Below, piece after piece: positions 1-64,000 of a stretch of 64,000 bases of DNA. The stretch is from Proteromonas lacertae (taxonomy: Eukaryota > Sar > Bigyra > Opalinata > Proteromonadidae). A model generated the notes under the pieces. That model worked only from the letters and a program-made list of their open reading frames with translations, searched no databases and was not told where the DNA came from. Position 1 is the first letter of the stretch, and every line of letters begins with the position of its first letter. The stretch lies in contig NGBS01000588.1 in assembly GCA_002245135.1 (NCBI GenBank), positions 62,001 to 126,000 on the forward strand, written 5' to 3'. The position numbers and the translations under genes are program-made.

Positions 1-2134
1 TCCTGAGTTAGATGAACAAAACTTCAGAAAATTGTGCTTATATTTAATCAGAACATCCTCCTATATGGTTGATTATGAAGATTTAACCCAATTATTGACA
101 GTATTTGAGTATGTGATTATAATTAATTAGGTTGCTTACAACATATTCATTCGTTTCAAGTGTTATCCAGATGCTCTTCGTATTGCATTACGTTTAAATA
201 GTAAAAATATGATTGAAGATGTGTATATCTTATACATTTTATTTCATTTAGTTTCAATATGACAGATGATGCTTCAATGAAAAAACAATTATGTTTCTTA
301 TTAGGTCGTCAATCTTATTTTTCATATGTCACTGAAGATGATGAACTCAATCAATTAATCGGTAATCTCAATAGAACCAAGTACTTCTTAAGCTTAGGTA
401 AAGATTTAGATGTATTAGAATTAAAGACACCTCAAGACATCTACAAGTCCCACCTAGGAGATACAGGTAGTACGTCCTATAATGCAGATGGTGTAGAAGT
501 AGTTTCCGCCAAACAAAATGAAGCATCTGCTTATGTCAACGGATTTGTCAATTTAGGATTTTGCAATGATAAATTCATATCTGATAAAAATTTCGAATAT
601 ATCTTCAAATGCCGTGATTATGGTATGTTAGCCTCTGCAGCTTCTATCGGTATGTGTTACCAATGGAATCCTGATGAAGGATATTCCCGATTAGAATCAT
701 TATTAAGGAGTGATAATGGACAAATTCAAGCTGGTGCAATATTAGGTATTGGTATAATGAATGCTGGTACATACAACAATGAATTTCAGACATGTTATGG
801 ATTATTATACGATAAGCTACACAATAGTAATATCAGTCTCTCCAATCGAGATTTAATTATTGATAGCAGTTTATTGTCTATGGGTATTGCTTATGCTGGT
901 TCATTCTATGATGGTGCTTTTGACTGTTTAAGAGAGTATTTAGATGGTGAAAGATTGAGTGATAGTTATAGAAGTAGTTGTATTGCATCCTTATCATTAG
1001 GTATCACCTTTGTGGGTAGTAGAAATGAAGATGCTGTTAATGCAATTGTTACTAAGATCATGATGACTGAAGCCTCACAATTAGAACAACCAATTACAAT
1101 GTTGATGTGTTTAGGTTTAGGTTTGCTGTTTTTGAATACACAGGAATATTCTCAAGCTATTTTGGAAGTTTGTGGTACATTTGATGAGAGTGTAAGTCAA
1201 ATGGCTTCATTAGTTGTTGAGACATGCGCTTATGCTGGTTCTGGCAATGTTTTACAAATACAGAAATTGTTACATATTTGTGCTGAACATTTAACTGAGA
1301 AAGCTAATCACCAGATGGTTGCTGTTATTGGATTGTCGTTAATTAGCTTTGGTGAGAATATTGGTAAAGAAATGGTATTAAGAACAATAACTCATTTATT
1401 GCAATATTGTGAAACACCCATTAAGTATATTTTTTATTTGTACATTCTTATATAGACGAGCTGTGCCACTATCAATTGGATTATTGTATGCAAGTGATCC
1501 TGAATTTAGTATTATTGAAATGATATCTCGTTTAACACATGATTCTGATGATGAAATCTGTTATAATAGTATTTTATCATTAGGCTTGATAGGGCTTGGT
1601 ACAAACAACAGCAAAATTGCTGGATTACTCCGTCAGTTGAATGTATATTACGCTAAAGACGAAAAGAAATTGTTCTTAGTAAGAATATCACAAGGATTAT
1701 TACATATGGGTAAAGGTTTAGTCACTATTAACCCATTACACTCAGATTTCTTCTTAGCAAACCCTGTAAGTATCAGTAGTCTATTGGGAGTTATATATGG
1801 ATGTTTATGCAGTGGATCAACCATATTTAAGGATTTACCACATATTTTGTATTTCATTGCTCCAGGAGTTATGCCAAGAATGTTAATGTTCTTAGATGAG
1901 AACTTAGAGAATAAAGGAATAAATATAAGAGTTGGACAAGCTGTAGAAATTGTTGGTCAAGCTGGTGATCCAAGAGCAATCTCTGGATTCCAGACTCATG
2001 TGTCTCCTGTATTATTAAACTCTAGTGAACGTGGAGAAATTGTAGACAGTGAAATATACCAACCTTTAAGTGAAGTTTTAGAAGATTGTGTGATTTTGAG
2101 AGAGAAAGAAGTAAAGATGGAAGAAAAGGAGTAA
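1..2134 (+). CDS. RPN1: 26S proteasome regulatory subunit Rpn1 (5' partial)
   Basis: This is the non-ATPase base subunit of the 19S regulatory particle, the docking platform for ubiquitin receptors and Ubp6. The frame joins 2-100, 131-222, 252-1424 and 1456-2134 (681 codons with stop, exactly in frame) across three introns of 30, 29 and 31 nt. Proteasome/cyclosome repeats are visible, for example GMLASAASIGM, GAILGIGIMNAG and RRAVPLSIGLLYA-like units. The C-terminal part (SERGEIVDSEIYQPLSEVLE, then VILREK) matches the conserved Rpn1 end. The N-terminal third lies outside the window. The stop is TAA followed by two more TAA codons. Family identity comes from recalled Rpn1/PSMD2 sequence, not from a search. 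Confidence 0.93.
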
Positions 2135-2293
2135 TAATAATCATTATTATTATGGAATTTATATTTTATAAGAATCATTTTTTGATCTATTGAATAAAAC
2201 AAACAAAAAGAAAATTTCAAAACGAACAAAAGAACAAGCCAAACTTTTTCATTTTATAATTTGATTTTTCTCTTGAACTAGATAGAATATAAT

Positions 2294-3605
2294 ATGGATC
2301 TACAATTCACAGGTACCGGTACATTAGATGAAATAGTTTACGAGAATATTTTTGATGATTACTACAATGCTGATGGTATTTTTATTTACACACTTATTAC
2401 TATAATATAGAAGAAATAATTTTATTGAATATCGGAGGAAAGGTATTTCACACAAGAAGAACAACATATCCTTTTACTTCCTGTAAATTTTATGTAAAGC
2501 CTTAATAAATATAATCTCACATCATCTCATTCATTATTTTCTAACGTATTTTCAAATCTTAACTCATTGATAAAACAAAATTCCAGAGGTCAATATTTCT
2601 TTGATCGAGATCCAACACATTTTCGAATAATATTAAATTTCCTAAGAACATCAAAAATAGTATTACCAGAATCAAAACGTGAATTACAAGAATTGCTATT
2701 AGAAACTGAATTTTATGCATTAGAGTCGTTAAGAGATGCTGTACAAAAAGCATTGGATGGTTTAAGATTTGAAGAGACATTTAAATGGTTCCACATTACT
2801 AGTATATTATATATTTAAATATAAAGTATAATTATATGAAATGAATAGAAGGTAATTGGGAATTAGCTCCAATCAAAACATATACTCAATTAGATACAGG
2901 AAGAATTAGTGCGCATTATATGGGATTGCCACAGAATTTCCAACCTATAGTATTAGAAGGAGAATCAAGTATATATATATTTATATAATATTAATAGTAA
3001 TGCGAATGACGAATATTTTAGGTCCAATGGAAAGAAGAGCGATGTGTACCGCAGAATCATTTGGAGTAGATGCTGAAAGAACAGAAGTAAAGATACGAAC
3101 AATGTCTAAAGAAAGTAAACCAGTTCCAACGAATAGCAATAATATCATTTTATTTATATTTATATATTATTTTATATTTTCTTTAATTTAAAAGGTAAGT
3201 TGGATTGGTGTACCATTTGAAATATTTTTATGGAATCAAAGTTCTGATGAGTATATTGGAATATATTTATCATGTGATGCAAATGAAAGTCCAAATCTAA
3301 ATGTGAATATAGTATGTCATGAAGGTGGTCATAATAAAGAAAAAATAGTTGAAAATGCTTGGAATTATGATGAGGAAGTAACAATATTTGTTAGGGATTT
3401 AAAAGCCAAAACTGAAGTTCAAATATGTGGTTGTAAAAGAAAGACTTTTCATGTTCCTGTTCCACTAGAAAGATTAGCTCCTTATCATATAGTTATTGGT
3501 CAAAGAACAGGGAATATCAGTGATAGTAGTATAATGGATATATGTTTGTGTAGAGTAGCTGTGTTTGGATCATCTCATACGAAAGGTAGAAATGAAAATA
3601 TTTAG
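2294..3605 (+). CDS. BTB/POZ (KCTD/T1-type) protein, exon structure partly unresolved
   Basis: A T1-type BTB domain starts near residue 28 (EEIILLNIGGKVFHTRR) and continues with RGQYFFDRDPTHFRIILNFL, the hallmark of potassium-channel tetramerisation/KCTD domains. Exon 1 is 2294-2375 and intron 1 is 2376-2410 (35 nt). The next junction, about 2480-2530, has no clean GT-AG solution that keeps frame, so there may be an indel or unusual splicing. Downstream exons (about 2567-2795, 2852-2968, 2999-3125, 3195-3605) encode a C-terminal region that I do not recognise. KCTD proteins commonly assemble cullin-3 ligases; here that is inference. A possible promoter element, AAACGAACAAA then AACAAGCCAAAC, lies 45-75 nt upstream of the ATG. 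Confidence 0.68.
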
Positions 3606-3686
3606 ATAATTAAATAATAATAATAATTAAAAGTTATAAATTTATATATTCATATTTTTTTATATATATTAATTTAAATACTGTAT

Positions 3687-4433
3687 TCACTTTCCATCTA
3701 CTAATAAATTTCTATTAGAATGGTTTACTTTAATCTTTACTTTCAATACCTTATAATCTGTTATATTATCGTTTTGAATTAGCCATAGAGTTTTTAATTC
3801 TTTACATTTACCTATATTCTCTAATAGAATTGTTGCTCCATCATCACTTATTCCATTATTCATCAAATCTAACATTTCTAATTTGGGTATTTTATCTACA
3901 TTTTCAAATAAATACTTCACACCATCATCACTTATTTCATTGACTATATTCATAAGAATAATAATTGTTAAATATACTACCGATTTTTAATATTTCTAAA
4001 TTTGGAATATCTTCAAAATGTGCTGATAAATAAAGCATATCAAGAGATCCTAATTCACATCCTAATTGATAATAATGATAATAATAAATACTTCCTAATG
4101 CTAATTCTTTTAACTTAGGAACAAAATGAAGATTTTCTGATAGGATTTTTAAACCATTATTTGTTATTGGATTTCTATTTGAAAGCAATTTCTTTAAGCC
4201 AGATTCTTCCTTTACATAACAACTACCTATTGGATTGCTAAATAACCATAATGTATCTAAATTTGGGAATTTTTTCAAGCACTCTGATGAGAATTGATTT
4301 AATCCTTCTGAAGTAAAGCAATTACCTAAAATAATAGTTAAGTGAGTGATAATATACATGACATATTTATATCTGTTACATTACTCCTGGGAGACAGTAG
4401 ATAACACAAATACCCCATCAAATAATCGTTCAT
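3687..4433 (-). CDS. Small leucine-rich-repeat protein
   Basis: Three exons on the minus strand (4358-4433, 3981-4325, 3687-3943) join to 226 codons including stop, exactly in frame. The introns are 32 and 37 nt and begin GTAT or GTAG. The protein consists of ribonuclease-inhibitor-type LRRs: NLDTLWLFSNPI, KLEMLDLMNNGISDDG and ELKTLWLIQNDNI. Both introns are phase 1 and fall at the same register inside an LRR, just before the xN.I position, so exons correspond to whole repeat units. No signal peptide or membrane segment is evident. The function is unknown; short LRR proteins usually bind other proteins. The gene is tail-to-tail with the BTB gene to its left, only 81 bases away. Confidence 0.72.
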
Positions 4434-5245
4434 TTTACCTATTGGTCATATTTAGATATTATATTATATTATATATACTACCACTGAAATTTAATGCAAA
4501 TCTACTACTCCTTACAAAATTTCTTTGATATATTTTAGTGTGAAAATCATTTACTATATATACATAATAAAACCACTATTTATACACTCTCCAAAAAAAT
4601 CAGCAGCACACTACGAAAATGAGATAATAATATAGATATATACACTTTTTTTCTTTTCTAAATAGTTATATATCGCATATTCATCCATTGATAAGCTAGA
4701 AAATCAGTTTCAAACAATAATAGATTTCAAACCTTTTTAAAGCTTGATACTCTATCTTCTTATTTTTGTTGAGGTTATGATGAAAAAATATCTGCTTTAT
4801 GTGCATTAATTTTATTTCATAGCAAAAAGAAAAAAAGTACCAGCAATTGTGTTTATAATCTAACAAAAAGTGAATATTTAAACAAATGATAATATTAGTG
4901 GAAGATTATAATTGAATCAATATTCTTTTTCTTAGCTTCTTCTATCTTTGCTAGATTATCACCTCTTTCTTGAGGATCTGTTAAACAAAATATTGCATTT
5001 ATGTATATACTAATCAATTATCACACAATATTTATTACACACAAACAATATAACCATTAACACAAACAATAATTTTGGAATATCACTTCTTTCATATAAC
5101 TATGTATTCATGTTCACATTATTCATTATACATCTTCATTTACTTCCATCATTTCTTATTCTTCACTTATTCAATGTAACTGATTTGAATAAAAATGAAA
5201 CGACTCTCCTTTCAGTAATTGTTCCAAAATCAATAATTTGCTTAA
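4434..5245. other. Intergenic, with a gene relic
   Basis: AT-rich and mostly featureless. On the minus strand about 4915-4985 reads DPQERGDNLAKIEEAKKKN, clearly related to DPQERDNYLAKKKK in the coiled-coil gene at 45.8-50.6 kb. It is flanked by stop codons and is probably a fragment of a paralogue. From about 5190 the sequence is the conserved upstream region shared by the BTB/SPRY gene family (compare 52.94-53.01 kb and 39.67-39.74 kb, inverted). Confidence 0.6.
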
Positions 5246-7360
5246 ATGAAAGTAATAGATGACGATATCGGTAGTAGAGGGTATAAATACTAATATTTGA
5301 ATTTATAGATTATGTAGAAAGTTAGTTGATAGTGGTTTTGGTGATGTGAAAGTAAAAATTGGTAATGAAGAAGTTACTTGTGTGAAAAGTATCTTGATGA
5401 CTGGTAATGAGACAATAAAGAAGTTATTGTTAGATGAGCAAATGACAGGAGTATTAGAGTTATATGAAAAATGTGAAATAAACTCATTTTTAGAGATAGA
5501 AAAATACTACAGTGGTGGATGTATGGAAATAAATGAAGATAATATCTGTGATATACTGAGATTCAGTATTTATTACAATGACAATCGAATAATGAAGATA
5601 TGTAAGAAATATTTGAAAAGTCATCTAAATGACATAATAATAATAGAAGTTTGTTCAATGTTAAATGGTTTAAATATCAATAATCTTATTCAATTGAAAT
5701 ACATGAGTGAAAAATACTTGATTGAAAAAGGTTACAAATACTTAACAGAAGGTATAAATAGTAATATAATATGTAATAGATGATTTATTATTAAAACTGA
5801 ATATTGAAAGTTTAAAGTTGATATTATCAAATAAGAAACTGATAATCAAAGATGAGAGTTGGTTATTAAATCGATTATTGAAATGGTATAAGAGTGTATT
5901 AAAAGAAAAAGAATATAATGAAGAAGAAGAAGTAAATGATTTTATTTCACTCTTAAAAACTAAAATTCATTTTGATGAAATAGAATATGAGAATATCGAT
6001 GAAGAATATTTGTTGGAATTAAGTGAATTAAATATCAAAATATCAAATGAGAATAAGAATATTCATATATCAATTAGAATGGATGAAATCAAGAATGAAA
6101 AATTGATAAAAATAATACATGACTATTATATTGAAGAAGAAAAAGAAATGTTATTAAAAGTAAATGAAATAGAAGTGTTGAATGAAACAGAAATAAAAGA
6201 AGATTTAATGAAACTATTGAATAATGAAGATATGAAAATGATAGAAATAGTTTTAAATGTGATAATGGACATGAAATTAAATGAAATAATTCCATATGAA
6301 ATAAAGAATAAGTTGTTAGGAAAACTGTGTTGTGAATATGGAGAATATAAAAGAAATCGAACAATCAAATGTTTATGTTTATTTGTTGATGATAAAAAAT
6401 CAATTTCAACAATAGAATATCTTTGTGGAAAAGAGGTACTTTACAGAATATTGAATGAAGATTATTATCTTAAATCCAAATCGAAAGAGTTATTAATAGA
6501 ATATATAAAAGAAATGAGATTGAATGAGAATGAAGAAGAAGAAATGAGTAAAATAATATTTGATAAAGACTTATTAAAAGAATTAAAAACAAAAGAAATC
6601 ACATCATTTTCATATCCTCAATCAGAGTATTCATTTATATTAGATGAAGAAATGTTAATAATTCCTTCATTTGATGGAAGTGAATGTGAATTTACAATCA
6701 ATCCATCCTTACCTGAAGGAATAATGATAGATAAAGAAAATGGAATAATTCATGGAAAAACTGCTAAAAAATAGAAAAGAGAGAATATGAAATAAGTTGT
6801 AAGAATATTCTAAGTGAAAAGAAATTTAAAATATCATTAGAATTTATAGATGTAAAATTTACAGAATTAAATAAAAATTATTATATTTCAATATCAAATA
6901 ATGGAAAATTAATGAAAAACACAAATGAATATTATCATCATTGCTATTTAAATTTGAAAATGGAAAATGGAGTTTATCATTTCAAATATAAATTTCATCA
7001 AAATAGAAGTGAATATGATGGCATAATTATAGGATTATCAACTGACAATACATATTCTGGTAATGGTATTCATAAACAATCAACAGCATGTAATTATTGG
7101 GCATCTTCAATGGTAAAAGTATAGATATTACTCGAATATTGTCATATTGGAAGAGTTGTTAAATCAAATCCAAATTTCAAAATCATGGAGATGGTTCTAT
7201 TTATGAAGTGATTGTTGATATGAATAAAAGAGAATTTTGGATTAGTCATAATAATTCATCTCCTGTTTTACTTGTTAAAGATTTACCTTCTCCATTATAT
7301 TCATATGCTTCAGTTTATGGAGATAATACATCAATAGAATTATTATCAGTGTCTTATTAA
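5246..7360 (+). pseudogene. BTB - He_PIG - SPRY family protein, copy 1, frameshifted
   Basis: Exon 1 is 5246-5280, intron 1 5281-5308 (28 nt), exon 2 5309-5751, intron 2 5752-5779 (28 nt), then the last exon. An N-terminal BTB domain (DVKVKIGNEEVTCVKSIL) is followed by a helical region, a putative Ig-like He_PIG module (LPEGIMIDKENGIIHGK) and a C-terminal SPRY-like domain (GDGSIYEVIVDMNKREFW). Relative to the intact paralogue at 41.4-43.5 kb, one A is missing near 6770 (stop TAG at 6772) and there are further small indels near 7105-7125 and 7180. The first 145 residues of exon 2 differ from copy 2 at 50.8-52.9 kb at one position only. Either recent decay or uncorrected consensus errors in a near-identical repeat would explain this. 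Confidence 0.75.
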
Positions 7361-7446
7361 GATTAAATATAACTAATTTTATTACTTATTTTATTATTGG
7401 AATGTATTGAAATAAAGAAAATCTAAAAATAAAAAAATATTAAAAA

Positions 7447-9287
7447 CTAAACAAAAACATCTACATTTTCACCATTCACTTTATCATACTCTTCATAACT
7501 AGGTAAAGACACTCTTTCATTATTCCATTTATCACTATTATAATTGAACAACTGCATATCCACATATACTCCACGATGATCAGAAGCATAAATTGGACTA
7601 TCTCTTTCTACCATATCAGCACCTTTTCGATTTTCAGTTCCAGGTAATGCTTTTTGACCAATCACTTCATATTTATTAACTGTTACATTACAACTATTAC
7701 GATATATTATATAATCAATTCTCTTCCTTGGGCGATTACTTTCAAATGTAAATAAATCTTTATTCTGATTAGTTGGTTCATTCTTATATAACATTTTATA
7801 ACTATCTTTTAAATCACTTTTTATTCCATTTATTTCCTTTATTCCTTCTAAAAATTGGATTGATTCACTATCACTTTTTGCATTCAGATCACCAACTAAT
7901 ATTTGCATTAATTTGTTATTTTGATCTTTCTTCATAAAGTTATAAATTTCAATTACACTTCTTTTTCTAGCTTTTTCGCTTAAAGCTAAATGACTTGTAT
8001 ATACATCAATATTACCAACTTCATTTAGATGAATTATACAGTGGAATAAAATCCTTTGATGAAAATCATTTTCATCAACTACATTTCGAGATAATAGTCG
8101 ATAATCACATGAGAGAATTGGATACTTTGAAAATATCATCATTCCTTCTTCAACTCTTTTACCACTCTTCATATAAATATCAGCTGGTTGATATACATAG
8201 TAAGGATAATCAGGTAAGTTTTCTACTAATATTCTAATTTGACTATGATCTCCTACTTTACCTAATCCTTCATCAAATCTTACTTCTTGAATACAAGCTA
8301 TTGCTGCATTTGTTTCTCTGATATATTGAGTAAATAATCTCATTCTTTTATTAAATCGAACTACACGATTGTATGGATCGAAAATATATGATGGTGGATT
8401 AGTATTCCAGGCGTTATAGGTTAATATTCTTAATGACAGTCCTTCAGGAGCTTTCTATTTATATTTATATATATATATTAAAAGGTATATATACAGCTTT
8501 ACCAGCTATTTTTAAATCATTCATTTCTTTTTCTTTATAATCAGGATAAACAAATGTATGACTTAATAAATTAAATTGTCCATCTTGATCATAGGTTACA
8601 GTAATATTGTGATTACACAATCTTCCTTCTTTATTAAAAGCAGTGAAAGAAATGAAATAAGTTACTCCTAATGTATATTTTACATATGTTGTTCGAGGAG
8701 TATAATCTTCACTAATCTATTATGATTTATTATTAATTATTAATATACATAACTCAATGGTAATGTAGTCCAATTCTTCCCATTGTGTGGTATATCTCAA
8801 CTCCAATCCTTTAACAAATGTGATATTGATATTATCATAAGTTAAATGAGACCAATCATAATTCTCTAAGAATAATAAAATAATAACCATATGTATTTTT
8901 ATTTAATACTGTTACTACTGACTCTTGATGTTATATTTCCTAGAGTGTGTTTTAATGCTTTGATTGCTCCAAAATTGGTTGTTTTTAATTCTCTAAATCC
9001 ATTCATAACACAACCATATGCAATATTGCATTTTGGAATTTTATCTATATATTATGTTTAAATCAATACTATCAAAATTGTTGATATAACAAGGAAATTG
9101 AATCTCTTTCCTTTTGTCATTTAAACTGAGATCTTCAATAAGATGCAAAATTTGGTGTGACATATGGTATTACAGAAATTTCATCCATATTTCTTTGAAG
9201 GTAAGTCTTTGATTGGCCCAAAGCTTCCACAACTGGAATATTAATTAGTAATCTACCACAAAATATAAAGAAGATGAATTCAAACAT
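7447..9287 (-). CDS. Secreted endonuclease/exonuclease/phosphatase-fold protein
   Basis: The main exon (7447 to about 8445) encodes an EEP-fold catalytic domain: LTYNAWN, ACIQEVRF (metal-binding Glu), VGDLNAKSDS, KRIDYIIYR and YASDHRGVYVDM (catalytic Asp-His). This is the fold of DNase I, sphingomyelinases and inositol phosphatases; the substrate cannot be told from sequence. Upstream exons (about 8490-8715, 8756-8865, 8910-9050, 9070-9287) encode an N-terminal extension. It begins with a likely signal peptide (MFEFIFFIFCGRLL, with cleavage after VEALG plausible). One extra base near 9155 breaks the frame, and one intron near 8715-8755 lacks a clean donor. A secreted or lysosomal phosphodiesterase is the best guess. 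Confidence 0.72.
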
Positions 9288-9405
9288 AGTAAATAGGGCA
9301 AGAATCCACAAAAAGAACCATCAAAAAAGCAAAATGAATTATTTTCAAAAAAAAAAATCAAGCCAAACTTTTATTTGATTGTTATTTTAAAAACTCATTT
9401 TGTCA

Positions 9406-9886
9406 ATGTCTATACCACAACACCGTATAGGTCATCAAGATATGCCACCTAAAGGTGGGTTTCCAGACTTTAAGTATGGATTTTGATATTATTATTATGT
9501 AATTAGTATTAACCGTAATCTTCCAGTAAAAATACCACATGGTGGTTATATCTGGGGTGGTGCGATTGTGATATGTGCTTGGGGTTGGTATCGATTAGCA
9601 AAAGGTAGACTTGTGAGAAGGTATGATAGTTTTTAACCATGTAATTATATATAGACTTCGAGAGAAAGAGAAGTTAGATTGTCGTATTGCAATAACACCA
9701 TATTTACAAGCTGAAGAAGATTTAGAGTATTCTTTTTCATAATTAATTTGATTTAGTTTTGTAAGACGTAGAGACACATTATTACAAATGGAAAAGGAGC
9801 TTATGAAAGATGTACCTGGTTGGGTTAATGGTCAAAGTGTATACAACCAAACAGATAGATGGATGGCACCTGCTAAATCTATCTAA
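9406..9886 (+). CDS. NDUFA13: NADH dehydrogenase (complex I) subunit NDUFA13 / GRIM-19
   Basis: Four exons (9406-9473, 9507-9620, 9655-9726, 9757-9886) join to 128 codons including stop, exactly in frame; the introns are 33, 34 and 30 nt. The protein shows the family pattern HQDMPPKGGFPDF, then NRNLP, one membrane segment (GGAIVICAWGWYRLAKG), an arginine-rich stretch and the conserved MKDVPGWVNGQSVY motif followed by W-MAP. NDUFA13 is an accessory subunit of the membrane arm of mitochondrial complex I. Its length (127 aa) is close to the usual ~140. Its presence implies a respiring mitochondrion. The upstream AATCAAGCCAAACTTTT element ends about 30 nt before the ATG. Confidence 0.93.
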
Positions 9887-10006
9887 TGTAAACATGATAA
9901 TTATTATATTATTTTTTTTCTAATTGATCTGGGCAAGTTATGATATTCTTAAACCACAAATCAACAAAGAGTATATAGTCAAATCCTTTGATTTAAAGAT
10001 ATCTAT

Positions 10007-10457
10007 TTAATCTGCATTTTCTTCAGCAAATTTCTTTAAATCTTCAATGGTTCTTGAACCGGAGTATTTAACTGGTTCATCTTTGTGGTTCTTTGTGAAG
10101 TACTAGAGGAAATAAAAAGAGTAAGAAATACTTTTAAAGTTGGATAACCACTTACACCATATTTTTGAGCAATGTCTCTTTCAGCATCAGCATCAAATTC
10201 AGCAATGATGATATCTTTGTTGGAAGCAACTTCATCAGCCAATTGTGTCCAAGTTGGAGCAAGTCTTTGACAATGACCACACCATGGAGCAAAGAATTTT
10301 ACAAATACGTTCTTTTTTGAATCTAATACAACTTCGTCGAAGTTTTTAGAATCAACTTTAATTACTTCCTATTGTGGAATATATTAACAGTCAATTTATA
10401 TACAGCCATGCATGATGCAATGACGAAGAGTAGAGCAACGTAGATGAGCTTTTGCAT
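10007..10457 (-). CDS. Single-domain protein disulfide isomerase (thioredoxin fold)
   Basis: Exons 10404-10457, 10132-10368 and 10007-10102 join to 129 codons including stop, exactly in frame, with introns of 35 and 29 nt. A signal peptide (MQKLIYVALLFVIASCMA) fills exon 1. A thioredoxin domain follows with the PDI-type active site APWCGHC (Cys48, Cys51) and the cis-proline segment GVSGYPTLK. The C-terminus is EENAD, so there is no KDEL-type retrieval signal. It is probably an ER or secretory-pathway thiol oxidoreductase. The upstream sequence CCAAACTTTATT resembles the element before NDUFA13. Confidence 0.88.
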
Positions 10458-10661
10458 GTTTTATGAGCAAAAAAAGAAAATGTGCTGAAATGAAATGTTT
10501 GAATAAAGTTTGGATCTTATTCCGACCATTTTCGTTACCCCATATTTTTAACGAAGAACATATCCTTCAATACTCATTTTGTAAAGTTAAATAAACATTT
10601 TATCACACACACATACAAAAAAAAAACAATTAAAAAAAACATTATAAAAAGGAATAAATCA

Positions 10662-11704
10662 CTAATAATCTTTAGTCATTATATATAATGACAATAACAC
10701 TATAACAGAGAAAGTAAACCATATTCTCAACGGAAATGAGTTTTTCTCTTTCTCTAGAATAGGAAAAGAAGGTAAACTTATATTTGGACATAATGGCTTT
10801 AATTCAGGTGAATCATAACAACCAAATCCTTTAAAAGCTTGATTATCACTACAAGCCTTGACATATGTAGAGAATGGATGAATTGTCATAGTCAATTCAC
10901 CTGGTAAAGGAACTATAAAAAAACAAAATGAAATAATTATACTATAATCACTTTTTGCTTTTTCGATTAACTCATTCACTTTATCTTGTGATTGTAAATC
11001 GAATAAATAATATTGATATGATAATGGTGCATAATATATTTTAGTATTAAGAATAGATTCAAGAGTATTTTTGAAATCATTTATTTTCATATAATGATAG
11101 ACTGGATGATTGAATTCTATTAATATCACTTCCTTTGGGATGGATATGTCTGTTTTACCTTCCAAATCGAAGGAATTTAAATGATAAACTCTGATTTGGT
11201 TACGATATTGGATTATAGTTTCCTATACAAAATAATAATAATAATATATTTATACTTTTGTTCTAGGTTGATTTAAGGAAGTATTTCTCAAAAAATTCAA
11301 TGGAGATAATTCATAAAAATATAAATAATTTAAAAATATATAACCAGTCATATATGAATCAAAACCAGCATCATGGCAATGCTCATCTTTAAGGAATTTA
11401 TTATTGAGTGATTGTGGTTCTACTGTTATTAGTGGTGATTTATTCTTAAAGTTAGGGAATTGTTGCACTGCTAAATATATATCGTAGACTGAAGTGCAGG
11501 AGATGGGTAATTGTGTCATTCCTGATACCATAAACTATATTAAATTAAATAATATATAAATATACATACTTTTGTATCATATATTATTGGAAAATATTTC
11601 AATATAATCTCTTTACATTGTTTCAAATCATATGGTAATGGTTGAAAGAAATGATGAACTAATAACAAAATATCTTTTAAACCATTATGAACAATTATCT
11701 ATAC

Positions 11705-11739
<35 letters not shown>

Positions 11740-12818
11740 CTGGTTTTCTCAATGTTGATATTAATTGTATTATCTTTCTAAATCCAATCATTTTATTTAA
11801 ATATTCATAATCTTCCTTTGATAAATCTTCTTCACTCTTCTTCCTACATCTATTTGGAGATGAATGCACACTACTACTATTATTATTATTATATTGAATT
11901 ATTATTATTTATATGATTAAGTGGATGTTTTGATACACATATTCTTTGACCAGTTGTTTTATTATTTTGATTGTCTTCTTTACGATTTGTAGTATATAAT
12001 GAGCTGTAACTGGATTCGATTAATGTATATACTAGTTTACGATGGTAACTACTTAGTGGAGGTAATAACATGGTTTTTTCAGGTGACATTAGAAATTCAT
12101 CAATCTATATGCATATATAAGTATTATTATTATTAGTATTATTATTATTATATACTTTAGATTTTATATCTGCCAATACTACTCCATCTCTGTCTTCTTC
12201 GAATTTATTACTTAAATGATTGAATTTTGTAGATGAATGAGTTTGTTTGTATTTTGTGTCTAACATTTTACGATATTCTTTCTCTTTCTCTTGGGATAGA
12301 AATGATATACCGTTTAGAATACATCTATTTAAGTCGAATGTTGCTTCTTTTACTAAAAACCGCAATGCCCATACCTAAAGAAATAAAATATAACAAAATT
12401 ATACATCACAACAATAATAGGATTGTGTTTCATAATTTGAAGAAGGTTTACATTCTGGATATAGATATACTGAATAAGGTTTGGCGGTCCATTTTCTAAT
12501 GTATGCAATATGATTATTATACGTTCCAGTAGAATCTGATGGGAAGAAACAAGTTATTCCTATCTGAAATAGCATTATTTTAGAAGAACTATGAAAATAG
12601 ATACGCTTGTTACTTACTTGTATATTTCATTAAATATTCTAGTTTGCATCTATCAAATTATACCAAAATCTATATACTGTGTCGAATATACAGCCACTCC
12701 TCCATTGTTCGGTACCTAACCCTGAAAACTCTTCATCTATCGCTATGAAGTAAGCCTGTTTGATGTCATCCTCGATCTCTTTGCTAATCTTCTCAAAATT
12801 AGTATTATCTACATCCAT
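10662..12818 (-). CDS. PARN/PNLDC1-like 3'-5' exoribonuclease with C-terminal membrane anchor
   Basis: About nine exons. The first are 12678-12818, 12618-12649, 12471-12588, 12156-12374 and from 12104 down, all joining in frame. It starts with the DEDD nuclease motif FIAIDEEFSG (Asp28, Glu30) and continues with QIGITCFF, then VHNGLKDILLLVHHF, DTK-F-MVSG and HDAGFDSYMTG, which supply the remaining Asp and His-Asp ligands of the CAF1/PARN family. A segment after exon 4 resembles the R3H position, and the region about 10930-11240 corresponds to the RRM-like domain. The protein ends with one transmembrane helix (RIWFTFSVIVLLSLYIM). This tail-anchored layout is that of PNLDC1/Trimmer rather than soluble PARN. 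A one-base shift in an AAT run near 11895 needs checking. Confidence 0.78.
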
Positions 12819-12876
12819 TTTGAACTAGTGAAACGGATATTTATTCAAAAACATACTCAAATCAAGCTTTAGAAAA

Positions 12877-14757
12877 ATGAATGATGATAAGATAGAAGAA
12901 GTATAATTAATATTTTATATTGCAGGAATCAAGAGATGATGTTATGAAGAAAAGAGAGCAGAAGAAATTAGAAAAACAACTCAGAAAACAAGCTGCTTTA
13001 GCCAAAAAGAGTGGTACTCCAGCACCTACTACAGCAGCACCTGATGCTAAATCAGCAGCTGATGTGAAAGAGTATTTTATATAAGAATAATGTCTAGAAC
13101 TACAAAAACTGAATCAACTACTGTTGCTACAAATGAGCCACCATCACCACCTCAACCTCTAGAACAACCAAAACCAGAAGATGTGATGAATAAAAGAGAA
13201 CAAAAGAAATTAGAAAAACAACAAAGAAAATTAGCTGCATTAGCTAAACAAAGCGATAATAAACCAAAACCAGATATAACAGGAAATATAGAGCGAGTCA
13301 AGCCTTTAAATTTCAACGAAATACCACCTACTAATGCAGAAAAGAAGCAAAATCAAAATCAACAGAAGAAAAAGCCTCAACAAAATGGAAATAATAACCT
13401 CAACAAAAATAATAACAATAGCAATAATAATAACAACAACAATAATAAAAAGATAAGAAAAGAAAGTCAAGATTATGATAAATCCAAAATGAACAACAAC
13501 AACAACAACAATAACAGTAATAATAAAGAAGAAAACAAAAACGTTCTATTATTCTCTCATTTACCACTCGCAAAGAAATGTTCAAATGATTTATTCAAAA
13601 TATCTTATTTTGGTCATGGAAGTGAATACTTCTTTCATTTATTTAATTTATTTTCAAGTGGAAAGTTACATGGGACAAATACTCGTTGTTTAGCAATGCT
13701 TGATGCTGTGTTATTAATGATTGAAACATTTACAGTTCCTGAAACTCCATCCTCGATTGATTCATTGACATTTAATAGAACGAAGAGTTTATTGTCATTT
13801 TCTCGAGCTTTAGATAACGAATTGAAATATAATTTCAGATTATTGATGGAAAGTCGACCACTTTCATATTCATTGTATATTTTCTTTATATTTAATATAA
13901 TATGAATAGAAGAAATATAATTGGTGATATTCGAAGTATGCTACAAAAAATCAATACAAATTTATCAACTGAAGAATGTAAACAACAAATCAAAAGTGAA
14001 ATAAAAGATTATAAAAAAGTATATATTTCAATATTTATGTTTCTATATAAAAATAATAGAAAATCAACAATATGATTAAAGATGTAAGTGAAAAAGCAAA
14101 AAAGAAAATTCAAAATAATGATGTAATCGTAACATATTCAAAGTATATTATTATTATTATTTATTTATTTATTATTCATAGAAGCAATACAGTAATTAAT
14201 ACCTTTATTAGTGCTAAGAAAGATGGTATAAAATTCAAAGTGATAGTAGTTGATTCTCCTCCCTATTTCTATGGTAAAATAACCTTACAGAAATTAACTA
14301 ATGCTGATATAGATTGTAGTTATTGCTATTTAAATGGTTTATCTTATGTAATAAAAGTATATTAATATAATATATTATTGATTAGACATGTACAAAAATA
14401 ATATTACCAACTGCTTCACTATTATCAAATGGATCTGCTCTTAGTCAAGCTGGTACTGCTTCCATCGCAATGTTAGGTTCTTATTATCATATTCCTGTGT
14501 TATTTTTATGTGAAACTTATAAATTTACTTCAAAAATCAAATTAGATAGCATATGTGAGAATGAACTAGGTGATAGAAATGTGAATGATAAAAACAATGA
14601 AATGAATGATATAGACCATTTGAAAATGTTATCAATTCGCTATGATGTAACTCCAGCTCAATATATAAGTGTGATAATATCTGAAATACAAATGTTACCT
14701 CCATCTTCTGTTCCTGTAGTAGTTCGAGAACAAAAAGGAGAAGAAGTAGAGTATTAA
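12877..14757 (+). CDS. EIF2B4: Translation initiation factor eIF2B subunit delta
   Basis: Seven exons: 12877-12900, 12926-13071, 13098-13874, 13910-14018, 14060-14142, 14182-14356 and 14386-14757; introns run 25-41 nt. The N-terminal ~180 residues are charged and Lys/Gln/Asn-rich with two copies of an EKREQKKLEKQ-type motif, as in other delta subunits. The C-terminal regulatory fold is well conserved: GTNTRCLAML, SRPLSYS, VVDSPPYFYGK, ALSQAGTASIAM, VLFLCETYKF, NELGD, YDVTP and PPSSVPVVVRE. eIF2B is the GTP-exchange factor for eIF2 and the sensor of phosphorylated eIF2 alpha. Exon 1 starts 58 nt from the divergent PARN-like gene, so the two share a promoter region. Confidence 0.93.
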
Positions 14758-15153
14758 GAGAGTTTAAATAATTATTCTTTGTTATTTCAATAATATTATT
14801 GTTGATCATTTCTAATCTTCTGAAATTTTCGATTTGTAAGTTTGATTATGTGAAAAAATTTCTTATTATAAACAATATAAATATATACTGTATGTTTCTT
14901 TTTAGATAGGTATAAGTAAATGTCATATAATCTAAAATTACGTATTATAGTCATCTTAGTTAATGTATTTTATTCTCTAGTAGTGAATGATTCAAATAGG
15001 CACTTGTTCTACTCTCATCAATGCATAACATAGCAAAAATCAATTTTTTGCACTGATGAGGAAGACGCCGAAGAATAGCCCGAGGCGGAGCCATCAATCA
15101 GCAGGCTATGTTGCAATCATATTTAAGTTCTTTCGGAGTATAAGCAATTCCCA
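14758..15153. other. Intergenic, left edge of a foreign block
   Basis: The first part is AT-rich. About 14955-14996 (TAATGTATTTTA, then TAGTAGTGAATGAT) is a diverged copy of part of the palindrome arm at 16206-16250. From about 15055 the composition turns clearly GC-richer, with CCGAAGAATAGCCCGAGG. Short matching inverted elements, AACATAGC and GCTATGTT, lie at about 15027 and 15105. Confidence 0.45.
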
Positions 15154-15871
15154 ATGAGTCTTTTCCTTATACAAATTACTATGAGCATCTTTAAGCTAAG
15201 AGATTACATCTCCAATCCACTAAAACCAGAAGTTAATAACATTCAATTCGTGCCAGCTACAGAGGAAGATAAAGCCCACACTCCCCATGGATCTATCATC
15301 TATAAGACTACTCAGAAGCTTTACCTTATCGATGTCCGTGCTCCTGACAAATCGAAAAGCTCATTGTCTTTTACGGAAGATGTACTTACTCCAGGATCTT
15401 GATCAAGAGCATGGAAGGAGTCAGCCTATGGATATGTAACATTGTGATTCCATCTTAGGATCTTGATCACATCTGCCTAGTCACTCCCGACAATGACAAT
15501 CTAATTCCCAAAGTTACAACACTGGACTTAGAAGGCCAACAGATATCGATGAGTCGGACATAGCACCTTATCGTAGGTCAACAAAGCAAGAGACTTCAAA
15601 GGACAATGATCTTGATGATTGTGAATTATTGACTGTCCTCAAGAAGCTATCCGACGATGATAAACAATCACCAGTAAAGTCAACTCCGAGAAGAGCATCA
15701 CCAAAGAAGTCAAGTATCGGAGAAGAAGGAGGGAATAAGCAAGAGATTAATTGCCCTCAAGAACAAGTGCAAGTTGATGTACCTAGACGATATGACTTTG
15801 CCGATGATAAGATCTGTTGTTCCCCGTATGGCGGAAATCCCCGTATGGCGGAACTCTATATTGCAGAATGA
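15154..15871 (+). pseudogene. Unrecognised, GC-richer coding-like segment, broken
   Basis: Two short open stretches (15154-15402, 82 aa; 15629-15871, 80 aa) are separated by several stops. Base composition and codon use (GCC, CCC, GTC, CGA) are unlike every other gene in the window. The second stretch is basic and serine/proline-rich, and runs into the palindrome arm, where a 17-bp unit containing CCCCGTATGGCGGAA is tandemly duplicated (about 15822-15855). I recognise no domain. The best reading is a decayed gene of a transposable element or of horizontally acquired DNA. Confidence 0.35.
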
Positions 15872-16097
15872 TTCAATCAAAACTAATATGATATTCATGA
15901 TGTTCGGAGTTAGTTATTAACAAATATATAGTTAGTTTGTCATATGACCTACATCTGTGATATACTTTTTTATGAACTTCATTATTATCAATATTAAACT
16001 AATTTTTGTATATTTTCTATTTTAATGTATCAGTCACTACTACAGTCTAAAATACATTATCTAATATGAATAGAATTTACTATTTTTAATGTTAAGG
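15811..16097 (+). repeat. Left arm of a long palindrome
   Basis: Reads as the reverse complement of about 16171-16440 with only scattered mismatches plus a 17-bp duplication present only in this arm. The arm extends from GATCTGTTGTTCCCC to TTTTAATGTTAAGG. Confidence 0.88.
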
Positions 16098-16170
16098 TAG
16101 TAAAAAAGGAAATTAAATAGCAGGCTTGAGTGAGGCTTGAACTTATTTTTTCTTTTTTCTTTTTTGACCG

Positions 16171-16440
16171 CCTTAACATTAAAAATAGTGAATTCTATTC
16201 ATATTAGATAATGTATTTTAGACTGTAGTAGTGACTGATACATTAAAATAGAAAATATACAAAAATTAGTTTAATATTGATAATAATGAAGTTCATAAAA
16301 AAGTATATCGCAGATGTAGGTCATATGACAAACTAACTATATATTTGTTAATAACTAACTCCGAACATCATGAATATCATATTAGTTTTGATTGAATCAT
16401 TCTGCAATATAGAGTTCCGTCATACGGGGAATAACAAGAT
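16171..16440 (-). repeat. Right arm of a long palindrome
   Basis: Inverted copy of 15811-16097. The ~73-base spacer between the arms (16098-16170) is pyrimidine-rich on its right half and contains two GGCTTGA elements. The outer end (CATACGGGGAATAACAAGATC) marks where similarity stops. DNA outside this arm (16441-16560) is again GC-richer than the genome. Confidence 0.88.
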
Positions 16441-17444
16441 CATTGTAAGAAGCAGTAGTATGGGAATGACCCCACATTCATCACCTTCAAAGTCAAAGGA
16501 GCTGGAGGTGCTAGTTATAAGGCTTCACAGGAGCCGATAGTCCCGATATATAATTAGCTTAGTTGTTCTTTTCAAATTGATTATCTGAGTAAAGTTTCCC
16601 CCCATAATGAAACGGAGATCACCTAGCAATATTGAAGGGCCAGAGGTTACGTTTATGATATTAGAATTGAAAAAAGTCTTCTTAACGCTCAACGGCGCAT
16701 TTAGCTCAACGGCGCACAACATCAATTTTATCCTTTTTTCTGGAAATTGAGTGAGAGATAGATCTGGAAGTTTTTCTTCTTCTTCTATATAAGAATGTTC
16801 ATCTTCTCTTAAAGGGGATATATCTTCAAATTGGTCTATCAAATATTAGTCATATTATAGGAACTAAATTCTTTAGAATTACTATTTAAGTAGTCAGTTC
16901 AGAATTATTAAAACATCAAGTCAGCGCTATATTCAAATAAGTACACAGTTCATTAAATCATTAGATAGGAGTATGAAAATTTAACTAATTAGCATCATAA
17001 AAATACTAATTTATATAATAAATGGTTATAAAATTAGTAATAAAAACTCCTCATATAATGATATATTTCTAGAAACGGCTAAATTTCTTATGAGCCTGTT
17101 GTTTTTGAAGCTTATTGAAATTTATATCGTTACAATTTTGTAACATAATTTAATCATTAGTTACCATAATATCGAGAAATACATCAAATTTTGATTAATT
17201 ACCTGATTAGGTAATTTTAATCTAACTACGTCAGCATAAAGTTCAATCTATAACTCATACTGTGATGTAATTTTTTTAGTCTAATTCTTTATAGTTGTTG
17301 AGAAAAACAACTTCAAAGTCACAAAAAAAATAAAAGAAACTTAGAAAATTTCTTATAGTGTCTAAAAGATTTTTATGAATCGTCATATTTATTACGTCAC
17401 ATAATTTTTAAAAAAGTCATAATATTTTAAAAACAAAACATTAG
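16441..17444. other. Intergenic; weak coding signal only
   Basis: 16441-16760 keeps the foreign composition. It contains a short plus-strand open stretch (16606-16749, 47 codons) and a minus-strand one (16525-16842), neither recognisable. A direct repeat of AGCTCAACGGCGCA-type sequence lies at 16688-16714. 16850-17444 is ordinary AT-rich DNA in which I see nothing. Confidence 0.4.
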
Positions 17445-18951
17445 TCAATCATTTGCATCATATTTACTTACTAAATCTTCATATCCTAGATTCTTTAAAA
17501 GCCTTTTTAGTTCTTTTCTCTCTTCTCTTTCTTCTTCTATACTTACATACATATCAAGCTAAATAATAAACTAAATAACAAAATATACTGACCCAAAACG
17601 ATTAATTATTAAAATTAGAAGAAAAACTATCACATCTATGTAAGATCCTATGAAGAAGATTGTTCCACGTTTTACAAATATCACATAGTTCTCAATATTA
17701 TCACATGCATCTTCATTTAAAAAATCACACTATTAATTTATTACATTATATTTATATTTATTATACTTTATTCGATGAAATGTTATTTATACAACAATTA
17801 TCATAAGTTTCTGAAAAACTCGATATAGTACCACCAAACAAACCATAACCACCAATGTATGCTCCTGTGAAAAAAAAAGTATACGTACTTAAAAACCAAA
17901 TTGTATCATAATCTTTTCTAGTTTTACTACATATTATTTTATAATTAACTGAATATATCAACAAAGCAACTGCAAAGATTATTCTACCAATGGATATATT
18001 TTTGGAAAATAAATTAAAACCAATTTTGTAAACATGCGTCAAATCAAATATACTCCATCCAATATAAATTAGAGATAATATCTATTTATTTTATTAATAA
18101 TTATATTATACACTTAGTATTACAGACACTTTATACAGTTTTCTATTATACACTGACAATTCTCTTATAACTCCAACATATAGACCTTTCTTTAATTGCA
18201 CTTCAATTGATCCAATTCCTTTACTTTTTATTTTATTTTTTAATTTAGACAACTTTTCATTTTCAATTATTTTTTCAGATACTTTTCCTTCACTTTCTAA
18301 CATTTTTCTTGTAAATATTATATATATAAACTATAATTCATAATATATATATATTAATACAAATGTTAAAACACCATACAGCAGATAAAATAAAAATAAA
18401 AACACTGAATTAAATAGTATTTCATGAAATGGAATCATTTTTATATTCATCGATTCACACCCGTATTTATCCATAAAATCACATTTACTTGAGTTTATAT
18501 AATCTGAACAGCATTCAACCAATGTATCATTTATCTTCTTCTCCGTCAGTGCAAATAATGAATATGAATTGCAAAAAATTAAAGCAAAAAAAAATAATCC
18601 ACAGAAAATTGTGAATATATTGCAGTATTTATCACTGAAGTTTGTTACAGATATATATTCCCCATAATAAACATAAACTATCATTGATATTATCCCACAA
18701 CTCATCAATATTAAAGGATACACTCCTAAAGTTTTTGTAATTGTGTCAAATCCTATACAATAAATTATATTATTTCTTTAACAATACCTATAGTTGATAA
18801 TTTGTTGAAAACACTTATTCCAAAATAAAATAATAGCACCCACCATATCTATATACTATATTGTGTTTAATTATACTGTATTAATGACAATTACCACAAA
18901 TTGTCCAACATTTCGAGGATAATGATTATAATTAATGGTTAATTCACCCAT
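17445..18951 (-). CDS. Multi-pass membrane protein, about eight transmembrane segments
   Basis: A minus-strand gene with about seven short-intron exons starting at ATG 18951 (MGELTINYNHYPRNVG). Hydrophobic segments in order: IWWVLLLFYFGISVF, YPLILMSCGIISMIVYVYY, IFTIFCGLFFFALIF, SVFLFLFYLLYGVLTFVLIY, then a charged loop (18106-18303), ILSLIYIGWSIF, IIFAVALLIYSVNY, a glycine-rich span (WFLSTYTFFFTGAYIGGYG) and FFIGSYIDVIVFLLILII. An extracellular-type loop carries several cysteines and N-x-S/T sites. The acidic cytoplasmic tail reads EEEREERKELKRLLKNLGYEDLV, and a paralogous tail survives at 22.5 kb. I do not recognise the family; a receptor or transporter-like protein is possible. Confidence 0.55.
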
Positions 18952-19089
18952 AAAAAAAAAGATTATAAATCTTATGAAACGGTCAAAAGTATTATTTGTG
19001 TAGAAGGGAATCAAGAGTATATAATATCAAAATAATATTTTCAGACATTCAAAATAGTACAATAAAACACTTCAAAAGAATATTGATAA

Positions 19090-20340
19090 TAAGAATGATA
19101 GAAATTGGGAAATAAGGAGTATATTGATGCTTGTTTTATGTTCTTAATATAGCACGAAAGAAAGTAACACTATTAATAGAAAAAAGATCACAAAGATCAG
19201 AAGATCAGCATATGAGATCTGAACTAGCTTTGAAAGAGAAGAAAAATGAAGATTATCATCATCAACAAAGACTATTGTATGCGAGAAGAAGTGTATTATA
19301 TGAAAAGACCAAACAGAAAGAAGAACATGATAGAAAGATGAGAATATTAAAAGCGAAACAGATGGAACATGATAAATTACTTCGTCAAATATGTTCAGAA
19401 GAGTTCTTTTGGGTTAATGTATTTACCCCAAAGTGAGTTATACAATGGATTATGTATTTCATCTTCAGCTTTCTTTCATTTATCAAAAACAGTTCATTCT
19501 TTGAGATTAAATTTAGAAAATATGGATGATATCTTTTTTAAATTATTATTATTATACTAAAGAATTGGTTTATCATTAATATGAATTTACAGAATGGAAC
19601 AATTAATTTAAAACGATTTCCTCAATTACAAGAGATAATTATCAATCATTCTTCTTCACAATTAGGAATTGAAAAGTTCTCTGCTGCTTTATTAAATGAT
19701 TATAAATACATTTCATTATCTAAACTTAATCTATCATGTATAAATGCCATTCATATTATATTATTTTTATTAGATGCAAATATTGGAGCATTGGGAATGA
19801 GGATATTATGTAAATCCTTTAATCAACATTGTTGTATTAAATTACATTCATTAATATTGAAATCAACATGTTTGGGAGTTAAAGGATGTGAATATCTATC
19901 AGAATCATTGAGTAATAAGATAATGAATAATTTAGAAACACTGGATATTTCAAGTATATTTTATAGATTCTGTAATATGTATTTTTATTATATCTATAGA
20001 TAATGATATTGGTGTTAAAGGAATTTATTACTTAGTGAAAGCATGGAAGACTTCTTGTTGTTTGGAATTAAAACACATTGATTTAAGATGTATTGATTAT
20101 TGTATTTTATATTTGTAGATAATCAAATAGGAATAAATGGTTTAAGTTAATTGAAAGGGTTTTTACTGATGGGAATGTGCAAACAAATAGAAAATATAAA
20201 TATTAGACGTATTTATAAGATTTTTATATGATATTATTTATAGATAATAATCATGGGAAAGAAGGAATTGCTCTTTTAGACAATAACAGTGTAATTCAAC
20301 CATTGTTAACTTATTAATGTAATTTATATGATTTGTATGT
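19090..20340 (+). pseudogene. Degenerate LRR gene with one repeat per exon
   Basis: A charged N-terminal region (about 19150-19435, coiled-coil-like) is followed, after a one-base shift in a C run near 19430, by LRR-type sequence: EKFSAALLNDYKYISLSKLNLS, LHSLILKSTCLG, ETLDIS, KHIDLR, ENINIR. Four introns (about 19739-19773, 19951-20002, 20090-20118, 20200-20242) all enter the LRR at the same register in phase 1, so each exon is one repeat. An in-frame TAA (20148-20150) sits in the penultimate unit, and the last unit degenerates. It is related in structure to the intact LRR gene at 3.7-4.4 kb. Confidence 0.6.
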
Positions 20341-21443
20341 AGAATGCGATGAGATAATAAAAACATACAAAACTAAATAAAAATACACGAATTATAGTAA
20401 ATGACAGTTTACTTACAACTTCTATTGAACATAATCTCCATATTGCCTCATTTCTACAGCTGTAACAATATTATCAATTATCTATTTATTAATAAGAAAA
20501 ATCAAAAAAGGATACATAATAATTGATAAGGATGTTGTACTAAACTACATTAATAATGAAGTGAAGAAGAGAAAAATAGTAATGGAAAAAAGACAGAAAA
20601 CATCATACTAATGATAATATTATAACTTTTTTGAATTAAGATATTCTTATTGGAATTTATATTCTTTGTGTTAGTTGGATAAACAACTACAGCAATTGTT
20701 AAATGTTATTTACGATGATCATCAGAAAACCCTAACCCTAACCCTTTCTCCTTCTATTACTTCATCATTTATTCCATCTTCTATCATTTTTGTTGGTGTG
20801 ATTTATTCTTTTCATAATAATTGTGATGGCCATTGAGTTGAGTTGCTCTTGCCAGTAATGATTTACAAAATTTCTTGCATTGCTTTATTTTATTTTATTT
20901 TATTTTATTTTCTATTTCTACTACTTCTTTCAAAGTTTCTAAATCATAAAAACTTCAAACCTAATCTCTAACTCTCGATTTTAATGAAATTAAAATGAAA
21001 AAGCTTGATTAAAACAAGCCTGAAAATGTTTTGTATAGAATATATGGAGTTATAATTATATTAGATATTTCATTATAGCAAAATATTGTTATATATCATT
21101 TATATGAGTTATTATAAATGTAATATATCGTCACTAGAAGTAAATATTAAAATTGTTATTTAGATATAAAATGGGATAAAAAATGAGTGAAAACAATTAA
21201 ATGCAACTACAATATATTAAAAAAATAGTTAAATTGACAAATAATATATTTATTTGATAATTTTTCAGTAGGGCAGGAGTATAATGTGTTATATTGATAT
21301 ATATTGCTTAGTGATTGATTATTTTTACTATTTATTACAGAAAAACTAAATAGATAATAAAAAAGCAAAATGGACAAAAGGGATAGTTACAGGAAAACAC
21401 TGGATATTTTGAGCGTGTGTAAGGGACAAAGTTCTTCGACAAG
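20341..21443. other. Intergenic with interstitial telomere-like and (TTTTA)n repeats
   Basis: Contains CCCTAACCCTAACCCT (20729-20744, three units of the TTAGGG-type complement) and a TTTTA microsatellite (about 20885-20912). An inverted AAGCTTGATT / CAAGCCTG pair lies at 21001-21023. No coding region is supported. Confidence 0.55.
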
Positions 21444-21866
21444 CTAACTACGCATAGTGATATTATTGTCAGTACATATGCCTACAACTCGCTTTATAGG
21501 TATGTTATTCTTTTCTATTAATTCAATCATCTTTGCTGTGTTTTCTGCTGTTTCTTTTTCTTTGCATCTAATTGATTCTATAAAAGTAATTTCATTGCTA
21601 TTTTTACAAGCTATATTGTATATACTTTCATCTATTACATTTTGCCATTGATCCAAAATAACGCAGAACATATCTTCACTTTTAGAAAATTCGTCTAATA
21701 TTTTTACTCCTTCCTCATTTATCTTCTTCTTTAGCTTTATTTTGGGATTGATTGATCTGATCAATTCCTTAAAACTACTTGATTCTATGCTTCGAAAACT
21801 TGAATTTGTCTGTATAACATAATTTATTAACTTAGTGTTAATAAACCATTTGTTATAAATTAACAT
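21444..21866 (-). pseudogene. hAT transposase fragment
   Basis: The 140-residue open frame aligns with the middle of the hAT transposase at 35.7-36.2 kb: SFRSIESSSFKELIRSINP against AFRTIQSKSFKNLIYTLNP, then FCVILDQWQNV against ICIIVDAWKSV and VVGICTDNN against IVAVSSDNN. This is the catalytic-core beginning, with the Asp in CTDN/SSDN. Neither the N-terminal BED finger nor the C-terminal dimerisation region is present, and I see no terminal repeats. It is a different, older subfamily than the 35-kb element. Confidence 0.75.
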
Positions 21867-21884
21867 GAATATTATACCATTTGT

Positions 21885-22202
21885 TGCATTTGTGACATCT
21901 TGATTTGGTTAATTGGATTACTCATATACTTACCCATTTGCATGATAGTCTTTGCACTTGCTTGAGCCATATCATTGTAATTAGGTTAATTCATATTCAC
22001 ATACATGTTAGGACCAAACAAATGTTAATAATCTATTTCCCTTAAATTATTAGCAATTGGTATAGACAATGCATTGCCTTCATGTAGTGATTAAGATAAC
22101 ATAGAATCGATTGCATTCTGTCTCTCTAAATTTTTGGGCTCATAATTCAATTTACGAATGTCATTTTGATTAGGAGGAGTATCATAATCTAGTTTTAAAG
22201 TC
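21885..22202 (-). pseudogene. Open stretch interrupted only by three TAA codons
   Basis: On the minus strand about 106 codons run from TLKLDYDTPPNQND to NPINQIKMSQMQQM without other stops or shifts, but TAA occurs at 22091-22093, 22025-22027 and 21986-21988. Each lies where glutamine would fit (S_SLHEG, DY_HLFG, MN_PNYN). An intron acceptor-like TAATTAG lies just upstream and the hAT fragment follows directly. The family is not recognised. See findings for the competing explanations. Confidence 0.4.
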
Positions 22203-22499
22203 TAATTAGTGACTAAAGAAATATATGATGAAATGATATTTTTGTATGGAATTTTTATGGTAAAATTTATTTTCTTATTTTTGTGGCACATAGAAAATAG
22301 TTTTAATACATAATACGAAACTGTTGTTCTAATGTTAACTATCTAGAGAATATAATTTTAACCAAACTAGTTTTATATAATTCAGCACTATAATGTAGAT
22401 GTGCTTTTTTATTCCGTTTAAAATACGCACTATAAACACATTTGCAATTACAATATATAATTACCAATTAAACTACTATTTTGAAGTTTGATTTGTTAG

Positions 22500-22640
22500 A
22501 ACAGTCGATGGTCGAAACTGATATTCATTAACTAAATCTTCATATCCAAGTTTTATCAATAACTTTTCTAATTCCTTTCTTTTTTCTCTTTCTTCTTCTA
22601 TTGTAGATGAATGAGTTTACTAATAGAAAATTATCATAAT
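22500..22640 (-). pseudogene. Relic of the membrane-protein C-terminal tail
   Basis: Minus-strand translation gives EEEREKRKELEKLLIKLGYEDLVNEY, very close to the cytoplasmic tail of the multi-pass protein at 17.4-19.0 kb. No transmembrane exons remain upstream, so this is a fragment of a second copy. 22203-22499 shows nothing else. Confidence 0.65.
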
Positions 22641-22747
22641 CGTGAATGTGTTATTAATAATATTTCCACATACTTACCCTTACTACTCTTAAACAGAATA
22701 ATTCAAATCATCAACAAACAATGAAACACAATAATATAATTAATAAC

Positions 22748-23328
22748 TTAAGATTTCTTTACATTATGTCTTTTAATTTCTACAAGGAAATGGTTGTCTA
22801 AAATATATAAAACAATATATATATTATATACATGCATTCTCAGAAGCTTTTTTGACTTTATCATTCATAATATTTGCTAGTAAATGTTTAAATTTGAAAT
22901 TTTGAATTGACTTAACTTCATCAATACTAAGTGAACAGGTATTCTTTTCATCATATAACTTATATAAAACAAAATAATCACTATATTTCAAATGTTGACT
23001 TGTAAAATACTCCAATAATTCTTTATTAAAATATAATCTATTGGTTATGTCTTTACCACTCATCATTTCTAGAGTAATTAATTTCTTTGAATCACTCGCT
23101 ATTAAATCTTGAAGCACCACATTTCCCCATTGAATCTTTCTGAATAATCTACTGAACTTAGAATCTATAGTTTCAACTTCTTTTTTTATATTTTTATATG
23201 TCATCATTATATTGTAATAATAAAACAAACCATTCACTAGATCAGTCTCAGAAGATAGAAAAATTGTATCAGAAATATTGAGGCATTCTTCAACAAACTT
23301 TAAATGCAATTTAATAATATTATCTATA

Positions 23329-23360
<32 letters not shown>

Positions 23361-26230
23361 ACATAAAAATAAATATACCTTTATCAAAAATGAACTGTAT
23401 ATTAGTTCTAATAAAATTATTCATTGATTCTTTCATTTCATCTACAATAGCTGATGATAATTTATCTTTTATTTCATAAAATGATATAAATGAATTAACA
23501 CTCATATTATTCTTCAAAAATATTAATGCATTTGATAGAACTTTAACTTCATTTAACACATAACATGTCTGTATTAAATCCACGCAATTATCATCATTAA
23601 TTGAAATATCTGTACAACCATAAAAAGATAATAACAGCATATAACCTTTATAAGTAACCATATCAGGTAAATCAATAGTAAGTATATTATTATTATTATT
23701 ATTATTATTACTGTTCTGTATAGCAGATTCAATTAAATTGGATATTGTTGTATTTGTACATTTAACAATCGATTTTACACCTCCAATTATTCTCTCTTCT
23801 TTAGTTTTATTGTCATGTAGTTTGAAATTAATATCGCAATAACCCATTTCTACTAGTGATAAGATGATTCCTTTATATGGAATTACAGGATGTAAATTAA
23901 CTGACTCTCTACCAGTTTGTGTATCTACTTGAAGTGATAGTAATTTATTATTATTATTACTATTGTTACTTTCTTCACTTGGATCAGTTTGTGTAGAAAT
24001 AGTTTTATAATTTGTTGTATAAGGTGGTGCTAATGGTGATGAAGGGGTAGTTGGAGAATTTGCTTTATTCATAATCCTTGAATTAACAGTTGTTGTTGTT
24101 GTAGAAGATGTAGAACGAGGAGTTGTACAATTTGAATATATTTCATTTACTATATCACAATCACCACTTTTGAATAAGTCAAATATAATATTCAAATACT
24201 TTTCTCTTTCTATATTTATATCTTTGTCAAACATAGTTTGATTAAACCAATTAGCTAATATGGATGATGTAAATGGTAACTTTTTGGGAGGATTTTTCAT
24301 GAAATGGATAATATAATTCAGAATCACAATACCTATATCTTTCTTGGTTGTACCATTCATAATCTATTATTAATAATAATAATATATACATTTGGTAGAT
24401 ATATTTGAATTTTAGCTACTTCTATTCCACTTAATTTCTGTTTTAAAGAGTTTTGTAATAAGGTAAAATATAATCTATAAAAATATAAGAAGATGTATAA
24501 AAATCCAATACTTTTCTACTCCTTCTTTCATTATTACAATATTACTTGAACTTTCAATTGAATTTTTATCATCATCAAATATCATTAATATGGATTTATT
24601 CAGACTGTTATTATTTTCTTTTGTTTTGCTCTTAATTATTGATGATAATATTGGAGATGATTTTCCAGGTGATCTTATATTCTTCAATAATGAAAAGTAA
24701 TATGAATATAATGATTGGCAGTTAAGTAATATACCAATTGAAAAATGATCACTATTTTTACATAATATACATATTATTATTATAATAAATACTTTAATGA
24801 ATGAATTAATGGTATTATCAGTGTGTCCAAATCACAAAAATTAGGTATTATATTATTAAAGAGTTTCAATTTTGATGGATTAAATACATAATGTGAAACT
24901 GTAGAAGACAATATGTGAATCTTCGATTTATTTATTTCAGTTGATTTAAAGTCAATATTTTTATCATTCATCTCATTTTCATGATAGTAGTTCAATAATA
25001 CATCAACAATTCTTCCATTTATTTCACCATCTCTCAGCGATTTTAAGTCATTATTACTTATAATTCTATTATTATAATTAATAAAGGAAGAATAATCATT
25101 ATCATTATTATTAGTTTCGGAATAAGTAGAAGCTGGTGAATATACTGATGAAGATGAAGTATAATTTCTTTCACTGGATGGAATAATAGGTGGAGGAGGA
25201 ATATCTTTATTATTTATAGGAATAATAGTTGTTGTTGTTGATGATGTTGTTGATTGTTTTAATTTTATATTTTTATTCTTATCATTTGAATCAGATAATA
25301 GAGAGGTGGAATGATCTAAATTTGGTGTTTTTGATGATGATAATTGTGTTGTTGTTGTTGTGGATGATTTTGTCACAGTAAAAATTCGTTTTTTAGTTGG
25401 TTTTGGCTTAGCTATTTCATAATCATATTCTACTTCTTTATCTTCTTCTTTATTAATGTCATATTCTTCATCAGTATCAACTACAGAGTTATGGGGCTTC
25501 TTATATTTTTTATTCTCAATCAATGAAGATGAAGAAGTTGATGTGGAAAAATCACTACTTATCTTTATTTTCTTAACTTTATTATTATTATTTTCATTAC
25601 TATTAATACTGTCAATTGTTTGATTGATTTTCCTTTTGATTGACGATGTTTTGGGGATTAATAATATATTATCATCTGATTCTGATAAAGTAGTATCTTC
25701 ATCATCTTCATCTTTCGTTTTTTTATCTTCTTGTTGGTTTATATTCATTGCTTTTATTGGTTTTGGCATAATATCTTTGTTGTTAATATCAGAGTCGATC
25801 ATTTCACTTTTCTTTCTTCTTCCTCTTCTCTTATGTATTTTTATTCCTTTCTCTCCATCTAATGAAACTGTTTTTCTTTGAGTGATAGGTGTTGGCGCAT
25901 TTCGATTGAAAGTCTTAGTTGGAGTTAATTCTGAATCTGAAGTGACTATTTCATATTTATTATAGTTCTTACTCATTTGATTAGGATCTAATCTTATTCT
26001 TATCACATTTTTATCACAACTTAAAACTTTTGGCAAAGAATGACTATCATTTGCATTTTTTGTTGTGCAATGATTATTAGGAGTTTCAGAGTTACTGTCA
26101 CTACCATTATTTACTTTTTCATCAAATGCTAATAATAAAATTATGAAAATATGATACATTTCCTACTAGTACTCTTATTGACAGCTTGATTAAATGAAGC
26201 TAATGATGATTTTTTACGATTTGCATTCAT
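22748..26230 (-). CDS. Ulp1/SENP-like pseudoprotease fused to BTB-BACK
   Basis: Seven exons (26158-26230, 24793-26128, 24512-24751, 24390-24474, 23379-24363, 22832-23323, 22748-22797) join to 1087 codons, exactly in frame, with introns of 26-55 nt. Residues 1-380 are low-complexity and basic with NLS-like clusters (HKRRGRRKK). Residues about 380-620 resemble the SENP6/7-type Ulp1 fold: LRDGEINGRIVDVLLNYY, KIHILSS, DHFSIGILL (His472 at the catalytic His position), ILMIFDD and NGTTKKDIGIVILNYI. The catalytic Cys of the family (D-C-G) is Ile588 here. A BTB domain follows (about 750-880, GYCDINFKLHD to LPDM-TYKGYMLLLSFYG) and then a BACK-like helical region. I infer a non-catalytic SUMO/Ubl-binding module coupled to a BTB adaptor. 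Confidence 0.7.
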
Positions 26231-26734
26231 GACTTTTTTCTATACAAGCTTCGCTAGAAATTTAACTCTATCAATCAAGCTATTATCAAGCTTTGTGAGA
26301 AAACTTTTTCTATTTTCTCAATCTCTAAAGCAGTTATTGTAAAGAATTTTTTTTGAAACAGTAAAGTGAAATTTAATAATTCAGAAAATGATATGTAAAA
26401 TAGATATGTCAATTAAATCTCAATTAAACAAAAATATTTTTTATTAAAATGTATTTTATTATATATATATATATATATTAAATTAACTAAAATGATTGAA
26501 ACTATAGAAAGCAGAGACTGTTTGACTTAAACTACTTAAATCAATGAAATCTCTTTTTGATTAGTATAATTTTAATATATGTTTTTAACTACTAATATAT
26601 GTCGAATATAATGATGATTATTTGAATTGTGTTTTAAATAAGCTTGATTATCTCAAATATTTTTTAGTTTTTTCAATTTTTCTAAATATCATTTAGATAT
26701 CAAGTATTTTTGACATTATAAATAAATAATTATA
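26231..26734. promoter_or_regulatory. Divergent promoter region with repeated ATCAAGC/GCTTGAT elements
   Basis: Lies between the pseudoprotease-BTB gene (minus) and the Rab gene (plus). ATCAAGC occurs near 26274 and 26287, and AAGCTTGATT near 26640, similar to elements before several other genes here. A (TA)n tract is at about 26460-26479. No coding potential is supported. Confidence 0.35.
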
Positions 26735-27467
26735 ATGGGGAAGAATAATATTTTATCATTTAAAATACTAATAGTCGGAGATGTTTCAACTGGGAAGACT
26801 AGCATAGTTAAAAGGTATTTTTAAAAATAATCTTGCTCATTTCAATAGATATGTACATGATTTATACTCAGACCATCACAAGTCTACAATTGGTGTTGAT
26901 TTTGCTTTGAAACAAATCGAATTAGATGGTAATAGCATAAGGTTGCAGTTATGGGATATAGCTGGACAGGATAGATTTGGTTCAATGTCAAGGGTATCTA
27001 ATTTCAATAATTCAATAGGTGTATTACAGAGATGCATGTGGTACTTGTCTTGTATTTGATAAAACAAAGCGAAGCACATTTGAAACAGCAAAGAGATGGA
27101 AGGAAGAACTTGATGAAAAAGTGCAATTACCAAATGGAAAGCCAGTTCCAGTAGTTTTATTAGCTAATAAATGCGATATTGTTGAAGAACAAATATCTGA
27201 TGAAGAAATTGATGAATTTTGTAAAGCTTCTGGATTTGTTGGTTGGTTTTCAGTATAAATTGAATTCTATTGATTTATAGACTTCAGCAAAAGAGAATAT
27301 AAATATTAGCAAATCTATTACAGCACTAGCACAAGCTATTTTGGAATATGTAGATATACTAGATTGTATTAATTGAATAATTTTTATATAAATTAGGTAA
27401 ATCTCCGAATAGTGATATTATTATTGCAGATCCACTACCACAGAATAAATGTTGTTATTCATCTTAG
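26735..27467 (+). CDS. Rab32/38-like small GTPase
   Basis: Five exons (26735-26814, 26849-26993, 27019-27252, 27281-27365, 27397-27467) join to 205 codons including stop, exactly in frame. All G motifs are present: P-loop GDVSTGKTS, switch I with [15 protein letters not shown] (typical of the Rab32 clade, which has IAGQ where most Rabs have TAGQ), NKCD and TSAKEN. The stretch [17 protein letters not shown] is typical of Rab32. The C-terminus NKCCYSS has adjacent cysteines suited to geranylgeranylation. Rab32 proteins act on lysosome-related organelles, autophagosomes or mitochondria; which of these applies here is not visible from sequence. Confidence 0.88.
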
Positions 27468-27752
27468 TAATCAGATATTTATAACACAATTTATTTATGT
27501 AGTTTTTGAAGGAATAACTTTAATATTTTATGTTTCTAGCATTTGAATTGTTTTTTATATTGTTGAAAATGATGTTCAACAGAAAGAATATTCATAATAA
27601 TCATATAATAGTTTGATTATTGTTTGATTGTGTTTTTAAATTTTTCATTTTTTCTACCTTTGTAATGTATATATTTGTAATTAAATATGTTTTGTATAGA
27701 ATTAAGAGAGTAATAAGTGTTATTACGTGATAAATGTAACTAAGAAAGGTAG

Positions 27753-30700
27753 ATGAATAATACTAATGAAACAATAGCAATAGAATATCCCTGTGATACA
27801 AATATATTATATGAAGAAGAGTATTATTTATTTTATATTGCATTTTGATATATGATTAGACTAAAAGGTAAGTATGAGTGTTATAACTGTCGTAATATGT
27901 GTGATTCAATAGGTATAAATATGTAGTTATATATTTTATAGAAAAATGTGATATATGTGGAAATTATTTTTGTTTAATTTGCATTCATATTGAAATTACA
28001 TTTTTGAGTGAATTAAAATACTTTTGTAACATCTGCAGATATTCAATATTATCAAGTATAGGTTATATTCATTTATTGTAGATAATGAGTCATTTCTTTC
28101 GAATATACAGAAAGATGATGTTTACTTCTCTTTATTCTATGGTCAAGGGAAATTAGGTATAAATATATCAATTTCTCCAAATGTTCATCTTCCAGTGCTG
28201 TCCAATGTAAATCATCAAAAGAATTGTAACACCTATAGTTGTATATTCAATCTGTTTGATGATAAAGAGAGTGAAACTATTGTATATTCAATAGAAGAGA
28301 AAAAATGTATGGAAATCACAAAACTCGAAGATTTAAAGAAGATAATAATGAATTGTCAAAAACCTGTTAGAATGACATATTTGAGAAGGAAATTTAATCA
28401 GTATTTATAATATTATCTCATTAATTTATATTGTATATAGCTTATATAACCTTCCATCTGTTTATTATTATTATTATTATGAAGTGAAAATTATTCAATC
28501 ACGTGGATTAATATCGATTGGATTTAAACCAATCATTTACACACAAAATAGTGATGATAATGATAATGATGTAGGATGTATAAAGTATAATTCAATGGGA
28601 GTATTGTATATAAATGGTAAAGAAAAAATAAACTGTGAAATATATAATAATAATGACATAATTGGTTTTGGAGTGAATATGCAGTATTATTTATACTTCA
28701 TCACAAAAAATAATAAATTGATTTATAAAGGAGTATTTCAACCAATTTATAATTCAAAATATAAGCCCTTTATTGATATTCCTGATGAAAAGACAATAGT
28801 TGAGACAAATTATGGAGATAAGCCATTTTTATATAATCCTAATGATGTATATACAATTTTAATCAACTCAAAATATACCCACAATAATGTTGTAAATGAA
28901 AATGAGAATAATTGTAGTTTTATTATAAAAGATGAAAAAATATCTTTAAAACATGTAATTAAAGCAATTGAAGAAAATAAAAGAGAAGAAATATCAAATC
29001 TAACAAATAATAGATGTGTAGAAGTGTTGTTAAAAGAATCAGAAAAACATAAAACCAATGAATATGTATATAGTCTGTATTATAAAGCAATCATATCTTT
29101 TATATCACATTCAACATCATTAAAGTTATTATTATCTGTAGAAGATATTAATTTATTATTAGATGTGATAGTATACGGAATAAAGTATATAATATCAGAA
29201 GAATATTATGTATTCAAAACATTGAAAACACTCAATATAATAACAAGAAATAATTCACTAATAAATGCAAAGTTAGTGTGTAGAATATATCAATTTTTAG
29301 TATATTCTCTACCTTATCTATCTATATGCTACAATCAAAACACATTCAACAGTTGTCTTTTAGAATTGTTTACATTATATCAGTTATACTGTCATAATGA
29401 AAATGATAATTCAAATGTTTTGCTATTTCATTATATATGTAGATCTGATAATATTGAGTTAGTAAATCAGAGTTTAGTGTATTTCAATTCACAAATACAT
29501 TCATATACACTGTTATTTATTGCAAATGATTATGATAATACTGTACTTATTGATGATATATTAAATATAAGTGTAATATCAGATAGTAGAATAAAGAGTG
29601 AGATATTTATATTGTTGGATAATACATTGAATAATTCAAATTGGATAATAAACAGTAGATTGAATAATATCATTAATTTTGCTGTAAATATGATTGAAAG
29701 GGGTATATCTAATGAAATTGAAATATTGTTGAATATTTTACATGGTTCACTGTTGAGAATAAACCAAAGTGAATTATCAGAGGAGATTGTCAAGTGTATG
29801 GTGAATGTAGTTATTGATTGTATTAAAAAAACTGAATATATTTCTCTATCATTTCAAATACTATTATATTTATCATTAAATTATTCTGATGTAAGTGCAA
29901 TCATTATTAATTATGATTATATTTCAGTGATTTGTTCATATCTAAACAATAAAGATATAAACAATATAATCGTATTGCAAATTTTAGTAAATCTAATAGA
30001 AAAATCATCAAATCAACCAGTATTGTTAAAGTCTATAATTCATAATTATAATTATAACAATCTGTATGAAATATTGAAATGCAACTATTCAAATTTAAAG
30101 AATGATGGTATTATTGTTGATATTATGAAGTTTATGAATTATTTATCAACTGAAATCAAATCAATTACAACCAGTAATGTAAAATATGCAATTGAAACTT
30201 ATTATAGCTTATTAGCTGATATTTATAATGATTGTGATGATAGTAATTCAAGATATAAAGATAAAGTTACATTTTATTACCTTCAAATATGTAATGCTGT
30301 TATTAAAGATACACCCTATCGATCGATAGTGATAAATGAATCATTTTTAGATATGTTATTAAGATGTGTTAATAGCAATTCAATACATGTGAAAATTGAA
30401 AAAGTATGTAAAGATATTCTGTCTTCTATCTTTTCCAGTGATGATATTAGATTTGTTATTGATTTATATAATGAAAATAGTTGCAAAGCTGTTTATCTAT
30501 ATTATAAGACAATCACATCACTTCATATTCAAGACTGTATATTTAAGGACAGAAAAAGAACAACACAAAATAATGAATTAATATTGCATTTAATAAACAC
30601 AAACAATAAAACTAACCTATTTCATTTACTAGAAATAACAAATGATGAAGATTTTAATGAAAGTTGTTATTCATCAATCTACACATATATAATTCAACAT

Positions 30701-32931
30701 AAATATCCATCCAATAGTATTTGGGGTATTAAATTATCTGCAATTCTATTAACTCAAACTGAAGTTATTTCGTTTTTGTATAAATTAACACAACAATTTA
30801 AGACTATAAACACTTTAGTATTGAATTGTGAGAATATAAGTGTTGATTCTATAATGAAATTAACAATTATAATACCATTTTCAGTCACAAATATCTTAAT
30901 CAATAAGAGTGAAAATAATGAAATAACAGAGTATATATTAAAGTCAATATATCAAACAGCAATTGTTTCTAATCCAGTTGTTACATTAACAATAACCAAT
31001 TCCAGAATAAATGATAGATGTATTGATATAATATGCCAATATTTATCATTATGTAATGGTTTCAATAAAGGATTGAAATACCTCATTTTATCACACAATA
31101 TTATAGAAGATAATACTTTTATCTGCAAGTTATTTGAAAAAATATTATCAATTGATTGTATAGAGATGTTAGATATAAGTTATAACAATATCAATCTTTC
31201 TTATTCATCATTTCATGATATGATATCAAAATCAAGTCATTTATCGAGTTTAAATATATCAGGTAATAGAATAAAAGATGTAAAAACTATCAAAGAAATA
31301 ATAGGAAAAAATAGTGATAGGATTAATGAAATGAAAGTAGATGATATTATGAGTATTAATAAAGAATTTAAGTTATGGATAAAAGAAAGACTTCAAAATA
31401 ATAAAATAAATATATTACACAATTCTAATCAATTCTTTAATTATAAAACAATTCAATACTCAAATCTTACCAACAGCCAAATGAAAGATAATAAAAAATC
31501 AAATAAAAGAGAATCAGAAAGTAAAAGTAGTAAGAAATGGTCAATTGGGATATTTTTCAGCAGTCCACTAGTATGGAAAGATTCTTCTAATAATTATCAC
31601 AGTTTAGAAGAAATAAACTATACCGAAGAAATACATACACTTTATAAAACAATAAAAGAGAATAACAAATCAATAAAAGTGTTGTATGATTATATAGGAG
31701 TTGATAAATTAAGAAGTTATTTAACAACAGAAAATTGTCATATACTTCACTTAAGTTTTCATTGTTCAAAACAGAATATATTTCTAGAAGATAATTCTTT
31801 AGGATTAAACTCAGTCGCATTATCAGATTTTGCAAAGTTTTTCAAACCAGAAATAGATAATAAAAAGATATATTTGATATTTCTAAGTGCTTGTAATAGT
31901 AAAGAATTAGGATTAAAGTTGATTAATATTGGAATACCATTTGTTATTTGTGTTGATGATGATAAATTTGTTGTTGATAAAGCTGCTATAAAGTTCACAA
32001 AATACTTATATCAAGCATTGTTTAATAACAAATACTCTATTTATGATGCTTATAACATTGCCTCTTCTGTTCAAAAGAGTAGTTTTATTATTCTTTCTGA
32101 AAGTTATTTATTCTCTGTAACATTGTTCTCAAGATTGTGTTATAATAATACAGATGAAAAAGATGGTGAAAGTGAGGAAGATGATGATATAATGAATGAA
32201 AATTTTAACACATTCATTCCTTCAATACCAGAGTTTTTTGTTGATAGAAATATTGATATTTATAAAATCTTCAACTCATGTGTAAGTAGAAAATTAACTA
32301 TAGTTGATGGAGAAAAAGGTGTTGGTAAAAGTAGTATTTGTTATAAGGTATATAAGAAAATAAAAGAAAGAAAATTATTGGATGGAAATATTTATTATAT
32401 TGATTTAATGAATATAAGAAATATGAATGATATTATTAGTAAAATGGTAAAACAGATGAATTATCATTCATTACTAATGAAATCTCATGTTGTGACTGTT
32501 AACGAGTTGTTAATACAGTTGAAAGATAAAGATCAGTTAATTTTTCTTGATAATTTGAATGAGGAAGTTATTAATGATGTTATATCCTTTGTTCAGAGTA
32601 TTGTATCTTTTACAAATAACGTTCATGTATTGTTAACATTAAGAAGAAGAATAAATATGACATTTGTAGGTTGCATTTCCAATTATATTACTGTTTTACC
32701 ATTAGATAAAGAATCTGTTGCTAAATTGATTATATTGGCATTAGAGCAATCATATGATCAAGAGTTGTTATTGAAATTAAGAGAATCTATTCAAAACTCC
32801 AAATTATTTGATGAATTAGAAGGCAATCCTAGTATATTTCATTTAATATATTATGAATAGGAAAGGTGATTGATTTTGTTCAAACATTAACTAAAGAGAA
32901 AATAGACAGTATCATCGATATAATAAAGTGA
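27753..32931 (+). CDS. Zinc finger - helical repeat - LRR - CHAT protease - NB-ARC protein
   Basis: Six exons (27753-27820, 27860-27912, 27942-28055, 28082-28400, 28441-32831, 32861-32931) join to 1672 codons, exactly in frame. Residues 30-72 hold four CxxC pairs (Cys30/33, 43/46, 51/54, 69/72), a cross-brace finger of RING/FYVE type. About 200-970 is helical, ARM-like. About 975-1150 has LRR units (YLILSHNIIED, EMLDISYNNI, SLNISGNRI). About 1225-1400 is a CHAT caspase-like domain with the His motif LHLSFHC (His1292) and the Cys motif IFLSACNS (Cys1336). About 1450-1671 is a STAND NTPase: Walker A GEKGVGKSS (Lys1481), Walker B LIFLDN (Asp1555), VLLTLRRR, LPLDKES, and a GLPL-like EGNPRKV. The domain set resembles an NLR-type sensor-protease. 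Confidence 0.85.
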
Positions 32932-33185
32932 TCTATTAAATGTATGTCACCTTCATATTTTTTAAAAAGCAAGGATATAAAATCTTGTTTTTGATTTGTG
33001 TAATATAACTAGAGGTCCACATTTTATAAGTTCTCAGTATGTTGTGCTTGCATTTATTTTGAATAATTATCTTTCTATTCCATTAAAAAAACAAAAAAGA
33101 GAAACCGAGGCTAAAAATTAATATTTTTCTTAGTTAATTCCATTCACATTAAAAAAGATTTTAATTTTCAGTTTGTTCTTAAAAA

Positions 33186-34744
33186 ATGAAATCAGTATCT
33201 AGTATGGCAGATTTTCAAGTATAGCTTTCATTTTCAATCCTAATAGAGTCAAGGCGATACATCTACAGTGAAATTAATGAAAGAGGTATTTTCTATTTGT
33301 TAATTTGTAGTGCCTTGCTTCAAGCAATATCTTAACTGGAACAGATAGAAACATTTTCGAGAATTTATTTAGTCGTTATGCTTTAGAAAAGAGTAATGTG
33401 TACATCCCTTGGGATAAAATCGAACCTCCTCCAGAAAATATGGTTTTACCATATGATAAACTAGAAAGTGATATTTCTGAAGATAGCATAAAAGATCTTT
33501 TGAACAAACTGATAGTGTTAAAATTAAATGGTGGATTAGGAACAAGTATGGGATGTAAAGGACCAAAATCAGTGATAGAAGTTCGAAATGGTTTGACCTT
33601 TTTAGACTTAACAGTAAGACAAGTAGAATATTTAAATACGAAATATGATGTAAATATTCCGTTAGTGTTAATGAATTCCTTCTACACAGCTGATGATACT
33701 GAAAGAATAATCAGAAAATACAACAATCATAACATCAAGATATTATGTTTTAGTCAAGTATATATATATATATGTTTATATTTATATTTATATTTATATT
33801 AGCATTGTTTCCCTCGTATTGATGCTGATAGTTTATTACCAGTTCCTCATGAACCATTTAAGAAAGAACATATTGATAAATGGTATCCACCAGGTCATGG
33901 TGATATTTATGATGCATTTATTCATTCATCCATCTTTGAAGAATTAAAAGAAATGGATAAAGAGATTGTTTTTATTTCCAATATAGATAATTTAGGAGCA
34001 ACAGTTGATTTAAAAATCCCCAATCATATGTTAAATAATGGAATAGAATTTATAATGGAAGTTACAGATAAAACAGTAGCTGATGTGAAAGGTGGAACAT
34101 TAATCAATTATGAAGGTAAAGCAACTTTACTAGAAATTGCTCAAGTATCAAGTGAACATGTCGAAGAATTCAAATCAGTAAAGAAATTCAAAATATTCAA
34201 TACTAATAATTTATGGATAAGTATTGGTGAAATGGAAAGATTAGTATTAAGTGGTGAATTAAAATGTCGAGTAATTCAAAATAAGAAGATGTTAGATGGT
34301 AAGCCAATCATTCAATTAGAAACAGCTTGTGGTGATGCAATTCAATTCTTCCAAAATGCTATGGGAATTAATGTACCTAGAAGTAGATTTTTACCAGTCA
34401 AATCAACCAGTGATTTGATGTTAGTTCAAAGTAATTTATATGATATAGAACATGGTAGTTTAGTTAGAAGTCCAGCTAGAATCTTCCCAACATTACCTAT
34501 CATTAAGTTAGGAAGTAGTTTAGCTCATGTTAATGATTATAAGAAGAGAATATTCCCAGTCACTAGTAATATAATCGATTTAGATCATTTAACTGTAAGT
34601 GGTGATGTATGGTTTGGTCCAGGTATTACTTTAAGAGGAACTGTAATAATAGTTGCTGAACCTGGTAATGTAATTATGATTCCTGAAGGAGCTGTATTAG
34701 AAAATAAAGTAATCACAGGCAATTTGAGAATACTTGAACATTAA
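33186..34744 (+). CDS. UGP: UTP-glucose-1-phosphate uridylyltransferase
   Basis: Exons 33186-33218, 33247-33285, 33311-33757 and 33803-34744 join to 487 codons including stop, exactly in frame; the last intron is a TA-rich 45 nt. The nucleotide-binding loop LNGGLGTSMGCKGPKS is intact, followed by FLDLTVRQ, FPRI, PPGHGD, SNIDNLGATVD, VKGGTL and WFGPG in the left-handed beta-helix, ending NLRILEH, which matches the usual eukaryotic UGP end. It makes UDP-glucose for glycogen, cell-wall/cyst polysaccharide and glycosylation. The length is normal for the family. A mutated fragment of a second UGP copy lies near 39,975-40,055. Confidence 0.95.
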
Positions 34745-34836
34745 TCGAAATAATTGAATGATAATTAATTTCTATCTATTTTTATTGTTTGTTTGACTAA
34801 AAGAATAAACCAATATAATAAATATTAAATATATTA

Positions 34837-34844
34837 CTATTGAT
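34837..34844 (+). repeat. Target-site duplication of the hAT element, left
   Basis: CTATTGAT, identical to 37551-37558 on the other side of the element. Eight base pairs is the diagnostic hAT duplication length. Confidence 0.92.
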
Positions 34845-37550
34845 CTGGGTTCGATAAAGGGCGTCCTTTTCGAATTTTGCCCTATTTTTGCCCCTTTTTT
34901 TTCAGCTGAAAAGAAGCCTGCCCCTTACTGCTCGGGCATAGTAATATTACCATGTGTTATGCTGTAGTATATTTTTTCTGATTTTTTGTTATAACTTTTC
35001 CATATTATCATCTAGATATACTAACATATGTTAAAAAGGATATATTATTGTGTATTATAGCATAATAGTCATCTACTTTTCTTATGATTATATAATATCA
35101 TATGTTTATGCATATATACTAATTATATAGAATATACATACTGTATATCATATTCTGATATGCATATATATACATTATGTACATTTCAAGGTGATTGACG
35201 TCACTGAACATAAATGAAATTTATATAATAAATAATTTTGTATATTACACATATATCATATAGATAATTAAGAAGTATAGCTATAGAATGGGTATTTTCA
35301 GTTAATTGATAATCAATAGTACTTGTTATGATAATAACATAATATATTTCATAAACTAATAGAAAAACTATTTCAAAATTACTATTTAGTATATTTTGCA
35401 TACTACTTAATGTATTTCAAGCAATTATTTGAATACTTAGAAAATGGTTTGAGAATTTCGAGCTATCATTTTGCATTTCAATTGTATATGGGTAAAACGA
35501 GAGATGCTGTGTATAGATACTTTAATGAAGATGTGGTGTTAAAGAAACCCCTTGAAAAATACAACAGAATTCAATGCAGAAGGTGCAAGGCAATGATTAT
35601 TGCTCATTGCACTAATTTGAAACGTCATTACAAAAAGTATAAATATATTTATTATATTTATTAAATTAGATGTAGTGAAAAGCTAATCCAATCAAAACTT
35701 ACATAATTGAGATATGATGAACGTGCAATAAACTTAATGGTGACCAAATATCTTATAGAAAATAACTTAGCTTTCAGAACCATACAATCTAAATCCTTTA
35801 AAAATCTAATATATACATTAAATCCAACTACAAAGTCAATAACAATAAACAAAATAAAAGCATCAATGAACGAAGAAGCAGAAAGAATAGTAAAGGAAAT
35901 TGTAGATAACAGTAAAATATGTATAATTGTGGACGCTTGGAAATCAGTAACCAATGAAAACGTTATTAATTTGGCAATAAAGAAAAGCAGTGATATTTCG
36001 TTTTTGGAATCCATTTATTTACATAAACGAGAAACATCAGAAAATATAGTGGAATTAATAATTCAAACATTAGTGAAGTATAAACTAGATATTAAAAACA
36101 TTGTTGCTGTGAGTAGTGATAACAACTACACCATGAAAAAGATAAGTAGTATTTTAGAGAAAAAAATAAATAGACCTGTAGTAAAGTTTGGATGTTTAGC
36201 ACACATCCTAAACTTAATCAGTAAAAAAGTATTCGAAATAGAGAAATACAAAAAAGTGATAGTCATGTGTAATGACATTATTCATAAGTTAAATAATAAT
36301 CAAAAGATTAGAGAAACTATATATTCAATTATACAAAAAAAATATCCAAATACGCAAGGGTTGTGATACGAGATGGTCAAGCTATAGCGATGTATTTAGA
36401 AAAATATTACTCAATAAAGAAATTTTATTACAGATAAAATTATTAAAGGAAGAAGATATACAAGAAATTAAAGAATGCTACAAGATTGCAAAATATATTT
36501 CCACAAATATACACTTATTATGCAAAGATTCATCTACATTAAATGATGGTTTCAGAATATTGACCAAAATTAAAAGAAAGTTAATGAAAAGGTCATCAAG
36601 TGAAAAAGAACTTATTAAAGACATTATAAAAAAAGAGACTAGACATGCAAACTACAGCATTTTAGCTCTATATGAATTTTTAGACATAAACAGTAAACAT
36701 AAATTTTCAGACATGGAGAAGGATAATATAAAAAGATATATATTATCTAAATTCAGCCCTATTTTAAATCAGAAAGCATTAAATGAGATTTATCATTTTG
36801 AAAGAAGAAAACCATACTGCAAAAAGTGCCCTTCAGATATATTTTCGAAAAAGATATCAACTAATATATGGTACAATATGTATGGAGTTTTTTACCCAAA
36901 TGTTAAGAAGCTATATGATATTCTTTCAACTATTCCTGTCACAAGCTCATTTATTGAACGTTCATTTAGTATTGAGGGAATAGTTCATAATCATATTAGA
37001 AATAAATTACAGCTTAATACTATAAATAATATTTTAAGAATAAAATATGATTTATTAAAAGAAAAAAACAAAGAAAAAGATATAAATGAAGATGATAATG
37101 ATATTAGTGAAGAAGAATATAATTTAGATGTGCTGAATGAAATTGATAACAATATAGTATATGACACTTTAGATTATCAATGTTCTGGTGATGAAGATGA
37201 AAGTTCTGGTAGTTCTAGCGATGAAGGTTTAAGTGATGAAAGTTCTAGTGATGAAGGTTTTAGTGATGAAGGATCTCAAAGCCCTTACTTTTAAGGCTAT
37301 TATTATAATGAAATATTATTGTTTGTTATTGTTATAAGATAATAATACATAATTATGAAAAGAATAAATATTTTTATAGCGTTTAATATCCCTAAAATCG
37401 CACAAAATATAAAAATTCAAATAAAATAATTGAAAAGGGCAAATTGTACCCTTTTCTATTTTTAGATAGTATAAAGGACGCCCCTTTCAATTTTTGCCCG
37501 GGACATGCCCTTGTCCCGCCACTGCCCTGTCCCTTTATTATTCAACCCAG
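34845..37550 (+). mobile_element. hAT-superfamily DNA transposon, 2706 bp
   Basis: Bounded by perfect 8-bp direct repeats CTATTGAT and by short imperfect terminal inverted repeats: CTGGGTTCGATAAAGGG at 34845-34861 against CTGGGTTGAATAATAAAGGG read inward from 37550. A subterminal ~28-bp motif (TAAAGGGCGTCC, then TTGCCC) occurs in direct orientation at 34855-34882 and 37472-37499, as expected for transposase-binding sites. The interior encodes a hAT transposase on the plus strand. The insertion lies exactly at the stop codon of the minus-strand BTB/SPRY gene at 37.5-39.7 kb; the TAG stop falls inside the duplicated target and so survives. Confidence 0.92.
35410..37294 (+). pseudogene. hAT transposase (BED finger, RNase-H-like core, dimerisation domain), two lesions
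   Basis: An N-terminal BED-type finger (CRRCKAMIIAHCTNLKRH) is in exon 1. After a 33-nt intron (35637-35669) comes an in-frame TAA (35704-35706), then the catalytic-core sequence with IIVDAWKSV and VSSDNNYTM, CDTRWSSYSDV after a one-base shift in an A8 run (about 36340), and the C-terminal hAT dimerisation block TSSFIERSFSIEG, then NKLQLNTIN. The end is serine/acidic repeats (SSSDEG). Apart from those two lesions the gene is full length, so the copy is young. It cuts and pastes the element in its active form. Confidence 0.85.
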
Positions 37551-37558
37551 CTATTGAT
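37551..37558 (+). repeat. Target-site duplication of the hAT element, right
   Basis: CTATTGAT directly after the terminal repeat ending CAACCCAG. It also contains the stop codon of the neighbouring minus-strand gene. Confidence 0.92.
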
Positions 37559-39666
37559 TAGTAGAAGATAATAATTCGAATGATGAATTTTTTGCACCTA
37601 ACGCCGCATATGCATATAATGGAGAAGGTAAATCTTTAACAAGTAAAACAGGAGATGAATTATTATGACTAATCCAAAATTCTCTTTTATTCATATCAAC
37701 AATCACTTCATAAATTGAACCATCTCCATGATTGAAATTTGGATTTGAAGTAACAATTGTTCCAATAAAACACCATTCAGGAACAACATAGCTTTTACCA
37801 AAAAAAGCAACATAATTACATGTTGTTGATTGTTCATGAATATCATCTCCAGAATATGTATTTTCAGTTGATAATCCTAATATAATATCATCATATTCTC
37901 CTTGATGGTATTTATACTTGATATGATAAACATCATTCTCTAATTTTTGACTTATATAACAATGATGATTATCATTATCTGTATTGGTTATTAATTTTCC
38001 ATCATTTAATATTGTTATTCCATTGCTTTTATTTAATACTGTGAATTTAACATCAACAAATTCTAATGATATTTTTGTTGTCTTTTCACTCTTTTTGTTT
38101 CTACACACTATTTCATATTCTTTACTCTCCATCAGAATTTTCACTTTTCCATGAATTATTCCGCTTTCTTTATCTATTATTATCCCTTCAGGTAAAACAG
38201 GAAAAATAAAAAATTCACAATATGTTCCATCACATGAAGGAATTATTGAAATTTCTTCATTCATTCCAAATAAATAGTGTGTTTGAGTGTAAGAAAATGA
38301 AGTGACTAATCTAAATGTTAATACTTCTAATAATGATTTATCGTAAATAATCTTACTCATTTCTTTTTCTTCATTTCTATTCAAATTCATTTCTTTTATA
38401 TATTCGATTAATAACTCTTTTGATTTGAAATTTATATAACATTCATTGTTTAATATCCTGTAAAGAATTTCTTTTCCACATAATCCTTCCATAATAATTA
38501 TATCCTTTTTATTATCAACAAACAAATACAGACATTTTAAAGTTCTGTTTCTTTTACTTTTATTATATTCACAACATATTTTCCCCAACAATTTATTCTT
38601 CTCTTCATTAGGTACTATTTCTGATATTTTCATTATTAATATCATATTTAGGACTATTTCTACTAGTTTAATATCTTCATTATATATTAGTTTTATTAAA
38701 TCTTTTTGAACTTCGTTTTTGTTTAATACTTGTATTTCATTGTCTCTTAATTCCATTTCACTTTCTTCATCCATATAATAATCATGAACTAGATCAATTA
38801 AGTCTTTATTATATATTTCATCAATATTTGTTATACATATATAATCACTTTTCTCACTTATTATTTCTATATTTAATTCCTTCAATTCATCCTTTACATC
38901 ATTCTCAGCTTGAATTTCATTGAAATGGATTTTGCTTTTCAATAGAGTTATGAACTCATCAATATCTTCTTCATTATCTTCTTTTTCTTTTAATACATTC
39001 TTATACCAAAACATTAATCGATTTAATAACCAACTCTCATCTTTGATTATTAATTTCTTATTTGATAATATCAATTTTATTGATTTTATATTCAGTTTCA
39101 ATAATAATTCATCTATTTAAATATTAATATATTGTTAATAACATATATTCATACCATTATTCAAATAGTCAAATCCATTCAATCGAATATTTTCTTCACT
39201 GAATCGCTTAAATTCATTCAACATATCATTTTTTATATTCATATTATAAAGTATATCGAATATTTCAATCATTATTGAATTGTTTAGATGATTCTTTAAA
39301 TATTTCTCACAAATTCTCATTATTCGATTATCATTGTAATAAATACTGAATCTCAATATATCACAAACATTATCTTCATTTAATTCCATACATCCACCAC
39401 TGTAGAATTTCTCTATCTCTAAAAATGAATTTATTTCACATTTTTCATATAACTCCAATACTCCTGTCATTTGCTCATCAAGCAATAACTTCTTTATTGT
39501 GTCATTTCCATTCATCAATATACTTTTCATACTCATTATTATCTCACTTTGGATTTTTATCTTCACATCACCAAAACCATTATTCACAAGTATTCGACTT
39601 AATCTATAAAATCAAATATTAGTATTTATACCCTCTACTACCGATTTCATTATCAATTACTTTCAT
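37551..39666 (-). CDS. BTB - He_PIG - SPRY family protein, copy 3, intact
   Basis: Exons 39632-39666, 39155-39603 and 37551-39112 join to 682 codons including stop, exactly in frame (introns 28 and 42 nt). BTB near residues 15-120 (DVKIKIQSEIIMSMKSIL), then BACK-like helices (KDESWLLNRLMFWYK) and an acidic helical stretch. A putative Ig-like He_PIG module follows (LPEGIIIDKESGIIHGKV) and then the C-terminal SPRY-like domain (DIILGLSTENTYSGDD, GDGSIYEVIVDMNKREFWI, SPLYAYAALG). SPRY domains usually recognise a short peptide partner, and BTB-BACK suits cullin-3 adaptor use; this is inference. The upstream region shares a ~60-bp block with copies 1 and 2. Confidence 0.82.
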
Positions 39667-40075
39667 TTCAGCAAATTATTGATTTTGGAACACTTATTGA
39701 AAAGAATTCGTTTCATTTCTATTCAAATCAGTTACATTGAATAAAAGAAGAATGAGAAATGATATAACTAAATGGTGCTATAAAATTTATAGAGTTAGCA
39801 TTTATTGTGAAACTGAAATTGGTGTTGAATGATTGTTAATTGTTGTAATACCATAGATATGAAAATAAAGTAGAATTATTACTAGTTTCATTATTTACAT
39901 AATATTTTTTATAGAATAATATAAAAAATAATATGATGACTTAAGTGCAACAGAAAATTTGATCAAATTGATAATATTATGAATAAGTTTCTATTAAAAG
40001 GAAAGTTTAATATTGAATGAATTAATATGTAGAGTAATTCAAAATAATAAAATGTAATTAATTATATAAATCACA
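39667..40075. other. Upstream region of copy 3 plus UGP relic
   Basis: 39667-39740 is the family's conserved 5' block (TTGATTTTGGAACACTTATTGAAAAG). About 39975-40055 is a decayed copy of an internal piece of UGP: GAATTAATATGTAGAGTAAT, followed by TCAAAATAATAAAATG, aligns with UGP about 34205-34293. Confidence 0.55.
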
Positions 40076-40710
40076 ACCCTCTTTGACTAACACCTTTAGC
40101 AAAGCATGAGTAAATAGTAGCACTTATTAATAATATAGCTGCTGCTATTCTAAATACAATATTCCACTATTCAATATAAATAAAATCTATAAATAAAAAT
40201 ACTTGCATTGAGGTAGGTTTTTTCCCAATTATATAGGATGTTAGAATTGAAGATATCATTCCAGGTAATGTTCCAACTGTATTTGCTATTCCCATTATTA
40301 TTCCAGAATAATGAGGAATATATCCATCATATTAGCACCAATCACTGTCAAAGTTATTCCTGTTGATCTTACTGCGAATGACATTAATATAATCATTATT
40401 ATGACATTACCAGACAATGAAGCAGCCATTAATGCAGCACCTGCCATTACATTTCCTAATATAACAAAGAATATTCTTATTGTTACTATCTTATATTTGC
40501 CAGATTCTATTATACAATCTAAAAATTCCATTTATATATGTTGGTAAGTAAGTCATCATAGTATACCATGCCCAATTTACTCCACCAAGCAATTGAACTC
40601 TAGAATAAGAATATATAAATAATTGAAAGAATACAATGATAAAACTCCTGAATTTGATAATACAGATGCTAAAAACACACCCAATCCAAATGCTGGAGTT
40701 ATTTATCAAG
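40076..40710 (-). pseudogene. SLC17-type (sialin/vesicular anion) transporter fragment
   Basis: Read on the minus strand, the last part gives GIANTVGTLPGMISSILTSY, IIGKKPTSMQ, a ~37-nt intron, then WNIVFRIAAAILLISATIYS, which matches the C-terminal third of SLC17 major-facilitator transporters. Further upstream VNWAWYTMMTYLPTYI matches the family's WGFYTLLTWLPTY-type segment. The piece between them (40298-40531) is hydrophobic but out of frame with its neighbours, and the N-terminal half is missing. It is a broken gene copy. Confidence 0.68.
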
Positions 40711-40929
40711 AAAATTCTTTCAATAACAAAAGTATCAAGAAGATATATCGTACTCGTGTCCTGGACATGTCTCGAACATGTCCCGAATGTTTCACAAACA
40801 AATCACATCACTTTTTATTTTGATTTTTATAAAAGTGAGAATCAAGCCTTGAATATATGTAAAAATAAATTATACACAATACCAATAAAAATGTAAATGT
40901 TTAAATATTCATATTATATAACTTTATTG

Positions 40930-41130
40930 ATGAGATACTGATAATAATTCAAATGAAGTGCTTTTACCACCTAACTCAGCATAAGGATATAATGGAGAAG
41001 GCAAATCTTTAACAAGTAAAACAGGAGATGAATTATTATGACTAATCCAAAATTCTCTTTTATTCATATCAATAATCACTTCATAAATTGAACCATCTCC
41101 ATGATTATTGAAATTTGGATTTGATTTAAT
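40930..41130 (-). pseudogene. Solo 3' end of a BTB/SPRY gene
   Basis: The minus strand reads the last ~60 codons of the SPRY-like domain (GDGSIYEVIIDMNKREFWI, SSPVLLVKDLPSPLYPYAEL), nearly identical to the intact copies, and then stops abruptly at about 41,130 where kinase sequence on the other strand begins. No BTB part is nearby. It is a truncated duplicate. Confidence 0.78.
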
Positions 41131-41347
41131 AAATAAGCTGTTAGTATTAGATGGAAATAATCGGTTAAGTGCGAGTGAATGTTTAAGACATAAATGGTTT
41201 GAAAAAGTATTAAAAGCAAGTGATTTAAAAGAGTTAGAAATACCAAGTAGTGGAGGTCATGAGTTAGAAACAAAACAATTTCGTCGAAAGAGAAATGAAT
41301 CTAATTCAATTCCTAAATCAATGAATGTAAATAAGAATATAAAATAA
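41120..41347 (+). pseudogene. Protein kinase C-terminal fragment
   Basis: The frame reads DLINKLLVLDGNNRLSASEC, LRHKWFEKVLKASDL, the typical subdomain XI (NRLSASE, then HKWF) of serine/threonine kinases, followed by a basic tail ending at TAA 41345-41347. No catalytic loop or P-loop precedes it; the sequence on its left is the SPRY relic in opposite orientation. It is a fragment of a duplicated kinase gene. Confidence 0.7.
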
Positions 41348-41386
41348 TTTAAAATGTTATTAATTATTATTTTCATTTTATATATT

Positions 41387-43510
41387 TTATTGGTAATGAG
41401 AAACTGATAATAACTCAATTGAAGCTTCTAAAATGGATAATACAACATAGGGATATAATGGAGAAGGTAAATCTTTAACAAGTAAAACAGGAGATGAATT
41501 ATTATGACTTATCCAAAATTCTCTTTTATTCATATCAACAATCACTTCATAAATTGAACCATCTCCATGATTATTGAAATTTGGATTTTTATTAACAACT
41601 CTTCCAATATGACAATCATCAGTTATATCTTGACTTTTACCATAAGATGCATAATAATTACATGTTGTTAACTCATAATAAACACAATAACCAGAATATG
41701 TATTATTAGTTGATAATCCTAACATCATACTATCATATTTACTTCCATTTTGATGAAATTTATATTTGATATGATAAACTCCATTTTCCATTTTCAAATT
41801 TAAATAACAATGATTCCAACCATCATTTGTGTTTGTTATTAATTTTCCATTATTTGATATTGATATTTCATCACTTTTGTTTAATTCTGTAAATTTTACA
41901 TCAACAAATTCTAATGATATTTTGAATTTCTTTTCACTTAGAATATTCTTACATATTATTTCATATTCTCTCTTTTCAATTTCTTTATTCACTTTTCCAT
42001 TAATTATTCCATTTTCTTTATTTATCATTAAACCATCTGGCAATGAAGGATTGATTGAAAATTCACATCGATTTCCATCAAATAAAGGAATTATTGGCAT
42101 TTCTTCATTTACCATTAATAAATATTCTGATTGAAGATATGAAAATGATGTGATTTCTTTTGTTTTTAATTCTTTCAATAATTCTTTATCTTTCAATATT
42201 TCTATCATTTCTTCTTCTTCTTCGAAACTCAGTTTATTCTCTTTTATATATTCTATTAATATTTCTTTAGATTTGGAGTTTAAATAATTATCTTCATTCA
42301 ATATTCTAAAAAGAATATCTTTTCCACATACTTCTTCTATTATTGAAATATTCTTTTTATCATCAACAAATAAACATAAACATTTCATTGTTCGATTTCT
42401 TTTATTCTCATTATATTCCATACATAATCTATCCAATAGATTTCTTTTTTCTGTATTTGAGATATATTCTATTTAAATATATTTTTAGTATTTATACTTT
42501 CCTTTTTCATATTTTTATATTTCATTATCATCAATACTATTTCACTCATTTTTATGTTCTTCATTTCTAATATACACATTATTTCATCATTCAATTCTTC
42601 TTCTTTCATCTTATCCAATATTCTTCTTTCTTCTTCATTAAATACTTCTTCATCTTTATCTTCATTGTAATTGTTGATTATTACATTTTGAATTCTCTCA
42701 TCTTTTATTAAATATAATTCTATATGATTTTTACATTCATTTTTCTTTAATTCTATTTTCATTTCTTTCAACATTTCTTTATTCTCTTTTTCTATCTCTT
42801 TCTCTTTTATCTTTTCACCATCGATATCTTCTTCTATCAAATGTTTAAAATCATCTTTAATCTCTTCATTATCTTTCTTATTCTTTTGGAATTTATACCA
42901 TTCTAATAACCGATTTAATAACCAACTCTCACTTCGAATTATCACATCTTTCATATTTAATATCTCAATCAAATTATTCATTTCTAATCTCAACAAATAT
43001 TCATTCTTATATAAATATTTATATCCTCGCTTTTCTATTTCCATATTTTTCAAGTCTTCTATCTCTCTCAAACATCCACCAAATACATTACAGATATGAA
43101 TTAATTTCATTAACACTTCATCATCTATATTATTCTTCACAAATTCATAACAATCATTTATTATCTCTTTTTCACAATAACATAAACAAAACATCAACAC
43201 TTCACACACATTCTCTTTACATATTATTAATTCACCACCACTGTAGTATTTCTCCATCTCATAATAGCCAATTTCTTCGATTTCTTCATATAATTCTAAA
43301 ACTCCAACAAACTCACGATCTAACAACAGTTTCTTTACAGTCTTATTTCCATTCACTAAAATTGACCTGATTGACATTATTCGATTATCTCCAATCTTCA
43401 CTTCTATATCAACAAAACCACTTTCAACCAATTTTCGACATAATCTATCATAAAAATAAATACAAAATATACCCATCTTCTCTTATGCTTTTATTCACTT
43501 TTATTATCAT
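41387..43510 (-). CDS. BTB - He_PIG - SPRY family protein, copy 4, intact
   Basis: Exons 43473-43510, 42498-43444 and 41387-42468 join to 689 codons including stop, exactly in frame. BTB (DIEVKIGDNRIMSIRSIL), BACK-like helices, a long Glu/Lys-rich helical stretch (residues about 215-290), a He_PIG module (LPDGLMINKENGIINGKV) and SPRY (YDSMMLGLSTNNTYSGYC, GDGSIYEVIVDMNKREFWI). It is the most diverged of the four. The intron found after the BTB-BACK region in the other copies is absent, and a different 29-nt intron (42469-42497) interrupts the middle of the protein. Confidence 0.82.
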
Positions 43511-43980
43511 CTTTATGTAAATATATAACAAAAATAACGAAATTCAATTTTTATCAAAATTTTGAATAACCCAAAAATTAAAATGTGATTTAAATCACAT
43601 GGAGAAGGTAAGATGAAGACAATAATATTATATTCTGTTTTGTTAATGCATATTGCATATGATATGATAATATAAATGATGAATGTTAAGTTTTAGTGTT
43701 AATTAGTGTTATTGATAATGAAATGTAATATATATTGAATAACTAGTGCATATATACAAATAGTGATAATGAAGTAGTTGTAAAAATAGTGATAGTCATC
43801 CATTTAGTTTATTTATTAATGGTTGACATAGTTATATCTTTAATTATGATAAACTTTAACATTTTAATTATTTAATTTAAGAATTAAGCGTATTGCACCT
43901 TTTTTGGATTGCTATGATGAAAAACATTGTATTATAGGCAAGTAACAAACAATTATATATATAATAAAATAATTTATTGA
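43511..43980. other. Intergenic, AT-rich
   Basis: The sequence between the BTB/SPRY gene start and the 3' end of the PPR-type gene shows no coding or repeat structure that I can support. Confidence 0.5.
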
Positions 43981-45735
43981 CTATTTAACAACTAAAGACT
44001 TCAATTTTTCTTTCATAACATTATCAGGGAATTTAGTCTCAAAAACAGTAATAGCTTCTTCTATGCACTTCTTATCTATATTATTATTTGATTTATAATT
44101 ATTCTTATTCATATATATATCTAATATATCCTTCAACAACTCACTTTCATTCAAATCACAACATAAATGGATTGTATTTATTAAAGTGTCAGATTTATAA
44201 TTATTTATTCTACACTTCATAAAATAACTGCTATATAATTTCAATGCCTTTTTCTTATCTCCAAATTTTAAATAACTTTCACCCAATTGGTCTAATAAAG
44301 ACGCATTATTAGTATTTGGTGAGTGTAATAAATAAATTTCATTTATTAATTTTATTTCATTCAATTCTCTCAAAGCATGAACAATATAAGATAATGATGA
44401 GTCATAAGCTGTAAAACTGACACTTCTAATTATTCCATATATCATTTTTATATCTTCATATCTCTGACTATTCACAAGTTCAAAGAGAAATGGATTTAAA
44501 GCATTTGCATCAATATTTGTTTTAATTGAAATTAATAATTTAAAAATTTCAATCATATCATCTTTTGATTCATTTAGATAGAATAATAATATCAATTTTA
44601 AAGTCTTATTTCTCACTAATTCTATTTGCTTTTTGGATGTGATTATTTTATCTATTAATTCTTGAGCTTTATTTCTATTACCACTATTCATATATATTGA
44701 TATTAATGAAGAGTAATAATTATCTTCATTTATTATATTCAATTTATTATTATTATTAAGAATATATTCACAACATTTCACTCCAACAGTATATTCATTC
44801 AAATTAAAGCATGCAAGTGATAGAGACTGTAAAATATTAAAATTTAACATTTTTTGATTATTTTCTAACATTCTTTCACATTCATTGATTATTTCTTTAT
44901 ATTTATTCAATCGACACAATGCTGTTAAATATAAACCAAAATGTAAATGATTTACACCTCTTTCAAAGTTACGTTGATATTGAAACGACTCAATGGATTT
45001 CTCAAATTGTTCATTTTCTTGTAAAGTTACTAATAAATGAATATAAGCTGTTGAACTCATAAAATAATCATATTCTTTGATAGACTCAAACATATCCCAA
45101 GCTTTTTTCCATAACCTCTGTTCTCTATATGCACGAATCATTGGTGCTTGTATTCTTCCATCCTTTAATATGTATTTCTTATTCAATTCTTCATAAAATT
45201 GATCTAATTCTGCATACATTTGGTAGAAACAAAGTGTGTGTAATATATAGTGATATATTGTATTTGTCGGTAGGATTTTATTCTCATTTTTCATTTTAAA
45301 TACTATTTCCATTGCTCTATCTATATTTCCTCCTTTACAGTATAATTTTATTCCATGTTCATACAAACACATTGGAAACTGCGTATTTGTTGCTTCTAGT
45401 CTCCTAAACAAATCATCAGCTTCTGGATATGAATTGTTATTATCAAATTGATTAAATAAATTAACCAATTCATCTATGTTGTTTTCTGCTATTAGTTTAT
45501 CAAGAACTGGATTTGGTTGAAGTGTTTTTTCTACTGGTGGTTTCTTTTCTTTTAAATCTTCATTAACAATAATATTTGGATGTTTTGGTGGAGTATTGGT
45601 TGAAAAATATATTGTTGAAGGTGTTATAAATGAAGAAAAAACTTTAAACTGTGGACATACTGGAGCATGCAACTGATGTGATAATGATCGATTTATTTTC
45701 ACAATCTTAGATAAAGACTTCGATAAACGAAACAT
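43981..45735 (-). CDS. Mitochondrial pentatricopeptide/TPR-type helical repeat protein
   Basis: A single intronless frame of 584 aa. The N-terminus is basic, hydroxylated and free of acidic residues for ~40 residues (MFRLSKSLSKIVKINRSLSH), typical of a mitochondrial presequence. The rest is tandem helix-turn-helix repeats of about 35 residues; PPR-like starts include TIYHYILHTLCFYQMYAELD, STAYIHLLVTLQENEQFEKS and NYYSSLISIYMNSGNRNKAQ. PPR proteins bind organellar RNA (processing, stability, translation). The target cannot be inferred. It is divergent from the coiled-coil gene, with AATCAAGCCAAGC between the two starts. Confidence 0.72.
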   Translation of the reverse strand: MFRLSKSLSKIVKINRSLSHQLHAPVCPQFKVFSSFITPSTIYFSTNTPPKHPNIIVNEDLKEKKPPVEKTLQPNPVLDKLIAENNIDELVNLFNQFDNNNSYPEADDLFRRLEATNTQFPMCLYEHGIKLYCKGGNIDRAMEIVFKMKNENKILPTNTIYHYILHTLCFYQMYAELDQFYEELNKKYILKDGRIQAPMIRAYREQRLWKKAWDMFESIKEYDYFMSSTAYIHLLVTLQENEQFEKSIESFQYQRNFERGVNHLHFGLYLTALCRLNKYKEIINECERMLENNQKMLNFNILQSLSLACFNLNEYTVGVKCCEYILNNNNKLNIINEDNYYSSLISIYMNSGNRNKAQELIDKIITSKKQIELVRNKTLKLILLFYLNESKDDMIEIFKLLISIKTNIDANALNPFLFELVNSQRYEDIKMIYGIIRSVSFTAYDSSLSYIVHALRELNEIKLINEIYLLHSPNTNNASLLDQLGESYLKFGDKKKALKLYSSYFMKCRINNYKSDTLINTIHLCCDLNESELLKDILDIYMNKNNYKSNNNIDKKCIEEAITVFETKFPDNVMKEKLKSLVVK

Positions 45736-45832
45736 GATTTAAAAAAGAGGTTTGATTCTAAATCAAGCCAAGCTATACTCAAATTCTGTTTTATTTTATT
45801 TTTTAATTTTTTGAGATAAATAGATATTCAAA
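45736..45832. promoter_or_regulatory. Divergent promoter with AATCAAGCC element
   Basis: A 97-base gap between two gene starts. It contains AATCAAGCCAAGC (about 45761-45773), matching the elements before NDUFA13 (9357), the KCTD-like gene (2233) and eIF2B delta (12860). Confidence 0.4.
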
Positions 45833-48800
45833 ATGAATAGAAATTTGTTTGCACCAGGAGCACCTATGAGTACTAACAATATAGAGGGAGAAAGTGAGAG
45901 AGATCGAAGATTGAGGCTTAGGAGGGAAGAGGAGAATGAGAAAGAACAATTCAATGAATCCTACAAATATATTACAAGAAGCTATTTCAAAACCACCACC
46001 TGTGCAGCAAGTTCAACCGATTCAATATCAACAACCACAACCAATAGCAGTTGAACAATCTAATAATCCTACTCTACAACCACAACAGTATATATATAAC
46101 TTTAAAATTATTTATAATTAGAATTTCAAAGACTTTAATACCAACTGAAATAATATCAAATAATCAAATTCCACAATCCGAACCAATACAAAGACAAGAA
46201 CCAAAATATTCAGAACCTGCTCAAATACAACAACAACCAGTTGAACAAAATTTACCAAAAAGAGCCAATCAAAGTAATGGAATATTTAGTGATGCAAAAC
46301 CTCCAATCAGAAGAAGAGAGAAGAAGAAAACAACAACAGAAATTAGAATATGCAAGGGAATTGGAAGAACAGATGAGATTAAAAGAAGAGAAGAAAAAGC
46401 AATCTCAACAACTTAGACAAGAACCATCATATCAACAACAACTTCAACAAGGTAATTATAATCAAGCACCTTCACAGAATGATGAAGAAATACGAAAAAG
46501 ACAACAGCAAGAAGAATACAGAAGGCAATTGGAAGAACAGATGAGAATAAAAGAACAACAAAAAAGACTTAAAGATTCCCCAATTCAATCTAACCATCAA
46601 CAAAATAATAATAATAATCCACTATATGGCGATGCAAAACCTCAATCAGAAGAAGAAAGAAGAAGAAGACAACAGCAATTAGAATATAGAAAGGAATTAG
46701 AAGAACAGATGAGATTAAAAGAAGAAAGAAAAAAGCAATCTCAACAACTTAGACAAGAACCAATATACCAACAACAACCTCCACTTCAACAACAACAACA
46801 ACAGTATCAATATAACCAAATGGGAAGAGGAAATAATATAAATGATGAGGAAAGAAGAAAGAAACAGGAATATGCTAGAGAATTGGAAGAACAAATGAGA
46901 GTAAAAGAACAACAAAAGAAACAAAGATATTATGATGAAACTTATAACCATCCACCACCTCAACAACAACAACAACAACAATATCAACAACCAATCAACT
47001 ATAATAATAATAATAATCATGTTAATAGTGACGAATATATTAAGAGGTATAATTATATATATATATATATATTAATATTTTAGACAACAACAAAAGCAAT
47101 ATGCAAGAGAGCTTGAAGAACAAATGAGACTTAAGGAAGAAAAGAAGAAACAATCTCAACAACTAAGACAACAGCCTATTTATCAACCACAACCACCATT
47201 ACAACAATATCCACCTCCACAACAACAACCACCATTCTCTTATCCACCAGTAGAACCAATACAATCACAGCCAATTCAATATTATTCACCACCTCAACCA
47301 TCCTATAATCAACAACCACCACTCCAGCCAATGTATAATAATAACAGTTTATATGAACCAATTCAACAACAACCACCACCACAACAACAACAATATCCTC
47401 CTCAATATCAACCACAAATGCAACAACAACAACCTCTTTATCCTCAACAACAACAACAGAATGGTGGTGGTGTATTAGATGAAAGAGCAAAATATCGAAT
47501 GGAATTAGAAAAACAGATGGTTGAAAAGAAACAAAGAGAATTAATGGAAAAGAGAAAAATTGAAGAAGAAGATAGAAAATATGAAAATGAATTTTACCAG
47601 AATTTGAATAAACAAAATAATAATAATAATAATAATAATATGTTTAAACAACCTGAACCAATGATGGGTGGTGGTTATGGAGGTGGAGTAAAGAATGATT
47701 CTCCCCAGAAGTTTACTCGATTTCAATTAGAAGCAATGGATCCTCAAGAAAGAGATAATTATTTAGCAAAGAAGAAGAAACAAGAAGAAATTAATAGAAT
47801 ACTACAGGAACAAATAGAAGAAGCAAAACGAAAGAAAGAAGAAGAGAAACGAAAGTTAGAAGAAGAAGAAAGACGAGATAGAGAAAGAATCGAAAGAGAA
47901 CAACGAATATTAGAAGAGAGATATAAAGAAGAAGAAGAGCGAGAAAGAAAGAAGAAAGAAGAAAAAATGAAAATTCCCTCTAATAATAAACCACCACTAA
48001 TACCAACTAATGAAAAACCAATATCTCCAATTCAATCTGATAATAATAATCTATCTGCCAGTATATATATTATAATATTCATATAATAATAGAAGAGCGA
48101 ATGAGAGAAGAATTATTAGCCGAAGAAGAAGAAAATCTAAGATTAGAAAGAGAAAGAGATGAAATTCAAAAGAGATATTTAGAAGAATTAGAAAGGGAAA
48201 AACAAATGATGATAAAACCAATTCAACCATTAGAACAACAACAACAACAACAGCAAGATAATAGCCATAATAATATTAATGATAATCAATCTCAACTTCC
48301 ATTCTCTTCCAACACCTCATCGAATAGAAATTCTCGATTTACTGATATGTTTAATCCCAAATCTCCTTCAACTGTTGTAACAAGATCAACAAATGAACAA
48401 AGTCCCAATTCAATAGATTCACAATATATACCTCCAATTAATAATCCAATAATTCCCTCAAATGAATTACCATTTAAACCAATTACACCATCTTATATTC
48501 CACCACCAACACAATCATCATTATCCTATCGATCAGGTAAATCATTACAACAACAACAACAACAACAATCACAACAACCAAATATTGGAATAAGTGAATT
48601 AAATGAAATAAAAGATCAAATAGCTGATGATCGAAAACATCTTGAAGAAGCCTTATTAAATCAAGAAAGAATGATAAAACAACTACAAGATCAAATTGAA
48701 AGATCATTAAAAGATCGAGAAAATAATGATGAAAAAGTGAAAGAATTAGAAAGACTATTGAAAGAAAAAGATCGAATAGAAGAAGAACATAATAATGATT

Positions 48801-50627
48801 TAGAATTAAAGAATAAGTTAGAAAATCTCCATCCTGATTCTCATCGACCTATATCCTCCTCATCTTCGACTTTCCTCCAAATCATCATTATGTTCATTAA
48901 AACGCCAAATGAAATCTAAAGAGAGTAATAATATAAAACGAGAATTGAATTTTGATGATTTATTCAAAGCTGAATATCCTCCTCCATCCACTCCTTATAT
49001 ACCAAATATTACAAGTGGATGTGATTTAATTCATAAAACTACACCTAAATCCACAACTCCTACCTCTCGCATCTTAATAAATAAAAATAATGATAAAATT
49101 ACATCATCTTCAACTCCCTTATCTTCCTTATATACTCCACTCCCTTCTTCCATAATCTCTTCTTCATCTCAAAAATCGAATAATAATACTACTAATAATA
49201 ATAATAGTAGAAGATTAATGACTCCAAATGAGAATGATATTCCTACAATTGCCTTAAACAGTCCATCACCAATGAAATCTATTGATAAAGAAAATGATGA
49301 AAGTCCAATTCCTCACTATATAAAAGCATTTGATAATGATATAATCGAAGAAAGTTTGCCTGGTTTAGAATCTGAATTTAATCCAATCACTCCAAAATCT
49401 TCCTCTTCAATGTTATCAATTCCTGCAGTTCCAATAAATAAATCAATAATGATAGATAAAAGTATAAATCGAATAAGTAGTCCATTCAGCTCTTCTAACA
49501 ATGTTAACAAAAGTAATGATTTGAATAAAACCTTAGATGTATATATATATAAATATAATAATATTATTAATAGAAAAATGATGCTTTAATGGATTTATCG
49601 TTAGATACAAGTACAAAATTTGTATATCCGAATGGAGTAGTTCAAATCCCTACAATTCAATCTCCAGTTTTATCATCAATCTCTTCCTCCTCCTCCTTAT
49701 CATCAAGACCAAATACAAATACAACGAATAGAAGTGCTAATAATAATAATAATTCAATAGTGAGTAAAAAGAGATTATCAAATAATGCCAGTCAAATCTT
49801 AAACAGTTTATCTCCTCCTTCACATAATCGAAGTATAATAAAATCTAGCAAATCGAATATAAATCTAAAGTATAAATAATAATGATATAATATATAATAA
49901 TGTAAAATAGACCTGATATTCTTTCTTCTGAAAATTCATTTAAATCTTCTTCATCATCATCAAAATGTTTAAATTCAATTAGTCCATTCACACCTCCTCC
50001 ACAATCTCAAATACCTCCTCCAATTCCATTATCTAGTCGAAGTTCATATTCAAATAATGGTGAATTATCAAGTCGAAAGTAGTAATTCAAAATATACTCC
50101 TCGCTATGGTAATATAATAAGTGAAAGAAATAGTGCAAGTAATAATAAAAGAAGAGAAAGTGTAATATCAACTCCTTCAATACTAAATAAAGTCGAAAAT
50201 GATGTAAATATCAAAACTCCAGTAACACCTTTATATGATGAAGAAAATGAAAATGAATTTGAAGACAGTTTAGATTTGGAATTAAATCATAATGATAATA
50301 ATAGAAATGAAAAATTATATAATAATTCAGTATACAGTGAAAATAATAATTCAATAATTTCAGTTGATATAAATAATATTTATAAAAAGAACAAAAAGAA
50401 ACTAGATTTATTACAAGTATATTTGTTATGTCTATAATAATAATATAATAGAAAGTAGAAAATAATACAAATATAGATGAATTAGATTTACTTTTGCGAG
50501 ATTTTCAAAAATATGAGAAACGAGTATATTTATAATATTTATTAATATTGTGATTGTATAGCCTTTAACAAAAGAATCTGAAATGAGTTTAGGAGGCAAT
50601 ATTCGTTGGATGAATGATGATTTGTAA
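45833..50627 (+). CDS. Long Gln/Glu/Arg-rich coiled-coil protein, CSPP1-like repeats
   Basis: About nine exons with GTATAT...TAG introns near 46088-46121, 47047-47083, 48062-48093, 49541-49574, 49869-49912, 50417-50452 and 50524-50560. The N-terminal half has five copies of a unit around YARELEEQMRLKEEKKKQSQ separated by polyQ/polyP, then DPQERDNYLAKKKKQEEINR, long Glu/Arg coiled coil, and a Ser/Asn-rich tail ending LGGNIRWMNDDL. Repeated Y-x-x-x-L-x-x-Q-M/I helices recall CSPP1-type centrosome/microtubule proteins, but this is only a resemblance. Reading through needs about four one-base corrections (near 45,950, 46,285, 48,875 and 50,080), so the gene is either decaying or carries consensus errors. 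Confidence 0.5.
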
Positions 50628-50810
50628 AATTAATAGAATCTATTTAAATTTATATATTTTTATTTGATTTATAACAGAATAATGCTATAATACAAAGTAA
50701 ATTCCATATTTAATCAAAAACAAAATCAAGCCTTTTAAATTGTAATTCGAGCTTATCTTATTTTCAATAACAAATAAACAATTAAATAATATATATATAA
50801 GCAATCAATA

Positions 50811-52942
50811 TTAATCTTCATAAGAAACTGATAATAATTCTATTGATGTATTATCTCCATAAACTGAAGCATATGGTATATAATGGAGAAGGTAAATCTT
50901 TAACAAGTAAAACAGGAGATGAATCATTATGACTAATCCAAAATTCTCTTTTATTCATATCAACAATCACTTCATAAATTGAACCATCTCCTATGATTAT
51001 TGAAATTTGGATTTTTTATTAACAACTGCTTCCAATATGACAAATATCGAGTAATATCTCATACTTTTACCATGAAGATGCCAGGATAATTACATGCTGT
51101 TGATTGATTTATGAAATATCCATCTACCGGAATATGTATTATCAGTTGATAATCCTATAATTATGCCATCATATTTACTTCTATTTCGATGAAATTTATA
51201 TTTCATATGATAAACTCCATTTTCCATTTTCAAATTCAAATAACAATGATGATAACTATTCATTTGTGTTTGTTCATTAATTTTCCATTATTTGATATTG
51301 AATATTCCATAACTTTTGATTTAATTCTGTAAATTTTACATCTATAAATTCTAATGATATTTTGAATTTCTTTTCACTTAGAATATTCTTACAACTTATT
51401 TCATATTCTCTATTTTCGATTTCTTCAGCAGTTTTCCATGAATTATTCCATTTTCTTTATCTATCATTATTCCTTCAGGTAAGGATGGATTGATTGTAAA
51501 TTCACATTCACTTCCATCAAATGAAGGAATTATCGAGCATTTCTTCATCTAATATAAATGAATATTCTGATTGAGGATATGAAAATGATGTGATTTCTTT
51601 TGTTTTTAATTCTTCTAATAAGTCTTTATCAAATATTATTCTACTCATTTCTTCTTCTTCATTCTCATTCAATCTCATTTCTTTTATATATTCTATTAAT
51701 CTTCGATTTGGATTTAAGATAATAATCTTCATTCAATATTCTGTAAAAGTACCTCTTTTCCACATAGATATTCTATTGTTGAAATTGATTTTTTATCATC
51801 AACAAATAAACATAAACATTTGATTGTTCGATTTCTTTTATATTCTCCATATTCACAACACAGTTTTCCTAACAACTTATTCTTTATTTCATATGGAATT
51901 ATTTCATTTAATTTCATTTCCATTATCACATTTAAAACTATTTCTATCATTTTCATATCTTCATTATTCAATAGTTTCATTAAATCTTCTTTTATTTCTG
52001 TTTTATTCAACACTTCTATTTCATTTACTTTTAATAACATTTCTTTTTCTTCTTCAATATAATAGTCATGTATTATTTTTATCAATTTTTCATTCTTGAT
52101 TTCATCCATTCTAATTGATATATGAATATTCTTATTCTCATTTGATATTTTGATATTTAATTCACTTAATTCCAACAAATATTCTTCATCGATATTCTCA
52201 TATTCTATTTCATCAAAATGAATTTTAGTTTTTAAGAGTGAAATAAAATCATTTACTTCTTCTTCTTCATTATATTCTTTTTCTTTTAATACATTCTTAT
52301 ACCATTTCAATAATCGATTTAATAACCAACTCTCATCTTTGATTATCAGTTTCTTATTTGATAATATCAATTTTAAACTTTCAATATTCAGTTTTAATAA
52401 TAAATCATCTATTACATATTATATTACTATTTATACCTTCTGTTAAGTATTTGTAACCTTTTTCAATCAAGTATTTTTCACTCATGTATTTCAATTGAAT
52501 AAGATTATTGATATTTAAACCATTTAACATTGAACAAACTTCTATTATTATTATGTCATTTAGATGACTTTTCAAATATTTCTTACATATCTTCATTATT
52601 CGATTGTCATTGTAATAAATACTGAATCTCAATATATCGCAGATATTATCTTCATTTATTTCCATATATCCACCACTGTAGTATTTCTCTATCTCTAAAA
52701 ATGAATTTATTTCACATTTTTCATATAACTCTAATACTCCTGTCATTTGCTCATCTAACAATAACTTCTTTATTGTCTCATTACCAGTCATCAAGATACT
52801 TTTCACACAAGTAACTTCTTCATTACCAATTTTTACTTTCACATCACCAAAACCACTATCAACTAACTTTCTACATAATCTATAAATTCAAATATTAGTA
52901 TTTATACCCTCTACTACCGATATCGTCATCTATTACTTTCAT
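50811..52942 (-). pseudogene. BTB - He_PIG - SPRY family protein, copy 2, decayed
   Basis: Inverted near-copy of 5246-7360. Exon 1 is 52908-52942. The BTB exon (52405-52842 and flanks) and the helical exon (51740-52370) are open and almost identical to copy 1, including both 28-nt introns. From about 51,730 to 50,811 there are many single-base insertions and deletions, for example in the strings around 51,430, 51,535, 51,060, 51,000 and 50,875, so the He_PIG and SPRY parts are out of frame. Copy 1 is damaged in the corresponding region but at different bases. Confidence 0.8.
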
Positions 52943-53274
52943 TTAAGCAAATTATTGATTTTGGAACAATTACTGAAAGGAGAGTCGTTTCATTTCATTT
53001 CTCTTCAATTTATTGGTTAATTTCATTTATTTTCATAAACCAAGTTAAAATCATAGTTTTATGTCCTCAAGCGTTTCTCACAAACATAAATCTAGTATAA
53101 TTAGTGTTTTTATGTTTTATAGAACATCATTCTTCTCGATCGAGTTACAATAAAGGAATGTATAAATAAAATCCATTTTCTATATGTAGTGAAGAACACC
53201 GTCTCATTTATACAAAAAACAGGGTTGTAGAACCTCCCTGTCCCGAAGTTGATGATGGTTCACCTTTAATAGAT
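52943..53274. other. Intergenic, shared 5' block of the BTB/SPRY family
   Basis: 52943-53010 mirrors 5190-5245 (inverted). The rest is AT-rich. The frame of the ankyrin gene is open upstream to about 53,172, with an acceptor-like ATATGTAG at about 53,183-53,190, so an extra 5' exon is possible. Confidence 0.5.
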
Positions 53275-54291
53275 ATGAATAATGCCAGTTTATCAAAAAA
53301 ATGTAGTCAAAATAATGAGAATAAAGAATTATCAAAAGAAGATCCTATGAACAAATGTGTTGTTACTGAAGTTGTATGTAATAATAGTCAATGTAAAACA
53401 TCCAAACCAAGTGAAATCCATTCAAATATGAGTATATATCGTTTAAAATGGGGTATAATAAAGACTTTAATAAAATTATCTCTATTACTAAAGAATCCAA
53501 TTGTTCATTCTGTAGAAATCGATGAATTTGAAAAAGAGATCGATTTATTTGAGCCAATAAAACGAAGTGAATCTGCAATATTTGATTCAATGGGAATGCC
53601 TCGAAGAAGATCCTCGAATTTATCAGCTAATAAACATTCATATTGTAAACCAGTTTCTTCATTAGGTCCATCAGCATCTGCATGTAATGAAATGTTTGTA
53701 GATAGTGTAAGTCGAATTCAAAATGAAGAAAAATTTCTGAGTTTAATAAAGAAAGGTGATAATGAAAGTTTAAAAGAATTAGAAAAGTTATGTACTGAAG
53801 ATCCAAACTTTTATTATGCTGATGATGATAGTCGAAGATTAGTAAATCATGTTGATAAATATAATCGAAGTGGATTATATATCGCTTGTCAAAATGGTAA
53901 TTTACCATTAGTTCGATTATTATTAGAATTACGATGTGATAAATCAATTGCAGCTGATATTGATGTATCTTCATCATCATCATCTTCATCATCATCTTCA
54001 AGTGATGATGATAAAAATAATGTTAATAATAATAATAATAATAATAAGCGAAGAAGAAGAAGTTCAAGTAGTAGCAGTTCGAGTAGTAGTAGTTCAAGTG
54101 ATGAAAGTGAAAATAGTAGTGATGATGAAAGTGATGTAGATGATAATGAAACTCCATTAGAATGTGCATCTCGTTGGGGTTATATAAAGATAGTAAAAGC
54201 AATTGTGAACAGTTTTAATGATTTGGGTAATGTCCATGTATATAAAATGATTCGAAAAGCTAAAAGAGTAACCAATAATAAGAATATGTAA
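53275..54291 (+). CDS. Ankyrin-repeat protein with serine tracts
   Basis: A single frame of 338 aa. The N-terminal third is polar with a cysteine-containing segment (CVVTEVVCNNSQC) and a basic SRRRSSN-type patch. Ankyrin units follow: NRSGLYIACQNGNLPLVRLL and, after a long insert, ETPLECASRWGYIKIVKAIV. The insert (about 54,000-54,130) is polySer/Asp/Asn and basic, a low-complexity interruption inside the ankyrin domain. Partners are unknown. The start at 53275 is the first ATG in frame, but the frame is open upstream (see the intergenic entry). Confidence 0.68.
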   Translation: MNNASLSKKCSQNNENKELSKEDPMNKCVVTEVVCNNSQCKTSKPSEIHSNMSIYRLKWGIIKTLIKLSLLLKNPIVHSVEIDEFEKEIDLFEPIKRSESAIFDSMGMPRRRSSNLSANKHSYCKPVSSLGPSASACNEMFVDSVSRIQNEEKFLSLIKKGDNESLKELEKLCTEDPNFYYADDDSRRLVNHVDKYNRSGLYIACQNGNLPLVRLLLELRCDKSIAADIDVSSSSSSSSSSSSDDDKNNVNNNNNNNKRRRRSSSSSSSSSSSSSDESENSSDDESDVDDNETPLECASRWGYIKIVKAIVNSFNDLGNVHVYKMIRKAKRVTNNKNM

Positions 54292-54532
54292 ATTATTTTT
54301 AAGAAATTGTACTCGTAAATATAAAAGATCCAATAGTTCTTTTAGATGTACAAATAGGTTAGAATAAATTAAATATTTTATATGTGTTTTATTTTTATAA
54401 GTGTTGTGTTAGATGTATAATTGTTAATTTAGTAAACAAAAACAATAGTATTCAAGTTTTATAGACTTTATAAAGTGTATGTAGAAAGCTAAAAGCATTT
54501 AAAACAAAATCACATCAACAAATTCAATTTAA

Positions 54533-55681
54533 TTAATTTAAATCAAAATAATCTATTTGACAAGAGCATATGGATAAGGAACCTATTTTATTTAAAGAAT
54601 GTCCTAATGAGATATATCCAACTGACTTTAGATAATGTGGTTTGTCTTTATCTCCATTATTATTTTTTTGAAAATTTGAAAATGAAGTAAAACATGTAGA
54701 ACTACTTCTTTTCGAATATCCAAATCTCTTTTTAATTTGATACAACACATTGATCCTTGCTTTATTGGGAATTGTGTCAATACAGAAGTCGTAGTGATAT
54801 GGAGATGGTTTATTCCTAAACAGTACTCTATTGCATTTCTTAAAACAATTTTCTTTATTTGGAGGTTTTAAAATCGCATCAGATAATGTAAAAGTTGAAT
54901 TAGCTACAGACATAATATTTATAACGAAATTATAATAGTTCTTTCTTGTTATGATATTTTTATAAGTTTCATTATCAAATATACATGTTTTAATATCTTT
55001 TTTTAAGTTATGAATGCAAGACAAGTATTGATTACTATTTCTTACAAAATTCGTAAATACTTTAAGATCATAAACATCAGACACAGAACTATTAATGATA
55101 ATAATTCAATATACTCTAAATTCAACATAAGTTCAGCAAATTGAGTTTCTTTATAGCCAAAATAATATATAAATCGATTTGCTTGCTCTTTAGTAATTAT
55201 TAAATTGCTTGCAACACCATACATGGATAATAGTACTGATAGAATATCATCGGTATTGTAGAACAGAAAAAAACATGCAAACAACACAAATTCATTACAA
55301 CTGACTACCTTATCAGTAAAAAAATACCTAATAAATCCTCTGTTTTCTGGTTCAAAGTATAGTTCTAAATCTGCTTTTAATATACTGCATTTTTCTGGAT
55401 GTTTGTTCCACACACAAAGATACGAACTGATTATTGTATTAACTTCATAGTTATTTACTATTAATTTGTATGATTTCGGAAAATAGTATACAAAATAACG
55501 TTTTACATACAGATAACGCCAGATGCGTCACTGGTAAATAAAGTTCTTGATTTAGTTTTTGTTTCTTTGAAAGATCAAATGCTTTTCTCTACAGAGAGTA
55601 TAAAAATAAAATAAAATATACATAGTCACAATTAACAGGCTCTAATATTATTCTTGAATTTATGGGTGTAATTATAGACAT
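54533..55681 (-). CDS. Tandem family protein A (unknown family)
   Basis: Exons 55622-55681, 55492-55588, 55115-55457 and 54533-55088 join to 352 codons including stop, exactly in frame (introns 33, 34 and 26 nt). Conserved blocks shared by the array: an N-terminal MS(L/I)ITP peptide, KV/RIAYDLL, NNYEVNTI, then ESYFEPENRGFIRYFF, S-CN-FVLF-CFFLFYNTDDILSVLL, a C-terminal block with CFKKCNRVLF and PSPYHYDFCIDT, and FGYSKRSSSTCFTSF. The central part has the rhythm of a helix-loop-helix pair, perhaps a very degenerate EF-hand, but with no calcium loop. No signal peptide. Function unknown. Confidence 0.75.
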
Positions 55682-56090
55682 TTAAATCTCAGAATTTTAA
55701 AGAACGATTTTGTTCTTTTTTGTTCGTTTTAGTAAAAAAATGTACAATAAAAAGTAAATTTCTATTTATTATAGAAAATCGTGTTATATGAGAGTATTTA
55801 GATGTTAAATATATGAGAAATGGCCTTATTAATTCCTAAATTTAATTTAGTCAAGAATTAAGTGTTTAGAATATAAACTGATAATCAATATGCTAATTGT
55901 AATAACTAAATAATTTATATTCCGAATGTGAATGTGATGACTGGGAAAGAATCGTTGTTAAAACTAACATGTTTTTATTAAAAATGGATTTTACACAGGA
56001 AACCAATTGATAACTTGTAATCAATACTTGTGGGGGGGGGGGGAAAGTTTATAAAACTAAAAATAATTATAAAAAATTGACTAATTTACA

Positions 56091-57228
56091 TCAAATAGAC
56101 TCACAAGGAAGTATTTTGCTTGGATTATTGTTAATGGAAAAATATCTGTTATTCGATCTTGAAGATTGTTTATATCTATCAGATTGTAGAGATAGTTTAT
56201 TACTGCTCTGTATATTCGAAAATGATGTAAAACATGTAGAACTACTTCGTTTGGAATAACCAAATCTTTGTTTAATTTGAAGCAACACATTAATTTTTGC
56301 ATTTCTAGGATTAGTATCTATGCAATAATCATAGTGATATGGAGGTGGCTTATCTGTGAATATTACTCGGTAACACTTCTTATAACACTTCTCTGTGTTT
56401 GGTGGAGTTAAATTAACCATTGACAAATTAATTTCAGGATTCACTTTACAAATATTATTTATTTCAAAATTAAAATAGTTCATTCTTGTAACTATATTTC
56501 TTAATGATTCTATATCAAATGTATATTTCTTAATATCCAATTTCAGCTTGTGAATTGCATTTAAATATGTTCCATTGCTTTTTACATGAGATATAAATTT
56601 TTTAATATCATAAACATCTAGTGAATCACTGAAAATATAAAAATATTAATATATGATATTATATACTCTAATTTTAAAGATAATTCAGCTATGCTCAACT
56701 GATCAAATCCAAAGCTATGTAAAAATCTATTTACTTGATCTTTAGTTATTATTAAATTACTTACAACGCCACACATTGATAGCAACACTGATAATATGTC
56801 ATCACTTTCATAAAATAGAAAAAAACATGTAAATAACACAAAATCATTACAGCTAATAGTGTCTTCTATAAAAAAATATCTGATAAACCCTCGATTATCT
56901 GGTTGAAAGAATGATTCTAAATCTACTTTTAGTATGAAGCTCTTTTCAGGGATTTTACTCCATATAAAGAGATATGAGCTGATAATTGTATTAATCTCAT
57001 AATTGTTTACTAATTAGAGTTCAATTATTTGAATTTAATATACGAAACAGCGATTTACATATAGCTAATGCTGTTTGTGTGATTGGAAAATATAATCCTT
57101 GATTTTTATTCTGCTGCTTCATTAGATCAAAAGCTACTCTCTAAGCTATGTAAAAATAATAACGATACATAATCAGAACAAGTCGGTTCTATTGTAGATT
57201 TTGTATTTTTAGGTGTTATTAACGGCAT
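56091..57228 (-). CDS. Tandem family protein B
   Basis: Same four-exon layout as member A; exon 1 encodes MPLITPKNTKSTIEPTCSDY. The central block reads ESFFQPDNRGFIRYFF and FVLFTCFFLFYESDDILSVLL; the C-terminal block reads CYKKCYRVIF, PPPYHYDYCIDT and FGYSKRSSSTCFTSF. The stop is at 56091-56093 (TGA on the minus strand). The last intron lies near 56631-56668. The gap to member A (55682-56090) is non-coding and contains a run of eleven Gs (56033-56043). Confidence 0.72.
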
Positions 57229-57357
57229 TATGATTTACGAAAAAAGAATTGATTTGTTCGTTTCATTTAAAAAAGTATGAAAAAAACGTTACAGTGTATA
57301 TTATATTAGAAATAGATAACTATAATGGTTTTAATATTGGATGAAAAACAAAATAAC

Positions 57358-57455
57358 AAGCAATTGTTATAGCTGACAGCATCTTCTGTGATGTAAAATT
57401 GAGTGAATCCTTAGTTTTCAGAATTAAAATAAGTTTTTATATATCCCATTTTCAT
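57358..57455 (-). pseudogene. Relic of a seventh tandem-family member
   Basis: Between members B and C the minus strand reads KTYFNSEN, a stop, then GFTQFYITEDAVSYNNC, aligning with ESYFEPENRGFIRYFFTENTISCNDF of the intact copies. Only this part of the third exon is left. Confidence 0.65.
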
Positions 57456-57626
57456 ATATCGTTTTTATTTGAATTTTTTCTCCATAAGCGCAAAAACTAT
57501 TAAATTAATGTGAATCAAAAAGATTGAAAATTCATTGATATAACATAGTCTTTCCTTAATAAAAAAAGTTACTATAAAAATACTAATTAATAATTATCAC
57601 ATAAATAATCACTAAAGTTAATTAAT

Positions 57627-58805
57627 TCATTTACTACATGCAGATGGATAAGGAACAACTTTATTTATCGGATTTCCAAATGAAAAATGTCTTAAATTAG
57701 ATTTACAAAAAACTAAACATTCTTTTTCTTTTTCTTTCTCTGAAATTTGAGATTTATTACTATCTTGAATTCTTCCAGTTAAAAATGATGTAAAACGAGT
57801 TGAACTACTTCGTATTGAATATCCAAATCGTTGTTTTATTTGATACAACACATTAACTCTAGCTTTTTTGGGACAAGTATTAATACAGAAATCAAAATGA
57901 CATGGATTAGGTTTATTACTAAATATTCTTCTAGAAGCTTTCTTAAAACTTACTTTAGTGGAGTTAAATGCATTGTATTAAAGTTCATTTCTGGATTTGC
58001 CTTGTACAAATTGTATATTTGAAAATTGTAATAGTTTTTTCTTGTTAGAATATTCATTACAGATTCATCATCAAATGTATATTTCTTTATATTTGATTTT
58101 AGGTTATGAATTGAAGCTAAATACAAGCGACAACTTCTCATACAATTGAAAAACAGTTTAATATCATACACATCATATAGACAACTATATAATAATAATA
58201 ATAATAATAATATACTCTGTTACTGACATTTTAGCAAACTTTAGTTTATCAAATAATTCACCATAATGTGAACTATTAAACCCAAAAGTATATAAAAATT
58301 GAGTAATTTGTTTTGTACAAATCATTAAATTACTTGCTACTCCACTCATAGATAATAGAACAGATAAAATGTCATCAGTACTGTAGAATAGGAAGAAGCA
58401 CACAAATAGCACAAAATCATTACAACTAATAGTATTTTCTGTAAAGAAATATCTAATAAAACCTCGATTCTCTGGTTCAAAGTAAGATTCTAAATCCACT
58501 TTAGAAATATTGTTCTTTTCTGGATTTCTGCTCCACATATGCAAATATCCACTGATTATTGTGTTGATTTCATAGTTATTTACTAAATAGAAACAAAATC
58601 AATTTGATAAAATATACAAAATAGGGTTTTACATATTTCCAATGTAATTTTTGTGATAGGGAAATAGAGTTCTTGATGTCTTTTGCCATTTGTCTTCTGT
58701 AACAGATCATAAGCTATTCTCTAAGAAAAATATGTTAAAATATACATAATCAGAACTAGTAGGCTCTGATGTAATTTTAGAACTTGTAGGAGAAATAATT
58801 GACAT
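57627..58805 (-). pseudogene. Tandem family protein C, one frameshift
   Basis: The four-exon layout is preserved (start ATG 58805; third exon with ESYFEPENRGFIRYFF and FYSTDDILSVLLSM). In the last exon one base is missing near 57,955, so TPLK is followed by TAA in frame. After a shift the block continues SFKKASRRIFSNKPNPCHFD and FGYSIRSSSTRFTSF. Two of the conserved cysteines of the CxKKC block are lost here, which suggests relaxed constraint rather than only a base-calling error. Confidence 0.68.
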
Positions 58806-59214
58806 GATATTGTTCAAAAAGAAAACAACATGTGTGTTTTTGTCCGTTTCATAAAAAATTGTTAAATCCTTGAATGATGATATGCTATGTGTAGATGATA
58901 TATATATTGGAATATAAATTCCAAATGTAATAATTTTGCGATTATGAATATTATCATAGTAGTTTAATATGTTATATATAAATCTTGTTATTAAATAGAT
59001 AATGCACTAATATGGATGATTGATTAAGAATTATACATGTATATATTCAATAGTAAATTTACACTTGCTATTACTATTATTGCTTTATGTGTCTTTATTA
59101 GTTCATTTTAAAACACATTAGATATAATCAAACATCACAAAATATTAAATTACAATACTTTATACTAATTAACACTTATCATTTATCACAAAATATCACA
59201 ATTAATCACAAAAA

Positions 59215-60450
59215 TTAATTATTAGAATATTTACTACATGCAGAAGAATATGGAACTATTTTATTTATAGGAATACCAAATGAAAAATGTCTTACATTAG
59301 ATTTACACGATAGTGGACATTCTCTATCTTTATTTGATCTAGAAGATTGTAGTTTATCTTTTTCTTTATCTATTACTTGAGATTTCTTATTATCTTGAAT
59401 TCTTGCAGTAGATAAAGACATAAAACAAGTTGAACTACTTCGTTTTGAATATCCAAATCGCTGTTTTATTTGAAATAATACTATAGCTTTAGCTTTATTT
59501 GGACAAGTATCAATACAGAAATCAAAATGAGAAGGATCTGGTTTATTTGTGAATAAAACTCTTGTACATTTCTTCACACAACTTTCTACTTTTAGTGGAG
59601 CTAAATGCATTGTATTAAAGTTCATTTCTGGATTTGCCTTGTACAAATTATTTATTTGAAAATTGTAATAGGTCCTTCTGGCAGTGATATTTCTTATACA
59701 TTCATCATCAAAAGCATATTTTCTTATATTTACTTTTAAATTATGAATTGATGATAAATATAGGTGACAATTTGCTATATAATTAAAAAAAAGTTTAATA
59801 TCATAGACATCTGATGGACAACTATATAAATATTAATAAAAATAGTATATATATACTCTGGATATAACAGAATTGTATTTTCTAATTTATCAAAAAGTTC
59901 TAAAAAATATGAACTATCAAATCCAAAACTAAACAGAAATTTGTTTATTTGGTCTTTAGTTATCATTATATTACTTGTAACACCACACATCGCTAGGAGC
60001 ACAGATAAAATATCATCAGTACTGTAGTACAGGAAGAAAGACACAAACAGCACAAAATCATTACAACTAATAGTATTTTCTGTAAAGAAATATCTAATGA
60101 AACCTCGGTTCTCTGGTTCAAAGTAAGATTCTAAATCCACTTTAGGTATACTGTTTTTATCTGGATTTCTACTCCACAAATACAGATATCCAGTGATTAT
60201 TGAATTTACTTCATAATTATTTACTATATAGAATTATAATCAATATGATAAAAGTATACAAAATAGGGTTTTACATATAGCCAAGGTAGTTTGTGTTACT
60301 GGGTAATATAATTCTTTATTTATATTGTTATAGTGTTTTTGAAGTTGATCATAAGCTATCCTCTATACTAAATAAAATTATAAACGATACATAATCAGAA
60401 CAAGTAGGTTCTAGTGTTATTTTTGAACTTATTGGGGTGATAATTGACAT
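59215..60450 (-). CDS. Tandem family protein D
   Basis: Start ATG 60450 (MSIITPISSKI); central block ESYFEPENRGFIRYFF and FYLYYSTDDILSVLL-like; C-terminal block CVKKCTRVLF, PDPSHFDFCIDT and FGYSKRSSSTCFMSL, ending SACSKYSNN. Very similar to member C at the nucleotide level across exons, so C and D are probably the most recent duplicates. Non-coding 58806-59214 between them shows nothing recognisable. Confidence 0.72.
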
Positions 60451-60864
60451 GAAGAATACTGATAGAAGAGTTTTTTTCTTTTTTAAAATAGCGATGGACA
60501 ATAATTGTAAAGATGATATCTGGTGAATATTTTAGTCTGTTAAATACCATTACACGGCATATTATTGAATCACATCACTTGGGAATTAAAGTGCTACTAA
60601 ATGAGTAATAATTCTGTAAAGATTTAACTGGCCAAATCAATGTGAAATATGTATGATAATATGACATATATATATTCAGTAGTAGTTGAAATTGTTGTTA
60701 TTTGAGTTAATCAAAAAATGAAAAGAATAGGTGACATGGCATTACTTTATTAGTATTAGAAAATGGAAGAAAAGAAAAGAATAATAGTATCATATGATAT
60801 ATGTGGTAATAAAAAAGTGAAAAAAAATCTAAACATTTTAACCTATATTACATACTAATTACAC

Positions 60865-62026
60865 TTACTTACTATAAACAGACGGATGTGGATTTATTTT
60901 ATTTGCAGTAGTAGTTCCAATCGATAAGTGTCTAGTGTTAGTGGTAGATTGTTTTTCTTTATCAGATTTTTGAGATTTCTTTTTTTCTGGATATGTTGAT
61001 GTAGAAGATGATATAAAACGAGTGGAACTACTTCTTTTGGAATAACCAAATCTTTGCTTTATTTGATATAAAACATTTATTCTTGAGTTACAAGGATATG
61101 AATCAATGCGAAAATTGTAATGATATGGAGGTGGATTATTTGTGAATAACATTCTCATACATTTTTCACAGCAATTTTCATTATGTGGTTCTGATAACTG
61201 TAAATCAGCAATATTCAGATTTGGATTTTCTCTCATCATACTTGTTATTAGATAATTGTAATAATCTCTTCTAGAAATTATATTTCTAATTTTTACATTA
61301 TCAAATGTATATTTTTTAATATTTAATTTTAGATTGTGAATAGTTATTAAACATTTATGACAGTCTCTCATATAACTTATAAATAATTTAATATCATATA
61401 CACCAGATGGAGTACTATAAATGTATATAACAAATATACAATATACTCTGGAGAAGATATCGAATTATTCTCTAAATAGGTAAAAAGATCAGTAAAGCTA
61501 CTATTAAATCCAAAATTACTTAAAAATCTGTTCACCTGGTCTTTTGTTATCATTAAATTACTAGATACACCACACATCGCAATCATTACAGACAAAATGT
61601 CATCAGTATTATAGAAAAGGAAAAAACACACAAACAACACAAAATCATTACAACTAATGGTATCTTCAGTAAAATAATATCTAATGAATCCCTTATTTTC
61701 TAACTCAAAATAAGATTCCATGTCACTTTTAGATATATGGTTTTTTTCATCGTCATTACTCCATAAAGCAAAATATGCGCTGACTATTGTGTTTACTTCA
61801 TAGTTATTTACTAAACAATTATATATCAAGAAATATAACATACAAAACAGAGTTTTACACATAGCCACCGTATTTTGTGTCATTGGAAAATATACATCTT
61901 CATTAATATTTTTGCTTCGAAGTAAATTGTAAGCTATCTTCTAAAAAATATATATTATGATGATACATAGTCAGAACTTGCAGGTTCTATTGCAGATCTT
62001 GAATTTATTGGAGTTATAATTGACAT
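60865..62026 (-). CDS. Tandem family protein E
   Basis: Start ATG 62026 (MSIITPINSRSAIEPASSDY). Central block ESYFELENKGFIRYYFTEDT and FYNTDDILSVMIAM; last exon with CCEKCMRMLF, PPPYHYNFRIDS and FGYSKRSSSTRFISS. It differs from other members in having Arg where the conserved Cys of FCID stands. The tail is rich in Ser/Lys and ends PHPSVYSK. Confidence 0.72.
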
Positions 62027-62499
62027 GTAGTGCTAAAGAATTTTTAAGAAAAAAAATATAGGTTGGTTTTTAATATTGTTTAAACACTATTACTATTTTT
62101 CTAAGTGCTTATTTTATTATATTAAATGTCATTATGGGGAAATGTTTTATTACTATAGCTTAGGATATAACATTTAAAGCGACAAACTAAATTCTATAAG
62201 TAAAGTAAGGTTGATTTTATCACATAAATTAATGAATAATGGTTTAATAATCTATGTGTAATTTATGATTAGTCTAAAAATTAATTGGAAAATAGTATAA
62301 AATAAATCAAATATTTAATATTTAATATTATAATAGTATATATTTAATCATCCTATCACTTTAACATAAACGAAATGTCAATTTAAAAAATCACAACTAT
62401 CAACTACATAAAATCAAAGTAAAATAAATAAATAAATACTAAAATCTGAATATCCTAACATATATAACTATGTTTAATGGATAAACTACCAAACTATTT

Positions 62500-63655
62500 C
62501 TATTTGCTACAAACAGAAGATGGGTATGGAACTATTTTATTCACAACCATTCCAAGTGAATATTTATTATTATATGATCCACAAGAAGAACCTCTAGAAG
62601 TATGATTATTATCATGAGATGTAGAAAATGATGTAAAACATGTAGAACCTCTTTTAGAATAACCAAATCTTTGTTTAATTTGAAAAAGTAGATTGATTCT
62701 TGCTTTATGTGGAGAACAATCTATACAAAAATCGTAATGATATGGCGGTGGTTTATTTGTAAAAACAATTCTAACACATTTACTAAAACATCTTTCTCTT
62801 TTTGGTGGAGATAAATGTAAAGTGGAAAAGTTCATTTCTGGATTTACTTTATACATATTATGTATTTCATAGTTATAATAATTCTTTCTTGCTATTATGT
62901 TTTTCATTGTTTCATCATCAAATGTGTATTTCTTTATATTTAATTTTATTTTGTGAACTGCTGTTAAATATGTGTGACAATCCCTCATGTAATTGATAAA
63001 TAATTTAATGTCATACATATCAGAACAACTATAAATATGTTAAAATTAATAATAATAAATACTGAGGAGAAGAAAAACCACTTCTTTCTAAAAATATAAA
63101 AAGGTCTTTACTATAAACAAGACTAAAACCAAAATATCTTAAAAACCTATTCACTTGCTCTTTAGTAATTAATAAATTACTTGTTACTCCACACATTGAA
63201 AGTAATACTGACAATATATCATCGCTGTTATAGAAAAGGAAGAAACAGACAAATAGTACAAAATCATTACAGCTGATGGTATTATCTATAAAGAAATTTC
63301 GAACAAAACCTATATTTTCTGGTTCAAAGTAAGATTCCATCTCAGCTTTTGTTATATGGTTATTTTCCGAATTATTACTCCAGAGAGTAAGATATGAACT
63401 GACTATTGTATTCACTTCATAGTTGTTTACTATATATTTTAGATAATAACTACATATATCATACAAAAAAGTGTTTTGCATATTGATAGCGTTAGATGTG
63501 TAACTGGAACATAAAGGATTTGATCTCTATAGTTGTACTGATGTTGAAGTAGATCATAAGCAACTTTCTAAACCACATAAAAATGATAATGATACATAAT
63601 CAGATGATGTTGGCTCTATAGTGGCTTTTGAGCTAGTTGGAGTAATTAAAGACAT
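62500..63655 (-). CDS. Tandem family protein F
   Basis: Start ATG 63655 (MSLITPTSSKATIEPTSSDY), introns about 63570-63598, 63432-63466 and 63030-63063. Central block ESYFEPENIGFVRNFF and FYNSDDILSVLLSM; last exon CFSKCVRIVF, PPPYHYDFCIDC and FGYSKRGSTCFTSF, ending PSSVCSK. It is the outermost member seen; the array may go on past the window. 63656-64000 is AT-rich with no gene that I can support. Confidence 0.75.
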
Positions 63656-64000
63656 AAAATGAAGAAATTTTATTAAAAGAAATGTTTTTTACCGTTACAC
63701 ATTCAACACATATTTGATCATTCGTCTGCGTTATAATATAAAATTCTATTGAACATTAATCATCTACAAACCTCGGAAATGGAGTAACTTGCAACAAATA
63801 ACCATATCAGTGAAGGATATTACACGTTATGATTACAATAATAAAACTTTATATTAGTATATGATATATTAACCGAAACTAAAAATATAATTCAAAGTAA
63901 ACAGTGAGTTTTTATTCATTAACTCAAAATATGGATGTATAAGCAGAGTAGTGATTAATTTATAGAACTATAACGCACTTGGCCATTTTATAACTTATCA

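Follow-up and report, generated by a model that had tools for sequence, protein, structure and literature searches.

The locus raises the question of whether a protist, Proteromonas lacertae, joins a zinc finger, helical repeats, LRRs, a CHAT protease and an NB-ARC NTPase in one protein, as an earlier note on this DNA had claimed, and what such a protein might do. We analysed the gene within a window of 64,000 nucleotides (the whole stretch of DNA under analysis, contig NGBS01000588.1); its features are collected in Table 1. The claimed single frame is borne out: six coding exons splice into one frame of 1671 residues with the stop at 32931, and all five introns (26–40 bases each) fit gtat...tag. 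The orthologue P0002 (1721 aa) is one ORF that matches nearly the whole protein in one frame, on which ground we reject a chance joining of frames. Its alignment spans the exon 3/4, 4/5 and 5/6 joins, and P0001 apparently runs into intron 5 at the corresponding place, which counts as outside support for the last of these; P0002 begins within the finger and so lends no support to the exon 1/2 join, which has none from elsewhere either, and around the exon 2/3 join its match is poor. While the introns are very short and the model was built from DNA without transcripts, it is exceedingly improbable that wrong splicing has fused two neighbouring genes: residues 186–1648 share one exon and the orthologue is one open frame, which for the same reasons makes a split into separate genes unlikely. 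With everything from the SPRY domain to the NTPase in one exon, doubt is limited to exons 1–4 and 6.

Table 1. Features of the gene, in window coordinates
Feature	Position	Strand	Residues	Basis or remark
Whole gene	27753..32931	+		exons 27753-27820, 27860-27912, 27942-28055, 28082-28400, 28441-32831, 32861-32931
CxxC finger-like segment	27876..28039	+	29-73	four CxxC pairs; intron 2 interrupts
PDZ-like segment	28132..28392	+	96-182	weak lead only
SPRY domain	28445..28840	+	187-318	profile against PDB
Helical repeats, armadillo-type	28874..30622	+	about 330-912	AlphaFold2 model and Foldseek
Ribonuclease-inhibitor-type LRRs	30713..31396	+	about 943-1170	profile against PDB
CHAT cysteine protease domain	31523..32140	+	1213-1418	profiles and conservation
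His1292 codon, presumed catalytic	31760..31762	+	1292	kept in P0001, P0002, P0003
Cys1336 codon, presumed catalytic	31892..31894	+	1336	kept in P0001, P0002, P0003, P0004
NB-ARC-like P-loop NTPase	32228..32931	+	1448-1671	to stop; intron 5 (32832-32860) interrupts
Walker A	32309..32332	+	1475-1482
Walker B	32537..32551	+	1551-1555

The revised domain order runs from the CxxC finger through a weak PDZ-like segment, SPRY, armadillo-type repeats and LRRs to the CHAT protease and the NB-ARC-like P-loop NTPase; the SPRY domain and the PDZ-like segment were absent from the earlier reading. Of the claimed cross-brace finger, the CxxC pairs are present (three of them in the finger region of P0002, which starts inside it), but no FYVE, RING or PHD family of Pfam matches the segment, which we take to be FYVE-like by CxxC spacing only. 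Residues 85–182 are 40% identical to P0002, and it is in P0002 only that Pfam gives a weak PDZ_6 match (E 0.16); a profile search of the PDB with the region of residues 96–182 found no PDZ domain. As judged by Pfam, SPRY scores 22.0 bits (E 1.9e-4) here and 25.5 bits (E 1.6e-5) in P0002, both below the cut-off of 26.3, and the gene is not among the matches listed in a PF00622 search of the genome. The joint profile of the region nevertheless reaches 1.2e-9 against the PDB, with RanBP9/10 at 3.6e-7 to 4.8e-5. AlphaFold2 models the SPRY domain with low confidence.

The long helical-repeat region claimed earlier is recovered in the AlphaFold2 model (block-mean pLDDT 58–88 across residues 566–845, lower upstream of these), where it resembles armadillo repeats: Foldseek matches a designed armadillo protein (1.1e-6) and beta-catenin (1.5e-5), and no Pfam family matched. 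The LRRs are likewise confirmed, by a profile search of the PDB that finds a ribonuclease-inhibitor-like protein (6.2e-6), entry 5irl (2.5e-5), which we take to be NOD2, and NLRP3 (0.017–0.062). In the AlphaFold2 model their strands are spaced 27–32 residues, and Pfam LRR_4 lies below its cut-off (E 0.0015). The count of LRR motifs here, three, is reached in 338 of 5000 shuffles and is not significant; the six in P0002 are reached in 43 of 5000. NLRC4, NLRP3 and LRRK2 all appear on the Foldseek list for residues 186–1179, a likeness of fold class only (TM-scores 0.08–0.24), since the enzyme parts and their order differ. As far as sequence comparison goes, the SPRY, armadillo and LRR segments, with the finger in front, likely form the recognition and scaffold part of the protein.

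The claimed CHAT domain is best seen with a profile from its own lineage. PF12770 scores 17.1 bits on the isolated piece and 14.3 on the long ORF, both below the Pfam cut-off of 24, and the gene is not among the matches listed in a PF12770 search of the genome. A lineage profile (window protein, P0001 and P0002), on the other hand, finds the solved CHAT protein 8tl0 (E 1.6e-5, 28.2 bits) and, with 44.1 bits, P0003, a Pfam CHAT protein (46.9 bits to CHAT). His1292 and Cys1336 stand where the earlier note had placed them and are kept in all three orthologues; in a five-protein alignment the Cys is found in every sequence and the His in the four that reach its position. With 84% and 63% identity to two orthologues, as compared to 50% and 27% for the helical repeats, CHAT is the best conserved part and evolves more slowly than every other part measured. 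It is therefore improbable that CHAT or the NTPase is a pseudo-enzyme serving binding only, the more so as the His, Cys, Lys and Asp are kept in three of three orthologues, although the Pfam scores are weak and the sequence flanking the His deviates from GHG, the common motif at this site in CHAT.

The C-terminal NTPase fits its claimed STAND/NB-ARC identity less well. The Walker motifs are present: G..G.GKSS of Walker A is invariant and D1555 of Walker B is kept in all five aligned proteins, and G1475, G1480, K1481, S1482, D1555 and N1647 are conserved in P0001 and P0002. NB-ARC is the best Pfam family on the isolated piece (27.0 bits, cut-off 23.5) and scores 27.2 bits in the genome profile search; on the long ORF it falls to 22.4, below the cut-off. 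AAA_14 (25.3 bits) and AAA_22 (23.7 bits) come close behind on the isolated piece, and a five-sequence profile against the PDB places the AAA+ pachytene checkpoint protein 2 (4.9e-4) ahead of an NLR (0.37). Identity to the two orthologues (61% and 34%) is lower than for CHAT. Known STAND switches are locked through a winged helix. Here a GNP motif (GxP-type) follows the core in all three orthologues, in the same columns as the GNP of P0004, and because only 23 residues remain after it (26 in P0002), neither the window protein nor P0002 has a winged-helix domain after the NTPase core. The Walker motifs, with Lys1481 at the position given in the earlier note, and the NB-ARC match stand, but with AAA+ families close by and no winged helix the NTPase is less clearly of STAND type than the NB-ARC match alone suggests. 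The family matches that the earlier note expected were obtained with the lineage profile for CHAT and on the isolated piece for NB-ARC, PF12770 itself staying below its cut-off. NCBIfam matches were far under their cut-offs (the best, to an anti-phage protein and in the NTPase piece, reached 20.6 bits against a cut-off of 790), and a plasmid search returned four Rhizobium records that match the NTPase part only.

What might such a protein do? We put it at about an even chance that the gene product is one large regulated caspase-like protease, probably NTP-controlled, on a long recognition scaffold. The CHAT protease would be kept inactive in cis; once the scaffold has bound a partner and the NTPase a nucleotide, CHAT domains would be assembled or released, and active CHAT would then cleave a cellular substrate, with cell death, defence or ordinary regulated proteolysis as possible outcomes. 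This reading draws on the single gene, the lineage-profile match to CHAT, the slow evolution of CHAT with its His and Cys, the NTPase motifs with the NB-ARC match on the isolated piece, the recurrence of CHAT beside a P-loop NTPase in other proteins, the SPRY/armadillo/LRR scaffold and the precedents for CHAT in fungal cell death. Against it count an AlphaFold2 model for the CHAT and NTPase half that is poor (from two sequences, with a mean pLDDT of 39), the AAA families near NB-ARC in Pfam, the AAA+ protein that outranks an NLR in the PDB and slightly lowers our confidence, an NTPase that lacks a winged helix and is less conserved than CHAT, and the fact that Pfam does not list P0004 for CHAT.

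The gene is single copy in the genome (BLAST level) and is present in two further sources. Together with the strong constraint on CHAT, this would also suit a housekeeping protease of some cell-biological process in which the NTPase serves assembly, much like separase, which combines a helical scaffold with a caspase-fold domain. The genome holds another large protein, L001, with a partial PF12770 match, which adds some weight; by reading of its sequence, L001 is CFAP46-like. However, while separase is widespread, the only named relative at E up to 10 comes from Euplotes (the collections searched may be poor in eukaryotes), and we regard a housekeeping role of this kind as rather doubtful.

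An immune or self/non-self role, as the earlier note proposed, is possible but unproved, because the gene is single copy and its alleles are nearly identical. Over 5179 bases the two alleles show just two differences, both of them replacements (N485S and L714I), and there is accordingly no sign of balancing selection, as far as two haplotypes can tell. An intracellular immune or allorecognition receptor, in which the LRR, SPRY and armadillo part would detect non-self or an invader and CHAT would carry out the killing, for example by cutting a pore former, would account for the likeness of the LRRs to those of animal NLRs and for a scaffold that diverges faster than CHAT. It also has precedents in fungal cell death, where, in the excerpted texts, CHAT proteins act in incompatibility and gasdermin activation (PMC12881547, PMC10197012, PMC11138114). 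Yet PF04598 finds no gasdermin in the genome (the model may miss non-animal gasdermins), and of the 29 ORFs in the window, the 10 that were compared with Pfam include none. We consider such a receptor unlikely; the data suit a regulatory role for a single-copy gene no less than they suit an immune receptor of the polymorphic kind.

Returning to the regulated protease, we tentatively propose, with somewhat less than even confidence, a class of switch proteases in protists, conserved and single copy, in which a recognition scaffold of finger, PDZ-like segment, SPRY, armadillo repeats and LRRs leads into CHAT, and the chain ends with a minimal NB-ARC-like NTPase that lacks a winged helix: a caspase-like death or signalling switch whose NLR-type parts follow an order of their own, independent of the NLRs of animals, plants and fungi. 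Should the mechanism prove right, a protist, probably not an opisthokont, has joined LRR recognition and an NTPase of STAND type to a caspase-like effector in a non-NLR order, selection guards the protease most and not the sensor, and there would be a testable protein for whether such regulated proteolytic switches predate multicellularity.

Each component part is already known; what sets the protein apart from the immune receptors described so far is the sequence in which the parts are joined. The description of the protein as NLR-like holds as an analogy of parts, but membership among canonical NLRs is rejected: the LRRs precede the effector, and the residues after GNP leave no room for a winged helix. 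Searches for relatives yielded little. The C-terminal piece found no homologue among 5024 candidates (a length limit that also excludes P0001 applied), a single-sequence search of the PDB gave two matches at chance level, PADLOC assigned the long ORF to no family, and no match to viral contigs was confirmed. In SAVED-CHAT proteins, activation is by ligand-driven stacking. The SAVED-CHAT of type III CRISPR (8tl0; PMC11417357, in excerpt) shares the CHAT protease domain with our protein, and the likeness is confined to it: the sensor is SAVED and there is no NTPase match.

The claim that the architecture is undescribed survives in part. Armadillo, LRR or SPRY segments before CHAT with the NTPase last were not found among the matches listed in the open-licence literature, but CHAT-bearing fungal NLRs have been published (PMC12881547), and the deposited Euplotes protein P0004, described below, also places a CHAT-like segment ahead of a NACHT-type NTPase. 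These and the fungal CHAT-repeat proteases, as far as the available excerpts go, likewise join a CHAT effector to NLR parts or repeats in regulated cell death (PMC12881547, PMC10197012, PMC11138114); fungal NLRs, however, run from effector through NOD to C-terminal repeats (PMC10197012, in excerpt), whereas here LRRs precede CHAT and NTPase. A fungal origin of this DNA is rejected as improbable, since its EF-1A lacks the insertion that marks opisthokonts; the one Fe-hydrogenase locus looks Nar1-like, a weak ground for setting Pelomyxa aside as well. Animal TPR-CHAT proteins (TTC28 and the coral expansions) carry helical repeats N-terminal of a single CHAT, as here, but the repeats are TPR rather than armadillo or LRR, and the architecture is described without an NTPase in the excerpted text (PMC12314368).

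The closest parallels are in CHAT and NTPase themselves. In P0003 (1134 aa), as here, a P-loop NTPase comes after CHAT and close to the C-terminus, although that NTPase is sigma-54/AAA-like in Pfam rather than NB-ARC, and no LRR or SPRY is listed. In P0004, a deposited Euplotes crassus protein of 1470 aa whose record starts inside CHAT, a CHAT-like segment with the Cys present (24.7 bits with the lineage profile; no CHAT listed by Pfam) is followed by a NACHT-type NTPase (4.4e-5), the same order as in our protein, but unlike here about 1180 residues lie C-terminal of the NTPase match. Since CHAT, or a CHAT-like segment in P0004, adjoins a P-loop NTPase in both, the pair looks, on these alignments, like a reused module.

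The earlier note's single 1671-residue frame is upheld by splicing: removal of five introns (26–40 bases, gtat...tag in 5/5) leaves it intact, and one exon encodes residues 186–1648. The domain order recurs in the orthologue P0002, which has identical parts in identical order within one open frame; aligned to the window protein, the second orthologue, P0001, starts no earlier than about residue 463. Queried whole at E 0.001 (8000 candidates sharing most words scored), the window protein retrieved P0001 as sole match; its C-terminal piece, queried as a short protein, gave zero matches in the protein search. Residues 1200–1640 queried within the full length at E up to 10 gave five matches: P0001 and P0002 (70 and 46% identity; source 'lgn' for both), the more distant P0003 (27%, E 2.7e-7) and the Euplotes protein P0004 (25%, E 2.2e-5), and lastly P0005 (E 1.6), in which Pfam gives BTAD, NB-ARC and TPR and which we left out of further comparison.

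As judged by sequence identity, the putative CHAT protease is the most constrained part of the protein: it is 84 and 63% identical to P0001 and P0002, respectively, as compared to 61 and 34% for the NTPase, 60 and 29% for the LRR region, and 50 and 27% for the helical region (471–945). For the SPRY and PDZ-like segments, which P0001 does not cover, identity to P0002 is 46 and 40%. The presumed catalytic pair, His1292 and Cys1336, is conserved in P0001, P0002 and P0003, and the Cys also in P0004. Pfam alone would reject the CHAT assignment, and a PF12770 search of the genome returned locus L001 as sole entry, the window gene being absent. A lineage profile (window protein, P0001 and P0002) finds 8tl0, a SAVED-CHAT structure according to an excerpt of PMC11417357, in the PDB at 1.6e-5 (next match 0.06, chance-like). 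The lineage profile scored P0003 at 44.1 and P0004 at 24.7 bits and left P0005 unmatched; with P0003 and P0004 added, 8tl0 is found at 4.7e-11, a gain that is partly by construction. In L001 (G000:C176), which is one large open frame, the CHAT match is partial and barely above threshold (24.6 bits, cut-off 24); by our reading L001 is CFAP46-like, which would suggest flagella.

Walker A and Walker B, which the earlier note assigned to the C-terminal NTPase, are conserved in all three proteins (window protein, P0001, P0002), and so is GNP, a GxP-type motif after the NTPase core that aligns in the same columns as GNP of P0004; 23 residues follow it in the window protein and 26 in P0002. Scanned in isolation, the NTPase piece scores highest in Pfam for NB-ARC (27.0 bits, against 25.3 for AAA_14 and 23.7 for AAA_22). 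A firm STAND label is counted against, since a five-sequence profile placed an AAA+ protein, pachytene checkpoint protein 2 (4.9e-4), ahead of an NLR (only at 0.37) in the PDB.

Of the N-terminal finger, four CxxC pairs are present, with a spacing that we take to be FYVE-like, but Pfam returned no finger family of this type. SPRY is below the Pfam cut-off in the window protein (1.9e-4) and P0002 (1.6e-5); their joint profile retrieves SPRY structures (1.2e-9) and RanBP9/10 (3.6e-7 to 4.8e-5). Genome-wide there are 38 SPRY matches (36 above cut-off), some apparently mutual alleles and several in open frames of >2000 residues. A PDZ-like segment is suggested by eye, with almost nil profile support (the top Pfam match of this segment in the window protein is a different family, APD1-4_M, 19.1 bits, cut-off 25). 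An AlphaFold2 model of residues 186–1179 (three sequences, mean pLDDT 59.4) is poor across SPRY and has helices at residues 566–845 (block means 58–88). Armadillo-type proteins identified by name (designed armadillo proteins, beta-catenin, plakoglobin, importin-alpha and Vac8) make up 34 of the best 50 Foldseek matches; five are chains of the engineered protein 4rv1, and the other 11 include NLRC4, NLRP3 and LRRK2. Because TM-scores (by query length) are 0.15–0.30, this likeness is one of fold class only. The LRRs hold up, with a PDB profile match at 6.2e-6 and nine modelled strands spaced 27–32 residues apart, strands 1–2 at low confidence.

The assembly is eukaryotic (1181 contigs, 50.2 Mb). 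Besides the window's own contig, C524 (18180 bases) aligns with the window region as two long pieces (99.2 and 99.7%); the gene differs at 2 of 5179 bases, both replacements inside the helical repeats, and from sequence C524 is taken as the other allele. Searching the genome with the 1458-residue ORF, we matched 2 of 11 candidates, the window and C524 copies, and found no paralogue at E 0.001. By eye, the next gene has its first ATG about 250 bases beyond the stop codon; the later ORF of that gene encodes a UTP-glucose-1-phosphate uridylyltransferase. Window G+C is 23–33% in 2-kb stretches.

Features of the window
Feature	Position	Strand	Remarks
Repeated gene family	about 5137-7384	+	
Ras-like gene	about 27000-27470		upstream; introns about as short as 26-40 bases (by eye)
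CHAT/NTPase gene	27753-32931	+	
hAT-type transposase pieces	35707-37294	+	downstream of uridylyltransferase gene; Pfam DUF659 9.1e-13, hAT dimerisation region 1.3e-7
Repeated gene family	37551-43476	-	
Repeated gene family	50830-52999	-	
Related-looking ORF (by eye)	54533-55084	-	168-183 residues, likeness judged by eye (all three)
Related-looking ORF	60865-61371	-	adjoins second repeated ORF
Second repeated ORF	61377-61883		of this ORF and 63029-63481, one was scanned: no Pfam family
Related-looking ORF	62500-63018	-	adjoins second repeated ORF
Second repeated ORF	63029-63481		

The repeated gene family near the gene has BTB and BACK matches in 2 of the 4 ORFs scanned with Pfam and, by eye, a beta-rich, SPRY-like end; DNA pieces of its copies are 78–92% alike.

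Among the matches listed in a full-text search of open-licence literature, an ARM/LRR/SPRY, CHAT, NTPase architecture was not found, a limited negative, and it is absent from excerpts of the conflict-system papers PMC8195603 and PMC10907252. The domain parts, read from sequence, argue for a protease that would be under partner and NTP control. Direct transfer of the role of fungal CHAT proteins is counted against by the organism, which from the EF-1A marker we take to be probably not an opisthokont, by the single copy with two nearly monomorphic alleles, and by the lack of a PF04598 gasdermin match in a profile search of the genome. A metacaspase-type match is present in the genome, at a single locus plus what looks like the allele of that locus. 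In fungi, excerpts of two papers (PMC12881547, PMC10197012) link CHAT proteins with cell death and with the activation of gasdermin, and in Aspergillus fumigatus, according to part of a third, a CHAT protein is one allele at an incompatibility locus (PMC11138114).
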